From a virus: a stretch of DNA of 63,122 nucleotides. Numbering within the stretch: the first letter of the stretch is position 1; the number at the start of each line of letters is the position of its first letter. Positions 1 through 63,122 of this stretch are shown here, piece by piece. The notes beneath the pieces are model-generated. The model searched no databases. It worked only from the letters and a program-made list of their open reading frames with translations, and was not told the DNA's origin. Where the stretch lies: positions 1 through 63,122 of IMG/VR virus record IMGVR_UViG_3300032516_005551; one strand, 5' to 3'. The position numbers were made by a program, and so were the translations under genes.

Positions 1-127
1 TATTCATTTTATCCTCTCTCTTGTCTACACCCGGCGAATACATCCCGGGATAGTTCTATATATACCAGTTATTAGATTAGTTGTCAAGGGTATAGGATAT
101 ATTGATTCTGCATATAGCACAGCCATA
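1..127. repeat. Terminal direct repeat, left copy (circularity overlap)
   Basis: Bases 1-127 are identical to 62996-63122. A perfect 127-base end overlap, with no recombination signature beside it, is most simply the residual k-mer overlap of a circular assembly, so only one copy exists in the genome. The copy contains the leader and promoter of the leftward small-gene cluster. A genuine short terminal repeat is possible but less likely. Confidence 0.9.
59..87 (-). promoter_or_regulatory. Consensus sigma70-type leftward promoter
   Basis: Read on the minus strand, TTGACA (87-82) is followed by a 17-base spacer and TATATA (64-59), a near-perfect housekeeping promoter. It points into the leftward small-gene cluster that starts at 63002 (equivalent to position 7). 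The same sequence recurs at 63054-63082 because of the end overlap. It is probably the main early promoter of this arm. Confidence 0.8.
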
Positions 128-551
128 GTACTGGCGCCAGCCCACAGGCGCTAGCCCACAGGCGCTATGTAGAATATAGGCTTGCCTGGGACCATCCCGC
201 TTGTCGTTTATGGATTAATTTTTCCCAGAAAAAATTATGGCCGATTAGCCCTCAGGTATATAAGTCCTTACTATATAAGTTTATATATACCATGTGGCGC
301 ACAGTATGAATATGTCTAGAATAGCCATTCTAATAACGCAATGTATACAGCTGCACCCAGGACCCGGCCAGCAGAATTAAATCAAAAACGAAAAAACATG
401 CAAAAGCCAAATTGCACTATGCACTCCCCCTCTTAAAAAAAATCCATAGAATCCGGATTCACATTTATGGATATAGTAATTAATGGAACCTAATGGGGGT
501 ATAACGGGGGAGGAATGGTGGTAGAATGGGGGGGGTGAGAGGAAAACTAAC
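128..551. other. Non-coding region between divergent arms
   Basis: No credible gene was found in these 424 bases. They separate the leftward small genes from the rightward metalloprotease-like gene. Visible structure includes two tandem copies of AGCCCACAGGCGCT near 138-166, preceded by the related GGCGCC, and an AT-rich stretch at about 256-291 whose ends (GGTATATAA and TTATATATACC) are nearly inverted. This is the likely place for regulatory sites, but no function can be assigned. Confidence 0.5.
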
Positions 552-932
552 ATGAACAAGAATCAAACACTGAACAAGAATCAAACACTGAATACATTCA
601 AACGGCAATTCAAGCGTTGGTCTTACATGGTCGAACATTACGGATGGAAATATACTGTTCAATATTACGATTCTTACGAGGACATGCCGGAGGAATTTCA
701 AACCGAATCATGCGCTGCCGGTACCATTGTCCACTTCAAATACCTTGAGGCGACTATTTATGTTAATCTTAAGATGTGTGCGCGTATGGATGAGAAGGGA
801 ATTGAATATATTGTCATCCATGAATTGACGCACCTGCTGGTATCCCCGCTCCAGGAGAATTCGGAATCGACCCCGCTTGAATATAGCGTTACATCAATTG
901 CCCGTATCTTTCAGGGATTGCGAAGCCAATGA
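552..932 (+). CDS. HExxH zinc-metalloprotease-like protein
   Basis: A 126-residue protein with the motif HELTH at about residues 93-97, the HExxH zinc-binding signature of small metallopeptidases. The surrounding segment IVIHELTHLL resembles SprT/ImmA-type domains. The start follows a purine-rich GAGGGGAA site. The first codons contain an 18-base tandem duplication, giving the repeated peptide NKNQTL at the N-terminus. It is the first rightward gene after the divergent region. The exact family and substrate are not identifiable; an ImmA-like anti-repressor protease is one possibility. Confidence 0.6.
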   Translation: MNKNQTLNKNQTLNTFKRQFKRWSYMVEHYGWKYTVQYYDSYEDMPEEFQTESCAAGTIVHFKYLEATIYVNLKMCARMDEKGIEYIVIHELTHLLVSPLQENSESTPLEYSVTSIARIFQGLRSQ

Positions 933-997
933 TGAACACGATCTTACATCTTGGCGACTGCATTAAATATATGTACTGGATAAATAAGTCTGTATAG
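932..997 (+). pseudogene. Possible N-terminal remnant of a DNA methylase
   Basis: A 21-codon reading frame begins at an ATG overlapping the stop of the previous gene (TGATG). Its product starts MNTILHLGDCIKYM and ends NKSV before TAG. This resembles the opening of beta-class N4/N6 DNA methylases, where a short beta strand leads to GDxxxxM and then a loop ending in SVD. The resemblance is short and could be chance. If real, the rest of the gene has been lost and replaced by the non-coding stretch that follows. Confidence 0.3.
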
Positions 998-1100
998 AAT
1001 TACCTGTACTTATGAAAATCAACCGAGAATCGCGTATCAACTTTCACTAAAAATCCGTTTTCAGCATATTGTTGAAAATACCCAATTCACTGAAAAGGTG

Positions 1101-1106
1101 TATAAT
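1101..1106 (+). promoter_or_regulatory. Isolated -10 box upstream of the structured region
   Basis: TATAAT at this position is preceded by GGTG, with no convincing -35 box 16-18 bases upstream. It would start transcription near 1113, just ahead of the foldable segment. Confidence 0.35.
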
Positions 1107-1112
1107 AACTGC

Positions 1113-1440
1113 GTAGGCTCGTCATTAAGACGTTTGTGCGGGGGTGGAGAAAACTGGTGGAAGGATACTGTATATGCGGGGTGCTCCTAAATTATGCAGT
1201 CCCACCGGGATTAAACTCCACTTACACGGCGGACAGCATCGTCTCGGTTCGTGGACAACATCGCAGGGCCTACAACGGGATATTCTGCGCGTCGATAGAG
1301 GTGTTACCAGGTCCAGTGCCCTGGGTGAGCCCGTGAGTCGCCAGGCGAGTCACAAACGCAGAGTTGCGCACTGTACTATATTTGAGGCTGGACCATGTGA
1401 AGATCCTACGTTTTGCGTCGGGGAGTATGATCTGGCCTTA
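1113..1440 (+). ncRNA. Candidate structured RNA of unknown class
   Basis: This GC-richer stretch has no credible gene but can fold. Nested pairings are GTGGAG (1144-1149) with CTCCAC (1216-1221), CTGGTGG (1154-1160) with CCACCGG (1202-1208), and ACTGTATA (1167-1174) with TATGCAGT (1193-1200). A short hairpin CGTC/GACG lies at about 1119-1131, and further short complementary segments follow. It lies between a -10 box at 1101 and the ribosome site of the gene at 1462. It does not match a tRNA or a recognisable tmRNA or RNase P core. It could be a long 5' UTR or an independent RNA. Confidence 0.4.
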
Positions 1441-1461
1441 ATAAAAACAAGGAGAGCGGAA

Positions 1462-1716
1462 ATGAGTGCGATCAGGCGAGCGATATACTTTGCAGCCATA
1501 CATTCGGCTGATCATGGGATAGGGGAAGAGGCTTTTGGAGAACTGGACCTGATGGAGAAGAAGATATTGGAATTGGAAGCGCAGGTTCAGGGATTTATCG
1601 GGAAGCAGAATATGCCTGCCTGGAAGGAGCAGATGGGAGAGGTGGATAAAAGTGAGATCGTGATGACTGCGGTACCCAGGAAAGGGAAAAGGAGAAATGT
1701 TAATCACCCCGGCTGA
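1462..1716 (+). CDS. Small hypothetical protein with coiled-coil segment
   Basis: 84 residues. The ATG at 1462 is preceded by AAGGAGAG, which decides the start; the open frame further upstream lacks a ribosome site and lies in the structured region. The middle (LMEKKILELEAQVQ) looks like a short coiled coil and the C-terminus is basic (KGKRR). Its end overlaps the NinG-like gene by 20 bases, so the two are probably translationally coupled. The function is not recognised. Confidence 0.55.
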   Translation: MSAIRRAIYFAAIHSADHGIGEEAFGELDLMEKKILELEAQVQGFIGKQNMPAWKEQMGEVDKSEIVMTAVPRKGKRRNVNHPG

Positions 1717-2134
1717 TCACTGGTTCAGTTTATGTATACGGGAGAGAGCGGGATGGGTATGTGAAATGTGCGGGACAAAATACCCCAGGGGGGCCAGAGG
1801 AGTACATTGCTCTCACTACTTTGGGCGGGGGATGTGGGCGACGAGGTTTGAGCCGATCAACTCGTTTTGTCACTGTTTTGCCTGTCACAGAAAGGTAGAG
1901 GAGAATCCGGATATGTTTCATGCCTGGGTGGAAAAGAGGTTGGGAGAAGAGAAACTTGGTATCCTGAGGGAGAAGGCATATAATGTTGATCTTGGCAAAG
2001 AGATACGAAGGACGAGGGGCAAAGGGGAAATAGCGGAGCATTTTGAGCAAGAGTACAATGATATGCTGGAAATAAGAAAGATGGAGAAAAAAGAAGTGAT
2101 GTTTAAAGAAGTGATGTTTGTAGGATGGAGATAA
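1697..2134 (+). CDS. NinG/HNH-like nuclease, probable recombination endonuclease
   Basis: A 145-residue protein with a treble-clef-like pattern: CEMC near residue 23, then HCSHYF, then a C/H cluster (CHCFACHRKVEEN) and FHAWVEKRLGEE. This order of CxxC, H-S-H-[YF], Asn, CxxC/H resembles lambda NinG (Rap), a Holliday-junction nuclease, and phage HNH proteins. It sits just upstream of the terminase region, a common place for such nucleases. A terminator follows at 2184. Assignment to NinG rather than a generic HNH protein is tentative. Confidence 0.6.
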   Translation: MLITPADHWFSLCIRERAGWVCEMCGTKYPRGARGVHCSHYFGRGMWATRFEPINSFCHCFACHRKVEENPDMFHAWVEKRLGEEKLGILREKAYNVDLGKEIRRTRGKGEIAEHFEQEYNDMLEIRKMEKKEVMFKEVMFVGWR

Positions 2135-2183
2135 ATCGTGTTACAATATAGTTCTCCTTATGCGTAGGGTGCATAGGATCCTG

Positions 2184-2212
2184 GCTGCCCCCGGCCCTCT
2201 CCCGGGGGCAGC
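2184..2212 (+). terminator. Rho-independent terminator
   Basis: An 11-bp GC-rich perfect stem, GCTGCCCCCGG paired with CCGGGGGCAGC, with a 7-base loop, followed by the T-rich stretch TCTATTT. It separates the NinG-like gene from gmhA. Confidence 0.75.
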
Positions 2213-2245
2213 TCTATTTAGGGCGATGGACAGTCCTATTTGTGG

Positions 2246-2251
2246 TAGAAT
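2246..2251 (+). promoter_or_regulatory. -10 box of a probable leaderless gmhA transcript
   Basis: TAGAAT ends exactly 6 bases before the gmhA ATG and no Shine-Dalgarno site is visible. The same 6-base gap between -10 box and ATG is seen at 34668, 36165 and 56708. Confidence 0.5.
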
Positions 2252-2257
2252 GTTGGC

Positions 2258-2824
2258 ATGGATACTGCCTATTTCACATCTTATTTCAGTGTTTTGAAAG
2301 AAGCCGTTCGGGATGTATCATTGCTCCCCCTTGCCCAGGCCGCAAGGCTTCTTGGGAATGCAAAAAACTTTGGACAGAGGGTGTGGGTAGTAGGAAATGG
2401 GGGGAGTGCCGCAACGGCCATTCATTTTGCGAATGATCTCCAGAAAATATGTGGCATTGACGCTCTGCCTTTACCAGCTCTCATATCCACCGTAACGGCA
2501 TACGGCAATGATAACGGGTGGGACAAAATGTTTTCACTGGCGATGAAATCTTTTCGGATCGGAAACATACTGGTCGCCATCTCTTACAGTGGAACTTCTA
2601 AGAATGTTATCGAGGCAGCCAAACACGCTCTGGAGTGCGATGGAAAACTGATCGTTCTGACCGGAGAGGTATGGGAAGAGAATATCCTCGGGAACATGCC
2701 AGGAGTGATCATTTCTGTCCCAAGCGATGATATCAAGATTGTAGAGGATGTGCATCTGGCTATATGTCATTCAATCAGCGGAGCCATACATGCAATGCCA
2801 AGCATACAAAAAAAGTTGTCCTAA
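2258..2824 (+). CDS. gmhA: D-sedoheptulose-7-phosphate isomerase (SIS fold)
   Basis: A 188-residue single SIS domain, the usual GmhA length. GmhA converts sedoheptulose 7-phosphate to D-glycero-D-manno-heptose 7-phosphate, the first step of nucleotide-heptose synthesis. The phosphate-binding loop GNGGSA is at residues 46-51, the second loop SYSGTS at 109-114, and the C-terminal catalytic helix VEDVHLAICH at 162-171; in Escherichia coli GmhA the position of E163 is a Gln. The gene lies between a terminator and the terminase genes, far from the matching kinase at 25844. A -10 box lies 6 bases before the ATG with no ribosome site, so it is likely leaderless. DiaA-like SIS proteins are the main alternative. 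Confidence 0.8.
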   Translation: MDTAYFTSYFSVLKEAVRDVSLLPLAQAARLLGNAKNFGQRVWVVGNGGSAATAIHFANDLQKICGIDALPLPALISTVTAYGNDNGWDKMFSLAMKSFRIGNILVAISYSGTSKNVIEAAKHALECDGKLIVLTGEVWEENILGNMPGVIISVPSDDIKIVEDVHLAICHSISGAIHAMPSIQKKLS

Positions 2825-3578
2825 ATGTGGTTTCTTCTATGACAAAATTTACACAGGGAAAAAGATATGCCCGGAATGCGGGACGCAAAGAGCCAGGTGT
2901 AAAGGTTATGCAGTTCTTCCATACAGGTTTTGTAAGTTTCACGGCGGTCCTAACCCAAAAAACAATTTCTATGGAATGGGTCACATGTTAACTTCAGGGA
3001 AATCGTCACAGTTTGAATTGACCCGTCTGGCGGGTAAGTACATAGAAATGAAGAAGGATGGAAGATTACTCTCCAATCGGGCTTCCATGGAGGTTGTAAG
3101 AGTCAGGATTCAGCAACTACTGGATCGGATTGATATGAACCAGGCACCTGATCGATTGAAGAACATAAAGGACTTATGGGAAAACTTCAAAAATAGTGGT
3201 GGTTCCGGGCAAGCAGAATATTCCCGGTTGCTTGATGAAGAATTCGAAAAGGCATATCATGATTATGCGGCATGGAAGCAGATGTTCGAGGCTATCGATG
3301 TTGACCGGAAGCTGGTCGAGAGTGAAGTAAAGATCATCAAAGACATGCGCGCTGTTCTTACGGCGGAAGACGGTTATGAACTCACAGCTCAGTTGATGGC
3401 CGCAGTTATGGCAGCCACAGGAGCTATGCCAGAAATACCAGATAACGTCAAGAGGAATTTTCTGAAGAGGATCCAATATGAATTTACGAGAGTCGTTGGC
3501 GAGCGGATTGGTGACAGGGCTGGAAGAGGCTTCACAGAAGATAGTGACGCCGAGAGCGGTGACGTGGATCGAGAATAA
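2790..3578 (+). CDS. Zinc-ribbon protein, possible small terminase subunit
   Basis: About 262 residues from the ATG at 2790, which has a weak GGAG upstream; an ATG at 2748 is also in frame. The N-terminus has CPKC, CPEC and a later CxxHGG segment (FCKFHGGPNPKN), a pattern often seen in proteins encoded just before phage large terminases. The rest is helical and charged with an acidic C-terminus (EDSDAESGDVDRE). It overlaps both gmhA and terL. Position and DNA-binding look suggest a small terminase subunit, but this is inferred from context. Confidence 0.55.
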   Translation: MQCQAYKKSCPKCGFFYDKIYTGKKICPECGTQRARCKGYAVLPYRFCKFHGGPNPKNNFYGMGHMLTSGKSSQFELTRLAGKYIEMKKDGRLLSNRASMEVVRVRIQQLLDRIDMNQAPDRLKNIKDLWENFKNSGGSGQAEYSRLLDEEFEKAYHDYAAWKQMFEAIDVDRKLVESEVKIIKDMRAVLTAEDGYELTAQLMAAVMAATGAMPEIPDNVKRNFLKRIQYEFTRVVGERIGDRAGRGFTEDSDAESGDVDRE

Positions 3579-6009
3579 CTTTTATATTCCGGAGACACGC
3601 GCCGATCCACACCTGAATGGAAGAATAGGGCTTCAGACTTACCAACGGGATGTATTGAACGAAGCATTGACCCCGGATAAGGATGGGAAATTCAAATATT
3701 CCATCATCGTCTGGTCAGATATTAAGAAGAGTGCAAAGTCGACCATCGCAGCAGCCATGACCCTTTACCGGGCGACCTTCACGGAATTCGGGGAATTCTA
3801 TGTGATCGCCAATGACTTGAAACAAGCGGACTCGCGCGTAGCGCATTACATTCGCCGCGCCGTTGAACTCAATCCGAAGATGCGAAAAAGGTATAAACAA
3901 TTGGGATACAGGATAACTGCTCCTAGTGGTTCTTACATCGAAGCCATCCCCATTGATCCATCCGGAGAGGCTGGAACGAACGCTGATTGTGTTCTTTTCT
4001 CAGAATTGTGGGGAGCGCATGAAGAAGACAAGAATAAAATGTGGTGTCTTGACGACCAGACAGAGGTTTTGACCCGTAATGGATTTAAGTTTGGGTTGAA
4101 CTTATCTTTAGATGACGAAATTGCTGTTTACCAAAACGGAGATGTTTTTTGGGAAAAACCACATGGGATATTTAACCAACCATTTTCCGGAAAGTTACAT
4201 ACATACGAACACAAGCACTTCAGCCTTTGGTGTACGGAAGATCATCGTTTGGTTGGTAAGTATTCTCTTTCAGGAACAACCAAATTGAGAAATGGGGATT
4301 TTTATGGCGTTTTCCCATCAAACGAATTGAGGAAACTTAAGATAAATTATTATCATCCCATTATGACCGTTGACGAGGTTGATCACAGTGTATTCGAACA
4401 TCCTGATATTGTTATTCCAAAGACGAAGTTCAAGGACGAAAAGAAAATCCTGTGGAAGAAATGGGTTGCGTTTTTGGGTTTATATTTGACAGAGGGATCC
4501 ACTTCTGATTTTAGAGGTGTTCCTTGTAAGGTAAGAATATTTCAACTCCGAAAACCTCATCCCGATAAGTATGACGAAATATTAAATATTCTGCGTGATT
4601 GTTTTGGGGATTGGACTTTAGTAAATAAATATGATGGATTTACAATCGCCAGTACAGAGGTTTCAAAATTAACCAAATCATTTGGAACGACTTGGCAAAA
4701 AAGAGTTCCCAGAGAAATTATTGAGAGTTCCCCAGATGTTTTGGAAACATTTCTCCATAGTTATATTCTTGGAGATGGAACGATTAAAGAAGACGGAAGT
4801 TTTTCAATATGCTGTGCATCTTCTGGAATGGCAGATGATATTCAAGAGATAGCATTCCGGCTCGGGTATCGAGTATCAAAACGCCCTCACATGAATAAAT
4901 ACTGGAGAGTATATCTTTCTCCTAAAAACGGGGAGACAACTGTTCTGGTAGAGAAGAAACACTGGAAAGAACGTGAGTATTCTGGACGAGTATGGTGTCC
5001 ATCTGTTTCTACCGGAATGTTTGTGGCGCGTCGGGATGGATGGATATTCATTACCGGAAATTCCGAAATGACATTAAGCCCAACCAAGTATGGACACTCA
5101 TTTCGCTGGATCGAGAGTTACGCTGGATTCATGGAAGAGTCCGACCTGCTCTATTCGCTTTATGAACTTGGTGTGAAGCAGGGGGAACTCTTATGGCCTG
5201 ATCGGGTTTATAACGTAACCGAAGGTCCACCTACCCAGCTTGAATTGTATGTTAACAAATCTGCGGGCATGTTGTGTCTATGGAATACTCAGCCGAGATG
5301 CCCCTGGCAAACTCGCGAATATTACGAGTCAGAAGAGAAGATTCTGCCTCCAGGACAATTCTTACGCCTTCATCGCAATCAGTGGGTGAGTAATACAGAA
5401 ACCTTTGTTCCAATGGAATGGTGGTACTCTTGCCGACGATCGCCTGAAGAATGGCCAGTTATTGATAATGATAGGCATCCTGTTGTTGTAGCCATGGATG
5501 CGGCGACATCCAATGATAACTTCGGTATCTGGGCAGGATCCAGGCATCCGCAATTCCATGATGAGGTCATAACCCTTTTCGCGCAGAAATGGGCACCGAA
5601 TAAATTTACCGGTAAGATAGACTTCCAGGGGACAGAAGAACACCCAGGTCCAGAACGCGCTCTTCGCACTCTCGTTGAAAGATATAATGTAATTCAGATT
5701 TGCTATGATCCATTCCAGCTTCATGATATGTCTATGAGGTTAAAACAGGAAGGATTAGCCTGGCTCAAAGCATTCAACCAGGGGGCAGATCGTCTGCTCG
5801 CCGACAGCCAGTTCAGGGATCTTATCCGGGATCGTCGTTTCTGGCATAGAGGTGAACCTGACCTCACAGAACATGTTCAGAACGCAAATGCCAAACTGGA
5901 TGATCAGGATTCAAGAATCCGGTTGGTAAAACGCGTTGACCGGCTGAAAATAGACCTAGCCGTTGCCGCCAGCATGGGAAGTTACACTCTCTTATACTTG
6001 AATTTATGA
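3478..6009 (+). CDS. terL: Terminase large subunit containing an intein
   Basis: An 843-residue precursor. The packaging ATPase-nuclease is split by an intein at residues 190-528, leaving a 504-residue mature terminase, the normal size. A degenerate Walker A (SDIKKSAKST) lies at 80-89 and Walker B with catalytic acid (CVLFSE) at 171-176. The intein interrupts the protein 14 residues after Walker B, and the second extein resumes with SEMTLSPTKYG, followed by a nuclease region containing MDAATS. The terminase pumps DNA into the prohead through the portal. Translation starts inside the end of the preceding gene. Confidence 0.92.
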   Translation: MNLRESLASGLVTGLEEASQKIVTPRAVTWIENNFYIPETRADPHLNGRIGLQTYQRDVLNEALTPDKDGKFKYSIIVWSDIKKSAKSTIAAAMTLYRATFTEFGEFYVIANDLKQADSRVAHYIRRAVELNPKMRKRYKQLGYRITAPSGSYIEAIPIDPSGEAGTNADCVLFSELWGAHEEDKNKMWCLDDQTEVLTRNGFKFGLNLSLDDEIAVYQNGDVFWEKPHGIFNQPFSGKLHTYEHKHFSLWCTEDHRLVGKYSLSGTTKLRNGDFYGVFPSNELRKLKINYYHPIMTVDEVDHSVFEHPDIVIPKTKFKDEKKILWKKWVAFLGLYLTEGSTSDFRGVPCKVRIFQLRKPHPDKYDEILNILRDCFGDWTLVNKYDGFTIASTEVSKLTKSFGTTWQKRVPREIIESSPDVLETFLHSYILGDGTIKEDGSFSICCASSGMADDIQEIAFRLGYRVSKRPHMNKYWRVYLSPKNGETTVLVEKKHWKEREYSGRVWCPSVSTGMFVARRDGWIFITGNSEMTLSPTKYGHSFRWIESYAGFMEESDLLYSLYELGVKQGELLWPDRVYNVTEGPPTQLELYVNKSAGMLCLWNTQPRCPWQTREYYESEEKILPPGQFLRLHRNQWVSNTETFVPMEWWYSCRRSPEEWPVIDNDRHPVVVAMDAATSNDNFGIWAGSRHPQFHDEVITLFAQKWAPNKFTGKIDFQGTEEHPGPERALRTLVERYNVIQICYDPFQLHDMSMRLKQEGLAWLKAFNQGADRLLADSQFRDLIRDRRFWHRGEPDLTEHVQNANAKLDDQDSRIRLVKRVDRLKIDLAVAASMGSYTLLYLNL
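4045..5061 (+). other. Intein with LAGLIDADG-type homing endonuclease domain
   Basis: This in-frame insertion encodes 339 residues. It begins with Cys (CLDDQTEVLTRNG, the block A splicing motif) and ends ...FITGN followed by Ser as the +1 nucleophile of the second extein. The penultimate residue is Gly rather than the usual His. Two LAGLIDADG-like helices, FLGLYLTEGS near residue 332 of the precursor and HSYILGDGTI near 427, mark a DOD homing endonuclease that would let the intein invade intein-free terminase genes. The segment is more AT-rich than its flanks, consistent with separate origin. Confidence 0.9.
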
Positions 6010-6012
6010 TGT

Positions 6013-6018
6013 TATAAT
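6013..6018 (+). promoter_or_regulatory. -10 box upstream of a small structural gene
   Basis: TATAAT lies in the 45-base gap after terL. No good -35 match is visible. It could boost expression of the small protein at 6055 and following genes. Confidence 0.35.
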
Positions 6019-6054
6019 TGGAAAGCGATATTTCTCACTTGCAGGAGGAGACAC

Positions 6055-6360
6055 ATGGCACGATTACTGGATGATAAACCGATCAGATTTAACCCGGGCA
6101 CATCCGAGGCCCATCATTCAATTACGATTGGGGCGGCATTGTACGATATGTACGTCCCGTTGAACGCCAAGTGCGTTCTTATTCAAGCAACTGCCAAAGA
6201 CATTCGTTTTACCCTGGATGGGACTGCTCCTACCGGTGTAGTAGGTTTTATGCTGGTGGCCAGTGCAGCACCTCTCTTGATTGAGATCACCGAACACACA
6301 AAATTTATGTTCTTTGGATCGGATGCCGCTGCCATGCTCAACTACTGTTTTGGAGAATAA
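6055..6360 (+). CDS. Small probable virion protein
   Basis: 101 residues preceded by the strong ribosome site AGGAGGAG. The sequence is rich in alternating hydrophobic positions with a DGTAPT turn, resembling small beta-sheet proteins often encoded between terminase and portal and thought to be decoration or head proteins. There is no catalytic motif. The next tiny gene follows after one base. Its role is inferred from position and composition only. Confidence 0.5.
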   Translation: MARLLDDKPIRFNPGTSEAHHSITIGAALYDMYVPLNAKCVLIQATAKDIRFTLDGTAPTGVVGFMLVASAAPLLIEITEHTKFMFFGSDAAAMLNYCFGE

Positions 6361-6361
6361 C

Positions 6362-6472
6362 ATGGGAAAATATGAGAAGAAGCCACCGAAGAATCCAGCC
6401 TCAACAAACAGCATGAGACGTCAGAAAGGGCGCATCTCAAAGAAGACCGCAATCATCAGAAAGAAAAAGTAA
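6362..6472 (+). CDS. Tiny basic protein
   Basis: 36 residues beginning MGKYEKKPPKNP; about 40% Lys/Arg, ending IIRKKK. The ATG lies one base after the previous stop and is preceded by GGAG, so the frame looks translated and coupled. Its charge suggests nucleic-acid binding or a head-associated role. No family is recognised. Confidence 0.5.
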   Translation: MGKYEKKPPKNPASTNSMRRQKGRISKKTAIIRKKK

Positions 6473-6485
6473 GATAATAAGTTCG

Positions 6486-6499
6486 CCGTTTTATAACGG
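6486..6499 (+). repeat. Palindromic element CCGTT-TTAT-AACGG, copy 1
   Basis: A perfect 5-bp inverted repeat around a TTAT loop, immediately followed by GAAAGGAAG, the ribosome site of the gene at 6511. The same 14-mer occurs at 57862, 60768 and 61889 in either orientation, with variants at 37973 and 47411. Confidence 0.65.
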
Positions 6500-6510
6500 G
6501 AAAGGAAGCG

Positions 6511-6984
6511 ATGAAATACAAAGCGAAGCGAAGTGACGTAAGGACGCGGGAACTCCCGCCGAAGGTCGTACAAACTAAAAAGGGTATCTTGATCAACTGT
6601 CCATTTTGCACGCCTGCGCACGTGATCCTCCCTGGGGTGGAAAGTCCCTGCGGGACGACTCTGCGTGTTACTGCCGTACAAAGCTATTTGACCTCGCACA
6701 CCACAAAGCAATCCAAGATCCATTGTGTGAAATGCGGTCAGGTAGGTGGTGAAATGACCAAGTATCGTGACGGGTTTGTTCATCTCAATGAGTGTTCTCC
6801 AGGAACTAAACTGCTCACAGAGATTCCCCCGTTATCGAATGTAGCCAAATTCATATTCAAATTCCCTGACAGGCTGCGTACTTTTGTAGAAAAACGTACC
6901 GGCGCGGTGAAGGAATTACAAGAGATTGATAAAGAAGGGAAACCCACCGGAAAAATCCTGGGACACTTCTTCTGGAAAGGTTAA
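6511..6984 (+). CDS. Zinc-ribbon hypothetical protein
   Basis: 157 residues with CPFC near residue 31, a single Cys at about 48, and CVKC near 74, consistent with a zinc ribbon. The rest is unremarkable. It is preceded by the palindromic element at 6486 and an AAAGGAAG ribosome site, and ends 2 bases before the portal gene. It is probably part of the packaging/head operon; a DNA-binding role is only a guess. Confidence 0.5.
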   Translation: MKYKAKRSDVRTRELPPKVVQTKKGILINCPFCTPAHVILPGVESPCGTTLRVTAVQSYLTSHTTKQSKIHCVKCGQVGGEMTKYRDGFVHLNECSPGTKLLTEIPPLSNVAKFIFKFPDRLRTFVEKRTGAVKELQEIDKEGKPTGKILGHFFWKG

Positions 6985-6986
6985 TT

Positions 6987-8720
6987 ATGGCGAGACCGCC
7001 CCAACTTACTCCTGAAAGCCAGTTCCCAGGCGAAGCAATTGCCCAAAGTGTTCAAAAGCCTTTGCAGGTTACATCTCTCCCCGCAAGCACTGTATTCACA
7101 TGGAATATTGCAACCGCAGCCGATTCCATTACGCCATGGGGTAGAAATGTTCCTTTAAGAGACAGGCAGTTGCGTGAATTCTGGCCAACGGAGTCCTTTC
7201 TGGCGGGCGCTCTTTGTAATGTGTCATTCAGGAATGCCGCTTATGAGTGGGAGATTCGAGGTCTATCCCCCAGTGTGGAAGTCGCTGTTTCCAACGTATT
7301 AAAATCAGCCATTGCAGGGGATTCGTTCGGATGGACTAATTTCATTCTGAAATTCTCACAGGACTTGTATTCACAGGATAATGGGGCATTTATAGAACTT
7401 ATTCGAGATCCAGGAGAGGACGCCAACAGCAAATTCAAAAACGAGCGGGCACCCGTACTGGGTATCTCTCACATGGATTCAAATCAGTGTACTCGGACTG
7501 GCAATCCGAAATTTCCTGTTATTTATTCGGACCGGTCAGGAAAAGATCATAAACTGGCTTGGTATCAGGTCATTCCATTTTCGGATTATCCATCAGCTAT
7601 TGAGAAAATGAACGGCGTTGGTGTTTGTGCCATTTCTCGAGCATTGAGACTTTCCCAGATCATGCGCAGTATTTTTATCTTCAAAGATGAGAAGATATCC
7701 GGGAGACATTATAAAACCCTGCACATGGTTTCTGGTGTGTCCCGACAGGACATAAAAGACATACTGGCGCAGGGTAGGGAAGATGCGGATAATGAGGGAC
7801 TGATTCGTTACATGGATCCAGCCATTCTTGCTTCCCTGGATCCGGAAAAACCAGTTTCCACCGCCTCGATCGATCTTGCCAACCTACCAGACGGATTTGA
7901 TTTCGATGGGGAAATGAAATGGTATATTGTAGGATTGGCACTTTGCTTCGGTGTTGACTACCAGGAATTCGCCCCACTCCCGGGTGACGGGATCGGATCG
8001 AGCGGACAGTCGCTTGTACTAGGCAAGAAGGCAAGTGGCAAAGGCCCCGCTATGTTCATGAAGATATCAGAGGCTTTCAAGAACTATGGCGTTTTTCCGC
8101 ATGGATATGAACAGGTATTTGAAGATCGGGATGAACAGCGCGAACTTGACAAACAAACATTGCGCAAACTGTTCCAGGAAGAAATGGCACTTGCTCTCCG
8201 TAATGGATTTCTTACCCCGGATGCTGCCAGAACCATCGGCAAAGAACGTGGATTTTACACAGGAACAGAGATCGACTCGATACCGATTGGTTATGGCGAG
8301 GATATTATTAATCCAAAGCAGATGCTTGGCTATACAGGCGGAAATACAATTGCCGAAGATGCCTCTAGGACTGGTGTTGGTACCCCCAATAATTCAGGAA
8401 GCAGTCGTCTTCAAAAAGATATTCAGCCAATCGAAATAAACAATATCATGCCACCTGAGAAAGACGTTATGAAATATTTCAAGAGAATGATGAAAGAACC
8501 TGTTATCAATGTGACCGTGGAGCCATCTCCAATAACGATCAATGTTCCAGAGCAGCCAACTCCCGTTGTGAATGTTGCTGCACCCATTATTAATATTCCT
8601 CCTCAACCAACACCGGTTGTAAATATCCAGACCCCCAAAGTCAAACGAGAGGTTCAAAAGGTAATTCGTGATCATTCTGGGAATATCGAATCTACCGAAA
8701 CAGAGGCTTACTATGATTAA
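6987..8720 (+). CDS. Portal protein
   Basis: 577 residues directly after the terminase block, the expected place and size for a siphovirus portal, the dodecameric ring through which DNA enters and to which the tail attaches. A recognisable portal-type core runs from about residues 50 to 430, with an aromatic-rich stem region and a DGIGSSGQS segment near 335. The last 70 or so residues are unusual: a Pro/Val/Asn-rich series (PSPITINVPEQP, PVVNVAAP, PVVNIQTP) that looks like an extended beta or collagen-like tail. Function is assigned from order and overall pattern. Confidence 0.75.
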   Translation: MARPPQLTPESQFPGEAIAQSVQKPLQVTSLPASTVFTWNIATAADSITPWGRNVPLRDRQLREFWPTESFLAGALCNVSFRNAAYEWEIRGLSPSVEVAVSNVLKSAIAGDSFGWTNFILKFSQDLYSQDNGAFIELIRDPGEDANSKFKNERAPVLGISHMDSNQCTRTGNPKFPVIYSDRSGKDHKLAWYQVIPFSDYPSAIEKMNGVGVCAISRALRLSQIMRSIFIFKDEKISGRHYKTLHMVSGVSRQDIKDILAQGREDADNEGLIRYMDPAILASLDPEKPVSTASIDLANLPDGFDFDGEMKWYIVGLALCFGVDYQEFAPLPGDGIGSSGQSLVLGKKASGKGPAMFMKISEAFKNYGVFPHGYEQVFEDRDEQRELDKQTLRKLFQEEMALALRNGFLTPDAARTIGKERGFYTGTEIDSIPIGYGEDIINPKQMLGYTGGNTIAEDASRTGVGTPNNSGSSRLQKDIQPIEINNIMPPEKDVMKYFKRMMKEPVINVTVEPSPITINVPEQPTPVVNVAAPIINIPPQPTPVVNIQTPKVKREVQKVIRDHSGNIESTETEAYYD

Positions 8721-8734
8721 GGAGAGGAAAATTT

Positions 8735-9610
8735 ATGGCTAAGTTCAGCGTAATCATTCCCGCCAGGAATGAAATATATTTACAAAAAACGATTGATGAT
8801 CTCCTGGCAAAAGCGACGGGTGATGTCGAGGTCATTGCCGTACTTGATGGTTACTGGCCGGTCCCCGAATTGAAAGAAGATCCCCGCCTGATCGTGATCC
8901 ATCGTGATAAACAGGGAATGCGTGCCTCGATCAATGCAGGCATGGATATTTCGCGGGGGAAATACGTTATGAAACTGGATGCCCATTGCATTCTTGCACC
9001 CGGATATGATAAGGCGCTTCAGGAAGATTTTGAGGATGATTGGGTGGTGATTCCCAGGCGCTACTCCCTGGAGATGGACACATGGGATATTCGATATCAT
9101 CGTCCGTTCGTGGATTATGAGTATCTTGGTTATCCATTGCACAACCGCCTGGTGCACAAAAGCAAGACCGGTATTCATGCTTATGTTTGGGATAAGCGCA
9201 TTGAGGACAGGGCGGATCAATTGATTGACGAGAATATGACGTTTCAGGGAAGTTGTTGGGTGGTTAACAAGGGCTATTACTTGAAACGAGTTGGCGAACT
9301 GCACAACGAGGGATATGGAACATTCATAGGAGAACCGCAGGAAGTTGGTTTGAAATACTGGTTGGGAGGCGGTAAGTGCATGGTCAATAAGAAGACCTGG
9401 TATTCCCATTTGTGGAAAGGTACACCATATCGAGAAGAATATAAAAATAGATTTGGCGTTGCTTACACCCGCATGAGTTTTACTGAACTAAAAGAAGGTA
9501 ACAAGTTCTCCGCTGATTTCTGGATGAACGATCGCTGGATAGAACGTATTCATGATCTTCGTTGGCTAATAGAAAGGTTTTCACCGGTACCTACATGGGA
9601 GGGCGTATGA
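8735..9610 (+). CDS. Family 2 glycosyltransferase
   Basis: 291 residues. The N-terminus has the GT-A nucleotide-sugar binding strand (FSVIIPARNE) and a conserved VLDG. The metal-binding DxD position reads KLDAHC, as in a subset of GT2 enzymes. The C-terminal half has many aromatic residues, as in acceptor-binding regions. It transfers a sugar from a nucleotide donor; donor and acceptor are unknown. It is paralogous to the enzyme at 13411 (shared PARNE, VLDG and DAHC). It opens the first glycan block and overlaps the next gene by ATGA. Confidence 0.8.
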   Translation: MAKFSVIIPARNEIYLQKTIDDLLAKATGDVEVIAVLDGYWPVPELKEDPRLIVIHRDKQGMRASINAGMDISRGKYVMKLDAHCILAPGYDKALQEDFEDDWVVIPRRYSLEMDTWDIRYHRPFVDYEYLGYPLHNRLVHKSKTGIHAYVWDKRIEDRADQLIDENMTFQGSCWVVNKGYYLKRVGELHNEGYGTFIGEPQEVGLKYWLGGGKCMVNKKTWYSHLWKGTPYREEYKNRFGVAYTRMSFTELKEGNKFSADFWMNDRWIERIHDLRWLIERFSPVPTWEGV

Positions 9611-10266
9611 AAAAGAGAGTAATGGATATGAACGCTCTTGATTATCTTGCCGAAAAATTCAAGCTGGACTTAACCCAGCCATCCCCGATCGAAATTCCCA
9701 ATGTCGGCCGGGAGATGCTGGGCACGATCTTCAAGGATCTTGGCTATCGTGTGGGTGCAGAGATCGGCGTGTTCAAAGGCGAGTTCGCCGGCATCATCCT
9801 GCGCGCCAATCCAAAGATGGAGTATTTCTGCATCGACGCCTGGGAGGACTACAACGAGTGGCGCAACAAGATGAGCACGGATGGATTAAACCTGTTCCTG
9901 CTCGAAGCGCAGGAGCGCCTGAAAGACTATAACGTCCACTTCATGAAGCGGTTCTCCATGAATGCGGTCAAACGCTTCAAAGATAATTCGCTCGACTTCG
10001 TTTATATCGACGCCAATCACGACGTCCCCTGGGTGATGGATGATATCGTCGAATGGTCCAAGAAGGTCCGGCCGGGCGGTATCGTTGCCGGCCATGATTA
10101 TGTCCATGCAACACGGTGGCGCGCTTCGTATTATTATGTGAGGAAAGCCGTTTCCTGGTATACGCAGTTGAAACCGGTTAACACATGGTTCTTGCTTGGG
10201 CGGGAAGCAAAGATCCCGGGCGAGATTCGTGATACCTGCCGTTCGTTCTTCTGGGTGAAAGAGTGA
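9607..10266 (+). CDS. Class I SAM-dependent methyltransferase (family 24-like)
   Basis: 219 residues from the ATG at 9607, which overlaps the previous stop (ATGA). The SAM-binding motif EIGVFKGEFA, the acidic strand FCIDAW and the FVYIDANHD plus RPGGIVAGHDY region match the Methyltransf_24 family, common in polysaccharide and O-antigen clusters where it methylates sugars. Placement between two glycosyltransferases supports sugar methylation rather than DNA or protein methylation. Base composition is more GC-rich than the next gene. Confidence 0.75.
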   Translation: MKKRVMDMNALDYLAEKFKLDLTQPSPIEIPNVGREMLGTIFKDLGYRVGAEIGVFKGEFAGIILRANPKMEYFCIDAWEDYNEWRNKMSTDGLNLFLLEAQERLKDYNVHFMKRFSMNAVKRFKDNSLDFVYIDANHDVPWVMDDIVEWSKKVRPGGIVAGHDYVHATRWRASYYYVRKAVSWYTQLKPVNTWFLLGREAKIPGEIRDTCRSFFWVKE

Positions 10267-10853
10267 AGGCATTATTGGGTTGTGAGTTCAGTGGTGTGGT
10301 TCGTGAGGCATTTCGTGCATTTGGCCATAATGCTATTAGTTGTGATTTGCTCCCTCCTGAGGATGAGAGATTTGATTACCATTATCAGGGAGATATTCTG
10401 GATATCTTAAATGACGGTTGGGATTTGATGATTGCACATCCCCCCTGCACTCGTTTATGTAATTCTGGTGTTCGTTGGCTAAACGAACGTAATTTATGGA
10501 GAGAGATGTTGTTGTCGGCTGAGTTTTTCAAAAGGTTACTTAATTGCAATATCCCATTAATCTGTATTGAAAACCCAATACCTCATCATTATGCTCTTGA
10601 TGTTATCGGTAAAAAATATGACCAAATAATTCAACCCTGGCAGTTTGGCCATCCTGAAACCAAAGCCACCTGCTTATGGCTTAAGGGGTTGCCAAACCTC
10701 CAACCAACCAATATTGTCAAAGGCAGGGAACAACGAACCCATTTGTTATCACCTGGTCCTGATAGATGGAAAGAAAGAAGTCGTACCTTACCAGGAATAG
10801 CTATGGCTATGGCTGAGCAATGGGGTAAATATTTGATAGCGGAGGCAGAATGA
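10263..10853 (+). CDS. Cytosine-methyltransferase-like Rossmann protein
   Basis: 196 residues. It opens with GCEFSGVVREAF, like the SAM-binding region of C5 DNA methylases, and has AHPPCTRL where those enzymes have PCQ. It lacks a target-recognition domain. Similar short proteins occur in many phages with unproven function. It overlaps both neighbours by 4 bases although its predicted chemistry differs from the surrounding glycan genes, and it is more AT-rich than the methyltransferase before it, so it may be a later insertion. Confidence 0.5.
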   Translation: MKALLGCEFSGVVREAFRAFGHNAISCDLLPPEDERFDYHYQGDILDILNDGWDLMIAHPPCTRLCNSGVRWLNERNLWREMLLSAEFFKRLLNCNIPLICIENPIPHHYALDVIGKKYDQIIQPWQFGHPETKATCLWLKGLPNLQPTNIVKGREQRTHLLSPGPDRWKERSRTLPGIAMAMAEQWGKYLIAEAE

Positions 10854-11704
10854 GAGTCTTCCTGGCTGTTTCGTTCCCGTCCTTCGGTGTGTCCCGGGTT
10901 GCCATGCAGCTCGAGAAATATCTACCATCCGATTTCGTGATCACCAATGATCCAGTTTCAGCCGATCTGACGGTCCTGCATGTCATAGGTCGTCATGATC
11001 ATAATCTGGAAAGAGCTAAACGCGTTGTAGATGCCGGTCATAAATATGCTGTTATTCAGTACACTCTCAAAAGTACCCGCAACCCTGACCCAAAAGATTG
11101 GGTCGAGTTCTGGTCAGGGGCAAAGGTTATGTGGAGTTATTATGACCTGAAAAAATACATTCCGGATATGTACCACGCTCCATTGGGAACCAATCCGGAT
11201 ATCTTCTATCAGGAGCCAGATACCCCAAAGAATTATCTTATTGGAACGAATGCCAGTGGTTCTTGTTACCAGGCAGAGTGCATCGGAGAGGCTCGTCTGG
11301 CCGTATTCAGGGCCGGTGGTCGGATGCTGCATATCGGTGAACCCTTTGGCTCCGATCCATCTGTAGACCATTTTGAGAACATCACCGATGATCAGATGCG
11401 CCATTTTTACAATCAGTGCAGTTGGTATTCAGCTCTCCGCCGCAGGGATGGTTTCGAGATGATCGCAGCCGAGGCTCTTTTGTGCGGAGTTCGTCCGATC
11501 ATGTTCGATACTCCCGATTACCGCCATTGGTTTGATGGTCTGGCAAAGTTCATTCCTGAGACATCTGTTGGGGAGACGGTTCGAAATTTGACTAAGGTCT
11601 TAAAGTCTGAGATAGAGCCTGTGACTAAGGAAGAGATTAAGGCAACAAAAAAACGGTTTAATTGGGAAACAATAGCCAGGGGGTTCTGGGAAAGATGCCG
11701 ATGA
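10850..11704 (+). CDS. GT4-like glycosyltransferase
   Basis: 284 residues, GT-B type. The C-terminal half carries the donor-binding pattern of family 4 enzymes, DGFEMIAAEALLCGVRPI, equivalent to the usual E-x7-E region, followed by a closing helix. The N-terminal half (VFLAVSFPSFGVSRVA) looks like a reduced acceptor domain. It overlaps the genes on both sides by ATGA, so it is part of one coupled translation unit. Sugar specificity cannot be read from sequence. Confidence 0.7.
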   Translation: MRVFLAVSFPSFGVSRVAMQLEKYLPSDFVITNDPVSADLTVLHVIGRHDHNLERAKRVVDAGHKYAVIQYTLKSTRNPDPKDWVEFWSGAKVMWSYYDLKKYIPDMYHAPLGTNPDIFYQEPDTPKNYLIGTNASGSCYQAECIGEARLAVFRAGGRMLHIGEPFGSDPSVDHFENITDDQMRHFYNQCSWYSALRRRDGFEMIAAEALLCGVRPIMFDTPDYRHWFDGLAKFIPETSVGETVRNLTKVLKSEIEPVTKEEIKATKKRFNWETIARGFWERCR

Positions 11705-12552
11705 AAGGCATTTCGATATTTGCAAAACTTCCTTTCCTTAATATCCATCCTCATGTGCCTTTCAACGGTCAGAGACGTGGAAAGCTGATGAGGATCTCCT
11801 CGCTTATACGTTGTCAGCAGGTCGCAGAACATATTGGGGCCAGAGTAAATCCAGTAAGCGATTATGCAGATGATGTTTGCATTTATGTGAAACCAGGGTT
11901 CATGTTCAATGATCGTTTCGTGGAAAATGCTTATATTGATGTATTGGATGACAAGCGTTCGATCTATGTTTTGTCGGACCACCCGAAATTTATTGCGATA
12001 GCCAGTTCGATAATGAATGAACAAGTTATTGCATCTTTGGTTAAGAACAAGGTGATATTAATACCTCAACATCATAACAATTATGAGAGAGCCAGAAGAG
12101 TATCTGACCAGATAAAAACAATTGGCATGAATGGCAACACAGATTTGATGCCTTATTTTCCAAATTCCCTGAAGGAGGAAATATTCAAAAGGGGTATTAA
12201 ATTGACCAGCAACGGTTATATATACTCCAGGCAGGATGATGTTGAGTATTACAAAACCCTTGATCTTCAAGTAGTGTGGAGGCCGTATGCAACCTGGACG
12301 GGAAATCCATTGAAGATAATCAATGCCGCCTCGTTCGGTATTCCTACTATTGCCCTGAAGGAACCAGGATTTATTGATGTTGATGGTTTTTATATTCCCG
12401 TTGAAAATGAAATTGAGTTTATTGAAATTCTGGACGATCTTATCAATGACAGATCCCTTTACAATCACTATTCAGAAAGATGTTTGGAAATGTCCGAAAA
12501 TTATCATATTGACAGGATAGGAAAGCTATATAAAGAATTACAGGAGAACTGA
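11701..12552 (+). CDS. GT4-like glycosyltransferase, divergent
   Basis: 283 residues from the ATG overlapping the previous stop. The region WTGNPLKIINAASFGIPTIALKE near residues 200-225 resembles the donor-binding C-terminal domain of GT-B enzymes, and a terminal helix (YSERCLEMSENY) is typical of GT4. The N-terminal part is divergent. It lies between another GT4-like gene and an RmlD-like reductase. Enzyme class is inferred; catalytic residues are not clear. Confidence 0.6.
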   Translation: MKGISIFAKLPFLNIHPHVPFNGQRRGKLMRISSLIRCQQVAEHIGARVNPVSDYADDVCIYVKPGFMFNDRFVENAYIDVLDDKRSIYVLSDHPKFIAIASSIMNEQVIASLVKNKVILIPQHHNNYERARRVSDQIKTIGMNGNTDLMPYFPNSLKEEIFKRGIKLTSNGYIYSRQDDVEYYKTLDLQVVWRPYATWTGNPLKIINAASFGIPTIALKEPGFIDVDGFYIPVENEIEFIEILDDLINDRSLYNHYSERCLEMSENYHIDRIGKLYKELQEN

Positions 12553-12554
12553 GT

Positions 12555-13418
12555 ATGAGGGTTCTTGTTCTTGGAGGAAATGGCATGATCGGACATCGGT
12601 TATGCCATGTCTTATCAAAAAGGATGGATGTGTGGGCAACCGTCAGGGAACATCCATCCTTTTATAAGAGATTCGAATTGATGTCTGGTCTCAATTTATT
12701 GGGTAATATTAATGTTCAAGATTTCGTGAAGGTCCAATATGCGATTGAAAGTTTACTTCCGGAGGTAGTGATCAATGCGGTTGGAATTGTGAAACAGAGA
12801 AGAGAGTCTAAAGAAGCAATTCCATCAATTCAGGTGAATGCACTATTTCCACACAAACTTGCGCATCTGTGTGGCGAATTGGGCATTCGTGTTATACAAA
12901 TTTCCACAGACTGTGTATTTTCAGGGCGGAACGGAAACTATTCGGAGATAGATGAACCAGATCCAATTGATTTGTATGGTCGCACAAAATTGTTGGGTGA
13001 GTTACATGCCCATGGAACATTAACGTTGCGGACATCGGTTATTGGATGGCAATTAAGTGATTCTTACGGTTTGCTGAATTGGTTATCCTTACAGCGCGGC
13101 AAGAAAATCCCCGGATATAGAAAAGCAATTTTTAGTGGACTTACTACTACCGCGTTTACGACTTTAATTAGTGATATTATTGAATTTGAATCTCAATTGC
13201 AAGGTTTATATCATGTTGCCAGTATTCCTGTTTCCAAATATGACCTGCTTATCCAGTTACAGAAAGAATTTGGCTGGGATGATATTTCCATTTCGCCAGA
13301 TGATGAATTTGTTTACGATCGCAGTTTGGATGGTTCGACCTTTACGTCAAAAACAAATTGGTCGGCTCCTTCATGGAAATCCATGATCAAGGATTTGGTA
13401 AAAGAACGGTATGTATGA
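12555..13418 (+). CDS. RmlD-like nucleotide-sugar reductase (SDR)
   Basis: 287 residues. NAD(P)-binding GGNGMIG at residues 7-13, catalytic Ser-Thr region STDCVFSG and YGRTK for the Tyr/Lys pair place it in the RmlD/SDR family. RmlD reduces dTDP-4-keto-rhamnose; here it probably reduces a 4-keto nucleotide sugar made in the pathway. No RmlA/B/C partners are seen, so the substrate need not be dTDP-linked. It starts 2 bases after the previous stop and overlaps the next gene by 8 bases. Confidence 0.75.
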   Translation: MRVLVLGGNGMIGHRLCHVLSKRMDVWATVREHPSFYKRFELMSGLNLLGNINVQDFVKVQYAIESLLPEVVINAVGIVKQRRESKEAIPSIQVNALFPHKLAHLCGELGIRVIQISTDCVFSGRNGNYSEIDEPDPIDLYGRTKLLGELHAHGTLTLRTSVIGWQLSDSYGLLNWLSLQRGKKIPGYRKAIFSGLTTTAFTTLISDIIEFESQLQGLYHVASIPVSKYDLLIQLQKEFGWDDISISPDDEFVYDRSLDGSTFTSKTNWSAPSWKSMIKDLVKERYV

Positions 13419-14301
13419 TCTGACCATTATTATCCCCGCGCGTAATGAGATGTTTCTAGGCAATACAATTGCCGATATACTCGCGCATATCGAAGGCAAC
13501 ACAGAAATAATCGCAGTCCTGGACGGGGAGCTGCCCACCACCCCCATTCCTGACCACCCCCGCCTCACCCTCATCCAGTACTTCACCAGCATCGGCCAGC
13601 GCGCTGCCTCCAACCAGGCTGCCAGGCTGTCCAAAGCAAAATACCTGATGAAAGTCGACGCCCACTGCGCCTTTGACCAGGGCTTCGACGTCAAAATGAT
13701 GGCGCTCATGGCAGACGATATCACCATGGTCCCGGTCATGCGCAACCTGCACGCCTTTGACTGGGTGTGCCCCGCTGGCCACCGCCGCTATCAGGGTCCT
13801 TCCGGGCCATGCACTGAGTGCAGCCAGCCTACCACCATGGATGTGGTCTGGATCCCCAAAAAGAACCCGCAGAGCACCTGCTATCGCTTCGATACCGATA
13901 TGCACTTTCAATACCATAATGAAATGGGAAAGGAACTCACCGGCGATCTCACTGAAACAATGTCCATTCAGGGATCCTGCTTCATGGCCACCCGCGAGAG
14001 ATACTTCGCCCTTGATCTGTGCTCTGAGTCGTTTCACTCATGGGGCCAGCAGGGGGTCGAGGTCGCCTGTAAGACCTGGCTCTCCGGTGGACGGGTCCTG
14101 GTCAACCGCACCACCTGGTACGCCCACATGTTCCGCACCCAGGGCGGTGACTTCGGCTTCCCCTACGAGAACCCGCAAACAGAAGTGGTGAAGAACAGAG
14201 AATTGTCCCGGGATCTTTTCGCCGGCGATAATTGGGACAAAGCCATCCATCCATTTAGCTGGCTGATCGATAAATTCAATCCGCCAGGGTGGGTGAAGTA
14301 A
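13411..14301 (+). CDS. Family 2 glycosyltransferase with Cys-rich insert
   Basis: 296 residues. The GT-A core has [15 protein letters not shown] and KVDAHC, like the paralogue at 8735. A Cys-containing insert near residues 118-140 (CPAGHRRYQ then GPCTEC) could bind zinc. A later SIQGSC segment also matches the paralogue (TFQGSC). It is the last glycosyltransferase before the first serine-rich repeat gene, whose ATG overlaps its stop (TAATG), so the transferase and a likely acceptor are translationally coupled. Confidence 0.78.
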
Positions 14302-16850
14302 TGGCAATAGTAATCAAGGGATCTCAAAATCTAACTACAGGTGGATTGACTGTTCCAGCAGATACCACGTTGATTGTTGTCTGTATCACCTATGGCACAA
14401 CTACCCCTACCATTGGTGGCATAACCATGGAAGTGGTTTGTAATGCAGGGAGCAATTCCGCAAAAATCTATACCTTGGAAGGGGGCGGCACGGGTGCAAA
14501 GACTTATTCTGGCCCTGTTCTTGGAACAGCCTATTACTTAGCAGGTGCTCTTGTTACTCCCACCGCTTTTGCTGCTGGTTACGATGCAGGGGGCCTCTAT
14601 ACAGGCGATCTCGCTTCATCATCCACCGATTTGGTGTTTGGCATATCCAAGGGCGTCGGGTCAACCCCCAGCCTCGCCCTCACGCTTGATGGTTCTGCCA
14701 CTACCGAAGGATTTAGGGATGGTGACGGAATGGTGGGTTATAGGTATCAGGGCGATAGTTCATGCCATTTTCACTGCGAAGATAATGCATCGGGCGACAC
14801 TGTATATGGCGCGGTCGCCAGTTTCGCAAAATCTGCTGTGGCGAGTGAATCTGAAAGTGCAAGTCCTTCGAAGTCTATCAGTGCATCTCAGAGCGCCAGT
14901 CCATCCAAGAGCATCAGTGCATCGGAAAGCGCCAGTCCTTCAAAGAGCATCAGTGCAAGCCAGAGCGCCAGTCCTTCAAAGAGCATCAGTGCATCTGAAA
15001 GTGCAAGCCCTTCGAAGTCTGCCAGTGCCAGTCAGAGTGCTTCGCCATCCAAATCAGCCAGTGCATCCGAGAGCATCAGCCCTTCGAAGTCGGCCAGCGC
15101 ATCCGAGAGTGCCAGCCCTTCGAAATCTGCCAGCGCCAGTGAAAGCGCAAGTCCTTCCGCTTCGATCAGCCCTTCCAAGTCGGCCAGCGCATCAGAAAGT
15201 GCCAGCCCTTCGAAGTCTGTAAGTGCAAGTGCAAGCGCAAGTCCGTCTGCAAGCCCCTCGAAGAGTGCATCGGCATCTGAGAGCGCATCGCCCAGTGCTT
15301 CGATCAGTCCAAGCAAGTCTGTAAGTGCTTCTGCAAGTGCTTCGCCCTCTGCGAGCGCATCCAAGAGTGCATCTGCTAGTGAATCGGCTTCTCCGTCTAA
15401 ATCTGCTTCTGCGAGTCAGTCAGCAAGTCCTTCGGCCTCAATTAGTCCAAGTAAGTCTGTTTCTGCAAGTGAATCTGCTTCACCCTCCAAGTCGGCGAGT
15501 AAATCAGCGAGTGCGTCTGAAAGCGCCAGCCCATCGAAGTCAGTCAGTGCCAGTGAGAGTGCAAGCCCATCTGCGAGTATCAGCCCATCCAAATCAGCAA
15601 GTGCAAGCGAGAGCGCAAGCCCTTCGAAGTCCGCCAGTGCCAGTCAGAGTGCAAGTCCATCGAAGTCTGCCAGTGCCAGTCAATCCGCCTCGCCGTCTAA
15701 ATCCGCTTCGGCTTCGGAGAGCGTAAGTCCTTCTGCTTCGATCAGTCCATCGAAGTCAGCCAGTGCATCTGAAAGTGCCAGTCCATCCAAGAGCATCAGT
15801 GCATCGGAAAGCGCCAGTGAGAGCGTCAGCCCATCAAAGTCTGCCAGCGCCAGTCAATCCGCCTCGCCGTCTAAATCCGCTTCGGCTTCGGAGAGCGTAA
15901 GTCCTTCTGCTTCGATCAGTCCATCGAAGTCAGCTAGCGCGAGTCAGTCGGCAAGTCCTTCTAAGTCAGCGTCTGCTAGTGAAAGTGCAAGTCCATCTAA
16001 GTCGGCGAGTAAATCAGCATCCGCTTCCGAATCAGCAAGCCCGTCGAAATCAGAATCAAAAAGTGCTAGTGCTAGCGAGAGTGTAAGTCCATCTGCATCG
16101 ATAAGTCCAAGCAAGTCTGCTTCTCGAAGCGAAAGTGCCAGTCCTAGTAAAAGTGCTAGTAAATCTGAATCTGCTTCTGAGAGTGCCAGTCCATCCAAAT
16201 CTGCTAGTGCCAGTGAATCAGCCAGTCCTTCAAAGTCTGCGTCTGCATCTGAAAGCGCTAGTCCGTCCAAGAGCGAAAGTAAATCTGCTTCTGAGTCTGA
16301 AAGTGCCAGCCCTTCTAAATCTGCGAGCCTAAGTGAATCAGCAAGTCCTAGTAAGTCAGCATCAAAGTCAGAAAGCGCAAGCCCTTCAAAGTCCGCTAGT
16401 GAGTCTGAAAGTGCAAGTCCATCTGCTTCGCCAAGTCCTGGGTATAAAGATTACTCTATGGGCAACTATGCAGTTCTTCCTGCAAACAATAATACACTTG
16501 AAACTCCTTATACTGTTCAAAATGTTACAGATGTTGGCAGTGATAACGCAACTAGAGTTTGCCAAAATGGAACAGCTCAATATCTGATTCATGAGTTCAA
16601 AGATTTCGTTGGAGCTTCTACGGCATGGTCAATGGCTTGGAACGGACAGTCTTCTTATGCCCCAACTTCTGCTAAAGTTGTTTTGCAAATATTCAACATA
16701 GAAGATGGCGAATGGAATGACGTAGATGAAGATAATGAAACTGGAGCTGATACTGATTTCAATTTGACTGGAACAATTACAAACGCAGATCACTATGTTG
16801 ATGCACAAGGTATCATATCTTGCAGAGTTTACCAGCTAGTAGGCATATAA
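14301..16850 (+). CDS. Serine-rich repeat protein 1, probable glycosylated virion fibre
   Basis: 849 residues. Residues 1 to about 180 form a beta-rich globular head with Gly/Thr turns, like small phage adhesin domains. Residues from about 182 to 713 are degenerate repeats of [12 protein letters not shown]-type units, made almost only of Ser, Ala, Pro, Lys, Glu and Ile. The last 135 or so residues are a second globular, Asn/Thr-rich domain. Such Ser-rich linkers are classic O-glycosylation acceptors. No signal peptide or LPxTG anchor is present, arguing for a virion part or cytoplasmic product. The gene is coupled to a glycosyltransferase upstream and a Cys-rich gene downstream. Confidence 0.75.
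14842..16437 (+). repeat. Coding minisatellite, Ser/Ala/Pro/Lys repeats, array 1
   Basis: About 1.6 kb of imperfect 12-36-base repeats built on AGTGCNAGYCC and TCCAAGTC words. Codon choice for Ser varies widely (AGT, AGC, TCT, TCG, TCC, TCA) while the peptide is conserved, so selection is on the protein. All other frames stay open here because of composition; those frames are not genes. Confidence 0.85.
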
Positions 16851-17215
16851 TGACTGACGAAGAGTTTGCAAATTGGTTGAGTGCTAAATTGGTTGAAATG
16901 GGGTCTGCCATAATGCAACACTATGACCCTTGTCGCATTAGATTGGGTTCTTGTAGAGCAGGTGAAGTAAACCCATGTTGCAATGCTATTACTGTTTTTG
17001 GACTAGGTCGTTGTAAATACTTGGATAAAAATGGTTGCACTGATCCTGATCCCAAACCAACTTGTAAACTGTGGTTGTGTCGAACTGCTATTGCTTCGAC
17101 TGATCCTGTGTGTGTCGAAACTCTTATGCTTTTGGAAAAGGTAGGGTTGTTGCATAAAATTGTATTACATCCTATTATCGGTGAACGTTACAGAGGAGCG
17201 GATTGGCAACCGTAG
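16850..17215 (+). CDS. Cys-rich small protein between the repeat proteins
   Basis: 121 residues. The ATG overlaps the previous stop (TAATG). About ten Cys residues lie in the central 70, including [18 protein letters not shown] and LWLC, spaced like a zinc cluster, or a YkgJ-type metal-binding domain. No membrane segment is visible. Its placement between two serine-rich repeat genes suggests it acts on or with them, for example as an oxidation or modification factor, but this is only context. Confidence 0.6.
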
Positions 17216-19335
17216 TTAGATTGTTTTCGTCTTTGATTTACAGAACAACAGTATTTGCGCATGCTGTTCTTATTCCGTTTGTAAACGAAGGCAAACTATC
17301 TTCTTGGAAACCAATTCATTTATGCTGGTGGTTCGAGGATCATGGCCTGGAAATACCACAGTATTTTATCGGCACCGCCCATGAAAGCGCAAGTGCAAGT
17401 GCCAGCCCAAGTGCCAGTCCTTCAAAGTCAGCCAGTGCATCCGCAAGCGCCAGCCCAAGTAAATCAGCAAGTGCATCAGAGAGCGCCAGTCCCTCGAAGA
17501 GTGCCAGTGCGTCTGAAAGCGTCAGTCCATCAGCCAGTATTAGCGAGAGCGCCAGCCCGTCGAAGTCTGCGTCGAAGAGCGAAAGTGCTAGCCCTAGTAA
17601 ATCAGCTAGCGCCAGTGAGAGTGCGTCCCCATCTAAGTCAGCCAGTGCAAGCGAAAGTGTTAGCCCGAGCAAATCTGAAAGTAAATCAGCTAGCGCCAGT
17701 GAGAGTGCGTCCCCATCTAAGTCAGCCAGTGCAAGCGAAAGTGTTAGCCCGAGCAAATCTGAAAGTAAGTCTGCTAGCGCCAGTGAGAGTGCGTCCCCAT
17801 CTAAGTCAGCCAGTGCAAGCGAAAGTGTTAGCCCGAGCAAATCTGAAAGTAAGTCTGCTAGCGCAAGTGAAAGTGCTTCTCCTTCAAAATCTACTAGCAT
17901 GTCAGAAAGTGCTAGTCCAAGTAAATTAGAAAGCCAGTCTGAAAGCGCCAGCCCAAGTGCAGTTAACCAAAATTTATGCACTGACTACTGGAACGTATCT
18001 GCTGGAGTTGGATCTGAGTCTGAAAGTGCTTCTCCGAGTAAATCGGCTAGCGCGAGTGAAAGCGCGAGCGAAAGTGCAAGCCCATCTAAGTCGGAGTCTG
18101 CAAGCGAGAGTGTAAGTCCCAGTAAATCTGCCAGTCTTAGCGAAAGCGCTTCATCATCTAAATCTGCATCGGCCAGTGAGAGCGCTTCCCCGTCTAAAAG
18201 CGTATCAGCCTCAGAATCTGTAAGCCCGTCTGCCAGTATCAGTCCAAGCAAATCTGCTTCGGCCAGCGAAAGCGCCAGTCCCTCGAAGTCAGCAAGCGCG
18301 AGTCAGAGTGCTTCGCCTAGTGCTTCGATCAGCCCAAGTAAATCAGTAAGCGCCAGCGAAAGTGCAAGTCCTTCCAAATCGGTTAGCAAGTCTGAAAGTG
18401 CAAGTCCATCCAAGTCGGCGAGTGCAAGTGAGTCCGTAAGTCCTTCCGCTTCGATCAGTCCTTCGAAGTCGATCAGTGCCAGCGAAAGCGCCAGCCCGTC
18501 GAAGTCAGCAAGCGCTAGTGAGTCTGTGAGCCCTTCGGCTTCAATAAGTCCTTCTAAGTCTGCGAGTGCGTCTGAAAGCGCCAGCCCATCGAAGTCAGTC
18601 AGTGCCAGTGAGAGTGCATCACCCAGCACTCCGCCTCCTGGGAGTGAGAGCGAAAGCGCATCGCCTTCGAAATCAGTGAGTGCCAGTGAATCGATAAGTC
18701 CTTCAAAGTCCGTCAGTGCATCTGAATCTATTAGTCCATCTGCAAGTCCATCTGCAAGTATCAGTCCTTCCAAGTCATCATCTAAGAGCGAGAGCGCCAG
18801 TGAAAGTCTCTCTCCTTCCAAATCTGCAAGCGCATCGGAGAGTGCAAGCCCCTCCAAGTCTACCAGCGCAAGTGAAAGTGCAAGTCCATCCAAGTCGGCG
18901 AGTGCAAGTGAGTCCGTAAGTCCTTCCGCTTCGATCAGTCCTTCGAAGTCTGTGAGTGCAAGCGAAAGTGTCTCACCAAGCAAGAGTGTGTCTGCTTCTG
19001 AGAGCGTTTCTCCAAGCAGAAGTCCGAGCAAAAGCGCATCAGCCAGCCAGAGTGCTAGTCCGTCCGCAAGCATCAGCCCTTCCAAGTCCGTCAGTGCTTC
19101 TCCAAGTGCTTCACCATCGAAATCTCCCAGCGCCTCTCCAAGTGCTTCTCCCAGCGCGCCCCCTCCAACCGATGTCGGAGCAGAAGATGGTGGTGGTGGA
19201 CCTTCAAGATCGTGGTCGTATGAGGAGGATCTAACCACTGAAATACCACGCAGAATGGTGCGACAGGTTGAATTACAATTGAAACAAAGGCGTGAAGAAG
19301 AAGAGATTATAATTCTACATAGGAAACGCCTATGA
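17203..19335 (+). CDS. Serine-rich repeat protein 2, probable glycosylated virion fibre
   Basis: 710 residues starting at TTG, chosen because GAGGAG lies just upstream and the frame begins there. The first 60 or so residues contain a hydrophobic, aromatic stretch ([20 protein letters not shown]) that may be a membrane or assembly segment. Residues about 61-650 are [11 protein letters not shown]-type repeats, interrupted near 250 by a short unique island ([14 protein letters not shown]). The C-terminus is charged ([11 protein letters not shown]). It shares the repeat vocabulary with the protein at 14301. Its end overlaps the head gene at 19332. Confidence 0.7.
17382..19157 (+). repeat. Coding minisatellite, Ser/Ala/Pro/Lys repeats, array 2
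   Basis: About 1.8 kb of repeats as in array 1. Within it, an 84-base unit occurs three times in near-perfect tandem: GTGCGTCCCC recurs at 17621, 17705 and 17789. This shows recent unequal expansion. Confidence 0.85.
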
Positions 19336-19868
19336 GAATCAGTGTAACTCTCAATGTTCCAAATAAAATTCTAAACCCGCAGAACGTGATCAGAGAGATT
19401 GCCAGGGTTCAGCGATCTCAAACCGCGCCGGATGTGCGGAGACTGTTTCAGAGAACGGTGGTGGGATGGAAGAATCCTCCAGGTTTTCCAAACATTCAGA
19501 AAATTGAAAGAGATTCTATTGGTATAACGACTTCAGCCATAGGTACTATAAGAAGTTCACACGGATTAACAGCCACACAACAATATGCCCTTGTCAATGT
19601 TGGCGCAAACCAACATCCTATTCCGACACCAGGAACAACTGCGGTAGGAGGTTGGTTGCGGTTTCAGCGCGGATATTCTTCTTCCACTCGTCCACGTGTC
19701 TTATCCAGCCGGGCCTACATAAGATCAGGAGTTTTTCGACGTGCCAGGTCTGTGGATCATCCTGGTTTTGATCCGCGCGAATTCGATGCGGAGATTGCTG
19801 ATCAATATACTCCAACCTTTACGGCAGACATGCAGGATGCCATAAACAGGGGAGCAAACATGCCTTGA
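19332..19868 (+). CDS. Head-tail completion protein, HK97 gp10-like
   Basis: 178 residues overlapping the end of the repeat protein by ATGA. Length, the basic character and a middle segment ([15 protein letters not shown] ... GGWLRFQ) with HPGFDPREF near the C-terminus fit the family of virion morphogenesis proteins that includes HK97 gp10-like neck or tail-completion factors. Such proteins bridge head and tail. It precedes the head protease and capsid genes. The family call is tentative. Confidence 0.5.
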
Positions 19869-19914
19869 TTTAACTCTTGACAATTTTCGTGTTATACTTA
19901 AGAGGAGGATGCTA

Positions 19915-21318
19915 ATGAATAAGGATAAGAAAACCGAACATCGTCGGGAAATGCGCTTGCGCGCAAAACAACGAAAACTCCTGAAAGCCAATGAATTGGA
20001 GGAAGAACTCGATTCTGACGAGTTGGACGTTATTGAAACGGCGAGTGAACCCGCGGAGAAGGAAATGGATCCGGAAGAGGTTTCCATTGCTCCGACATCC
20101 TTCAACGAACTTGATGAAGCCAAAGTGGCTGCTGAAGAAGCAGAAGATATTATGGAAGTTACCCTTGATACCGAGATGCTCGTCAGAAATATCCTGCGGG
20201 ATAGCGAAATGGATCCAACCAAAAAGGTGGAAGCCATTCATTCTGTCGCAAAAGAATTTGGTAATCGGCTTAAGGCTGGGGTTCGTTCCATCGTGAAAAG
20301 CATCGGAATTGATCTTGGACCTGACAAGAAGCACAATTCCATCCTGATTCAAAAGGATGCCAGTAATAATTGGCGCTGGGTTGGGTGTGTATCGAACAAT
20401 TATGTTGATTGGGATGGAGATATTATCTCTGAAGATGCGCACAAAGAATACTTGGAATGGCTTGATAAGAATATGGATGTGTCTCCGGTTTTTGTATCCT
20501 GGCACACACCCGGTACTGCTCGTATGGCGCCTGTTGATTTTGCTATGTATGAAAATGGTTTCTTGATAATGAGCGGACCCCTTCAAGAAAATGAAGCAAT
20601 GGGTCTATTGAAAGCGCAATCCAAGATTGATCTTGGTATGTCGCATGGTACATTTGCATTATCGCGGGATTCGAGTGATCCGCGTGTCATTACGAAATAT
20701 CGTATGTACGAAGCGTCGGATCTGCCCCTTGTAAAAGCGGCAAATCCTTTCACCGATTTTGAAACCATTGTCAAGGAGGTTGGTATGAACAAGAAAGAAT
20801 ATTTGACACAGATTATGGGAAGCGAAGAGAAAGCCGACGCTTTCCTAGAAAAGATCGGCCTGAAGCAGAAAATCCTCGATGAGGCCGGGATTGAAAGCAA
20901 GGAAAAATCCGAGGTGGCAGTTGTGCCCGAGGTTGTCCCCGAGGTTGTCTCCGTGCCGGTCGTCGTTACTGTTCCAGAACCTGTCGTTCCGACTGCGACT
21001 GTTCCGACGATGGATGAAATTCTGAAAGCAATGGACATAGACGGCCTGAATGAGTTTATTGCCCAGGCCAGGGAAGATCATGAGAAGATCCCCGTTCTGG
21101 AGGCCCTTGTCAAGGAACTCCAGGGATCCCAGGATGAGAAGTTGGCAGAAAAGCTAACTCCGCCCGTTGGACGTTTCACCTGGTCATTGGAGAATCGCCC
21201 ATCACTTTCTGAAGAGAATGTGGTGGACGGGGAAGAGAAAAAGAAAAATCAGCCCGGCGTTCCGGATGGATATTGGTTGTCTGAAGCAACTCAAACAACC
21301 CCTGTGCCGGTTCAGTAA
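19915..21318 (+). CDS. Head maturation protease fused to scaffold
   Basis: 467 residues from the ATG at 19915 (GAGGAGG upstream; the ATG at 19909 is too close to that site). An acidic, coiled N-terminal region (1 to about 120) precedes a protease-like domain at about 130-290, with VSWHTPGTARM giving a candidate catalytic His and DLGMSHGTFAL a candidate Ser, as in XkdF/prohead proteases. The C-terminal third is Val/Pro/Glu-rich and helical, as expected for scaffolding cleaved during maturation. It lies directly before the major capsid gene. Confidence 0.7.
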   Translation: MNKDKKTEHRREMRLRAKQRKLLKANELEEELDSDELDVIETASEPAEKEMDPEEVSIAPTSFNELDEAKVAAEEAEDIMEVTLDTEMLVRNILRDSEMDPTKKVEAIHSVAKEFGNRLKAGVRSIVKSIGIDLGPDKKHNSILIQKDASNNWRWVGCVSNNYVDWDGDIISEDAHKEYLEWLDKNMDVSPVFVSWHTPGTARMAPVDFAMYENGFLIMSGPLQENEAMGLLKAQSKIDLGMSHGTFALSRDSSDPRVITKYRMYEASDLPLVKAANPFTDFETIVKEVGMNKKEYLTQIMGSEEKADAFLEKIGLKQKILDEAGIESKEKSEVAVVPEVVPEVVSVPVVVTVPEPVVPTATVPTMDEILKAMDIDGLNEFIAQAREDHEKIPVLEALVKELQGSQDEKLAEKLTPPVGRFTWSLENRPSLSEENVVDGEEKKKNQPGVPDGYWLSEATQTTPVPVQ

Positions 21319-21341
21319 TTAATCACCATAGGAGGTGCAAA

Positions 21342-22862
21342 ATGAAACCTAACGAATCCACTGTTGATCCCCAGAAGGTAATGCAAGCATTTGGTGAACT
21401 TTTGGGCAAGTATGTGAACGCAGAGAACATCCAGAAGGTGCAGACCGTTGGTGCCCCGATCGGCCCCTATATCTACGGTCCTGGAGGTTTGTTCGGCGTT
21501 CGTGGTCTGGAACGCGATATCATTTCAACCCATACCCAGATCCTCGGGTCTTTGGGCGAATTGATTCCGATCCAGGGATCTGTTGATACCAATCCGCTGT
21601 TCCCGTATATTACGGGTTTCCTGCGTTCGGACCAACAGGAGAAGGATGCCGTCTGCGATAACCCTGTGCAGGCCGCGAACTTCAAGACTTGTATCCAGAC
21701 TACGGTCTTTGGGCGCAAGGAATTTAAGACCCGGCAGGTTGAGATCAACCGCATTGGGCAGCGCATTAACCGCGGTGAATTCCACGATCTGAACATTGTG
21801 AATGGACCGTTGGTGGAGCAGATGGGTGGACTTATGCAGGGCTTCTTCGGTCTGCAAGGTCAATCTGCCATCTTTGCAGGACGAGAGATGGTCATGCGCC
21901 TGGTAGAAGTCGGCGTTGCTTATCAACGCTGGTTCTGCCCGCAGGTCTTTACCGGCAATCCGACCAATAACTCTGCTGGTGGCGGGTACAAAGAATTCCC
22001 CGGTCTCGATCTTCTCATCAGCACAACCAAGATCGATGCCTTGACCGGCACCGCCTGTCCGAGTCTTTACTCTGACATTAAATCGTTTGGTTATCGCCAG
22101 GTTGACAGCATCGTGGATCCTGACATCGTTCGTACCATTACGACCATGATGCGGATATTGAAGAGGAAAGCCTCAACGCAAGGTTTGTCACCTGTCGATA
22201 TCCGTATGGTCATGCGCAATGAGTTGTTCTATGCACTAACCGAGATTTGGCCCTGCCGTTACATTACCTACAAGTGCACTGGTATCGACAACACGGGCAT
22301 TGACCCGGCTGGTTCATACTCTACCGAGGCGATGTTTCGCATGAAGACCGAAATGCGCCAGGGCAACTTCTTGTGGGTAGATGGTTTCCAGGTGCCCGTC
22401 ATTATTGACGACTGCATTGCCGAAGACAACCACAATGACAATGGAACCATTCCAGCTGGTTGCTTCGCTTCGGACATCTACTTCGTCCCGTTCAATGCGA
22501 ACGGCGGAACCCTGCGGACTCTCTACTGGGAATACTACGACTACCGGAACGATGTCCTTCCCGCTGTCTCAGACGCACGCGCCGGAACATTCTTCTGGTC
22601 CGATAGCGGCGCGTTCCTGTGGGGCTTGAAGGCACCCGACAACTGGTGTCTCGAAGTAATTTCCAAGGTCGAACCCCGGTTGATCCTGCGCACCCCGCAG
22701 TTGGCTGGTCGCTTGACTGACATTGCTTATTGCCCGCTCCAGCACTCGGATGATCCTCTGCCGAGCCAGGACTACTGGGTTAATGGTGGTGTAACCACTG
22801 GTCGCCCTGCTCCTTCGCCTTACAGCGAATGGAATGCGGCAGGACCAGGCTTCAACAACTAA
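21342..22862 (+). CDS. Major capsid protein
   Basis: 506 residues with the strong ribosome site AGGAGGTG. It follows the protease/scaffold gene and precedes a strong terminator, as expected of a highly expressed shell protein. The composition is balanced, with many aromatic and Gly/Pro turns, and there is no enzymatic motif. It is longer than the HK97 shell protein, so an insertion domain or a different capsid lineage is possible. The assignment rests on position, length and codon regularity. Confidence 0.75.
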   Translation: MKPNESTVDPQKVMQAFGELLGKYVNAENIQKVQTVGAPIGPYIYGPGGLFGVRGLERDIISTHTQILGSLGELIPIQGSVDTNPLFPYITGFLRSDQQEKDAVCDNPVQAANFKTCIQTTVFGRKEFKTRQVEINRIGQRINRGEFHDLNIVNGPLVEQMGGLMQGFFGLQGQSAIFAGREMVMRLVEVGVAYQRWFCPQVFTGNPTNNSAGGGYKEFPGLDLLISTTKIDALTGTACPSLYSDIKSFGYRQVDSIVDPDIVRTITTMMRILKRKASTQGLSPVDIRMVMRNELFYALTEIWPCRYITYKCTGIDNTGIDPAGSYSTEAMFRMKTEMRQGNFLWVDGFQVPVIIDDCIAEDNHNDNGTIPAGCFASDIYFVPFNANGGTLRTLYWEYYDYRNDVLPAVSDARAGTFFWSDSGAFLWGLKAPDNWCLEVISKVEPRLILRTPQLAGRLTDIAYCPLQHSDDPLPSQDYWVNGGVTTGRPAPSPYSEWNAAGPGFNN

Positions 22863-22880
22863 TCAACTCCTCTCAATCAA

Positions 22881-22909
22881 CGGAGGGTGGAAACACCCTC
22901 CGTTTTATT
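22881..22909 (+). terminator. Rho-independent terminator after the capsid gene
   Basis: A perfect 9-bp stem, CGGAGGGTG with CACCCTCCG, closed by a GAAA tetraloop and followed by TTTTATT. It ends the head transcript just before a new consensus promoter. Confidence 0.9.
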
Positions 22910-22910
22910 A

Positions 22911-22938
22911 TTGACAGTTATGGCATTGAGGGTATAAT
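22911..22938 (+). promoter_or_regulatory. Perfect-consensus promoter for the second sugar block
   Basis: TTGACA (22911-22916), 16-base spacer, TATAAT (22933-22938). Both hexamers match consensus fully. It drives the genes from 23094 on. The -10 box overlaps the left arm of a 17-bp inverted repeat. Confidence 0.85.
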
Positions 22939-23010
22939 ACGCCCATTGAGTATTTAACTTTGGCCAGTTGGAAATGTGGTAGCTTCCGCCATCTCAATGG
23001 GCGTATTATG
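22934..23010. promoter_or_regulatory. Long inverted repeat in the 5' leader of the sugar operon
   Basis: ATAATACGCCCATTGAG (22934-22950) is perfectly complementary to CTCAATGGGCGTATTAT (22994-23010). The 43 bases between can form a second structure (TGGC/GCCA and GGAA/TTCC). Transcripts starting near 22945 would keep only the inner part of the stem. It may be an operator cruciform, an attenuator-like RNA or an invertible element. Confidence 0.7.
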
Positions 23011-23093
23011 CCTCTAAAGGAAGCAGAAAGACAAGGCGAAGCAATGTTAATTCCAAAACCTTTTATCTTTAGTTCTTTTAAAGGGAGATTGTT

Positions 23094-24017
23094 ATGCTTA
23101 CTGGGCGCTTGATTCTAACTGGCGGGGCTGGCACCTTAGGGGAAGCAATAATTCGTCGCGCAACCGAAGAAAAATGGGATTGTCAGATTACAGTGTTTTC
23201 TACGGACGCGATGAAACACTTGAAACTAAAGGCGAAATATCCCAAAGTTCAATATGTTGTTGGTGATATTCGGGATGCGAATGCCTTGCTCAATGTCATG
23301 ACCGGAAAAGATTACTGCCTGCACCTGGCAGCAGTCAAACATATTGACGTGAGTGAATACAACTCGATTGATACCTATGAGATCAATGTAGGTGGTTCTC
23401 TCAATGTTTGTGCAGTTGCCATGCAATTGGGTGTACCGCATGTTCTGGGGATTTCCACCGATAAAGCGGTTCATCCTGCCAATTGCTATGGTGCCACTAA
23501 GATGCTTATGGAACGCGTCTTTCAAGAATATGCGCGCTTGGACATTCCAACTCAATATCATTTAGTGAGATATGGAAATGTGATCGAGAGTAGTGGATCG
23601 GTTGTTCAGGCATGGAAAAAATCGATCGCCCGTGGAGAAAATATAAAAATAACAGATCCGCAAATGTCAAGGTTTTGGCTTAATCCAAGTCGGGCCGTGG
23701 ACTGTGTTCTAAAGGCTCTTGAGTGTCCTTCTGGATGCGTCTATATTCCGCGAATGCCATCGCTTTCAATTGGAAAATTAATGCAATATACAGTCGGAGA
23801 CGTTTTATTTGAGCGTGTTCCAATTAGGCCAGGAGAGAAAATGAACGAGTCTCTTCTTTCCGAAGAAGAAGGCTGGTACGCACTCCAAAGTCCGGATGCG
23901 TTTCTGCTGGCACCCAACACCGCTGGGCGTTTTGAAACGGCGGTTTTGCCATATACAAGTGATACTGCCAGGGAACTTACGCGAGATGAACTGGAAGTAT
24001 TGCTGGAGGAGGGATGA
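23094..24017 (+). CDS. Nucleotide-sugar 4,6-dehydratase/epimerase (CapD/PseB-like SDR)
   Basis: 307 residues preceded by AAAGGGAGA. NAD-binding TGGAGTLG at 9-16, HLAAVKHI, the active-site Thr-Asp-Lys motif STDKAVHP and YGATK are the signature of the Polysacc_synt_2 family (PseB, FlaA1, CapD), which makes 4-keto-6-deoxy or epimerised UDP-sugars. It is the first gene of the second sugar block under the promoter at 22911. The usual YxxxK is present, while the STDKA motif favours inverting dehydratases. The exact substrate is unknown. Confidence 0.78.
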   Translation: MLTGRLILTGGAGTLGEAIIRRATEEKWDCQITVFSTDAMKHLKLKAKYPKVQYVVGDIRDANALLNVMTGKDYCLHLAAVKHIDVSEYNSIDTYEINVGGSLNVCAVAMQLGVPHVLGISTDKAVHPANCYGATKMLMERVFQEYARLDIPTQYHLVRYGNVIESSGSVVQAWKKSIARGENIKITDPQMSRFWLNPSRAVDCVLKALECPSGCVYIPRMPSLSIGKLMQYTVGDVLFERVPIRPGEKMNESLLSEEEGWYALQSPDAFLLAPNTAGRFETAVLPYTSDTARELTRDELEVLLEEG

Positions 24018-24499
24018 CAGAAGACTATCTGCAACTCTTGATCGAAAATCAACGCATATTGGGGCAATTCGATGCGTCCAAAGTCAGTGGGCTTACCCCT
24101 CAGTGGTTCTGGGATCGCTGGATAGACCTGATAGACTTCAGGGGAAGTCTTAAAATCCGTACAACTAATCTTGTTCTCGGAAGAAAGGTTTGTATCATTA
24201 CCGCTTCGCACATCATATCCTCCGGAGCGGCCGGTGATTGGTCAATAAAGCGTGTCTGGATCGATGACAATGTATATATTGGCTCGCGTGCATTATTATA
24301 TAATTGTCACATTATGAACAACGCGGTGGTAGCTTGCGGTGCAGTAGTGAGAAATATGATTGTTTCTGCATTTACAATTGTTGAAGGAAATCCAGCCAGG
24401 TTATGTGGTAAATTTGAGAACGGAATGTGGAGAAGAATAGAGAGCAGCCACGTGGCCCGTGAGTATCTGAATGGTTTGCAGGAGTGGGAAGAAGGATGA
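24014..24499 (+). CDS. Hexapeptide-repeat acyltransferase
   Basis: 161 residues overlapping its neighbours by ATGA on both sides. The C-terminal half shows left-handed beta-helix turns (IDDNVYIGSRALLYN, MNNAVVACGAVV, EGNPARLCGK), typical of sugar O- or N-acetyltransferases of the LbH family. EGNPA is the common terminal signature. It probably acetylates an amino or hydroxyl group on the phage sugar. The usual catalytic His may be in TASHIISSG. Confidence 0.7.
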   Translation: MTEDYLQLLIENQRILGQFDASKVSGLTPQWFWDRWIDLIDFRGSLKIRTTNLVLGRKVCIITASHIISSGAAGDWSIKRVWIDDNVYIGSRALLYNCHIMNNAVVACGAVVRNMIVSAFTIVEGNPARLCGKFENGMWRRIESSHVAREYLNGLQEWEEG

Positions 24500-25230
24500 C
24501 AGACAATTGGGAATTGATGCTGGACTGCAAGGGCATGGGAGGAAATGCCGTTGTTCCAGCTCCTCCACTTTGCATTATTTTGATCACATACCTTAGAACA
24601 GAGATGGCTGTCAGAACGATCAAAGGGATCGCAGATAAGCTGGATTATCCCAAAGAATTACTTTCATGGTATATTGCCGACGATGGATCTCCCAGCAAAC
24701 ACATGGCCGAGATATTCAAAACCATTTCTGACTCCGGAATGAAACTGGCGGGATATCATAATCAAAAACTTCAACCGGGTTTCTTGTGCGGGGTCGGATG
24801 GAATCTTGCCATAAGAAAAGCACATCAGATATCAGACTATATCATGCTTCTGGAAGATGATTGGGTATTGAAGAATACGATGGACATCAGACCATATATG
24901 TGGATGTTGAAGGAAACACCCACTGTTGGCATCGCAAGATTAAGCGGGTTAACCACTGATAATATTGTAAAAGTCATGGTTCATCGCGGAACCCATTATC
25001 TTCAATATCTTCGCCAGGCTCCATTTTGCTATTCCGGAAACCCTCATATCCGGCATCTCAGATTTACCGAATATTATGGGTTTTTTGATACTGACAAATC
25101 ACCCGGGGATATAGAGGTATACTATGATGGCAAGTTCAGGTGGATGAAAGGTGGACCAGAAATCTGGAGGCCAGCCGAGTTATCTGCCTGGGGACCTTTC
25201 GATCATATTGGACAGACGAGGACATGGTAA
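24496..25230 (+). CDS. Family 2-like glycosyltransferase
   Basis: 244 residues from the ATG that overlaps the upstream stop. The first beta strand (LCIILITYLRTE), YIADDGSPS and the LLEDDWVL metal site (EDD) follow the GT-A plan. The upstream in-frame ATG at 24484 lacks support. Its stop overlaps the methyltransferase ATG. Specificity unknown. Confidence 0.68.
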   Translation: MTDNWELMLDCKGMGGNAVVPAPPLCIILITYLRTEMAVRTIKGIADKLDYPKELLSWYIADDGSPSKHMAEIFKTISDSGMKLAGYHNQKLQPGFLCGVGWNLAIRKAHQISDYIMLLEDDWVLKNTMDIRPYMWMLKETPTVGIARLSGLTTDNIVKVMVHRGTHYLQYLRQAPFCYSGNPHIRHLRFTEYYGFFDTDKSPGDIEVYYDGKFRWMKGGPEIWRPAELSAWGPFDHIGQTRTW

Positions 25231-25847
25231 TGACAGATGAGGAAAATTTCAACGATCCCAGAACTTACGATGGCAGAGATCCAGCTATATGGATGGATGG
25301 TCTAAAAGAAATGGATCTTCATAATATAAAACACCTTTTGATCACTTTTGCATATTTTGGCATCCCGGAATCCATGTTGGATATTGGATGCGGGACAGGC
25401 ATCATAGTCAAAACCGCTATGAAACTGGGGGTGAGATCGTATGGGTTGGATCAACTTGTGGACGAGAATGACAAAACAAACTGGCCGGATGGTTTTGTTC
25501 ACATGAACTTGGTTGATTTCTGGAAAGCTCCCGAACCAGTTGATATCGTATTCTGCATAGAGACAGCCGAGCATATTCACGAAACAGCACATGGAACACT
25601 ATGCAGGACGCTGTGCGAAAATCTAAAGGAAGGACCAAATCACCACATCATCTTTTCTGCTGCTCGTCCGGGGCAGGTGGGGGCAGGACACGTCGCCAAT
25701 CGTCCAGCGGAATACTGGCATAACGAAATGATCGCGCACAATGTTGGTTTTGATAAAATTGCCACAATGAATCTTGGACTCCTTTATTCAAACACCCAGA
25801 GCGCGCTTAATTATTTTTGGGATAATCTGATCGTGTTCAGTCGATGA
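25230..25847 (+). CDS. Class I SAM-dependent methyltransferase
   Basis: 205 residues from the ATG overlapping TAA (TAATG); an ATG at 25224 is also possible. Motif I is MLDIGCGTGIIVK, followed by an acidic strand (YGLDQL) and a post-I region VDIVFCIETAEHIHE. Such small stand-alone enzymes in polysaccharide loci methylate sugars, amino groups or lipid carriers. The gene is tightly coupled to the glycosyltransferase before and the heptose kinase after it. Confidence 0.72.
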   Translation: MTDEENFNDPRTYDGRDPAIWMDGLKEMDLHNIKHLLITFAYFGIPESMLDIGCGTGIIVKTAMKLGVRSYGLDQLVDENDKTNWPDGFVHMNLVDFWKAPEPVDIVFCIETAEHIHETAHGTLCRTLCENLKEGPNHHIIFSAARPGQVGAGHVANRPAEYWHNEMIAHNVGFDKIATMNLGLLYSNTQSALNYFWDNLIVFSR

Positions 25848-26824
25848 TAATTACACGTACTCCCCTGAGGATCTCTTTTTGCGGTGGTGGAACGGATATG
25901 CCCAGTTTCTATCAGAGACATGGTGGCGCGGTGGTCAGCCTATCCATAGACCAATATCTATATGTCTCAGTTAATAAAAAGTTCGATGGGAGGATAAGAC
26001 TTTCTTATTCACGCACAGAAAATGTAGACCATCCTTCCGAACTGAAACACGATCTGGCCAGGGCTTGCCTGGAATTGTTTAACCTAAAAGGAGTAGAGAT
26101 AACATCTGTTTCAGACATCCCGGGCGAAGGAAGTGGACTTGGATCCTCCAGTTCTTTTACAGTAGGATTACTGAAAGCTATATCTTACTATTGCGAAAAG
26201 CCTTATAGTTCTCCATACATCCTGGCGGAAACCGCCTACATGGTTGAACTGAGCGTTGGACATCCCATTGGAAAACAGGATGCCTTTGCTGCCGCTTACG
26301 GAGGGTTGCATTTCTTTAAGTTCAATAAGGATGATCATGTGGAAGTGGAACCAATATGTTTTCAGAATGGGGAAGAGAATGAATTTCAAAACCAACTTAT
26401 GTTATTATGGACTGGAAAGACCAGAAAATCATCCAGTATATTAAAGCAACAGAGCAAGAATATTTCAAAGAACGGAATGTCTGAAAACGCGGCTCTTGAT
26501 ATGCGTGATCTTGCCTATAAACTTCGCGAAAATCTACTGCTGGGCGGAATATTTACGCTGGGAGAATGTCTGCATAATAACTGGGAATTAAAGAAGGAAT
26601 TGGTGGAAGGAATATCTAACAACAATATTGATGATTTGTATGCAAGTGCCAGGGGTCTGGGAGCGAGTGGAGGAAAAATATGTGGAGCAGGTGGTGGAGG
26701 TTTTCTGCTTTTATGTGCACCAATTGGAAAACAACCCGACATAGAATTTTCTCTTGGATTACGTAGGATACCATTCAGAATATCAAAAAAAGGGAGCACT
26801 ATTATCTATGGCAACGACAACTAG
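25844..26824 (+). CDS. hddA: GHMP kinase, heptose-7-phosphate kinase (HddA-like)
   Basis: 326 residues, the family length. Substrate loop TPLRISFCGGGTD at 6-18, ATP loop GSGLGSSSS at 96-104, catalytic Asp region GKQDAFAAAYGG at 143-154 and the C-terminal GAGGGGFLLL are the four GHMP hallmarks, with the N-terminus most like HddA. HddA phosphorylates D-glycero-D-manno-heptose 7-phosphate at C1 in the GDP-heptose pathway. Its substrate is the product of the GmhA encoded at 2258. Galacto- or fucokinase activity is an alternative. Confidence 0.78.
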   Translation: MIITRTPLRISFCGGGTDMPSFYQRHGGAVVSLSIDQYLYVSVNKKFDGRIRLSYSRTENVDHPSELKHDLARACLELFNLKGVEITSVSDIPGEGSGLGSSSSFTVGLLKAISYYCEKPYSSPYILAETAYMVELSVGHPIGKQDAFAAAYGGLHFFKFNKDDHVEVEPICFQNGEENEFQNQLMLLWTGKTRKSSSILKQQSKNISKNGMSENAALDMRDLAYKLRENLLLGGIFTLGECLHNNWELKKELVEGISNNNIDDLYASARGLGASGGKICGAGGGGFLLLCAPIGKQPDIEFSLGLRRIPFRISKKGSTIIYGNDN

Positions 26825-27188
26825 AAAACCGAAGGTTCTTTTCATGGACGACAGAAGTAAACGAATTCATTCTGCAATCGGGAAGTTTAAGAACTGTGAT
26901 CTAACCATAGTTACCAACGTCATCGAGTGTCTTCAATTTCTTTCGAACGAAGAATGGGATGTGGTTTTCTTGGACCATGATCTGGGTGGTCGGGAATTTA
27001 TGGATCCATCAAGTCCTTTTAGCGGGATGGAAGTGCTTAGGTATATTTCAAGAACTAGTTGGCCCATAGAAAAAAAGAAACCCAATTTTGTCATTCACTC
27101 CTCTAATACATTCGCTGCCATGGCAATGGAGGAGTATCTCAAAGAAATGAAATTCTCTGTGGTGAGAAGGAGATGGGAATATGGTTAA
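26808..27188 (+). CDS. Receiver-fold (cREC-like) small protein
   Basis: 126 residues from the ATG at 26808, inside the end of the kinase gene. VLFMDDRSKR near the N-terminus and WDVVFLDHDLGGREF in the middle match receiver-like domains with the LDHDL signature, called cyclic-phosphate-processing receivers, rather than ordinary response regulators. There is no output domain. It lies between a sugar-phosphate kinase and a nucleotidyltransferase, where the GDP-heptose pathway needs a phosphatase; a role in that step is speculation. Confidence 0.6.
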   Translation: MATTTRKPKVLFMDDRSKRIHSAIGKFKNCDLTIVTNVIECLQFLSNEEWDVVFLDHDLGGREFMDPSSPFSGMEVLRYISRTSWPIEKKKPNFVIHSSNTFAAMAMEEYLKEMKFSVVRRRWEYG

Positions 27189-27585
27189 GGTTGGGCTGGT
27201 AACTGGTGCATTTGATATCATCCATCCAGGGTATATCCGTTTATTCAAGGATGCCAAGCGGGTGTGTGATTACCTTATTGTTGCTCTCCAGGATGATCCA
27301 TCGTTGGAAAGACCGAAGACAAAATACAAACCGATCTTCTCCAAGGAAGAAAGGTTTGAGATCCTCATGTCCATTCGTTATGTGGATGAAGTGCGATTCT
27401 ACAACACAGAAGATGATTTGATGCTTCTTCTTTTGGAGATCAAACCCGATTCAAGGATCATGGGTACGGATCATTCTGGAAAAGTAGTAACTGGAAGGAA
27501 TGCGGCTCCGATCTATTATCATATCAGAAATCATAACTGGTCGGAAACAAGAGTCAGGAAATTATTATGCGAGGAGAGAAAATGA
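27181..27585 (+). CDS. Cytidylyltransferase-family nucleotidyltransferase
   Basis: 134 residues. GAFDIIHPGYIR at 9-20 is the HxGH nucleotide-binding motif of the HldE C-terminal, TagD and related families, but its second His is Tyr (HPGY). The C-terminal ETRVRK corresponds to the usual STxxR motif with the first residues changed. It would activate a sugar 1-phosphate or polyol phosphate with ATP or CTP. Placement after the HddA-like kinase suggests nucleotide-heptose synthesis. The changed residue leaves activity to be shown. It overlaps the previous gene by 8 bases. Confidence 0.7.
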   Translation: MVKVGLVTGAFDIIHPGYIRLFKDAKRVCDYLIVALQDDPSLERPKTKYKPIFSKEERFEILMSIRYVDEVRFYNTEDDLMLLLLEIKPDSRIMGTDHSGKVVTGRNAAPIYYHIRNHNWSETRVRKLLCEERK

Positions 27586-28493
27586 AGGTTCTATGCACTG
27601 GCGCAGCAGGATTTGTATGCAGTCATGTTGTTGATCTGCTTCTGAAAGGTGGTCATGAAGTATTGTGCATTGACGATCTATCTTCTGGACTTAGAAGCAA
27701 TCTCCCAAGGAAAGTTAATTTTGTAGAGATAAATGTTGCAAACTGGTATGATATCGTTTCTGAATTTGTGGATTTCAAACCAGAGGTAGTCATCCACATG
27801 GCTGCCCAGCCATCCATCTTCGAATCATTTGACAATCCAATTCGGGACGGTTATGTGAACGTAATGGGAACTCTGAACGTGATCCGGGCGGCTCAGAAAA
27901 TAGGGGCAGAAAGGCTAGTATTCTCTTCCACTTCTGCTGTATACATGGAACTCTACTCGGACCTTCCTACTACCGAAGAATGGCCGTGTCATCCAAATAC
28001 ACCTTATGGTATTTCAAAATTAGCGGCGGAGTCCTATGTAAGACTTCTGATGCCGGAGGGCGGAACCGTGTTGCGTTTTGGGAATGTCTATGGTGAGAGA
28101 CAGGTTCCACTTGGAGAAAACCAGGTTGTACCAAGAATGATACGGCATTTTGAGAAAGGCGATGATTTTTTCATTCATGGTGAAGGCACCCAACAACGAG
28201 ACCTGGTATACGTCGGCGACGTAGCGCGTGCTGTTGTTTTTGCAATGACTGGTCCTGTTGGTATTTATAATATCGCTTCTGGAAAAGCGGTGTCAATTAA
28301 TAAACTGGCCACTATGATTGAAGAGATTTATCAAGTACCTGGCTACAACTGGCAGTATGACGACAAGATCGATCCCAGAGTAAAGGCTGAATTGGATATT
28401 CGAAAGGCTATTCATGATTTGAATTGGCATCCCGGTATTGATCTTCAAGCTGGTTTATGCAAGACTGTTGAATGGTGGAAGGCACAGAAATGA
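27582..28493 (+). CDS. NDP-sugar epimerase/dehydratase (extended SDR)
   Basis: 303 residues from the ATG with GAGGAG upstream, overlapping the previous stop. NAD-binding GAAGFVCSH at 7-15, HMAAQP, SSTSAVY and YGISK give the complete SDR catalytic set; the C-terminal part has the GalE/WcaG-like NVYGERQ and QQRDLVYVGDVA. It epimerises or dehydrates a nucleotide sugar, possibly the nucleotide-heptose made by its neighbours. Note that the second Gly of GxxGxxG is changed to Cys (GFVC). Confidence 0.78.
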   Translation: MKVLCTGAAGFVCSHVVDLLLKGGHEVLCIDDLSSGLRSNLPRKVNFVEINVANWYDIVSEFVDFKPEVVIHMAAQPSIFESFDNPIRDGYVNVMGTLNVIRAAQKIGAERLVFSSTSAVYMELYSDLPTTEEWPCHPNTPYGISKLAAESYVRLLMPEGGTVLRFGNVYGERQVPLGENQVVPRMIRHFEKGDDFFIHGEGTQQRDLVYVGDVARAVVFAMTGPVGIYNIASGKAVSINKLATMIEEIYQVPGYNWQYDDKIDPRVKAELDIRKAIHDLNWHPGIDLQAGLCKTVEWWKAQK

Positions 28494-31303
28494 CACTCCG
28501 GGTCTTCATCTCTCCCAACTATCTTAATGAGAAGGAACACGTCGACCGTGGGGGCATTAAACAGGTTGTTCTCGCCGAGAATAAATATCTTGGTCAATTT
28601 GATGTTGAGTCGGTTGCCAACATTGAAGAAGCTCACGTGATCCAAAATCAGGGTTCGATGCAGACCTGGCGCAAGGGCGTTCCTGTAGTGAACTCCAGTC
28701 ATGGATTGTACTGGTCCCGCTATCCCTGGGGAGAGGGAACTCAGGAAGTCAACCGAGAACTTATGCAGGCAATGTCGATGGCAGTCGCACAGACCGCTCC
28801 TTCCGAGTGGGTAGCGAGATCCATTCGGCGTGGTGCTTTGATCTATCCAGAGGTGGTTTATCATGGAGTAGACGCGGATGAATTTCAACCCAGTCTTCAT
28901 CCGAGTGATTACGTTCTATACAATAAACTCCGACATGATTTTGTCAGTGATAGTAAACAAATGCAGGAAGTCGCAAAATTGCTTCCGAACGTACAGTTCC
29001 TTTCCACAATAGGGATCGCGACCCCAAACGTGAAAGTTGTCGGCGCGATGCCGTATGACCAGATGAAACTTCTGACTTCGGAGGCTGGAGTTTATCTCGC
29101 TACCACACGGGAGACTTTTGGGATAGGAACTCTTGAGGCCATGGCTTGCGGTGTGCCAGTTGCCGGATTTTCTTGGGGTGGAACCAAAGAGATAATAATA
29201 CAGGGAGAAACAGGGTACCTTGCTCCTCCCGGAAGATTCGACTTACTTGCAGATTGCATTAAACGCTGCATCGACGAACGCAAGCGACTGTCAGTGAATT
29301 GTGTGAACGATGTGCGCTTCCGCTGGAAATGGGAGAGCAGGATCCAGCAGTATGCCGATCTTTTCAAGGCTGTGTATTCAGACTGGTATGAAGATAGACC
29401 AAAAGTTTCCATCATTGTTACCGCTTACAATCTTGATCGGTATCTTCCCCAGTGCCTTGATTCTGTCAAGATTCAAACGATGAAAGATTGGGAATGCCTG
29501 GTAATAGATGATGCACAATTAACATCCACCCGGGAGATCGTGAACGATTATGCCAAAAAAGACAAGCGTTTCAAATACATCGCCACTCCTGAAAACCTCG
29601 GGTTATCCGGCGCAAGAAACTTTGGCTTTTCGAAAGCGAAAGGCCATTACATTCGTCATTTGGATGCTGATGATTGGCTTGGAGAAACTGCGCTCGAGGT
29701 AGAGTCTGGTGCTCTGGACGATGACCCATTTATTCACATTGCTTATGGTGCTCTTTGCATGGTTGAACAAGATGGTGTAATACCCATGGTACAAGGTTCT
29801 CCCAAACGGTGTGATTGGCCGAAGCCGAAATTCTCATGGATAGAGCAAATGGCGCACCTGAACCAGATCCCAAGTTGCGTAATGATGCGCAGGGAAGTTC
29901 TTCAAAGGTCTGGCGGGTACCGCGTTCGTAACAAACGCCAGGAGGATGCTGAATTCTGGTGCAGGGTGACTTCGCTTGGGTTCAGGGCCATGAAAGTAAC
30001 CGAGGCCATCACCTACTTCCACAGGCAAAGGAACGACAGCAAGGGGCAGATTGAGTGGGATGTGGATGGAAAAGAACCAGATTGGACCGCCTGGTTTCCG
30101 TGGAGTCTGGGCGCAAGAGATTATCGAGAAGGAACTGAATTACTTCGGAAATTTCATGGAGAACACCCTAACGCAGCCATCGTGCCATTCGGAGCACAGG
30201 GCATTTCCTCGGAAGGAAAGTTCTGGTATATCAATGATTTTTCTTACCCGCTGGTCAGCGTGATCATTACCTGTGGCCCGGGGCATAAAGAATATTTGAT
30301 CGATGCTTTGGATTCTGTGCAGGCCCAGACATATCCTGATTGGGAGTGCATCGTGGTCAACGATACTGGCGTGAAATGGGGTAGTTACATCCCGGGCGCA
30401 CCATGGGCAAAGGTTGTTAACATGGATGGCAACCAAGGTACAGCGGCAGCACGAAATGAAGGTTTCCAGCACAGCAATTCACGCTACATAATCTGGATGG
30501 ATGCTGATGATTATTGGTTGCCATGGTTCTTGGAGCGCATGGTAGCTTATGCGGAGCAGAACTTTGGGATCATCTATTCGGACATCATCATGGATGACGG
30601 GAAAGAGAAGAAGGTCTACAAGTATGGCGATTTGAAGTACGATGAAGTGCCATTCCACATGCAGTATGCCGGTTCATCCATCCTTATCCCATGGGAGATC
30701 GTCCACGCGGTCAATAACTTCAACGGCGGGTACGATATAGAAGCACCTGGGATGGAGGACTGGATTTGGCAGATCGCCTGCCATCATCTCGGCTTCTGTG
30801 CCTTCCATCTGCCTGAACCCCTCTTTGTATATAGGACGTTCACATCCACCAAAAGAGAGCGCGACTATGCTAAAATAGAGGATATCCGGGCGTACCTGGA
30901 TGTCAAGTGGAAAGATTATCGTAAAGAAGGGAAAAGACTCATGTGTAGTTGTACTGGGACGAGGAAAGTAACCAATAAACCAAACAGTATGATGACCGCC
31001 TCTGGTGATTTCGCCAAGAGTCTGAATCTTCCCGAAAACGCCAATGAGACCCAGATGGTATTGGTGGAGTATATGGGACCCATCGCCGAAACCTTCTCAA
31101 TTCGCTCACGTATTGATCGAGGTATAAATTATCGTTTTGGAAACAATCCTTTGCACAAGGAACGAACCACCTTCCTTGCAGATGCTCAAATATTGACTGC
31201 CATGGAGGGTGGAGATGGGAAACCTCTTTATCGCGTGAAGGGGATATCCGGACTGACAGAGAATCGAGATCCGACTAATATTGTTGGGGCTATCGTTCAA
31301 TGA
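28490..31303 (+). CDS. Three-domain glycosyltransferase with extra C-terminal domain
   Basis: 937 residues. Residues 1 to about 300 are a GT4/GT-B domain (TRETFGIGTLEAMACGVPVAG). About 302-580 is a GT2/GT-A domain (PKVSIIVTAYN, HLDADDW). About 585-815 is a second GT2 domain (VSVIITCGPG, WMDADDY). From residue 818 (MCSCTG) there is an unrelated domain of about 120 residues with RSRIDRGINYRFGN and DAQILTAM, like small stand-alone phage proteins; it could also be translated separately from ATG 30941. The fusion suggests an ordered polymerase adding at least two or three sugars. Confidence 0.82.
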   Translation: MTLRVFISPNYLNEKEHVDRGGIKQVVLAENKYLGQFDVESVANIEEAHVIQNQGSMQTWRKGVPVVNSSHGLYWSRYPWGEGTQEVNRELMQAMSMAVAQTAPSEWVARSIRRGALIYPEVVYHGVDADEFQPSLHPSDYVLYNKLRHDFVSDSKQMQEVAKLLPNVQFLSTIGIATPNVKVVGAMPYDQMKLLTSEAGVYLATTRETFGIGTLEAMACGVPVAGFSWGGTKEIIIQGETGYLAPPGRFDLLADCIKRCIDERKRLSVNCVNDVRFRWKWESRIQQYADLFKAVYSDWYEDRPKVSIIVTAYNLDRYLPQCLDSVKIQTMKDWECLVIDDAQLTSTREIVNDYAKKDKRFKYIATPENLGLSGARNFGFSKAKGHYIRHLDADDWLGETALEVESGALDDDPFIHIAYGALCMVEQDGVIPMVQGSPKRCDWPKPKFSWIEQMAHLNQIPSCVMMRREVLQRSGGYRVRNKRQEDAEFWCRVTSLGFRAMKVTEAITYFHRQRNDSKGQIEWDVDGKEPDWTAWFPWSLGARDYREGTELLRKFHGEHPNAAIVPFGAQGISSEGKFWYINDFSYPLVSVIITCGPGHKEYLIDALDSVQAQTYPDWECIVVNDTGVKWGSYIPGAPWAKVVNMDGNQGTAAARNEGFQHSNSRYIIWMDADDYWLPWFLERMVAYAEQNFGIIYSDIIMDDGKEKKVYKYGDLKYDEVPFHMQYAGSSILIPWEIVHAVNNFNGGYDIEAPGMEDWIWQIACHHLGFCAFHLPEPLFVYRTFTSTKRERDYAKIEDIRAYLDVKWKDYRKEGKRLMCSCTGTRKVTNKPNSMMTASGDFAKSLNLPENANETQMVLVEYMGPIAETFSIRSRIDRGINYRFGNNPLHKERTTFLADAQILTAMEGGDGKPLYRVKGISGLTENRDPTNIVGAIVQ

Positions 31304-31614
31304 CTCTCCTGGAATTCGCAATTCTGGGATTGGCTACCTGGCGTATATCTGCCCTGCTGTCAAAGGAAGCAGGGCCATTCGACGTTTTCAAACGGATAAG
31401 AGAGAAGGCGGGAATAACTCACGACGAGAATGATGACGTGTTCATGGTTCCCCACAATTTCTTCGCCGAATTACTGTCATGCGTCTGGTGTACTTCCATC
31501 TGGGTGGCGGCGTTCTGGGCGTGTTTCTTTGCAGTAACTCAGCAAATTTGCACAATTATTGCTACGATTTTCGCTTTGAGTGCGGTTGCTATTTTTGTGG
31601 ATCGTCTTTCTTAA
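31300..31614 (+). CDS. Small membrane protein, DUF1360-like
   Basis: 104 residues with an amphipathic start (LEFAILGLATWRISALL) and C-terminal hydrophobic segments with CVWCTSIWVAAFWACFF and TIIATIFALSAVAIF. The CxWC-x-siW pattern resembles DUF1360 proteins found in phages and spore-formers. It overlaps the previous gene by ATGA and converges with the DegT-like gene, sharing 26 bases at the 3' ends. It could anchor glycan enzymes or lipid carrier steps at the membrane; unproven. Confidence 0.55.
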   Translation: MTLLEFAILGLATWRISALLSKEAGPFDVFKRIREKAGITHDENDDVFMVPHNFFAELLSCVWCTSIWVAAFWACFFAVTQQICTIIATIFALSAVAIFVDRLS

Positions 31615-32665
31615 CCATTCCTCTCTGATCACAAACCACACTTATCACATATTTGACATCGGCACTGTTCATATTTTGATGGCAGGGAACATATAGATGG
31701 GTGTGGGAGATATGTTCCGCTACCGGGAACTTTCCAACACTTTGATAGCGCGGTTCTTCCAATGGGATGCAGGAGAAGAATTTTCTGCATTCAATCCCCG
31801 CCTGAAGTATATTTCTCATTGCGCCATCCCTGGCACTCTCTGATGAAAACTCAACCGGATACCCATGAGGAACAATTTCTTCTCTTTCCCGCTCATAAAA
31901 TCCACCCAATCCTTTCTGCATTGCAAGAAAGTTCTTTCTCCTTCTTGAAACATACTCATCAACATGATTCATCAGACAGATGCCAAGAACGGATTGAAGA
32001 CTGGTGAATCTGGCGTTGAACCCATAGTTTGTAAAATGGAATTTATTCATTGGATCTGTCGTGGTAGAACCATGTGCCCGGATGGACCGGCATAGACTGG
32101 CGAGCTCGGGATCATCAGTAACAATCGCTCCCCCCTCACCGGTCGATATTGTATGGGACGGGAAGAATGAATAAGTACCCATTTTCCCAAATGTACCCGC
32201 AGACTTACCACCCAATCTACTACCGAATGCTTCACATGCGTCCTCAATATCCGGATTTGTTGGTCCCTGCCGTCCCATCAAATCAGTTGAAAACACGATA
32301 GAATGAAGATAAGTGTACGGATGAATATAAGAAAGATCGACCGTCCAATCTTCTTTTACGTCTACAAAGACTACCTGTAGTCCGTTATACAATACCGAAT
32401 TCGGTTGGGCAATGAAAGTTAGGGCTGGGACTACCACACTTCTTGAGATCTTATAAACTGCCTTCATGGCTGCCACGGCAACGGCATCCGCCATGGTCCC
32501 ATTGGAAACAGCTATGCAGAATTTTGAGCCAACATAATTTGCGATCGCTTCCTCGAACTGCTCGATAAGATCAGTTTGTCCTATCTTTCCTGCCCTGAGA
32601 GCATTTTCCATCATGGGATAGGTTTCTTCCGGAATGTTTACTGCCGCCAGAGATACTTTATACAT
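31589..32665 (-). CDS. DegT/DnrJ-fold enzyme with His for Lys, likely sugar 3-dehydratase
   Basis: 358 residues from the ATG at 32665, next to the stop of the upstream gene. The PLP fold is clear: SNGTMAD at 54-60, IEDACEAFGSR near 140-150 (cofactor Asp) and SFFPSHTISTGEGG at 166-179. In aminotransferases the catalytic Lys occupies the place of His171. Lys-to-His is the diagnostic change of RfbH (E1) and ColD, which remove a 3-hydroxyl to make 3,6-dideoxy sugars. So this is more likely a dehydratase than an aminotransferase. E1 enzymes also need a C-terminal FeS cluster, not seen here, which favours the ColD type. Confidence 0.7.
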   Translation of the reverse strand: MYKVSLAAVNIPEETYPMMENALRAGKIGQTDLIEQFEEAIANYVGSKFCIAVSNGTMADAVAVAAMKAVYKISRSVVVPALTFIAQPNSVLYNGLQVVFVDVKEDWTVDLSYIHPYTYLHSIVFSTDLMGRQGPTNPDIEDACEAFGSRLGGKSAGTFGKMGTYSFFPSHTISTGEGGAIVTDDPELASLCRSIRAHGSTTTDPMNKFHFTNYGFNARFTSLQSVLGICLMNHVDEYVSRRRKNFLAMQKGLGGFYEREREEIVPHGYPVEFSSESARDGAMRNILQAGIECRKFFSCIPLEEPRYQSVGKFPVAEHISHTHLYVPCHQNMNSADVKYVISVVCDQRGMVKKDDPQK

Positions 32666-32666
32666 T

Positions 32667-33398
32667 TCACCACCTGCTGCCAGCGGTCGAAAGATAATTA
32701 TCTGTTCTCCAAACTCCCATGTGCCAGATGGGTTCTTTCTGTTCAAGAGAATCCTCTCCAAAACGCATGGGGATTGCGATCGTCGGTCCATCATGTTTAT
32801 AATAACGCTCATTACCAAGAAGTTCTGCGTTGCCGGGTTGATTCGGGGCACAAGACGGTATATCACCGTAAGCATCCCAGAAGCGCCTGTGATACAAATG
32901 GAAACCGATTGTACTCATGTAGGCGGTTGAACTTTTACTTTTATCCAGTCTCCACCAATGCAATCCGCCGCAATCCAACAGGTCTGCATGAACGTCAACC
33001 TCGTCTTTCTGGTTTGGTCCATTTGACCAGAAGGCAAGCCTGGCCATCCTCACGCATCCGATTTCCGGGTGTTTCAAAAGCAATGCCACGTCGGGAGTTA
33101 TGTCAATTTTGTGCTGGGGCATAAAGTCATCCAGGGCGACTACCCATACATCTCCGCCATGCCTGGCGCATGAGTTTACCATATCGGATAGGTTATCTGT
33201 GACTTCGACCGATGTTGGATAATCCTTGGTGAGCCTGAGATAATAATCTATGTCCTCCTGTGGACTGCCGCCATCTGCAATATGAAATTTTATTGGAGCA
33301 CCATACCCAACAAGTCCAATGATCATTTGAATGGTCATCACGGCATACCATGGACGTTTGTATGTGCAAATCCCGAACGTGAGCGGGGGGAGATCCAT
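32667..33398 (-). CDS. Family 2-like glycosyltransferase
   Basis: 243 residues. The N-terminus LTFGICTYKRP and HIADGGSPQ follow the GT-A beginning and VVALDDFMP gives the metal-binding acidic site. It lies between the DegT-like gene and a methyltransferase-like gene in the leftward sugar operon, with a one-base overlap to the latter. Aromatic residues dominate the C-terminal half. It is similar in style to the transferase at 24496. Confidence 0.68.
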   Translation of the reverse strand: MDLPPLTFGICTYKRPWYAVMTIQMIIGLVGYGAPIKFHIADGGSPQEDIDYYLRLTKDYPTSVEVTDNLSDMVNSCARHGGDVWVVALDDFMPQHKIDITPDVALLLKHPEIGCVRMARLAFWSNGPNQKDEVDVHADLLDCGGLHWWRLDKSKSSTAYMSTIGFHLYHRRFWDAYGDIPSCAPNQPGNAELLGNERYYKHDGPTIAIPMRFGEDSLEQKEPIWHMGVWRTDNYLSTAGSRW

Positions 33399-33976
33399 TA
33401 TTTCACTTCCTTTTTGAATATAACCAGGTCCTTAAATTGGGTCATTTTATAGTTGTATCCAGTGGATAAGTGGATTTCAACGAATGTTTTTATTTTTTCC
33501 CATGCGGCTGATTTTTCGTAGAATAGAATTTCCCCTGCCACAGAAAGTTTCTTTGTCATTGTGTTTAACACACCTTCAACAGCATTGCCTGGGTAATCTG
33601 GGTTTAGTACCTGTTCAGAAATTTCCCCGAGGTGGAATAAAGAAATGAAATCAAACCTAGGTAAAATATTTGCGTTAATCAGATGAATATCCCCGAAGTC
33701 AACCATGTATTTTCTGGCCAACCATGGATTTTCCGTGGCGAGATTTATGTATTCTTTTACCTCAGACGGAGTTATGGAAATGGAACGCACGAAAATGTTG
33801 CTCTGTTCCACCGCCCATAGACCGACCTTGTGATGAAGACCAGGCCCCATGTGAAAGATGACAGCCGTGTTCATTTTTTCAAGACCCAACCCAGAAAGAT
33901 ATTCAATAAATTGTGTGTCACACGGACACACATCACTGTATTCCCATCCCACTTCAACGATTGGAATATTTGTCAT
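33398..33976 (-). CDS. Methyltransferase-like protein, unassigned
   Basis: 192 residues from the ATG at 33976 (ATGA overlap with the PIG-L stop; GGAGAAAAG upstream). TAVIFHMGPGLHH near residue 35 looks like a degenerate SAM-binding loop, and FDFISLFHLGEIS plus AGEILFYEKS suggest the later strands of a class I methyltransferase. The motifs are weak, so a sugar-binding or inactive relative is equally possible. It belongs to a four-gene leftward sugar operon. Confidence 0.45.
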   Translation of the reverse strand: MTNIPIVEVGWEYSDVCPCDTQFIEYLSGLGLEKMNTAVIFHMGPGLHHKVGLWAVEQSNIFVRSISITPSEVKEYINLATENPWLARKYMVDFGDIHLINANILPRFDFISLFHLGEISEQVLNPDYPGNAVEGVLNTMTKKLSVAGEILFYEKSAAWEKIKTFVEIHLSTGYNYKMTQFKDLVIFKKEVK

Positions 33977-34641
33977 GTTTCTTTTCTCCACAAAGATACC
34001 CCTTTATTCTTTGCCCAATATTCTTTTATCTTCTGAGCAGTTATTTCAGGAGTTGGATATAAATCCTGGGAAACATATTTTCGCATAGCATCAATCCAAT
34101 GCGATAGCCCTTCCGAAGTTATATCCGCTGTAGTTCCAGTTAATCCAAGCACAGCCGGATCCAGGGCATCCGGAAGATATTCCACATAGGGAAAATCTAC
34201 GAAATATGTCAGTGATATTCCCAGATCCTCGCTGGCCTTTCGAATAATAACATGATCCACATGGCTTCCAACGGCCAGAGGGCACATCAGGATATCGTCA
34301 GATTCCAGTTGCATTTTTAATAGATGTGTTATTGCCAGAGCTGTTCTGTCTTCCGGGTGAACCGTGGAAAAAACCGTTGAGTAAAGTTTATTCCCCTCAA
34401 AATCCTTTCTATCGAGACCATCGAGGAAACAGTAGTGAATCGGTTTCGCTCCCAATATCTTCAGTGCTTCTTTATCCTCTTTCATTCGTATGGTGTATTT
34501 CTCACTGGATGTTTCTCTGGGAATTGCACACATGAAAGTGAAAACCTCAACATCCATTCCCGCATTCACCTGATCGTATATTAATCCTCCACAGGATAAG
34601 ACTGCATCATCCAGGTGGGGGGAAAGGTAAATAGTCTTCAT
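33973..34641 (-). CDS. PIG-L family N-acetyl-sugar deacetylase
   Basis: 222 residues. SPHLDDAVLSCGG at 7-19 is the zinc-binding P-H-x-D-D motif, and GSHVDHV near 150 supplies the third ligand (HxxH). Family members remove acetyl groups from N-acetylglucosamine-type moieties in lipid-linked or small-molecule sugars (LpxC-unrelated). It is the first gene of the leftward operon. Together with the acyltransferase at 24014, the phage could both add and remove acyl groups on its glycans. Confidence 0.8.
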   Translation of the reverse strand: MKTIYLSPHLDDAVLSCGGLIYDQVNAGMDVEVFTFMCAIPRETSSEKYTIRMKEDKEALKILGAKPIHYCFLDGLDRKDFEGNKLYSTVFSTVHPEDRTALAITHLLKMQLESDDILMCPLAVGSHVDHVIIRKASEDLGISLTYFVDFPYVEYLPDALDPAVLGLTGTTADITSEGLSHWIDAMRKYVSQDLYPTPEITAQKIKEYWAKNKGVSLWRKET

Positions 34642-34667
34642 AAACTTATTTTATCACCGAATTGGAT

Positions 34668-34673
34668 TATAAT
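34668..34673 (+). promoter_or_regulatory. -10 box of a probable leaderless transcript
   Basis: TATAAT ends exactly 6 bases before the ATG at 34680. The gap between divergent genes is only 38 bases. ATTATAAT is palindromic, so it may serve both directions. Confidence 0.55.
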
Positions 34674-34679
34674 TGCTGT

Positions 34680-34985
34680 ATGGATTTTCCTCTTTCGTGT
34701 CCTGGTTGTGCACATGAAAACTGGGTAGACCTGGATAGTCCTCAGGTCTGGAGAGTGAACAGTCTTCTCATAGTTGAAGGATACATTTGTGAGATTTGTA
34801 AAAAACCAATCCCGTTCTTCTTTTACACCAGGTCCATGGAAGACGCGTTAATAAAATTGAAGTATTCAGGACCCCATCATTCGTCTTTCCGCTATCATTT
34901 TCAAAAAGCTCTCCGGAAAGCATTGGGAATACGGGAGAAATATAATGGCTCGATCAGACACGGTAACGAAACTCGCCCTCGATGA
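34680..34985 (+). CDS. Zinc-ribbon small protein
   Basis: 101 residues. CPGC near residue 7 and CEIC near 38 form a zinc ribbon. No ribosome site precedes the ATG; the -10 box at 34668 makes a leaderless message likely. The end overlaps the next gene by 41 bases. Function unknown. Confidence 0.55.
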   Translation: MDFPLSCPGCAHENWVDLDSPQVWRVNSLLIVEGYICEICKKPIPFFFYTRSMEDALIKLKYSGPHHSSFRYHFQKALRKALGIREKYNGSIRHGNETRPR

Positions 34986-36162
34986 ATTTGCCCAGATAAT
35001 AGGTCTAAATCCAATGGCGTTCAATGGATTTTCCTCATCCTTGTTCCCGAACAATGTATGCGGAGATATTTTCTTTCAATACGATTGGCAACATTCTGAT
35101 CGAATTGGGAGAGAGACCATCGCCCAGGCAATCAATCAAGCCGAGATGGAGATGGAAGCAGAGGCAGGTTTCATGTTGATGCCAACATGGACAACCGAAG
35201 AACGCCTTGGATATCCTCGTCCTGGCATTCCCGGTGTGTTTGGTCTGGATGGTCGCAATACACGCGGTCTTCCAAAAAGTGTCGAGGCAAAAAAGGGTTT
35301 GATCATCTCGGGAGGTATACAGGAAAAGACTCTGCTTGGAAACGCATCTGCGATCGTCAGATCCGATGTTGACGGAGATGGGTACGCCGAAACAGCAACC
35401 GTCACTACCGCAGTTACATTCACCGACACGAACGAGGTTCGTATTTACTATGCCAGTGAAGACGGCGACGACGCTTACGAGATCCGGCCAGCCAAAGTTA
35501 CCATCTCTGGAGGTTTTGCAACCATTGTGTTTAAGTCCTGGCAGGTTCCTGTTCTCGGAAAACTGGAACAGTTGGATGCTCCTGTTCTGGACGCTGCGGT
35601 GGCCGCGAACTATGAAACAACAGTAGACGTATACCGGGTTCGAAATGATCCCAGCACTCAACTTCAGTTCATGTGGGAAAGTTCGGATTTGAACTGTTGT
35701 GGAACATGCGTAGCCTGTCAATTTGGAACGCAGGCAGGTTGTTTCCATTTGCGCGACCCCAGGCGCGGAGTTTTGGTTCCAACTCCCGGTTCCTGGAATG
35801 CAACAGATCTTGCATTTGATAGTGCGGAGTTTAGTGTTTGCCGCGACCCGGACCAGATTCGATTATGGTATTATTCCGGATGGAAGGATGGAACAGTAAA
35901 ACGACCATACGTGGAAATGTCGAACTACTGGAAGTTCGCCGTGGCTGTGTTCGCGATCTCCAAGTTCGAACGTGCAGTATGTGGATGTTCCAACGTCAAT
36001 CAATTCGTTGAGAAGTGGCGTCGTGATGCAGCTTTCCACTCGATGACCGAAGGAGGTTTTCAAGTAACTGCTGAAATGATGTCTAATAAACTTGGAACAA
36101 GTCTTGGAGCAATCTACGCATATAGGCAGATTCACAGGAATGGAGTAAGGATAATAAAATAG
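34945..36162 (+). CDS. Probable head-tail connector or structural protein
   Basis: 405 residues with ACGGGAGAAA upstream. The N-terminal 100 or so residues are helical; a beta-rich middle contains SDVDGDGYAETATV, an EF-hand-like calcium loop also common in adhesins; a later Cys cluster (LNCCGTCVACQFG) may bind metal. It opens the tail operon after the inverted sugar genes, where connector proteins are expected. The function is inferred from place only. Confidence 0.5.
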   Translation: MARSDTVTKLALDEFAQIIGLNPMAFNGFSSSLFPNNVCGDIFFQYDWQHSDRIGRETIAQAINQAEMEMEAEAGFMLMPTWTTEERLGYPRPGIPGVFGLDGRNTRGLPKSVEAKKGLIISGGIQEKTLLGNASAIVRSDVDGDGYAETATVTTAVTFTDTNEVRIYYASEDGDDAYEIRPAKVTISGGFATIVFKSWQVPVLGKLEQLDAPVLDAAVAANYETTVDVYRVRNDPSTQLQFMWESSDLNCCGTCVACQFGTQAGCFHLRDPRRGVLVPTPGSWNATDLAFDSAEFSVCRDPDQIRLWYYSGWKDGTVKRPYVEMSNYWKFAVAVFAISKFERAVCGCSNVNQFVEKWRRDAAFHSMTEGGFQVTAEMMSNKLGTSLGAIYAYRQIHRNGVRIIK

Positions 36163-36164
36163 GG

Positions 36165-36170
36165 TATAAT
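36165..36170 (+). promoter_or_regulatory. -10 box (AGGGTATAAT) of a probable leaderless transcript
   Basis: TATAAT preceded by AGGG and ending 6 bases before the ATG at 36177. The full AGGGTATAAT word recurs at 22929 and 45082. Confidence 0.55.
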
Positions 36171-36176
36171 TAGTTC

Positions 36177-36461
36177 ATGGAACAAGTAACCCATATTGAC
36201 GAACTTGGCAGAAAATATCGGGCGTTTTCAAACGGAGAAGGTTCCATCATTATCATAGGACCACCCGAAAGTTTATTTGAATATTTACCTCTGCCAGAAC
36301 CATTTGCAACACGCCTGCATAATGTTCTTTACGAACGAGGAATATTTGATTACAAAACAGCTTCAAGAGGACAGGCACTTGTCGGCGCTTTGCAAGAGGC
36401 TTTGCTTGTTGATGTCCAAAAATTACTCGAGGCCTACTTTCGAAATGAGCAAGGAGGATAA
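36177..36461 (+). CDS. Small hypothetical protein in the tail operon
   Basis: 94 residues, no ribosome site, ATG 6 bases after a -10 box. The sequence is mixed alpha/beta with a helical C-terminus (LVGALQEALLVDVQKLLEAYF). It ends 5 bases before the tail tube gene. It may be a minor connector protein; not recognised. Confidence 0.5.
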   Translation: MEQVTHIDELGRKYRAFSNGEGSIIIIGPPESLFEYLPLPEPFATRLHNVLYERGIFDYKTASRGQALVGALQEALLVDVQKLLEAYFRNEQGG

Positions 36462-36466
36462 ATCCA

Positions 36467-37969
36467 ATGACAGATATTAAGGCTTTAACAGGAATTAACC
36501 AGCGAGTCTGGTACGTTGAGGGAGGTGTGCACCCCACACATCCACCCGTCCTATTAACCATCGGGAAATTTTCTGGTGATCCATCCCAGAAGACCGGGGA
36601 TGCGAAGAAAATTGCTGCACCCGACCCGAACAACTTCAATCGGGATATCCAGGTTGGAACGGTTCCTGGAACTGCGGACCGGGCAACTCTAGCGGTTGCC
36701 ATTCGGAGTACAGCACAGAAATCTGTGTTGATCGGATGGAAAAACAGGAAATGCCGGGTGGATATTTACGCCCTGTCCGGAAAATGCGGAAATCCGCAAG
36801 ACTTCACCGAAGGTGGAGAAAAATGGATCTACTTCCCGGACGGGCAGATTTCAGGTCACGCGTATGAAGGTTTTGGTGCATTTGGATTGGATGAATCCAA
36901 AGAAACAAACGAAACCGTCGACATGACCGCAGAGGAATACTATGAGTTTCTATACATGGGACAAGTCCAGGTCGGTGCTTCGTCTACCGTAAGAGAAATA
37001 TGGACGGTGGATATTTATCAGGGTAGCGATTGTGAAGACTGCCCCGATCCTTGCTCTCGCGTGCTCTGTTCCATGGCTGGTGCTTCTGCGACTCCTGGTA
37101 CCCAACCGCTCCTATTGTATACAGCGGATTCTGGTTTGACCTGGACAACCGACACCATCACGACCCTTTTCTCAAACGAGACGATCGCAGATGGAGAAAT
37201 GATTGGAGATAATATTGTCTATATCTCCAACACATCCAACAGTATCCACTATACAGATGTTCACCTGGTTTATAAAAACACGAACACCTGGAGCGAAGTT
37301 ACCAGCGGATTCGTCGCGGCAAAGGGTCCTAACGCGATCTGGAGTATAGATCCAAGACATACCTGGATCGTTGGTGATGGTGGATATATTTACTTTGCAT
37401 CCAACTACAAAACTGGCGTCGTTATAAAGAACTATGGTGTTACAACCACCCAGAAGTTGAATGATGTGCACGCAATCGATGTTGATAACATTCTTGCGTG
37501 CGGAGATGCAAACGCTGTCGTCTATTCAGCCGACTCCGGTGAAACCTGGGCTTCAGTAACCGGCCCCGCTGTGGGCGTGAATCTGGGCACCTGCTGGATG
37601 TGGTCTGCTGATATATGGTTTGTTGGAGAGGGAGCTGGTGGAACAGGTAAACTGTGGTTGACCGTGGATCAAGGTACAACCTGGACACAGGTCGCTCTTC
37701 CTGCTTCATACGTGCAGATCGACAAGATCAAATTCATCAGTGATGCTGAGGGTTATCTTAGTGCTCGTACTGCTGGTCAGTCCTTTATTCTGCGAACTAT
37801 TACAGCCGGGAATGAATGGGTTGTACTTCCTCAGGGAAAGACCAGTGTATCCATTGACAACACGAAGTTGACCGACCTTGACATCTGTTCGAAATACAGC
37901 AACACCGTTTTTGCCAGTGGTCTGGCCGACAATGGTACCGCAGGCATCATCCTCAAGATGACTGCATAA
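36467..37969 (+). CDS. Major tail tube protein with C-terminal Asp-box beta-propeller
   Basis: 500 residues. Residues 1 to about 200 look like a tail tube subunit (beta-rich, VDMTAEEYYEFLY, REIWTVDIYQ). A Cys-rich linker (CEDCPDPCSRVLC) leads into about 280 residues with Asp-box repeats: YTADSGLTWTT, YSADSGETWAS and LTVDQGTTWTQ, the S/T-x-D-x-G-x-T-W signature of sialidase- and Ycf48-like propellers. The propeller would stud the tail surface and could bind glycans or host proteins. It lies immediately before the tail chaperone and tape measure. Confidence 0.72.
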   Translation: MTDIKALTGINQRVWYVEGGVHPTHPPVLLTIGKFSGDPSQKTGDAKKIAAPDPNNFNRDIQVGTVPGTADRATLAVAIRSTAQKSVLIGWKNRKCRVDIYALSGKCGNPQDFTEGGEKWIYFPDGQISGHAYEGFGAFGLDESKETNETVDMTAEEYYEFLYMGQVQVGASSTVREIWTVDIYQGSDCEDCPDPCSRVLCSMAGASATPGTQPLLLYTADSGLTWTTDTITTLFSNETIADGEMIGDNIVYISNTSNSIHYTDVHLVYKNTNTWSEVTSGFVAAKGPNAIWSIDPRHTWIVGDGGYIYFASNYKTGVVIKNYGVTTTQKLNDVHAIDVDNILACGDANAVVYSADSGETWASVTGPAVGVNLGTCWMWSADIWFVGEGAGGTGKLWLTVDQGTTWTQVALPASYVQIDKIKFISDAEGYLSARTAGQSFILRTITAGNEWVVLPQGKTSVSIDNTKLTDLDICSKYSNTVFASGLADNGTAGIILKMTA

Positions 37970-37972
37970 TCC

Positions 37973-37988
37973 GCCGTTTTGAAACGGC
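37973..37988 (+). repeat. Palindromic element, variant GCCGTT-TTGA-AACGGC
   Basis: A 6-bp perfect inverted repeat around TTGA, again directly followed by GAAAGGAA before a start codon (38007). It is a variant of the CCGTT-TTAT-AACGG family. Confidence 0.55.
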
Positions 37989-38006
37989 GAAAGGAAACCA
38001 GGAAGC

Positions 38007-38543
38007 ATGAAAGATGATATGGAAGTGGTTAAGGCCGTCGAAGATGCTCAAATCCCCCGGGGCAACACCATAACATTAAGCACAGGTGTTGTCCTGAGGG
38101 GGAAGCAGGTTCCCCCGCTGGTTCTTATCAAGATCATGGCGGCTTTCCCGAGACCCAAGATCCCAACCTGGATAAGTCCAACCATGGGACGGGAGATGGA
38201 AAATCCGGATGACCCTGATTACATAGACCGTGTAAAATCATGGAAGATAGAATCTGCCAGTATAACTTTGACCGCATTGATCCTTTTGGGAACAGAATTA
38301 GTCAGTATCCCCAAAAAGATTTCTGGGCCAGATGGGAAAGAATGGTTGGAAGAATATCAGGTGTTGGGAATACCGATGTCTCCAGAGAATAAGAATTGGC
38401 GATATCTGACCTGGATAACATTCAAAGCAGCGCCCACGGTCGGGGATCTCGATCTTATCAAGGAGGTGGTGGGCAGACTTTCCGGGATCTCGGAAGCCAA
38501 AGTCGAGGCCGCCGAACAGTTTCCTGGGAGTAAGCAGGAATGA
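38007..38543 (+). CDS. Tail assembly chaperone (gpG-like)
   Basis: 178 residues, located between tail tube and tape measure as in most siphoviruses. It has a hydrophobic stretch (SASITLTALILLG) and a mixed charged C-terminus. Chaperones of this kind hold the tape measure during tail assembly, usually also as a longer frameshifted form. The downstream frame from 38410 to 38802 is open without a usable start, so a frameshift product is expected here. Confidence 0.65.
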   Translation: MKDDMEVVKAVEDAQIPRGNTITLSTGVVLRGKQVPPLVLIKIMAAFPRPKIPTWISPTMGREMENPDDPDYIDRVKSWKIESASITLTALILLGTELVSIPKKISGPDGKEWLEEYQVLGIPMSPENKNWRYLTWITFKAAPTVGDLDLIKEVVGRLSGISEAKVEAAEQFPGSKQE

Positions 38544-38802
38544 TGAGATAGAGACTCCTGCTACGAAACTAGAGTTAGAACACGGGATAAGCTCGAACCT
38601 TTGGATGAGATCGCTGGCTCCGGGGCTTATCCCGATTTATGAAGAGCATACGACCAGGATAGAACGGGGTATTGGCCTGAAAGATTGGGGCAATATGCCC
38701 GGGGACGAAAAAGCAATGCTTGTCGCCCTTAGACGAACCGCAATGGCTATGAAGAACTTGCAAGCCGAAGCAGAATTAAAAGAAAACAAGAAGGTTAAGT
38801 AG
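38410..38802 (+). CDS. Frameshift extension of the tail chaperone (gpT-like)
   Basis: This frame is +1 (or -2) relative to 38007-38543 and stays open from 38410 to the stop at 38802. No ribosome site or ATG lies near its beginning; the first ATG is at 38605, well inside. It ends 7 bases before the tape measure. A TTT-C at 38520-38523 would let Phe-tRNA slip +1 from UUU to UUC, giving a fusion of about 264 residues. The helical, charged extension (IYEEHTTRIERGIG, LQAEAELKENKK) suits a gpT-like domain. The slip position is inferred. Confidence 0.55.
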
Positions 38803-38809
38803 GACGATT

Positions 38810-40996
38810 ATGCCTATTCCTGCCGCAATTGTAACCCTGATGTTCGTTGTTGAAGGCGTACTTGATTTTACCAAGGACGTTAATACAGTCCATGGATCGC
38901 TGGATAAACTTAGAGCTTCGCTTTCGGACAACATCTTTACAGATGCGGTCAAAGGGATAACCAATTCCTTTTCTGAATTTGGGGATAAACTGTGGGATAT
39001 TGCCTCTGTCGCCATCGGGGTATTGTTAAGGGACGCATTTAACTGGTTGTTGGAAACTCTAAAAGAAATCATAGCATCTGCTTTTGAGGCAGGTGCAGCA
39101 TTTCAATTGGTTGAAATGCGTTTGAAGGGATTGAATTTACAGGCTGCCATTGATTCCGGGTTAAGTTATGCCGATGCCATGAAAGCATCCATAGATGTAA
39201 CAAAAGAACAACTTGACTGGATCATGAAGTTGGCTGCAATTACCCCATATGATGCAGAGGATATTGCCAAAACCTTCACCATGGCAACTGCATTTGGATT
39301 CAATGCTACTGCTGCAAAAGAACTCACGGAAAGTATCCTTGACTTTACCGCTGCAATGGGGTTGGGAAGCCAGGAGCAACAACGAATTATCGTTAACTTT
39401 GGACAGATGATCCAGAGAGGAAAGATCACCACCCGGGAAATGAACGATCTGGCCAGGGGTTCGTTGCTTCCTCTGGCGGATGTATTGAAGCGCGTTGTAG
39501 AGAATTCAAAGGGAGCGTTTGCGAGTGTCGCAGATTTAACCGCAGCGATCTCGAAACCCGGCGGAGGAGTTGATCCACAATTATTCATAGATGCCTTCAA
39601 TGAAATGGTGAACAGCGAAGAGAGATTTTCTGGCGCGGCTGTTCGAATGGCTCATACGTTCGCTGGTTCCACGGAAAACATAAGACAATCTTTGAGAGAT
39701 GTGATTGGTTTCTTTATCCTTCTACCAGGGTTTCTGGATCCAGTTGGTCAGAGACTTGGCGATATCATGGATGAAGTGGGGAACAGATGGGGGGAAATAA
39801 TTGATGCTGCCGGACGGGTGGGTGCCGCGCTCGCCCCTATCATCAACGGAATTTTGGACTTATTTTTGCCAGGCGCCGGAACCATAGTAGACAGTGTGGT
39901 CGGCGGTTTGGATTCTATCGCTAATTGGTTGACAGATAATAAAGAAAACATTCTTGGATTCTTTCGCAGGGTTTCTGACTTCCTGTTTGGAACAGAAGCA
40001 GATGAGAGCGGTAATTTCGGAACAGTAGGAGCACTTCAGAGCATAAAGAATTGGATTGATGCAAACGGTCCACAGGTACTCGGATTCTTTACCGGGATAG
40101 GAACCACGATCCAAAAAAAGATCGTCGCGTTATGGGAAGAAAAATTAAAACCGGCATACGATGATCTTTCGAACTGGGTGACTGAAAATAAAGGGCCAAT
40201 TAATGAATTCTTCAGTGCTCTTGGAGATATCGTCTCGGATGTAATCAATGGGCTTCTGGGTATCAAAAGTGGTCATAGTCCAGCGACCATTCATGGCGTA
40301 TTGGACAAGATATTAGAGGTTATGAAATGGGTCACGGATAATAAAGAAAGCATCGCCAGTTTTGTTGAATCATGGGTAAGATTCTGGATTTTTGCCGAGT
40401 TGATAAAATTCCTCTTAAGCGAGATTCTGGGGTTTGTCGGAGCATTACTCGCTCTTGATGTAGGTGCATGGGGACTTCTCTGGTTAGGTATTAAAATGAC
40501 TTTTGGAATAATAAAGGAAACTGTTGCATTTATTTGGGAAACTATAAGCAAAATAATGGGGGCTAAAATGGGACCGTATTTTGGTGTTCCTATTCCGACC
40601 TGGGGACTACCAACTGTTCCTCCAGTGGTTACTCCTCCTCCGGCCACTCCTCCCGTAGTTAATCCTCCCGTAGTTAATCCTCCCGGGGTTAATCCTCCCG
40701 GGGTTACTCCAATGACTCCAATGACTCCTTTTGTTCCTCCAACAATTGTCCCTCAAGTTGCAATGGCAGAGGGACCTGGTATCCTGGACAACCTGAAAAC
40801 AATTGCTGATTATTTTACTGGAGATGAATTTCAACTAAGTATTTCGGTACCACAGAACGTCTCTGGTAATACAGTATCATCAGTAACATCTTCTACAACT
40901 AATGCAACCAGCAACTATAATTTGACTATCAACACCATGGCATCAAAAGAAAACATAATCCAGGATTATGCCTCGTTGAAGGCAATTGCTGTGTAA
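38810..40996 (+). CDS. Tape measure protein
   Basis: 728 residues. The first half is helical with the segment QRGKITTREMNDLARG near residue 200, typical of tape measure proteins. Several hydrophobic helices around residues 525-570 may be membrane-active. A Pro-rich stretch with repeated VVNPP and GVNPP units follows, then a Ser/Thr/Asn-rich end. At about 0.15 nm per residue the tail would be roughly 110 nm, so this is a siphovirus. It follows the frameshifted chaperone directly. Confidence 0.85.
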   Translation: MPIPAAIVTLMFVVEGVLDFTKDVNTVHGSLDKLRASLSDNIFTDAVKGITNSFSEFGDKLWDIASVAIGVLLRDAFNWLLETLKEIIASAFEAGAAFQLVEMRLKGLNLQAAIDSGLSYADAMKASIDVTKEQLDWIMKLAAITPYDAEDIAKTFTMATAFGFNATAAKELTESILDFTAAMGLGSQEQQRIIVNFGQMIQRGKITTREMNDLARGSLLPLADVLKRVVENSKGAFASVADLTAAISKPGGGVDPQLFIDAFNEMVNSEERFSGAAVRMAHTFAGSTENIRQSLRDVIGFFILLPGFLDPVGQRLGDIMDEVGNRWGEIIDAAGRVGAALAPIINGILDLFLPGAGTIVDSVVGGLDSIANWLTDNKENILGFFRRVSDFLFGTEADESGNFGTVGALQSIKNWIDANGPQVLGFFTGIGTTIQKKIVALWEEKLKPAYDDLSNWVTENKGPINEFFSALGDIVSDVINGLLGIKSGHSPATIHGVLDKILEVMKWVTDNKESIASFVESWVRFWIFAELIKFLLSEILGFVGALLALDVGAWGLLWLGIKMTFGIIKETVAFIWETISKIMGAKMGPYFGVPIPTWGLPTVPPVVTPPPATPPVVNPPVVNPPGVNPPGVTPMTPMTPFVPPTIVPQVAMAEGPGILDNLKTIADYFTGDEFQLSISVPQNVSGNTVSSVTSSTTNATSNYNLTINTMASKENIIQDYASLKAIAV

Positions 40997-41004
40997 GGAG
41001 ATCC

Positions 41005-43470
41005 ATGACTGCTACCTTGAAAGTCCTGGTTCCCGAACCGGGCGTGAACTATATAATAAACCCGAGTTTCCGGCATGATACGACAGAATGGAGTCCGGTT
41101 TCCTGTACTGCTACGCGTGTGCTTGATTATGCTCTTTATGGTATATCATCCTGCAAAGTGGTTACAAATGGAGGGGCGGGAGCAACTCGACAGGGGATTT
41201 ACTACCGTGCCAACTCTCTATTGGGAATAAGCACCCCAGTTACCATGACCGCGTATGTACGCGGAAGTGGAAGAGTGCACATCAGGATGATAGAGGGACT
41301 TGGCAAGGAATGGGTCGGCGAGGGGACGACTTTATACCCAGATCGTTGGATAAGGTTGGAAGTTACAGGATACACAACCGGAAGCAATGATGTTCGCTTG
41401 TATGTTGAAACAGATGGGATTCAGGCAAATCCGATCACTTTTTGGATGACTGCTGCACAGAGGGAAAACAATTATTATTCTACGACATTCATTGATGGAG
41501 ATCAACCTGGATGTTTCTGGGCCATGGTCAATTCTGGTAGTATTTCAACAAGAAAAGCAAATGTTACTTTAGGTGGCAGGTGGGTTACTCTAGCCGGACC
41601 ATGCCGAGAGAATAATGATATTTACATAACCGTGCTTGGAGGTCTTGGAATGCCTCCCCTTCGACATAATATTCAATCCTGGGCCAGAACACCCGGTTCT
41701 TATTTTCAGAATACGAAGGTTTTGGATAGGGCTGTTACTATCGTATTCCATGCGAAAAATGAAGATATCCGCGTTTCCCGTAATCCTGATACAAGTCCAT
41801 TACAGATCTTGCGGCAACAACTAATCGATGTATTCAAACCCAATACTGCCATGGGGAACGATGCTCTTCTATTCTCATATCAAGATGGAGAAAGAGAGAT
41901 GTTCCTGCAAATGCGTTACGAAGCTGGTCTTGAAGGATCCTGGGATATTCGCAACAAATGGACGGATTCGATACCAGTACGTTTTCTGGTTGTAGATCCC
42001 ATGTTCTATGAGAACAATAAACATTCACAGGCATTGAATTTCAAGAGTGTTTTTCGAACTAATTCTATTATTGGCAGGGTGAATGGAGAATATAAAAATC
42101 TAAATTTTGGGATGTCCTCTGGTATAAGTAAGATGGCTATCGGTAAATCAGGATATTTGTATGCGGCTGGAGGTTATACGACGATCAACAATTCCGCTGG
42201 GGCAGTTGATCCTCGTGTACCCTGTAAGTATATTTCCTACTACGACGGAGAGAAATGGAACAAAATGGGAACCGGAGAGGGAGACGATCATGCTCACAAT
42301 CCGGCGATTGCTCCGAATGGTGATGTGTACGTGGTGGGCGCTTTCACATCTATTGGGGGTGTAGCAGCCAATAGAATAGCGAAGTGGAACGGTACGACCT
42401 GGAGCGCACTATCAACGGGTCTTGACGATACCGCTTACGGCATAAAAATTTCTTCCAACGGTGATGTATATGTTGGCGGAGATTTCCACACAGCAGGAGG
42501 AATCGCCTGCTGGCATATTGCAAGATGGGATGGACTTTCTTGGAATCCGATCGGGGCTTATGCGGGATTAAATAATATTGTAAGATCAATTGCAATCAGT
42601 CCCAATGGCGAGGATATATATGTAACCGGTGCTTTTAACGATCAATATTCTCTGTCTGGATCAGCTCTTTTGTGTGTTGCTAAATATAGTCGATCAACAA
42701 ACCTTTTCTCTGCCATGGGAAATGGATTTGATAATTACGGTAACATAATTAAATTGGCACCATCTGGTGCTTTATACGTAGGAGGAGATTTTGATCTTTC
42801 TGGAACAATAACAGTAAATCGTATTGCCAAGTGGAATGGAAGTTCATGGATCGGTATGGGAGAAGGTCTTTCAGGAGGGGTTGTATATTCATTAGGTATA
42901 TCAGAGAATGAAAACATTGTTGCCGTTGGAACATTTACTTCTTCCGGAGATATAAATTGTAATAAAATAGCCTTTTGGAATGGTAGTTCGTGGTCAAACC
43001 TTGATTTTGCCTTTTCTGATTCTGCCTATTATATTCTTGATGTGGTCATTATTGGAGAGGATATGTATCTGAGTGGTAATTGGTACGGATACCATTTATC
43101 TTCTTCAATAAATACGATTACTAATTATGGAACAGCCGAGGCGTTTCCTGTCATTTATATATTCGGTCCGGGTAATTTGCGCTGGATAGAGAATCAGACA
43201 ACCGAAAAACGAATATTTATGGATTTGACAATTCTTGATGATGAAGAAATATTAATTGATTTTGGTAAGAAAACTATTGTAAGCACAATTCGCGGAGATC
43301 TAATTTATTCCATTCTCCCAGGATCAGATTTTGGAGATTTCTCTCTCACCCCCGGCGATAATAAACTGGCTGTGTTTATGACCGATGATGTCCAGTCGCT
43401 CATGTATATTTATCATCAGCCACAACACTGGTCGGCCAGCGCAAGTGTAAACCCACAGGCGTTGTCATGA
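41005..43470 (+). CDS. Distal tail protein with inserted beta-propeller
   Basis: 821 residues. Residues 1 to about 190 resemble a carbohydrate-binding jelly roll (INPSFRHDTTEW, typical of CBM-like phage domains). About 190-365 and about 700-821 look like the two halves of a distal tail (Dit) protein, the latter with PVIYIFGPGNLRW and LTPGDNKL. Between them lies an insert of about 320 residues with repeated VYVGGDF, NRIAKWNG and SWSxLG units, a delta-60-type propeller. So a surface-exposed propeller replaces a loop of the tail ring. Confidence 0.72.
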   Translation: MTATLKVLVPEPGVNYIINPSFRHDTTEWSPVSCTATRVLDYALYGISSCKVVTNGGAGATRQGIYYRANSLLGISTPVTMTAYVRGSGRVHIRMIEGLGKEWVGEGTTLYPDRWIRLEVTGYTTGSNDVRLYVETDGIQANPITFWMTAAQRENNYYSTTFIDGDQPGCFWAMVNSGSISTRKANVTLGGRWVTLAGPCRENNDIYITVLGGLGMPPLRHNIQSWARTPGSYFQNTKVLDRAVTIVFHAKNEDIRVSRNPDTSPLQILRQQLIDVFKPNTAMGNDALLFSYQDGEREMFLQMRYEAGLEGSWDIRNKWTDSIPVRFLVVDPMFYENNKHSQALNFKSVFRTNSIIGRVNGEYKNLNFGMSSGISKMAIGKSGYLYAAGGYTTINNSAGAVDPRVPCKYISYYDGEKWNKMGTGEGDDHAHNPAIAPNGDVYVVGAFTSIGGVAANRIAKWNGTTWSALSTGLDDTAYGIKISSNGDVYVGGDFHTAGGIACWHIARWDGLSWNPIGAYAGLNNIVRSIAISPNGEDIYVTGAFNDQYSLSGSALLCVAKYSRSTNLFSAMGNGFDNYGNIIKLAPSGALYVGGDFDLSGTITVNRIAKWNGSSWIGMGEGLSGGVVYSLGISENENIVAVGTFTSSGDINCNKIAFWNGSSWSNLDFAFSDSAYYILDVVIIGEDMYLSGNWYGYHLSSSINTITNYGTAEAFPVIYIFGPGNLRWIENQTTEKRIFMDLTILDDEEILIDFGKKTIVSTIRGDLIYSILPGSDFGDFSLTPGDNKLAVFMTDDVQSLMYIYHQPQHWSASASVNPQALS

Positions 43471-44594
43471 GTGCTTCCTATGAATTTTGGCTTACTGATG
43501 ATGCTGGAATAAGAATAACTCTTCTGAAGAACTATTCCTATGCGAGTTATTCAAGATCAACGCGCGGGTATGGAATAATTCAATTAGGTATTCCATTGGA
43601 GGAATACCTTGCTTTTGTGCCGGTACTATTTCAACCCGATTGGCGCATTGATGTATATAGAAGTCCCGAACAGGGAATTCCCAAGCGGAGAGAAGGTTCT
43701 TATTTCCTCCGGAAATTCCGTATTTATGACAGGGAAACAGACGCTGTAAGAATGATACAGTTCTTTGGGCGCTCCCCCATTGATATCTTAAGAAGATGGA
43801 GCGTGTGTTTAGATTTTGGGGGAAGCCCACATGTTGTAACGGATTACAAGACAACAGATTACATTGATGATATGATGAAATCACTCGTCAATCGTCTTTT
43901 CATTACCGGAGGAAATGTCGCTCCTGCTGGAGAATTCTCGGTGGATGGTGATACAAGTTTGGGGCCGATTATTACTCGTTCATATCTTGGGAAGAACATT
44001 CTTGATGTTCTGACTGACCTAAAAGCAACATCTTTTAGTCTCAACCAGGAAGACTCAACCAATCGAAAGATATATTTTGACTGTGTTGAAGGACCAGGCA
44101 AGGTCAACGGATTCGGATATATCTTCAGGACATTCGCGAATATCAGAGGAGTGGATCGGACAAAATCATTAGTGTTCTCAATGGAAAACGGGAATATGAG
44201 AACCCCGGAATACTATGAGGACTATCTTGATCAGTCGACAATAGTTCAGGTTGGTACGACAACAGTGACCAGTCCCGATTCTACTCTTTCTCGTTGGAAT
44301 AATATATTGAAATATAAGAACCATAATCCTACCGATACCGGGGACGAAACGTCTATGGCAAACCAGATCTTGAATGAAGAAAAGAAAGACATTTCCATGG
44401 GTGCTTATTTTCTGAGCAATTCTGGATCATCTAACCAACCACGATCTCTATACGGAGTAGACTGGGACCTTGGGGATCTTCTGCCTGTTAATTATGCGGG
44501 TAAAAACATGAATGTTGAAGTTGAAATCGTGTGGGTGTCTATAGATGAGATTGGACGAGAAAATATTGTTGGGTCCAACAGGGTAGGTGTTTAA
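43467..44594 (+). CDS. Tail hub protein, ReqiPepy6 gp37-like
   Basis: 375 residues overlapping the distal tail gene by ATGA. The beta-rich sequence beginning YEFWLTDDAGIRIT, with WRIDVYRSPEQG and ILDVLTDLKATSF, matches the pattern of siphovirus gp37-like/tail-hub proteins that cap the tail tube and hold the tail tip. It follows distal tail, as in the usual order. No lytic domain is visible. Confidence 0.65.
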   Translation: MSASYEFWLTDDAGIRITLLKNYSYASYSRSTRGYGIIQLGIPLEEYLAFVPVLFQPDWRIDVYRSPEQGIPKRREGSYFLRKFRIYDRETDAVRMIQFFGRSPIDILRRWSVCLDFGGSPHVVTDYKTTDYIDDMMKSLVNRLFITGGNVAPAGEFSVDGDTSLGPIITRSYLGKNILDVLTDLKATSFSLNQEDSTNRKIYFDCVEGPGKVNGFGYIFRTFANIRGVDRTKSLVFSMENGNMRTPEYYEDYLDQSTIVQVGTTTVTSPDSTLSRWNNILKYKNHNPTDTGDETSMANQILNEEKKDISMGAYFLSNSGSSNQPRSLYGVDWDLGDLLPVNYAGKNMNVEVEIVWVSIDEIGRENIVGSNRVGV

Positions 44595-45082
44595 TGGAAA
44601 ATACGAACTCTTCGGGAATGGATGATTTCATTCACAACGGCTCAATGACCGATACCGCTAGAGAAATAAATAGACTTAAAAAGCAGGTAAGAGACCTGTC
44701 TACATCCCCTATAAATGGTTTTGTTCAGCTTTCCACAAATTTAATTAGCACAAACTTTAATGGTGATGCGTTCCCTACCACCGCAAAAACCTTGATTGAT
44801 CTAAGTGTAGAATTCGGTGTTCCTCCTGGAGCAAAGGCGGTTACTGTCCGTATAGCTGCAAAAGACACAGGTAGCGCCGCTGGATTGCCACACTTTTATG
44901 TTTCCCCTAATAATGTAGCATTATCTTGTGCCGTAATATGCAGGCTGGATGGACAGGCTGATGGTTTATGGGTCGAGGCAAATGGTATTTGCCCATGTGA
45001 TGAAAACGGCGATATTTATTATTCCTGTACTGCGACGGGTACTTTGAACGTCTGGTTACAAATTACGGGTTACTTTATATAA
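44594..45082 (+). CDS. Tail-tip or fibre protein
   Basis: 162 residues, start overlapping TAA (TAATG). An N-terminal helix with REINRLKKQVRDL is a likely trimeric coiled coil; the remaining residues are beta-rich with a cap-like end (LQITGYFI). This layout is usual for short tail fibre or baseplate proteins. It lies just before the lysis genes. Confidence 0.55.
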   Translation: MENTNSSGMDDFIHNGSMTDTAREINRLKKQVRDLSTSPINGFVQLSTNLISTNFNGDAFPTTAKTLIDLSVEFGVPPGAKAVTVRIAAKDTGSAAGLPHFYVSPNNVALSCAVICRLDGQADGLWVEANGICPCDENGDIYYSCTATGTLNVWLQITGYFI

Positions 45083-45085
45083 GGG

Positions 45086-45091
45086 TATAAT
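45086..45091 (+). promoter_or_regulatory. -10 box (AGGGTATAAT) before the endolysin
   Basis: AGGGTATAAT at 45082-45091, followed by an AGGAG ribosome site and ATG at 45112. The -35 region TTACGG, 17 bases upstream, is weak. Confidence 0.5.
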
Positions 45092-45111
45092 TGAGAACCA
45101 GGAGTAATAGA

Positions 45112-46650
45112 ATGAAGATAAACGGCCCGCTGGTAATTGACGTTTCCAAATGGGACGACCACTTAAACACCCAAGAGCTGATTGACGGCGGGGTGGTCAG
45201 CGTCATCCTTGGGCTTTACAAGATCCCCGGCACAACCACGTTGGATGCGAACTGTCAACGGATGATAGATCAAATCTCCGCCAGTTCGCTCATCCTGCAA
45301 ACGTACCGTTATTATTATCCTGAGGTTGACCCGATTGCGGACTGTGACTGGTTCGTGAATGCGATGGCAGGCTACCCGGTAAAATGCGCCTGGGCAGACC
45401 TGGAGGACCATAGCGCGATAATGAATACCACGCGCCGGGCGGACCAGAACAGATTATTCGCAGAACATCTGAAAGCCCATTTCCCCTCGATGGGCGTTTA
45501 CACTGCGAAATGGTATGTTGATACCTATGCTCCGAAGATGAACAACTGGCTGGGGCTGTATCCTGCCTGGATCGCGGCCTACTGGCTCCCGGCTGGTAGC
45601 GAGATGATCGAGTGGGATGCTTTCAAAGCGACGCAGCTTCCAACCCGTGATTTCTACCCTGCGGCAGGGCAGACCAATCCGGTCGGGCACCAGTTCACGG
45701 GTGACAGATTCCGACTGCCGGGCGTGTATGCTACGTTCTACGGCACCACCACGGCGCTCTACAAGGGTAGAATGAAACTCGACGTCAGTGTATTCAAGCC
45801 GGAGTTCATGGCGGCTCTTGGCGCTCCGCCGGTGGTTGTCCCACCGCCCGTTGTTCCCCCTGTAATCATTCCGCCAGTACAAGGAGAATTTATGAATATC
45901 CTGCCCGTTGTAGACAGGTCTCAAATCGGCCCAGGAGCCGACGAACACCACAACGACTGCGGCCCTGCCAGTGACGCAATGTTGCTGCGCACGTACAACC
46001 TTGCCATGCAGGTGACAGTAGATGAGCTGTATAATCAGCTCGTTCCGGCTGGCGATGTTCCAATCAGCGCATCCGCCCTGATGCGGCAGATGACATCGTA
46101 TGGCCTCAAAACAACCTGGTACATCGAGACTAAGACTGACCAGGTGTATGGGTACCTGCGAGCGCGCCGCCCCGTGTTGGCCTTAGTCCACTACGGGACT
46201 TTGGTGGACGCTGGTTTTACTCAGTTTACAAGTTTCAGAGCGGGGCATTTCCTGGTCATCACAGGGATTGACCTTGACAATTATTTTGTCAGTGACCCGT
46301 ACCGGTCGGATGGTAAGTACGATGTCGCCATCCCAATTGCTGTGTTTGAGAAGGCCTGGAAGGACTGCACCATTGACGGCAATCCCGTCGGGGGCTGCAT
46401 TGTGCCTATCCTCCCCATTCAAGACCTGGCTATACCGCCGGTTCCAGTTAGCGATGTGTATGCGATTATCCCCTCTGTCCAGGCAATCAATGTCCGTGCA
46501 GAACCTTACCAACTCGCCGACCATGTACGAACCATCTTCAAATCTGACGAGCCCACCGTCAGGGTCCAGGCAGAGACACTCACCAACGGCTATGTCAGAT
46601 TATCCGACCTGACTGGTTGGGTGTGGTTCGCATATCTCAAAAAAGTATAG
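45112..46650 (+). CDS. Modular endolysin: GH25 lysozyme, C39-like peptidase, SH3
   Basis: 512 residues from the ATG with AGGAG upstream. Residues 1 to about 235 are a GH25 muramidase (LVIDVSKWDD, CAWADLEDH giving the D-x-E acid pair). A Pro-rich linker (PPVVVPPP) leads to a papain-like C39 peptidase domain (NDCGPASDAM catalytic Cys, AGHFLVITGID catalytic His, VSDPY Asp). The last 65 or so residues resemble an SH3 wall-binding domain (AINVRAEP, GWVWFAYL). It would cut both sugar and peptide bonds of peptidoglycan. Confidence 0.8.
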   Translation: MKINGPLVIDVSKWDDHLNTQELIDGGVVSVILGLYKIPGTTTLDANCQRMIDQISASSLILQTYRYYYPEVDPIADCDWFVNAMAGYPVKCAWADLEDHSAIMNTTRRADQNRLFAEHLKAHFPSMGVYTAKWYVDTYAPKMNNWLGLYPAWIAAYWLPAGSEMIEWDAFKATQLPTRDFYPAAGQTNPVGHQFTGDRFRLPGVYATFYGTTTALYKGRMKLDVSVFKPEFMAALGAPPVVVPPPVVPPVIIPPVQGEFMNILPVVDRSQIGPGADEHHNDCGPASDAMLLRTYNLAMQVTVDELYNQLVPAGDVPISASALMRQMTSYGLKTTWYIETKTDQVYGYLRARRPVLALVHYGTLVDAGFTQFTSFRAGHFLVITGIDLDNYFVSDPYRSDGKYDVAIPIAVFEKAWKDCTIDGNPVGGCIVPILPIQDLAIPPVPVSDVYAIIPSVQAINVRAEPYQLADHVRTIFKSDEPTVRVQAETLTNGYVRLSDLTGWVWFAYLKKV

Positions 46651-46658
46651 GAGCTGAC

Positions 46659-46982
46659 ATGGCAACAATTTCACAAAAACTATTGGATGAACTGGCCGAG
46701 GTGATCCCGGCTCTGGCAATCCACATCGCAGGAGACGAGGATTTGAGAAGCAAAATGGCGGCCATGTATAAGATTCTTGTCACGGGCAATGGTTCACCGC
46801 CGCTCCCGGAGATAGTGCGCATTCACTCAGCATGGATAACTGCGCACGATGCAATTAACCAGGATATACTCAATCAAAAATCTGAATTGGATAAGGAGGC
46901 CCGCCTATTCAAAAAGCAAATACTAATATTATTCATCGGGCAAGTGATTACACTGGCAGTCGTTTTACTTAACCTTAAATAG
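46659..46982 (+). CDS. Lysis-associated protein with C-terminal membrane segment
   Basis: 107 residues from the ATG after AGGAGC. The N-terminal two thirds are soluble and helical (SQKLLDELAEVIPALA) and the last 20 or so residues are one membrane helix (ILFIGQVITLAVVLL). Position between endolysin and a second membrane protein suggests a holin or holin accessory. Confidence 0.55.
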   Translation: MATISQKLLDELAEVIPALAIHIAGDEDLRSKMAAMYKILVTGNGSPPLPEIVRIHSAWITAHDAINQDILNQKSELDKEARLFKKQILILFIGQVITLAVVLLNLK

Positions 46983-46984
46983 AG

Positions 46985-46990
46985 TATAAT
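46985..46990 (+). promoter_or_regulatory. -10 box before the holin-like gene
   Basis: AGAGTATAAT at 46981-46990, similar to the AGGGTATAAT sites. Transcription would start close before the AAGGAGAG ribosome site of the gene at 47026. Confidence 0.4.
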
Positions 46991-47025
46991 ATATATATTC
47001 GATCTAATGGAAAAGGAGAGATAAC

Positions 47026-47385
47026 ATGTTAAAAAGTGTTTTAGGTTCATCTCGTTTCTGGGCGGCACTCCTGGCAATCGTTTTTGTTCTTATGTCAGCA
47101 TACGTTCCAAGCGTTGCGGCAAAATTGAGCGAAGGAGATGTTGTTGCCGGTGTCGTGGCGCTTGCCGCCTTCATCCTGGCCGAATCAGCAGTTGGAGCTG
47201 GAGTCGGTTGGGCGATACTTGCAAAACCGCGTTTCTGGGCGGTTGTCGTCTCATTCGCTTTTATATTCGTGAGGGCGTTTGTCCCAGGGTTCATCCTGAG
47301 CGAATCCCAGATCCAGGAATTGATCACAGCGATCGGTGCTGCCAGCGTTGGGATATCATACCGGCCTATCGGCACATCCCGATAA
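47026..47385 (+). CDS. Holin-like protein with internal duplication
   Basis: 119 residues, with AAGGAGAG upstream. Three or four hydrophobic segments. The two halves are related: SSRFWAALLAIVFVLMSAYVP near the start and KPRFWAVVVSFAFIFVRAFVP near residue 68. It lies last in the late operon before the bidirectional terminator. Forming membrane holes for endolysin release is the likely role, from size, hydrophobicity and place. Confidence 0.6.
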   Translation: MLKSVLGSSRFWAALLAIVFVLMSAYVPSVAAKLSEGDVVAGVVALAAFILAESAVGAGVGWAILAKPRFWAVVVSFAFIFVRAFVPGFILSESQIQELITAIGAASVGISYRPIGTSR

Positions 47386-47405
47386 TAATAACTGGAAGAA
47401 GACAA

Positions 47406-47429
47406 CCTCCCCGTTTAATAACGGGGAGG
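47406..47429. terminator. Bidirectional terminator between late and early genes
   Basis: CCTCCCCGTT and AACGGGGAGG form a perfect 10-bp stem with a TAAT loop, followed by CTTTATTT. It contains the CCGTT/AACGG core of the recurrent palindrome. The convergent leftward gene ends within the hairpin. Confidence 0.8.
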
Positions 47430-47723
47430 CTTTATTTCCTGCCTGTTTTCAATTGACCATTTTAAGAGGGGCGGGGGCATTTCTTGAATCTTGTCTGTAG
47501 CCAGATGTTCGTTGATCGATCTCTTCCCCAGTAATTTCTTACGGATGGATGGGTTGCGGGGCAATCTTCCATTTACCGCATAATCCCATACATATCTGAA
47601 ATTCAACTTCATTTCATTGGCTAACTCCTGCCATGAACCCATTCGTTTATGGGCACTTATCAGCCTTTTTCTACTATCAGAAACGCCCCCTATGCTTATA
47701 TCAAATACTGGTGCAGCTCTCAT
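47415..47723 (-). CDS. Small helix-turn-helix-like protein
   Basis: 102 residues with AGGAAG upstream of the ATG. SWQELANEMKLNFRYVWDYAVNG near residues 30-52 has the spacing of a helix-turn-helix. The ending is basic and the stop lies within the terminator hairpin. It is probably a small regulator at the end of the early operon. Confidence 0.5.
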   Translation of the reverse strand: MRAAPVFDISIGGVSDSRKRLISAHKRMGSWQELANEMKLNFRYVWDYAVNGRLPRNPSIRKKLLGKRSINEHLATDKIQEMPPPLLKWSIENRQEIKPPRY

Positions 47724-47781
47724 TGTAGGGCTTCCTGTTCGCTATTACGGTGCGTAAGGTACGGTTTTACTAAAACAGACT

Positions 47782-47946
47782 CTATTTTTCGTCCTGGGGC
47801 TTTGTAGCGTTTTCGATAACAACTTTCACGATATGGTCATTGTGACGGACGATCGTGACTTGTTTATCGTCATCCAGGATAGGGGATAGGATCCACATGA
47901 CTAATCGAAGTCGGATATCAGTAAGCGTCATGTCAGTAAGCGTCAT
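47782..47946 (-). CDS. Tiny acidic/basic protein with duplicated N-terminus
   Basis: 54 residues; the ATG overlaps the stop of the zinc protein before it (ATGA), supporting translation. A 15-base tandem duplication makes the N-terminus MTLTDMTLTD. The rest (DKQVTIVRHNDHIVKVVIENA) may form a small beta sheet. Function unknown. Confidence 0.5.
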   Translation of the reverse strand: MTLTDMTLTDIRLRLVMWILSPILDDDKQVTIVRHNDHIVKVVIENATKPQDEK

Positions 47947-48287
47947 ATCAGTACCAACTGCTTCTCGTACGGTTTCCCATCGATGTAGATGCGTATCCCG
48001 TCCAGATCCAGGTAGCTGCCTGCGTTGCGCTCCAGCTCCGTCTTGGTGATGTAATACGGGTCGGCAACGTGATCGTCAACGATCATTACCCGGCGGCCGG
48101 CGTGCAGATTATTGACACGATCTGGGTGCGGTTTGTGTTCCAGTTTATACACTGGCGGTTTTGGGATTGTCAATCGTTTATCCCGCTTACGATCATTATG
48201 GGCGGTATCCATGCAAGTCGTGGAGCAGTATTTTGACTGGTCGCGGCGCGGTTTCGGGCAGCTTGGATTTGCGCAGGGGATGATCAT
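47943..48287 (-). CDS. Zinc-finger hypothetical protein
   Basis: 114 residues from the ATG overlapping the upstream stop. CANPSCPKPRRDQSKYCSTTC at residues 5-25 is a CxxxxC...CxxxC treble-clef pattern like phage and transposon zinc knuckles. The remainder is basic then beta-rich with IDGKPYE near the end. Probably nucleic-acid binding. Confidence 0.5.
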   Translation of the reverse strand: MIIPCANPSCPKPRRDQSKYCSTTCMDTAHNDRKRDKRLTIPKPPVYKLEHKPHPDRVNNLHAGRRVMIVDDHVADPYYITKTELERNAGSYLDLDGIRIYIDGKPYEKQLVLI

Positions 48288-48562
48288 TTCATGCCTCCGT
48301 ATTTCTCTAGCCAGGCAGCGGCGTCTTTGCAATCGGTATATGCAACTTGAGAGATCATTAAGTTATCCGGAATAGGAAAATCATTAGCCGCCTTGCCTGC
48401 TTCGGCAAAAGGCCCGATAACCTTCCTCGCCTCATCCAGCCCGGCACGGAGTTGGGCGAGTTCGGCAATCGTTTCATCCAACAGATTAGCAATATCATCT
48501 GCACCTTCATTGCGGCATAAATCCGCCTCTGTCTGCAAACGTTCATTCAGTGCGCTGTTCAT
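48284..48562 (-). CDS. Hypothetical helical protein
   Basis: 92 residues; the ATG overlaps the stop of the micro-gene before it. The N-terminal half is a likely coiled coil (DETIAELAQLRAGLDEARKVI). Similar proteins with a short C-terminal domain are frequent in phage early regions. Function unknown. Confidence 0.5.
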   Translation of the reverse strand: MNSALNERLQTEADLCRNEGADDIANLLDETIAELAQLRAGLDEARKVIGPFAEAGKAANDFPIPDNLMISQVAYTDCKDAAAWLEKYGGMK

Positions 48563-48681
48563 TTCTCACCTTTCACTAGTATACTGCCTGCCTCAGCCGC
48601 CTGCCACAGCGCGGCGAGATCGACATCATCCGGGAGGACGACATAATACATCGTTCCTTGGTCATAGAGGGGGAGGATCAT
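48559..48681 (-). CDS. Micro-protein, paralogue A
   Basis: 40 residues starting MILPLYDQG and ending LVKGEK. Both ends fit coupling: the stop overlaps the next ATG. It is nearly identical to the 41-residue product at 49554-49679, sharing DLAALWQAAEAGSILVKGE. The DNA is about 90% conserved over 115 bases. Confidence 0.6.
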   Translation of the reverse strand: MILPLYDQGTMYYVVLPDDVDLAALWQAAEAGSILVKGEK

Positions 48682-48684
48682 AAT

Positions 48685-49431
48685 TTATACTCCACAAATA
48701 CCAGTGCATTCCTCATCCCATAAATTCAATTGTCCCTTTTCCTGTTCGGTGCGAAAATCTATTTCAGTTAGGGGGCGCCGGGATGGGTGAACAAATAATG
48801 GCCAGGGCGGGCGAGCGTTGCGAATTTCTGCATCTACCCAGACAGCCTCAGCCCAATCTATTGGATTATTATTCGTGATACGCCACTCATCCGTATTTCT
48901 GAAAGGACAGAACGTACATGCTGATTTAGATGGAACTTCTAATCCGCGACCTTCCAGCCATTTTACACAATCGGAGCGCTTCATCTTTAATTCGATCAAT
49001 GGCCAGCGATTGGTGATATATTTAACATCGCTATCTTTCATGCGCTGAAATTCATCCAAACTTATCCCAAGCCACTGTTCGACTGGTTTATTGTTTCTGT
49101 TCAATTGTAACCATCGGCGAATCGGGGCGCGTTTCCAATTATTCGTACATTGCCGACCGAATTTTCCTTGGGTGGGATTTAGAATATAAGCGGGTATCAT
49201 TACCCCGCCGTACCGATCAATCGGTACGGCGGTTTCGTCTCTCAAGGTGACCATTTTCAATCCATGAGATTTTAACCATCCTGTCCAGCGTTTGGCGAAT
49301 GCATAAGTCAAACTGCTTTCATGGGTTGTATCTGCATGTATTGCCGCGTCAATCTGTTCCAACTCACCCAGCGCAACCATCGCGGCCAATGTGAAGGATT
49401 GCACGCCCCATCCGAGGGATAGTATTTTCAT
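48685..49431 (-). CDS. PAPS-reductase-like PP-loop protein
   Basis: 248 residues (a GTG one codon earlier is possible). The nucleotide-binding PP-loop reads SLGWGVQS, as in adenine-nucleotide alpha hydrolases. HADTTHES follows and CTFCPF near residue 170 may bind a metal or Fe-S cluster. Relatives in phages are labelled PAPS reductase-like; some PP-loop proteins act in DNA sulfur or base modification (DndC) and others in tRNA thiolation. It sits between DNA methylase and small genes, so nucleic-acid modification is plausible but unproven. Confidence 0.65.
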   Translation of the reverse strand: MKILSLGWGVQSFTLAAMVALGELEQIDAAIHADTTHESSLTYAFAKRWTGWLKSHGLKMVTLRDETAVPIDRYGGVMIPAYILNPTQGKFGRQCTNNWKRAPIRRWLQLNRNNKPVEQWLGISLDEFQRMKDSDVKYITNRWPLIELKMKRSDCVKWLEGRGLEVPSKSACTFCPFRNTDEWRITNNNPIDWAEAVWVDAEIRNARPPWPLFVHPSRRPLTEIDFRTEQEKGQLNLWDEECTGICGV

Positions 49432-49535
49432 CACCAGACCTCTGTTTCGTTTATTTCAAATAACCTACTGGATATCCAAATAACCAATCCAAGAATAATT
49501 GGTGGGGTTGCTAAAATAAAAATTAATGTAATCAT
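49431..49535 (-). CDS. Tiny membrane protein
   Basis: 34 residues, MITLIFILATPPIILGLVIWI then a polar tail. A single membrane helix. The stop overlaps the next gene's ATG (TGATG). Unknown function. Confidence 0.45.
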   Translation of the reverse strand: MITLIFILATPPIILGLVIWISSRLFEINETEVW

Positions 49536-49553
49536 ATCAACACCAGTTGCCTT

Positions 49554-49679
49554 TCATATCTCACCTTTCACTAGTATACTGCCTGCCTCAGCCGCCTGCC
49601 ACAGCGCGGCGAGATCAACGTCATCCGGGAGGATGATGTAACATAACGTGCCCTGGTCATAGAGGGGGAGGATCTTCAT
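49554..49679 (-). CDS. Micro-protein, paralogue B
   Basis: 41 residues starting MKILPLYDQG. Paralogue of the product at 48559. The ATG overlaps the end of the DNA methyltransferase gene. The duplicated DNA runs from about 49560 to 49677. Function unknown. Confidence 0.6.
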   Translation of the reverse strand: MKILPLYDQGTLCYIILPDDVDLAALWQAAEAGSILVKGEI

Positions 49680-50701
49680 TGCGGTATTCTCCTGGCGATC
49701 CATTCGACAACGGGTACAGCAACGGCGTTTCCGAGTTGGCGGTAACGGGTTGAATCACTTTGCCCGTTAGTCCAGCCATCCGGAAAGCCCTGCAAACGTT
49801 CACATTCGGTAGGAGTAAGGCGGCGAATACCAACCAGCGGAACTTGATTTCCGCCTGTTCCCATACGTTGCTGGAGGGTAGAGGCTATATTGCCACTCTC
49901 CCGATAGGCCTCGGATGCGTGTTGCATTTCCCAAATAGCCATTTTTGAGTAAGCCCCATGCGCTGATTTCCCATCTCCACAATGATTAAGTGGAGGACAA
50001 ATATTTCCAAGTGAGCCGCCATCCCGGTTGGCATCAAATACAATAGGCTGTTCATGCGTTGTATTTATTCCCCCATCGCCTTTGTCGCCACCGTGCGAAG
50101 GGCTTGCTCTAATTGAATAGGCAACTTCTTCCCCCGCTTTTCTGCCCTGCGGAGGATCCCCGCACACGCCTTCGTGCTCAAATAATACTTCTGTTGCACT
50201 TCCGTTTCCAAGACTTCCGACAATGAACACACGGCGGCGGCGCTGGGCCACTCCGAAATACTGAGCGTCAAGCACCCGCCAGGCCACGCCATACCCGCGT
50301 TGCGCCAGCCATTGAATGATGTTGGCAAAATCTGCCCCTTTATCGCTGGATAGAAGGCCAGGGACGTTCTCTGCAATAACCCATCGTGGCTCAAGTTCGT
50401 CAATAATTCTCGCAAACTCCCACCATAGTCCAGACCGCTCTCCAGCAAGTCCCGCCCGTTTTCCGGCAATGGAGACGTCCTGGCAGGGGAAGCCTCCGCA
50501 AATAACGTCAATTGATCCTTTTTCGTAGGTTGAACCATTTATCTCCCTTACATCATCAAAAATATGGACGAACTCAAAGTGCTTAAATAACACATCCTGA
50601 CAATGCTTATCAATCTCACACATCCCCATCGATACCATCCCGGCGCGGGTGAACGCCAGATCAAATCCGCCTATCCCGGAGAACAATGATAAAAACCTCA
50701 T
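49676..50701 (-). CDS. DNA (cytosine-5) methyltransferase
   Basis: 341 residues from the ATG at 50701 (TATGGAG upstream). Motif I LFSGIGGFDLAF, catalytic GGFPCQDVS with Cys73, ENVPGLL and QRRRRVFIVG are present, then a target-recognition region and the C-terminal motif LTPTECERLQGFPDG and QLGNAV. It methylates cytosine in a specific DNA site, probably protecting phage DNA from host restriction; no partner nuclease is encoded. A second frame inside this gene is discussed separately. Confidence 0.9.
   Translation of the reverse strand: MRFLSLFSGIGGFDLAFTRAGMVSMGMCEIDKHCQDVLFKHFEFVHIFDDVREINGSTYEKGSIDVICGGFPCQDVSIAGKRAGLAGERSGLWWEFARIIDELEPRWVIAENVPGLLSSDKGADFANIIQWLAQRGYGVAWRVLDAQYFGVAQRRRRVFIVGSLGNGSATEVLFEHEGVCGDPPQGRKAGEEVAYSIRASPSHGGDKGDGGINTTHEQPIVFDANRDGGSLGNICPPLNHCGDGKSAHGAYSKMAIWEMQHASEAYRESGNIASTLQQRMGTGGNQVPLVGIRRLTPTECERLQGFPDGWTNGQSDSTRYRQLGNAVAVPVVEWIARRIPQ
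50065..50538 (-). CDS. Possible overlapping gene inside the methyltransferase
   Basis: 157 codons in another frame of the same strand. The product has low-complexity-free stretches: LTLFAEASPARTSPLPENG at the start and VCSLSEVLETEVQQKYYLS with ACAGILRRAEKRGKKLP at the end. From memory, this resembles a family annotated in many phages beside cytosine methylases. It may be true dual coding or a ghost frame that is conserved because the methylase is. It has no clear ribosome site. Confidence 0.35.
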   Translation of the reverse strand: MVQPTKKDQLTLFAEASPARTSPLPENGRDLLESGLDYGGSLRELLTNLSHDGLLQRTSLAFYPAIKGQILPTSFNGWRNAGMAWPGGCLTLSISEWPSAAAVCSLSEVLETEVQQKYYLSTKACAGILRRAEKRGKKLPIQLEQALRTVATKAMGE

Positions 50702-50750
50702 TGTGAATCTCCATAGGGAAGCGACGGTGTGTACTCCTCGCGATGGGGGA

Positions 50751-51044
50751 TCATCTCGACCCGTCCTTTGACGTCGGCCTGTACGACGGCGAGTTCTCAT
50801 AGTCCAGTTTCGTTTGGTGGATGGGATCGACGCATTTGCAGAATTGCAACTTGCCAAACAACGGGTGGCCGGTTGATACGTTCAGCCGCACCCAGCCGGT
50901 CCCCCGGCAGATGTCGCAGGCCGGTTTGCCCTTGCTTCCTGGCGACCAGAGCGACCCTTCCGGCAGGTTTTCCCGCCAGTCGGGGACATACTTGCGATCA
51001 CCTGGTATTTCATTTGGATTCGGTAAGACGTTTTTGATCTGCAT
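50751..51044 (-). CDS. Zinc-knuckle small protein of the replication region
   Basis: 97 residues from the ATG after GGAGGATAAACACA. CDICRGTGWV and LFGKLQFCKC form a DnaJ-like or helicase-loader-type zinc pair; similar Cys pairs are found in proteins helping DnaC-like loaders. It overlaps the helicase-loader-like gene's end by 35 bases. Role in replication is inferred from neighbours. Confidence 0.5.
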   Translation of the reverse strand: MQIKNVLPNPNEIPGDRKYVPDWRENLPEGSLWSPGSKGKPACDICRGTGWVRLNVSTGHPLFGKLQFCKCVDPIHQTKLDYENSPSYRPTSKDGSR

Positions 51045-51324
51045 TGTGTTTATCCTCCAGATATTTTTTGAACGTTTCGAATGGGTCATTGTGCCTGGGC
51101 AGCCTGTTATAGGCCGCTATGATCTCGCCGGGAGCTGGAGCGAATGCGCGATCCTGCTTGCAGGCATCCCGGACCGCAGCCCCCAGCATCTGCCCGTCCA
51201 GGTCGCCGAGAAGATCCTCGTAGACATCGACGGTGTTGGGTGTGCTTTTGACATCCGGGTTATAGTTCGGATAGACCAATTTCAAGTATCCGATGATACG
51301 AGCAATCTCTTCTCTGGTTGCCAT
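51010..51324 (-). CDS. Helicase loader/inhibitor-like protein (G39P type)
   Basis: 104 residues. The helical sequence MATREEIARIIGYLKLVYPNY with a later AFAPAPGEII resembles the small G39P-type loaders that deliver the replicative helicase in SPP1-like phages. It overlaps the DnaD-like initiator gene end, an arrangement typical of initiator plus loader. No ATPase motif, consistent with G39P. Confidence 0.5.
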   Translation of the reverse strand: MATREEIARIIGYLKLVYPNYNPDVKSTPNTVDVYEDLLGDLDGQMLGAAVRDACKQDRAFAPAPGEIIAAYNRLPRHNDPFETFKKYLEDKHNADQKRLTESK

Positions 51325-52145
51325 GGGTTATCCTTTTTTGCTGTGATTTCCAAATCCTTAAAAAACTCGGTGTTGTCGCCCTTCATCTTGCCGGGATACT
51401 TCGGCCCGGATGGTGTCGGCTTCGGCGGTAGCGCTGTCTTTCCCTCTACCGCCCACCGCTTCAGGATTGCCGCGCAATACGCCCAACTGCGCTTGTTATG
51501 CTCCGCCGCGATGTGGAACGAGTCGATCATCCACTCTGGGGATACTTTCAGGTCATCCAGGTAGTCATTTATGTTATCCATGACGCGAGGCGATATCGGC
51601 CCTATTTCGTTCTCGTAAGCGGTGAAAACTTTTTTCGTGATTTCCTTAGTAGTAGTAGATTCTGATGTTGAAGTTGATGTTGAAGTTGATTCTATGAAGG
51701 GAGTGGGATTAGAAGCAGGGTCGCGAAGAACCTGGGTGTCATCCTGGGTGTCATCCTGGGTGTCATCCTGGGTGTCATCCTGGGTGTCATCCTCAATTTC
51801 AAGGGTTGTAGCCAAAGTGTCACCCTGGCGGACGTTCATTCTTTGGCCTGAATAGTTACGGGGATCTATCCAGTTATGGATGATTACCTCTATGCCATGT
51901 TGCCTTTGCTTGCAGGTGATATAGCCATATTTTATCAACCTTTCCCGCCAATCTCTGATCGTCCGTTGATTCAGGCTCATTTCGGCGGCTATGTCTTTAT
52001 CGCGCCAGTCGTAGACGATACCCTTTTCCCAATCCGCCGCGTCGATGATATGCAGGAACAACCACACCGCTTCCCCCATGGCCTGCCTGTGTTTGGGATC
52101 CTCGCTCAGGCCGCGCTTTACCGAGATCCAATGTTTCTTTGTCAT
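51282..52145 (-). CDS. Replication initiator with C-terminal DnaD-like domain
   Basis: 287 residues (ATG at 52163 also possible). The first about 100 residues form a winged helix (IAAEMSLNQRTIRDWRERLIKYGYI). A linker holds five DDTQ repeats and a Ser/Thr run. About 170-240 is a DnaD-like domain (FTAYENEIGPISPRVMDNINDYL ... YCAAILKRWAVEGK). Such proteins open the origin and recruit the helicase loader, encoded next. The 12-base repeats coding DDTQ may be iterons. Confidence 0.7.
   Translation of the reverse strand: MTKKHWISVKRGLSEDPKHRQAMGEAVWLFLHIIDAADWEKGIVYDWRDKDIAAEMSLNQRTIRDWRERLIKYGYITCKQRQHGIEVIIHNWIDPRNYSGQRMNVRQGDTLATTLEIEDDTQDDTQDDTQDDTQDDTQVLRDPASNPTPFIESTSTSTSTSESTTTKEITKKVFTAYENEIGPISPRVMDNINDYLDDLKVSPEWMIDSFHIAAEHNKRSWAYCAAILKRWAVEGKTALPPKPTPSGPKYPGKMKGDNTEFFKDLEITAKKDNPWQPEKRLLVSSDT
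51731..51790. repeat. Five perfect 12-bp direct repeats in the initiator gene
   Basis: CCTGGGTGTCAT is repeated five times without gap. On the coding strand it gives the DDTQ peptide repeats. Direct repeats inside a phage initiator gene recall the lambda O origin, so this is a candidate replication origin. Confidence 0.6.
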
Positions 52146-52163
52146 AATGGGCTCCCATCTCAT

Positions 52164-52364
52164 GATAAAAACTCCTCTGATTCTGGCCGTTCCGGTCCCG
52201 TGGCAAGTACCTGTAACGGTGCGGTAAGAGACACGGAACGCCCAGAATAAAAGGAGTTCGATCCGTCACGTTTCCACCTGCCACAGTGGTTTGGGCTTTC
52301 GCCCTGAATTACCAGCATTTTATCACATTTCCGCGCTTTCGTGTTGGCTACTTCAATGTCAAGG
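52164..52364. other. Non-coding gap in the early operon
   Basis: About 200 bases with no credible gene. It holds a small GGGC-TTTC-GCCC hairpin (about 52294-52305) and, read leftward, TTGACA at 52362-52357 and TGATAAAAT near 52325-52317, but these are too far apart for a standard promoter. Confidence 0.4.
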
Positions 52365-52523
52365 TCATTTCCGCGGCTTCCTGTTCTTCCACACCATCAG
52401 GCCGATAATCAGGGCCAGACCGGAGGCGACCACCGCCTGGGTGGGGACATCCAGCAGGTCGCGGGCGACGAAGCCCAGAACGAAGATGCACAGGGAGCAG
52501 ACGAGCAGATCAATTGTGGTCAT
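52365..52523 (-). CDS. Tiny membrane protein 1
   Basis: 52 residues from MTTIDLLVC; GGAGGA precedes the ATG. Two hydrophobic helices (LLVCSLCIFVLGFVA and VVASGLALIIGLMVW) and a basic tail (KNRKPRK). Third in a row of three tiny membrane genes. Confidence 0.5.
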   Translation of the reverse strand: MTTIDLLVCSLCIFVLGFVARDLLDVPTQAVVASGLALIIGLMVWKNRKPRK

Positions 52524-52524
52524 A

Positions 52525-52620
52525 TCATCCTCCGATGAATAGCAACGCACCGATCAACCCGCACAGGGCAGACGATGCGAAAAATACGAACCATCCGAGT
52601 ATCTTCAGCAGGGCGCTCAT
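52525..52620 (-). CDS. Tiny membrane protein 2
   Basis: 31 residues, MSALLKILGWFVFFASSALC then GLIGALLFIGG. ATG overlaps the previous stop (ATGA) and the stop is just before the next ATG. Essentially two short hydrophobic helices. Confidence 0.45.
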   Translation of the reverse strand: MSALLKILGWFVFFASSALCGLIGALLFIGG

Positions 52621-52778
52621 TTGAACGCCTCGAAGAGCATCCAGGTAATTGCGGCGCAGGATGCCAAGATACCCCATATTGCCAGGCCGCAGACGCAACC
52701 GTCCACGATCCCGCGGGCGGCGGCGAGTTGATAGCCGTAATCAAACGGTTCGTTATCAAAATCAAGTTGATCGTTCAT
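52617..52778 (-). CDS. Tiny membrane protein 3
   Basis: 53 residues from MNDQLDFDNE, GGAG upstream. One hydrophobic helix (LAIWGILASCAAITWMLF) after a polar start. First of three coupled tiny membrane genes. Confidence 0.5.
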   Translation of the reverse strand: MNDQLDFDNEPFDYGYQLAAARGIVDGCVCGLAIWGILASCAAITWMLFEAFK

Positions 52779-53341
52779 CGGGCATCTCCATAATTTGGGA
52801 AGTGTGTGCGGAATATGTCGGCGCACTGTTTGAGAGTTTCTTTTCTGGCGGCGGCGTAGGCGGCGGAGGCGGCGGCGTAGGCGGCGGAGGCGGCGGCGGC
52901 GGCGGCGGCGAAGGCGGAGGCGGCGGAGGCGGCGGAGGCGGAGGCGGCGGAGGCGACGGAGGCGGCGGCGTAGGCGGCGAAGGCGGCGGCGGAGGCGGCG
53001 GAGGCGGCGTGGGCGGCGGAGGCGGCGTCCCGTAATTCCTTATCCGTCGCTTTTCCATTGGCATACCTGCGGCAGGTATTGATGCACTCCCTCACCCGTT
53101 TATCATCCGGGTATTTAGCCTCGTAATGCTGTAGGCTGAGGGCGGCGCAATCAGCCAACGCGCCCACCAACTGGCGGTGTGTGATGCTGGGCGTTTTTGC
53201 GGCGAGCCAAGCCATCCAGTCGCCGCGCTTGCAATCCTGCCAGCATTCGGCGGACGTTCCACCGTGAGTCTTGACATATTCGACGGCCTCGGTACAAGCG
53301 TCGAGTCTGTTCAACTTTTTGACAAACGCTTTATTTTCCAT
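52775..53341 (-). CDS. Protein with long Ala-rich repeat tail
   Basis: 188 residues. Residues 1 to about 105 are an ordinary helical domain with CWQDCKRGDWMAWL. About 106-166 is almost pure Ala/Ser/Tyr (AASAAYAAASAAYAAA), followed by a short Cys-containing end. Similar phage proteins exist with unknown role; the Ala stretch would be a long helix. The DNA is a GCC-rich simple repeat, so other frames read as poly-Pro or poly-Gly; those are not genes. Confidence 0.6.
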   Translation of the reverse strand: MENKAFVKKLNRLDACTEAVEYVKTHGGTSAECWQDCKRGDWMAWLAAKTPSITHRQLVGALADCAALSLQHYEAKYPDDKRVRECINTCRRYANGKATDKELRDAASAAHAASAASAAAFAAYAAASVASAASASAASAASAFAAAAAAASAAYAAASAAYAAARKETLKQCADIFRTHFPNYGDAR

Positions 53342-53498
53342 TGCTAATCTCCTGATAGTGGATCATGGGGCACACCTGGGGGCCGGGGATCTGTTTCATT
53401 CCAGGCGGCGCATCGAACCTGACGACGATCTCCCCGTTGCACCGGGCGATTATCTCGCCGGTGCCGTATACTTTCGAGTGGTAGATGGTGGGGGTCAT
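53331..53498 (-). CDS. Small beta-rich protein
   Basis: 55 residues from MTPTIYHSKV with GGAG upstream. GTGEIIARCNGEIVVRFD suggests an SH3-like barrel. Overlaps the Ala-rich gene by 11 bases. Function unknown. Confidence 0.5.
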   Translation of the reverse strand: MTPTIYHSKVYGTGEIIARCNGEIVVRFDAPPGMKQIPGPQVCPMIHYQEISNGK

Positions 53499-53499
53499 G

Positions 53500-54162
53500 T
53501 TATATTCTCCGCAGGGTGACTGACGGTTCGCCCTCTTTGCGCATAAAAAGGACTTCTGGATGACCAACAGCGTACCCGTCCATTTTGGTGGTATCCCAGA
53601 TCACGCGGCCCTTCACGTAAACCGCCTGGAAGTGATCGGCTTTGACAGTTGCGCCAAGCGCCTTGACCTCTGCTTTGATCTCCTCGGTCAGTTTGCGGAT
53701 GTTATCGTCAACCGCCTCGGACTTCCCGGAGAACTCCGCTTCGATCTCCGCTTTACGCTGGGCAATGGCCTTGTAAACATCGACGGTTTGCGCTATTGCT
53801 TGATCGCTCAAAATTTCCTTTGCGGACCGGATTTTCTCACGGATGACGCATTCAGCCCTGAACTGGGTGTCTCTTACCTGTTTTCTTTGGCGGTCTATTT
53901 CATCGAGGGCCGCTTTGATTTCGACGGGAATGACGATGGCCTCCAATTCCTTATCGGCTGAAATCCGCAAGGCATCCAGAAGCCCATCGAACGATGCTTC
54001 GACTTCGCCCATCTGCTTCATACCTGCGCTTACGATCTCCTCGACTTCGGCAGGGACTTTCACATCTTCAAGAAGGGCGCGCTTGTCGCTTTCCAGAAGG
54101 TCACGGTGCGCCTGGAAATCGGACAGTTGGTCAAGTTTTGATTTGATCTCGGATTCGTTCAT
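53500..54162 (-). CDS. Coiled-coil protein of unknown function
   Basis: 220 residues. About 1-165 is heavily helical and charged (coiled coil); the C-terminal 50 or so residues form a small domain ([38 protein letters not shown]) seen in many phage early regions near recombination genes. No catalytic motif. ATG overlaps the pentapeptide-repeat gene's stop. Confidence 0.55.
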
Positions 54163-54848
54163 TTCGTTGCCTCCATCACTATCTTACCAGCGAGGATAAT
54201 CTGCTTCTCGTACAGCGACTTGCCGTACTTGGCGACAACTGCCGCGCAGGTTTCTTTCAGGTCGCCCCAGAAACATCCTAATGCGAACATCGGGCCATCT
54301 GCGTGCTTGACGGCGTAACCGATGCGCCTTGCCTCCCCAATTGGACCGAAGGAATAAATGCCTATGGCCCCGCGCAGGTCGGCATCGCGCAGGTCGGCCC
54401 CGCTCAGGTTGGCCTCGCTCAGGTTGGCCCCGATCAGGTCGGCATCGCGCAGGTCGGCCCCGCTCAGGTCGGCCCCGCGCAGGTCGGCCCCGCTCAGGTC
54501 GGCATCGCGCAGGTTGGCCCCGCGCAGGTCGGCATCGCGCAGGTCGGCCCCGATCAGGTTGGCCTCGCTCAGGTTGGCCCCGATCAGGTCGGCCTCGCGC
54601 AGGTCGGCCCCGCTCAGGTCGGCCCCGCTCAGGTCGGCCCAGCGCAGGTCGGCCCAGCGCAGGTCGGCCCAGCGCAGGTCGGCTCCGCTCAGGTTGGCCC
54701 TGCTCAGGTCGGCCCCGCGCAGGTCGGCCCCGCTCAGGTTGGCCCCGCTCAGGTTGGCCCAGCGCAGGTTGGCACAGGTGCCGGTGGTTGAATCTTTCGA
54801 CCACTTTGAGTGCTCATCCAAGATTACTTTCAGTTCAGATGCGTTCAT
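54159..54848 (-). CDS. Pentapeptide-repeat protein
   Basis: 229 residues from the ATG after GAGGAGATAT. About 26-160 are continuous A(D/N)LxxA pentapeptides forming a right-handed beta helix ([18 protein letters not shown]-type). Such helices mimic DNA and can bind gyrase, but many have no known role. The C-terminal 65 residues are a separate globular domain ([28 protein letters not shown]). The DNA is a 15-base repeat array, and other frames are shadows. Confidence 0.8.
54360..54775. repeat. 15-bp coding repeat array of the pentapeptide gene
   Basis: About 27 tandem copies of a CAGGTYGGCCYCGCK-type 15-mer. Variation follows the codon pattern for A-D/N-L-x-x. Not a CRISPR: there are no spacers. 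Confidence 0.8.
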
Positions 54849-55043
54849 TGCATATCTCCTCTCAATATCAAATTTTTGGTCCCTGCCGCTCGGTTGAGTC
54901 TCGCCACAAATCCAACCGATAGTTGAATATTTACTTACGGACACAGCAGGGGTAAATCAGATGGGTGTACCGGTCATTTCGACGGGTACCCTTTCCCATC
55001 CCAATAGCGCCGCTCATGGATGGTCTCCGACGGCGCATGTTGG

Positions 55044-55988
55044 CTAAAATGGAATAACTTCCTCTTCTGCATCTGAAAATTTCAGATTGACATCCGCATC
55101 TTCGCCGCCTTTGAGGTTGATCAGGGCTTTGCCATAATCTCCATTGGCCTCTTTGACGAGCTGCTCAATGTCGATGTTGCTCAGGGCCAGATCGTTGCAC
55201 CTGGAGAGGAACAGGGATTTGTCCGAGGCGGTATCTTCTTCTGCGATCTTGCCTTCTGCATTCCAGCGTTCGCAGTTCTGCCACACCTGGGCCTTCTCCA
55301 ACAATTCCTCCATTTCTGGAGTGATGGTAATAAACCTGGGTTTGCTCAGACCAATTGGTTCGATGGGTGTTGATCGCCCCTGTCCATAGATCTCAAAGTT
55401 CGGGGTGGATACCTCGCCCTCTTTCTTTCCCAACGTTCCATAACGGCGAATAAGAGCCTTCCCCTCCGGAACAGCGATCTTGTTCCATGCCTGGCCTGAT
55501 TTCTCGAACGAAATGAAGGTCGACCACTTGGCGACCATCAGAACCCCGGGGGCATGTTCGTCGGTCTTTGGATCAAATACCCATCCAAACACCTGCCGGT
55601 TGGGTGCGTATCCCTGCCTCTTTTCTTTGGAGACAGAGACAACACGTTCGTATTCCCGGCCAGTCTGTTCGTCTTTCACCTTCATGTGAAGTTCAAAACG
55701 GGTCCGCACCCGGATGGGCAGGAATGAAACGAAGTTGGATGCGTACACCTTGTACGGGTGTTTTCCGTCATCCGACACACGTTCCGCGATCGGTAGGGGG
55801 AGCGTGGGAAGCGGGTTTCCATCCTTGTCGAGAGTGAATGCGCGCCAGCCTCCGAAGTATGCGCCAGGGTCTCCCTTGGCGATCGCTTTGAGCTGCGCAT
55901 TTCCACGCGTCCATTTCAGGTACGCAGCCGGAACAGGAAGTTCCGCATAGGCACTTGACGATCCATCGTTGAATTTGTTTGTGTTCAT
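55044..55988 (-). CDS. Probable single-stranded DNA-binding protein
   Basis: 314 residues from the ATG with AAGGAGAACC upstream. The C-terminus ends DAEEEVIPF, matching the acidic tip with final Pro-Phe that SSB proteins use to recruit partners. The body is beta-rich and basic in its first two thirds (GGWRAFTLDKDGNPL, KALIRRYGTLGKKEGEVS). Located in the replication cluster. The OB fold itself cannot be confirmed by eye, so a recombination-mediator is possible. Confidence 0.55.
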   Translation of the reverse strand: MNTNKFNDGSSSAYAELPVPAAYLKWTRGNAQLKAIAKGDPGAYFGGWRAFTLDKDGNPLPTLPLPIAERVSDDGKHPYKVYASNFVSFLPIRVRTRFELHMKVKDEQTGREYERVVSVSKEKRQGYAPNRQVFGWVFDPKTDEHAPGVLMVAKWSTFISFEKSGQAWNKIAVPEGKALIRRYGTLGKKEGEVSTPNFEIYGQGRSTPIEPIGLSKPRFITITPEMEELLEKAQVWQNCERWNAEGKIAEEDTASDKSLFLSRCNDLALSNIDIEQLVKEANGDYGKALINLKGGEDADVNLKFSDAEEEVIPF

Positions 55989-56019
55989 TGGTTCTCCTTG
56001 GGTTGTGGGCAATGCCCGG

Positions 56020-56331
56020 TTAAATAGGATGTCCTGATTCTATCAGGTCTTGTTTCGTGCGCTCAAAGTCTTTTGATTCAATGTCAAGCCATATCATCTG
56101 CTCAATTTGTTCTATCCTTTCTTTGATAACGGGTAGCATTTCTCCGGCTGTCTGCTGGGGGCAGGAGTCGTACCATACCGGCCAATTGGGGTCGACTTCT
56201 TGCAGGCGCGCTAGAGTGTCGAGCCATTGCTCACGAAAACGCAGAGATTTTTGTTGTGCCTCAATCATTTGATCAAAGCGTTCAATTCTGGCTGCCGCGC
56301 CGGTGTAATTACCTCTTATCGTTCTGGCCAT
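56020..56331 (-). CDS. Hypothetical helical protein
   Basis: 103 residues, probably two long helices (FDQMIEAQQKSLRFREQWLDTLARLQ and IKERIEQIEQMIWLDI). No motif. Lies between the SSB-like gene and a zinc-finger gene. Confidence 0.5.
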   Translation of the reverse strand: MARTIRGNYTGAAARIERFDQMIEAQQKSLRFREQWLDTLARLQEVDPNWPVWYDSCPQQTAGEMLPVIKERIEQIEQMIWLDIESKDFERTKQDLIESGHPI

Positions 56332-56506
56332 TTTTTAGCACCTGGTTCAATTCGAAATTCATTAAGAGAAGGGTTCCCGCGCTGATGAATCGAATGTATT
56401 TGAATATGCTGATCTTGCCAGTCCCATCACAAAGGGAGCAGGGTTCAGGAATCCCCGTCAGGGTTTCATCCATTATACCAACTCCACTACAGATCAAGCA
56501 CTTCAT
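56309..56506 (-). CDS. DnaJ-type zinc-finger small protein
   Basis: 65 residues. CLICSGVG near residue 3 and CSLCDGTG near 23 form the CxxCxGxG pair of DnaJ-like fingers. Overlaps both neighbours by about 20 bases. Probably protein or nucleic-acid binding. Confidence 0.5.
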   Translation of the reverse strand: MKCLICSGVGIMDETLTGIPEPCSLCDGTGKISIFKYIRFISAGTLLLMNFELNQVLKNGQNDKR

Positions 56507-56651
56507 CTTTTTTCTCTCTGAGAATATATTGGATGATCGCCTCCCGAAGGATGTGGGAGAGTTTGATACGTCTCTCCTTTGCGATCTCCTCTAATATCTT
56601 GCGGTCTTCTTCGTCTATCCGAACCGGGAATGATTTGATTAGTTTATCCAT
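56487..56651 (-). CDS. Ribbon-helix-helix regulator
   Basis: 54 residues from the ATG after GAGG. KSFPVRIDEEDRKILEEIAKERRI followed by KLSHILREAIIQYI is the beta-helix-helix plan of Arc/CopG repressors. It starts the leftward early operon and lies next to a divergent promoter region, so it probably represses one or both promoters. Confidence 0.7.
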   Translation of the reverse strand: MDKLIKSFPVRIDEEDRKILEEIAKERRIKLSHILREAIIQYILREKKDEVLDL

Positions 56652-56667
56652 ATTTTTCCTCATTTGC

Positions 56668-56696
56668 ATTGTAAACGTAAAGTACAGGAAAGTCAA
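56668..56696 (-). promoter_or_regulatory. Leftward promoter of the RHH gene
   Basis: On the minus strand TTGACT (56696-56691), 17-base spacer, TACAAT (56673-56668). One mismatch in each box. It faces the leftward early operon. Confidence 0.7.
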
Positions 56697-56707
56697 GGTT
56701 TTTGGTG

Positions 56708-56713
56708 TATAAT
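56708..56713 (+). promoter_or_regulatory. Rightward -10 box, divergent from the RHH promoter
   Basis: TATAAT with no good -35; it ends 6 bases before an ATG at 56720. The site lies beside the RHH promoter, so one regulator could act on both. Confidence 0.5.
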
Positions 56714-56719
56714 CTGGAT

Positions 56720-56761
56720 ATGATATGTTTTATCCACCTACAAAAGGAGAGGATGAATTGA
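56720..56761 (+). CDS. Possible 13-residue leader peptide
   Basis: A reading frame MICFIHLQKERMN starts 6 bases after the -10 box and stops at TGA, overlapping an in-frame TTG (56758) of the phosphoesterase gene that has AAAGGAGAGG just upstream. It may couple translation to the downstream gene. Confidence 0.3.
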   Translation: MICFIHLQKERMN

Positions 56762-57603
56762 AAAATAAACTGTTCGCCAAAAGTCAAGGATTTAATGGGA
56801 AAATAATGGTGGTAGCGGTATCAGATTTACATGTGAATTCAACAATAGGGTTGTGTCCCCCAAATGTTCAATTAGACGATGGGGGTACGTATACACCATC
56901 GAAACCACAAAGAGTATTATGGGAGGCCTGGCTAGATTTTTGTGAGAAGGCGCATTCTACCAAAATTCCTGTTTATGTAATATTAAATGGGGATTTGGTT
57001 GAAGCCGATGGATTCAAAAGTCTTCAGTATGTTTCGAAGAATACTTCGACCATTCATGATATGGCCATGACCGTACTTGCTCCTCTGACAGATAAGGCAA
57101 AGAAGGTTTTTGTTGTGCGTGGAACGGAATACCATGTGGGGCAAAGTTCGCCATCTGAAGAAAAGATAGCCAAGGATTTGTTGAACATTGTTCCTTATGA
57201 CAAGAAGGGTACTTATTCGTGGTGGTATCTCAGGACAAAAATAGCGGGAGTAAGTTTTGATGTTGCTCATCATGTATCCATGGGATATATGCCCTGGACA
57301 GAAAAGAACGCTGCCAACCGAATAGCCGTTCAACTTATGTATGAATACGCAGAGTGGGGGGAGCCGTACCCACAAATAGCACTCAGGGCACACATGCACA
57401 GGCTGTCAGACAGCGGACTCAATTTCCCAATTCATGCTTTCGTTATGCCGTGTTGGTGCATGAAATCTGCTTTTACACACAGGATCGGGCGTGGGAACGA
57501 TATGCCCAAAATCGGCGGCCTGATAATAACCTGTGAGAAAGGAAAGGCTGATGTTGAGGCGATCATGTATAAACCATATCGAGATGATGTGAGGACAGAA
57601 TGA
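56725..57603 (+). CDS. Metallophosphoesterase
   Basis: 292 residues from ATG 56725; a TTG start at 56758 has a much better ribosome site (AAAGGAGAGG) and would give 281. Metal-binding motifs: VSDLHVNS, LNGDLVE, RGTEYH in place of GNHD/E, AHH and RAHMHR. These are the calcineurin-like phosphoesterase set. Substrate unknown: a nuclease like SbcD/Mre11 or a nucleotide hydrolase. It begins a rightward operon opposite the RHH gene. Confidence 0.75.
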   Translation: MFYPPTKGEDELKNKLFAKSQGFNGKIMVVAVSDLHVNSTIGLCPPNVQLDDGGTYTPSKPQRVLWEAWLDFCEKAHSTKIPVYVILNGDLVEADGFKSLQYVSKNTSTIHDMAMTVLAPLTDKAKKVFVVRGTEYHVGQSSPSEEKIAKDLLNIVPYDKKGTYSWWYLRTKIAGVSFDVAHHVSMGYMPWTEKNAANRIAVQLMYEYAEWGEPYPQIALRAHMHRLSDSGLNFPIHAFVMPCWCMKSAFTHRIGRGNDMPKIGGLIITCEKGKADVEAIMYKPYRDDVRTE

Positions 57604-57848
57604 CAAAGATAATTGAAAAATCCCTGGGCATTTCGGAAAACGAACTGTTGAATGAATTAGTGAAAGAATATTCTGTTTGCAAACGTATGCCCGGGGACGT
57701 ATCAGCAAAGGATATGGCAAAGGCAACAGGGTGGTCGGAAAACTGGTGTGGTGAATTACTTCGACAGAAATACCTGGATGGAAAATTATTACGGATAAGG
57801 GTTATTGGAGAAAACAAACAACCCATAGTTGTATACAGGAAACCATGA
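57600..57848 (+). CDS. Small winged-helix-like protein
   Basis: 82 residues; ATG overlaps the previous stop. VSAKDMAKATGWSENWCGELLRQKYLDGKLLR has the plan of a helix-turn-helix with wing. It probably regulates transcription or packaging. No family recognised. Confidence 0.55.
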   Translation: MTKIIEKSLGISENELLNELVKEYSVCKRMPGDVSAKDMAKATGWSENWCGELLRQKYLDGKLLRIRVIGENKQPIVVYRKP

Positions 57849-57861
57849 TATTATGATCTCC

Positions 57862-57875
57862 CCGTTATAAAACGG
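57862..57875 (+). repeat. Palindromic element CCGTT-ATAA-AACGG, copy 2
   Basis: Same 14-mer as at 6486 in opposite orientation, followed by GTGAAAAGGAAGC before ATG 57891. Confidence 0.65.
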
Positions 57876-57890
57876 TGAAAAGGAAGCAAC

Positions 57891-58445
57891 ATGGAAGAAG
57901 AGTTTCAGCGTGGGGATGAACTTGCAACTGCGGGTGATCGAGTGGCCCTTGAATATGGGTGGTGGGCGAATGGGTGGTTGGGAGAAGAGTCCAAACTCTC
58001 AAAGGCAGATCCAGAATCACGGGCCGCCTTTTCCTATGCGCTGACCATCCTGGAGAAGCGCCACGGCAGATACCTATCCCGCTCCCAGATCACGGATCGG
58101 ATCAGGATAGGACGGGCCTTTCCTGAAGAGGAGTACAAGGACCTGGTTGCGGAATTGCATTACTCCTTCACCTTTTCTCAATTGCGGGCTGCATACATCC
58201 GGGATGACAAAGAAGCGACCATGGACTTGCTTTTATGGGCCGCAGAGAATGATGCCGAGCCCTTGCAAATAAACGAGAAAAAAATGGGGGCCGTGGTAGA
58301 GACAGACGAGGATCGGGCATGGCGTCACCTGGTAGAGTGGGCCTCCAAATATCTGCTGCGCTGCGGGGACGCTAAAGGAGAACGGTCCCGGGTTTCCAAA
58401 GACGTAATGGAAGTGGATAAAAATGAACAAGCCAAAAAGTATTAA
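57891..58445 (+). CDS. Hypothetical protein, possible DNA-binding
   Basis: 184 residues after the palindrome and AAAAGGAAGC. A middle segment HGRYLSRSQITDRIRIGRAF resembles a helix-turn-helix. Many Trp and Glu residues. It overlaps the next gene by 23 bases. Not recognised. Confidence 0.5.
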   Translation: MEEEFQRGDELATAGDRVALEYGWWANGWLGEESKLSKADPESRAAFSYALTILEKRHGRYLSRSQITDRIRIGRAFPEEEYKDLVAELHYSFTFSQLRAAYIRDDKEATMDLLLWAAENDAEPLQINEKKMGAVVETDEDRAWRHLVEWASKYLLRCGDAKGERSRVSKDVMEVDKNEQAKKY

Positions 58446-58713
58446 AAGTTTTTTTTCAATTGATGAGAATATGAAGAAGGAACTACAAGCCATAGGATTC
58501 ATGAAATATGGACGAGGTTTTATTTCTCCTCCTGCCCGATATTTCATTCAGGAAGGGATCAATAATTTCAAGGCTTCCCTGACTGACAAGGATCTCAAGA
58601 TATACAATCAAATTTTTGAGAATGTTCAGATAGGATCCATATATAAAACCTGCGGGGGAAAACGACCACATCATCAAAAATATGTCAAGAAAAAGGAACG
58701 AGGTGGAGTATGA
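58423..58713 (+). CDS. Small basic hypothetical protein
   Basis: 96 residues. Helical middle (YFIQEGINNFKASLTDKDLKIYNQI) and strongly basic end (HHQKYVKKKERG). Overlaps both neighbours. No family recognised; nucleic-acid binding is likely from charge. Confidence 0.45.
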   Translation: MNKPKSIKSFFSIDENMKKELQAIGFMKYGRGFISPPARYFIQEGINNFKASLTDKDLKIYNQIFENVQIGSIYKTCGGKRPHHQKYVKKKERGGV

Positions 58714-58889
58714 AACTGTCTACGTTCGTAGCTTCCCTGGCATGGACCTCTATATTTATTGAAACCTGGTTGTGGCTGCTGGGCTCCGTGTATATGGACG
58801 GGCTGCGCTCCACATTGTACGTCCTGTTCTGGATACTGGCATTACTTTCCGGGGCATGGTCCTTATCATATAGACAAAAACCCCGGTGA
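58710..58889 (+). CDS. Small membrane protein
   Basis: 59 residues; the ATG overlaps the previous stop, with GGTGGAG upstream. Two hydrophobic segments (FIETWLWLLGSVYM and TLYVLFWILALLSGAW). Its stop lies inside the terminator hairpin. Function unknown. Confidence 0.5.
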   Translation: MKLSTFVASLAWTSIFIETWLWLLGSVYMDGLRSTLYVLFWILALLSGAWSLSYRQKPR

Positions 58890-58902
58890 TGAGCCGGGGT
58901 TT
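58878..58902. terminator. Bidirectional terminator
   Basis: AAACCCCGG and CCGGGGTTT form a perfect 9-bp stem with a 7-base loop, T-rich on the right and A-rich on the left, so it works for both converging transcripts. Confidence 0.85.
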
Positions 58903-58907
58903 CTTAT

Positions 58908-59879
58908 TTATTCTATCTCTTTCCGCCTATGATAAGGGATATGCAGCAGGGTGGCGCCCATCTGCTGCACTCGATCACTACGCCGATCATAGATTTGAGT
59001 AGTAGAAAGAGAGCTGTGCCCCATGAGTTTGGATGCGGTCGAGATATCCACGCCAGCATCGAGCAGCGAGGAGCAGAACGATCTCCGCAGAGAATGGGGG
59101 CTGAATGACTCCAGGCCACAAGCACCCGCCCGCTTTACCACGGTGTTATACACGAACTGGGGGGAGAGCCGGTGATCGTGTCTGACCTTACCCGAACTGT
59201 TCACGGCCAAGAACAACGGGCCGGGCTGCGCTCCTCGAACAACCAACCAATCGTTCAGTGCATCCAGGGTGCCATTGGTTATATAGGCGAGCCTGTCTTT
59301 TCCTCGTTTGCCATGGACGGTCAAGGTACCGTCTGCGGGCCGGTAGTCTGAGAAATCCAGGCCTACCAGCTCCTCGCGTCGCAGGCCGCACCCGTAAAGG
59401 ATTGCGAACAGGGCCGCGTCCCGGGCTCCGTTGGGGGTTTTGTCTGCCACACAGCAGGCGAACACCTTCTCCATTTCATCCACTGTCACAAGCCTTCCGG
59501 CAGGCAGCGAGCTTCCGCTGACCTTTCCCAGGTCAATAGCCTTGGCGTACTCCTCGGCGCCGATTTGCCCGAGCTTCCAGGCTGCCCGCATCGTACCGCG
59601 CAGGGCACACAGAAATTTGCGGGCTGATGCGGGGCCGTATCCAGATTCCTGGATCCTGGATTTTATGGCGATGCAATGAGCATAGCGGAGTGCCCCCCAC
59701 TCCACCGCCCCCAGGGTGCCCCCCAGCCATCCGGCGATCACGGTAAGGACCTGCTTCTGGGTATTCCGCCCTGACTTGGCGGACAGACTCGCCAGGTAGA
59801 TAAATGCGGGGTTTTGAGCAGGCGGCCTTGGGATAGCCGTTAATACCTGAGGACCTTCGACTCTGATAATTTCGTTCAT
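58908..59879 (-). CDS. Tyrosine recombinase (integrase/Xer-like)
   Basis: 323 residues. An N-terminal core-binding region (IYLASLSAKSGRNTQKQVL) precedes the catalytic domain: LRREEL (Arg I), HSLRRSF (His-x-x-Arg), GHSSL and the nucleophile in IYDRR. All catalytic residues appear present. Overall it is closest to XerC/D in size and layout. It could integrate the phage or resolve genome dimers. No attachment site could be identified by eye. Confidence 0.88.
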   Translation of the reverse strand: MNEIIRVEGPQVLTAIPRPPAQNPAFIYLASLSAKSGRNTQKQVLTVIAGWLGGTLGAVEWGALRYAHCIAIKSRIQESGYGPASARKFLCALRGTMRAAWKLGQIGAEEYAKAIDLGKVSGSSLPAGRLVTVDEMEKVFACCVADKTPNGARDAALFAILYGCGLRREELVGLDFSDYRPADGTLTVHGKRGKDRLAYITNGTLDALNDWLVVRGAQPGPLFLAVNSSGKVRHDHRLSPQFVYNTVVKRAGACGLESFSPHSLRRSFCSSLLDAGVDISTASKLMGHSSLSTTQIYDRRSDRVQQMGATLLHIPYHRRKEIE

Positions 59880-59890
59880 TTCATTTCTCC

Positions 59891-60205
59891 TTATACATCA
59901 TTCAGGGGTGGGGCGAACGGTGAATCCGGGTCGCCTAGTTTGCGCTTCAGGGCAATTAGCTCGAGCTTCTTGATCTCGATCTGTATATCCTGGAGCATTA
60001 ATTGATTGCTTTTTATGCCCTGCACAATTTGACCGATCTCCCGGTCCTGTACCAACTTCTCGATCTTTGCGCGTTGCAGGGCTTCCTTTCTATTGCGCTC
60101 AACAGGTGCGATTAAAAACACTTCGCACAATCCCCGGATGCCAGCCAGGAACAGGTGAGACGATCGGTACTTATTGCGGGTGCGTTGGATCCTCACCCTT
60201 TTCAT
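59891..60205 (-). CDS. Coiled-coil hypothetical protein
   Basis: 104 residues. Basic N-terminus (MKRVRIQRTRNKYR), then a long helix (MLQDIQIEIKKLELIALKRKL). The ATG lies inside the end of the previous gene. Unknown function. Confidence 0.5.
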   Translation of the reverse strand: MKRVRIQRTRNKYRSSHLFLAGIRGLCEVFLIAPVERNRKEALQRAKIEKLVQDREIGQIVQGIKSNQLMLQDIQIEIKKLELIALKRKLGDPDSPFAPPLNDV

Positions 60206-60429
60206 CGGTTCCTCTCTATTTCAGCCAGGGCTTGCATAGCTTCATTCTCGTCGGAGCGAATATCCTTGGCCCATTTCAAGATATCGGATTCTGGGGCTGT
60301 GCACACCCAATCAATATGTTCATCAATGTTTGGCCAGCTATACTCACAAATAATATCGAAGTATGGCTTTAAGTCGGGGCTGTGCATAACACGGGCGCAG
60401 GCTTGGTTGGGGGGATAGTGGTTGGTCAT
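60202..60429 (-). CDS. Small hypothetical protein
   Basis: 75 residues, MTNHYPPNQAC; acidic with Trp/Asp-rich middle (WPNIDEHIDWVCTAPESDILKW). AGAGG upstream. Unknown. Confidence 0.5.
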   Translation of the reverse strand: MTNHYPPNQACARVMHSPDLKPYFDIICEYSWPNIDEHIDWVCTAPESDILKWAKDIRSDENEAMQALAEIERNR

Positions 60430-60430
60430 T

Positions 60431-60715
60431 TCATACCTCTTTCATTGTGTAGTTGGTCAGGTTGGCTAAAAAGTGCCGCTGTGAAGGGGCGCGGGATAGT
60501 ATTTCACCCGTGGGGGATTTTACAACCCGCGTGCATTTCTGATAAATATGTAGGAACGGGCGGCGATCCCCTACGCTCCGGGACCGTCTGATCAGCAGTT
60601 CTTCACCATTGGCAGGGTTGATGGCTGGGTATGCTGCTCCCCGTGTCCAGGTGCGCGGGTGTTGCGCCTCAAGTTTGATGATTAAATCCTTGATCTGTGC
60701 GGGTGTGTGTGTCAT
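60431..60715 (-). CDS. Small hypothetical protein
   Basis: 94 residues from MTHTPAQIKDL; GGAGATATAAA precedes the ATG. Basic, with GEELLIRRSRSVGDRRPFLHIYQK. An open frame upstream to 60838 overlaps the clamp gene and lacks a ribosome site. Unknown. Confidence 0.5.
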   Translation of the reverse strand: MTHTPAQIKDLIIKLEAQHPRTWTRGAAYPAINPANGEELLIRRSRSVGDRRPFLHIYQKCTRVVKSPTGEILSRAPSQRHFLANLTNYTMKEV

Positions 60716-60767
60716 TTTATATCTCCATGCCCGGTACAATGCCCCGGGCCGGGCGTAGGGTGATTGT

Positions 60768-60781
60768 CCGTTATAAAACGG
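60768..60781 (-). repeat. Palindromic element, copy 3
   Basis: The 14-mer CCGTT-TTAT-AACGG on the transcript strand, 4 bases after the stop of the clamp-like gene and upstream of the gene at 60715. Confidence 0.6.
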
Positions 60782-60785
60782 TGGA

Positions 60786-61442
60786 TTAAAATGGTGCGGC
60801 GGGTTCGTCAGGCTGGGTGATAGGTTCTGGCCATTCAACCCGCATTGGCATTAATACCACTTCCCGCTGCCCATCAGTAATAAACATGGGGCGATCGTGG
60901 GCGCGCAGGGAGATATAAACTTCTTCCTGCATCCCTGCCAGGGCTTCAGCCAGGAAGCGGGGGTTAACTGCAATGTTTACATCGTCGCCCGTGTGCTGGT
61001 ATCCTGATTCAATATAGCCGGATGTTTCCCCGTTCTCTTCTGAAATGGCCTGATACTCCAGGCGTCCATTTACAGACAGGCGGAGGGGCGGGGTAAAATT
61101 ATCCTTCGCGCGTGGTCCCTTGCCGATTGCAATAGCCCGCAAGCATACCAGGATCAGGGCATCCCGGTTAATGGTGATCAGGATTTTATTGGCGTTGCAG
61201 TCAGCCAGGACCATTTGAAAGGATTGTAGAATCTTCTCGGGGGTCCACACAGGGTGATCTTCAGGGGCTGAAAATTGACGGGTTGTATCATGGTGCAGGC
61301 GGAATCCGTCGGCTGCCATATTCCCGTAAACTTCGGTCAGCCAAGCCCGGCCTTTATCCTTTGAGATGGCCAGTTTCAGCCATTTGTCAGAGTCAGGGGT
61401 CAGGATGCGGGCAATCTTCTCATAACAGGTTGATTGATTCAT
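60786..61442 (-). CDS. Sliding-clamp-like protein (DNA polymerase III beta-related)
   Basis: 218 residues. The C-terminal part (NIAVNPRFLAEALAGM, MFITDGQREVVLMPMRVEW) matches the third domain of bacterial beta clamps, including the VLMPMR end. It is about 60% of the usual 360-380 residues, so it may hold only two of the three clamp domains. It could act as a reduced processivity factor or as a decoy for the host clamp. No phage polymerase is encoded in the window. Confidence 0.6.
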   Translation of the reverse strand: MNQSTCYEKIARILTPDSDKWLKLAISKDKGRAWLTEVYGNMAADGFRLHHDTTRQFSAPEDHPVWTPEKILQSFQMVLADCNANKILITINRDALILVCLRAIAIGKGPRAKDNFTPPLRLSVNGRLEYQAISEENGETSGYIESGYQHTGDDVNIAVNPRFLAEALAGMQEEVYISLRAHDRPMFITDGQREVVLMPMRVEWPEPITQPDEPAAPF

Positions 61443-61529
61443 TTTGTACTCCTCTCGTTATCCGGGTCAGGATTGACCACGGATTGACCCGGAGCAGGTC
61501 CTCCCGTGCTGCTCCGGGCGGATCCGGGG

Positions 61530-61778
61530 TTAATTGACTTCGTATTTTTGTGCAAGCTCGGCAAACTTACTGGCAGACACACGATTCTTTTTGTTACCTC
61601 CATCGATGTAATTCAGATGCTTGCCCGTGGTGGTGCTCCAGTCATTCTCGCGAACAATCAGGCCACTTTCCGGGGTGTGAAATGCAACCAGGGTTTTATA
61701 AGAAAAATACAGGGTTGCGCGGACTGTGCAAACTTCGGTGAAATTGAGGCGGTAGGTTGGGTGGTTTACGGTAGTCAT
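61530..61778 (-). CDS. Small hypothetical protein
   Basis: 82 residues with GAGAGGAGATATAAA upstream. Beta-rich start (YRLNFTEVCTVRATLYFSYKTLVAF). It has its own promoter at 61846. Unknown function. Confidence 0.5.
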   Translation of the reverse strand: MTTVNHPTYRLNFTEVCTVRATLYFSYKTLVAFHTPESGLIVRENDWSTTTGKHLNYIDGGNKKNRVSASKFAELAQKYEVN

Positions 61779-61845
61779 TTTATATCTCCTCTCAAAGATA
61801 GGGGCTGGGACTGTGCTCCAGCGGGTGGGGTGGTACGTACTTACG

Positions 61846-61873
61846 ATTTTATCACGTTCTAGTAACTTGTCAA
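61846..61873 (-). promoter_or_regulatory. Leftward promoter for the gene at 61778
   Basis: On the minus strand TTGACA (61873-61868), 16-base spacer, TAAAAT (61851-61846). Confidence 0.7.
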
Positions 61874-61887
61874 GGGCTGGACGGTTC

Positions 61888-61903
61888 CCCGTTTTATAAC
61901 GGG
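61888..61903 (-). repeat. Palindromic element, copy 4
   Basis: CCCGTT-TTAT-AACGGG (the shared 14-mer is 61889-61902). The stop codon of the gene at 61894-62187 lies inside it. Not followed by a U-tract. Confidence 0.6.
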
Positions 61904-62187
61904 CTGGCAGGGTTCAGGAATTCCCGGAGCTGATGCATGGCCATGCTTAACCCGGCTATGTCTGATCCAATGCTTTTATTCATCAGGCTGATTGAGGCGG
62001 CGACGGTGCCCGGGCTGCACACATCCAGGCAGGCGGGATTCTTTATCATGTAATCACACCCAAGCGGGCTGTGTGTCTCTTTGGCAATCCCAATAATAGC
62101 GGGCTGCTGGATATAATTATAGGCGCGCTCCAGGTTGCTCAAAATGGTATGGAGCTGCTTGTATTGCGTGTTTGTGAGTTTAGCCAT
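61894..62187 (-). CDS. Small hypothetical protein
   Basis: 97 residues; GAGAGAGGATAAAATC before the ATG. Helical (YKQLHTILSNLERAYNYI) with a Cys pair (CLDVC). Unknown. Confidence 0.5.
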   Translation of the reverse strand: MAKLTNTQYKQLHTILSNLERAYNYIQQPAIIGIAKETHSPLGCDYMIKNPACLDVCSPGTVAASISLMNKSIGSDIAGLSMAMHQLREFLNPASPL

Positions 62188-62189
62188 GA

Positions 62190-62257
62190 TTTTATCCTCT
62201 CTCTCTCTTAATAGGTCGGGGTGAACGTTCCCAGGACAACAGCTGGCGAGAACATAG
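62190..62257 (-). repeat. 68-bp leader/ORF-end duplication, copy A
   Basis: Nearly identical to 62579-62645. It carries the GAGAGAGAGAGGATAAAA ribosome-site leader and the last codons of a tiny membrane gene. Confidence 0.6.
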
Positions 62258-62315
62258 CAAGGCGGTAAAGGCGGTGACGGGCTAAAAAGCGATAAAGTAG
62301 TACAAATAGTTTCAT
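62208..62315 (-). CDS. Tiny hydrophobic protein
   Basis: 35 residues; GGGGAGGTGTAAA upstream and ATG overlapping the previous stop. Ends MFSPAVVLGTFTPTY, closely matching the end of the product at 62596 (MFSPAVILGTFPRIY). Confidence 0.5.
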   Translation of the reverse strand: MKLFVLLYRFLARHRLYRLAMFSPAVVLGTFTPTY

Positions 62316-62578
62316 TTTACACCTCCCCGTGCCGATATCCCAATTACAATCCAATTACAGATTACAGCCTGATAATGTTCATCGGCTATTCGCTCTGCAA
62401 CTGGTTCCCAGAAGCAGAATCCCGAACATACTGATATATACCCGGTCCAGGATAGGGGATTAACCCCGGTTTTATGTTCCCATTCGGTAGGGGAAAAATA
62501 CCCTTGTTTATACTTCATGCCGGATAATTTTAATAATTCTGACATGTCGCGGCCATTATACGTTATTGGTTGTAGCAT
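62312..62578 (-). CDS. Small hypothetical protein
   Basis: 88 residues, MLQPITYNGRDM; GAGAGGATAAA upstream. Trp/Cys-containing middle (WTGYISVCSGFCFWEP) and hydrophobic C-terminus. Unknown. Confidence 0.5.
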   Translation of the reverse strand: MLQPITYNGRDMSELLKLSGMKYKQGYFSPTEWEHKTGVNPLSWTGYISVCSGFCFWEPVAERIADEHYQAVICNWIVIGISARGGVK

Positions 62579-62645
62579 TTTATCCTCTCTCTCTCTTAAT
62601 AGATCCGGGGGAACGTTCCCAGGATAACAGCTGGCGAGAACATAT
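62579..62645 (-). repeat. 67-bp leader/ORF-end duplication, copy B
   Basis: Partner of 62190-62257. Differences are a few substitutions and one indel. Confidence 0.6.
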
Positions 62646-62721
62646 CAGGCAAGAAACACCATAACCCAATATATACCAGTGCGAACATGATAATTACAGG
62701 CAAGTAACCCTTCGTATTCAT
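62596..62721 (-). CDS. Tiny membrane protein
   Basis: 41 residues from MNTKGYLP, with GAGAGAGGATAAA upstream. One hydrophobic helix (VIIMFALVYIGLWCFL). Its end is duplicated in the gene at 62208. Starts with MNTK like the next gene upstream. Confidence 0.5.
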   Translation of the reverse strand: MNTKGYLPVIIMFALVYIGLWCFLPDMFSPAVILGTFPRIY

Positions 62722-62750
62722 TTTATCCTCTCTCTCATTCAAGTAACCCT

Positions 62751-63002
62751 TCATTGGCAAGATATAAAATATTCCTGATTCTTTCCAATGCACGCTGTAT
62801 CAGTAGATAATGTATACCCGTCGTGGTGAATCACCAGGATATGTTGAAGGTTACAAACCGCCCGCAAGAACCGTTTAATGCTTGCGCGTGTTGGAGTGTA
62901 TGTAATCAGCTTGCCAGTGTGCAAGTCATAAGACCGTGAATCTACCATGATCCTTGATTCATACGGGTGAATAACCTTAAGTGTATATCGTTTCGTATTC
63001 AT
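62751..63002 (-). CDS. Small hypothetical protein, first gene of the leftward cluster
   Basis: 83 residues from MNTKRYTLKV; GAGAGAGGATAAA precedes the ATG. Mixed beta/helix (SRIMVDSRSYDLHTGKLITY). Closest gene to the consensus promoter at 59-87. The start codon lies in the end overlap. Unknown function. Confidence 0.5.
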   Translation of the reverse strand: MNTKRYTLKVIHPYESRIMVDSRSYDLHTGKLITYTPTRASIKRFLRAVCNLQHILVIHHDGYTLSTDTACIGKNQEYFISCQ

Positions 63003-63122
63003 TTTATCCTCTCTCTTGTCTACACCCGGCGAATACATCCCGGGATAGTTCTATATATACCAGTTATTAGATTAGTTGTCAAGGGTATAGGATATATTGA
63101 TTCTGCATATAGCACAGCCATA
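62996..63122. repeat. Terminal direct repeat, right copy
   Basis: Exact duplicate of 1-127; see that entry. It begins inside the first codons of the leftward gene at 62751-63002, so that gene joins the promoter at 59-87 once the contig is closed. Confidence 0.9.

Follow-up and report, generated by a model that had tools for sequence, protein, structure and literature searches.

Major tail proteins that carry small Ig-like or carbohydrate-binding add-ons are already known. In lambda gpV, T5 pb6 and YSD1_22, an N-terminal tube domain is followed by a C-terminal Ig-like (Big_1/Big_2) domain on the tube exterior (PMC8718954). In the 936 lactococcal phages, a carbohydrate-binding module, TpeX, is placed on the major tail protein, of which it is the less conserved part, and host-cell binding has been shown for a TpeX (PMC6669499). 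Here we describe a 500-amino acid protein encoded at 36467–37969 (+) of an uncultured virus record (63,122 bases, analysed over its whole length and called the window hereafter), which we conclude with high confidence is a propeller-bearing major tail protein of a siphovirus. Like gpV, pb6 and YSD1_22, it has a beta domain appended C-terminally to a tube domain, but the appended domain is a propeller of ~300 amino acids that is longer than the tube domain, is carried by every copy, and follows a Cys-rich hinge. The propeller and TpeX are alike as add-on modules fused to a major tail protein, surface binding being a property of TpeX. However, TpeX is added through a programmed frameshift to a fraction of the copies and is poorly conserved, whereas the propeller lies in a continuous reading frame, is present in every copy, and is the better conserved half of its protein.

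What is new, then, is an obligate, conserved beta-propeller, and we found no propeller-bearing tail tube in the open-access literature that we searched. The add-on exceeds the tube domain in both size and conservation, and occurs in a diverse clade without an INPHARED isolate. The tube-propeller protein allows side-on adhesion or a covalent sheath to be put to the test, and its gene can be used as a marker for the clade.

Domain organization of the tube-propeller protein

The protein is read from a single ATG reading frame without interruption, with an AAGGAGG ribosome site shortly upstream. Residues 1–187 (36467–37027) make up the predicted tail-tube domain, residues 188–197 (37028–37057) the hinge, and residues 198–500 (37058–37966) the propeller, all on the + strand. 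A propeller encoded as a separate gene, or forming a separate minor tail component, was rejected computationally, since both halves lie in one ORF throughout.

The tube half matched no family in the Pfam, PHROG or NCBIfam libraries and had no PDB sequence match; the sequence divergence of tube proteins is often too great for family matching. A first AlphaFold run with 25 close relatives resolved the propeller and left the tube half unresolved, and only after the family had been widened to diverse members, giving an 86-sequence alignment, was the tube half resolved as well (mean pLDDT 84.8 over residues 1–204). The model is a tail-tube beta-sandwich with one helix. Foldseek matches in the PDB were overwhelmingly tubes or tube-fold proteins, from phages as well as from contractile injection systems, with a best E of 6e-6; they include CIS/PVC/AFP tubes, 80alpha, NF5, monocin, lambda gpV, SPP1, Hcp and T5 pb6, and many of the matches in BFVD are annotated phage tail-tube proteins. 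The TM-scores were moderate, at ~0.45–0.53 of the query and 0.5–0.69 of most targets, and are not decisive alone. Together with the gene position described below, the predicted fold supports the original reading of the N-terminal part as a tail-tube protein, and these computations did not return the contrary result, an N-terminal part unrelated to tubes.

The Cys-rich hinge that had been proposed between the domains is real, with three cysteines in the pattern C189-x2-C192-x3-C196, followed by C201 in a non-conserved column. Of the hinge cysteines, C189 and C192 are shared by 94 of 95 aligned relatives, which also have C96 and C107 in the tube half, while a divergent copy (L205) has kept the fusion and lacks all four. 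In an extracellular virion protein, these four residues could form a metal (zinc) site, or disulfides that tie the hinge to the tube.

Three Asp boxes had been claimed for the C-terminal half, and three strict [ST]xDxGxTW boxes were indeed found, at residues 219 (TADSGLTW, 37121–37144), 354 (SADSGETW, 37526–37549) and 399 (TVDQGTTW, 37661–37684), followed by a degenerate fourth at residue 444 (TITAGNEW, 37796–37819). Residue shuffling gave an expectation of 0.0014 strict boxes per protein, and none of 5000 shuffles contained three. Throughout the tube-propeller family the boxes fall in the same four alignment columns. The AlphaFold model of this half is all-strand, with pLDDT mostly ~90 over residues 250–420 and lower after residue 450, and the combination of repeated Asp boxes with a multi-blade all-beta fold identifies an Asp-box propeller of the Ycf48/Vps10 type. 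Its profile matches Ycf48 structures in the PDB (E 8e-9), Pfam PSII_BNR was found in 25 of 25 close members, and its sequence relatives are Ycf48 and the Vps10/sortilin-type Asp-box propellers. The C-terminal domain is this propeller, and a Big_1/Big_2 Ig-like domain is absent from it. While the profile and the Asp boxes resemble those of the photosystem II assembly factor Ycf48/HCF136 and of Vps10/sortilin, the protein described here is a structural phage fusion with no sign of a photosystem role.

The propeller had also been described as sialidase-type, and this label should be dropped, since the arginine triad of sialidases (GH33/34/83) is not conserved in the family alignment: only R443 is highly conserved, and R440 occurs in 60%. 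If the propeller were a sialidase or another glycosidase, cleaving sugars of the host surface all along the tail, this would agree with the frequent occurrence of Asp-box propellers in glycosidases and with a weak profile similarity to GH74 xyloglucanase (E 0.025). We nevertheless regard such an activity as extremely unlikely, as there is a single strongly conserved arginine and no conserved acidic set that would suit a catalytic site, and the closest profile matches are to the non-enzymatic Ycf48; with its catalytic residues missing, the enzyme reading was rejected.

When the full model was compared with BFVD, the best match was a viral protein of 497 amino acids, A0A1P8DJ39, which also matches the tube domain alone and therefore probably shares the two-domain design, although the two proteins are only 16–17% identical.

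Gene neighbourhood in the tail module

The window carries a siphovirus gene set, including terminase, tape measure, Dit, Gp37-like proteins and a GH25-C39 endolysin. Upstream of the tube-propeller gene lie a conserved 405-amino acid protein without a family match, probably the head-tail connector or adaptor (34945–36162, +), which is syntenic in 28 of 30 loci, the window among them, and a conserved gene of 94 amino acids which, by gene order, takes the tail-terminator position (36177–36461, +). Downstream follow a putative tail assembly chaperone "G" part (38007–38543, +), assigned from its position and the conserved frameshift arrangement after it, and its "T" extension in the +1 frame (38520–38802, +), with an in-frame UUU_C candidate slip site at 38520–38523. 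The next genes encode a tape measure protein of 728 amino acids (38810–40996, +; Pfam TMP_3 E 3e-16, PHROG tape measure), a Dit-like distal tail protein into which a second propeller of the Rax2/DUF5122 type is inserted (41005–43470, +; Pfam/PHROG-type family matches), and a Gp37-like or tail-associated protein (43467–44594, +; weak Pfam match, PHROG minor tail E 3e-7). The first ~170 residues of the Dit-like protein resemble a carbohydrate-binding module by eye, with no match in Pfam.

Read across close relatives and the 30 loci, the order is connector (~405 amino acids), a gene of 94–140 amino acids, the tube-propeller gene, a chaperone of ~180 amino acids, tape measure, and Dit where recognisable. 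In most relatives, a stretch of 85–100 amino acids after the chaperone is open in the +1 frame, and 82 of 90 have an in-frame UUU_C followed by at least 78 open codons in the +1 frame; UUU_U occurs in several of the remaining eight. The sequence context of the slip site is often UCC_UUU_CGN, which we take to resemble the site of the +1 shift reported for influenza PA-X. The arrangement is of the G/GT type known for tail chaperones (reviewed in PMC5009743), with a predicted +1 shift, whereas that of lambda is −1.

The tube-propeller gene stands directly upstream of the G/GT chaperone pair and the tape measure gene, that is, in the canonical position of a major tail protein, which is also the upstream neighbour of the G/GT chaperones in lambda. 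The tube fold also occurs in other tail-module proteins, and some copies in the three relatives with tandem genes (see below) may be minor, both of which would agree with a terminator or tip-proximal ring rather than the main tube subunit. Such a minor role is very improbable for the window protein, as it is the sole candidate of its kind between connector and chaperones, in the window as in most relatives.

Distribution and conservation of the two halves

Both domains were found together in more than 90 related contigs of uncultured viruses, from IMG/VR and a few MAGs. Searches with the tube half alone gave 25 contigs in the clade of the window and then 22 in a second clade, and when the newly found contigs of the second of these searches were read through, all of them continued into the propeller. 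The fusion is universal in the clade, occurring in every complete member seen. By contrast, no relative was found among the isolated phages in INPHARED, which were searched with the protein in five versions and with two genes from its neighbourhood, one partial match (E 0.3) being disregarded.

Three relatives carry two tandem tube-propeller copies (L100:2342–4615, L194:2688–4661, and L195:3494–4993 and 4998–6494). In L100 and L194, the first copy bears an extra C-terminal concanavalin/LamG lectin-like domain (Laminin_G_3 E 7e-9 and 4e-15).

A first genome scan for host-associated relatives gave no match. Later matches came from contigs binned into MAGs that carry the labels proteobacterium, Gemmatimonadetes and Anaerolineae, and among further genomes of the class of the Anaerolineae MAG 2 of 297 had a match, compared with 0/273 and 0/297 genomes in two other groups and 0/399 in a phylum-wide sample. 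Since phage contigs can be mis-binned, these MAG matches are too weak to name a host.

Over 95 sequences, mean identity is 41% in the propeller and 32% in the tube half, and the propeller is the more similar half in 91% of pairs. Synonymous codon differences exceed amino acid differences in nearly all close pairs, usually several-fold and in both halves, and judging from these counts both domains are under purifying selection. Therefore, the propeller is not a fast-evolving receptor head, a reading that we rejected. In some close pairs it is the propeller that differs more, and it may have diversified locally there. For example, the tube halves of L221 and L224 differ by one amino acid and their propellers by 19, with many synonymous changes in both, a contrast that may reflect recombination.

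The main rival of the adhesive role proposed below is structural: the propellers might pack on adjacent subunits or rings and act as a covalent sheath that stiffens or protects the tube, with no outside ligand. This would fit a propeller that is under purifying selection and more conserved than the tube half, whose length is near-constant and whose loss was never seen among the relatives, as well as the four cysteines of hinge and tube shared by 94 of 95 sequences, and there is a known extra domain, YSD1 domain2, that enlarges ring contacts (PMC8718954). On the other hand, the lectin-like domains on the tandem copies suggest adhesion rather than packing, and the Ig-like domains at the C termini of the T5 and YSD1 proteins stick out loosely (PMC8718954). 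We consider such armour a possible but doubtful explanation.

Copy number and possible functions of a proposed propeller coat

Alongside the features computed directly (the fusion, the tube fold, the type of propeller, the order of the genes, the occurrence throughout the clade and purifying selection), we propose as most likely that residues 1–187 would stack as hexameric rings into the tail tube, and that each subunit would display a non-catalytic Asp-box propeller outside it through the short Cys-rich hinge, outward display being assumed by analogy with lambda, T5 and YSD1. The length of the lambda tape measure served as the basis for estimating ring and copy numbers. Scaled in this way, the tape measure of 728 amino acids corresponds to ~27 rings of six, so that the tail would wear a continuous, permanent coat of ~160 propellers. 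The "hundreds of propellers" originally predicted are thus probably too many for the window phage, although relatives with tape measures of up to ~1390 amino acids would reach ~300 copies.

The likeliest role of such a coat would be weak, multivalent and reversible adhesion to a conserved ligand of the host surface or matrix, which would keep the virion near cells until the tail tip engages. A glycan is the favoured ligand, and glycan binding is plausible. The LamG domains on the tandem copies of L100 and L194 and the second propeller in Dit give a hint of adhesion at the sequence level, and TpeX of the lactococcal phages would be a precedent for adhesion by a coat; unlike TpeX, the propeller is highly conserved, which would fit a structural role too. 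For the whole chain, from tube fusion through outward coat to weak multivalent binding of a conserved ligand on the surface, we see the chances as evenly balanced. As a tentative extension, on balance rather doubtful, the clade-wide covalent propeller sheath might bind a single ligand that is conserved and widely shared (or the virion's own glycans), with attachment along the whole tail and not at the tip alone.

Alternatively, the propeller might be a scaffold for glycosylation, in which the phage's own multi-domain glycosyltransferase adds sugars that shield the tail. In the window (28472–31303), as in 22 of the 29 relatives examined, a GT1-GT2-GT2 protein is encoded upstream of the tail genes and could possibly serve virion or surface glycosylation. 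However, such enzymes could instead modify capsid proteins, DNA or host glycans, and a scaffold role seems improbable to us compared with an adhesive coat.

Several other genes of the window are related to sugars or surfaces. The GT1-GT2-GT2 gene often adjoins a DUF1360-like gene (31300–31614 in the window). Sugar-metabolism blocks at 10850–14300 and 23094–34641 comprise a PseB-like dehydratase, a nucleotide-sugar epimerase, glycosyltransferases and an aminotransferase-like gene, and a low-complexity protein of 710 amino acids (17203–19335) matches Ser-rich adhesin models, probably through its composition.
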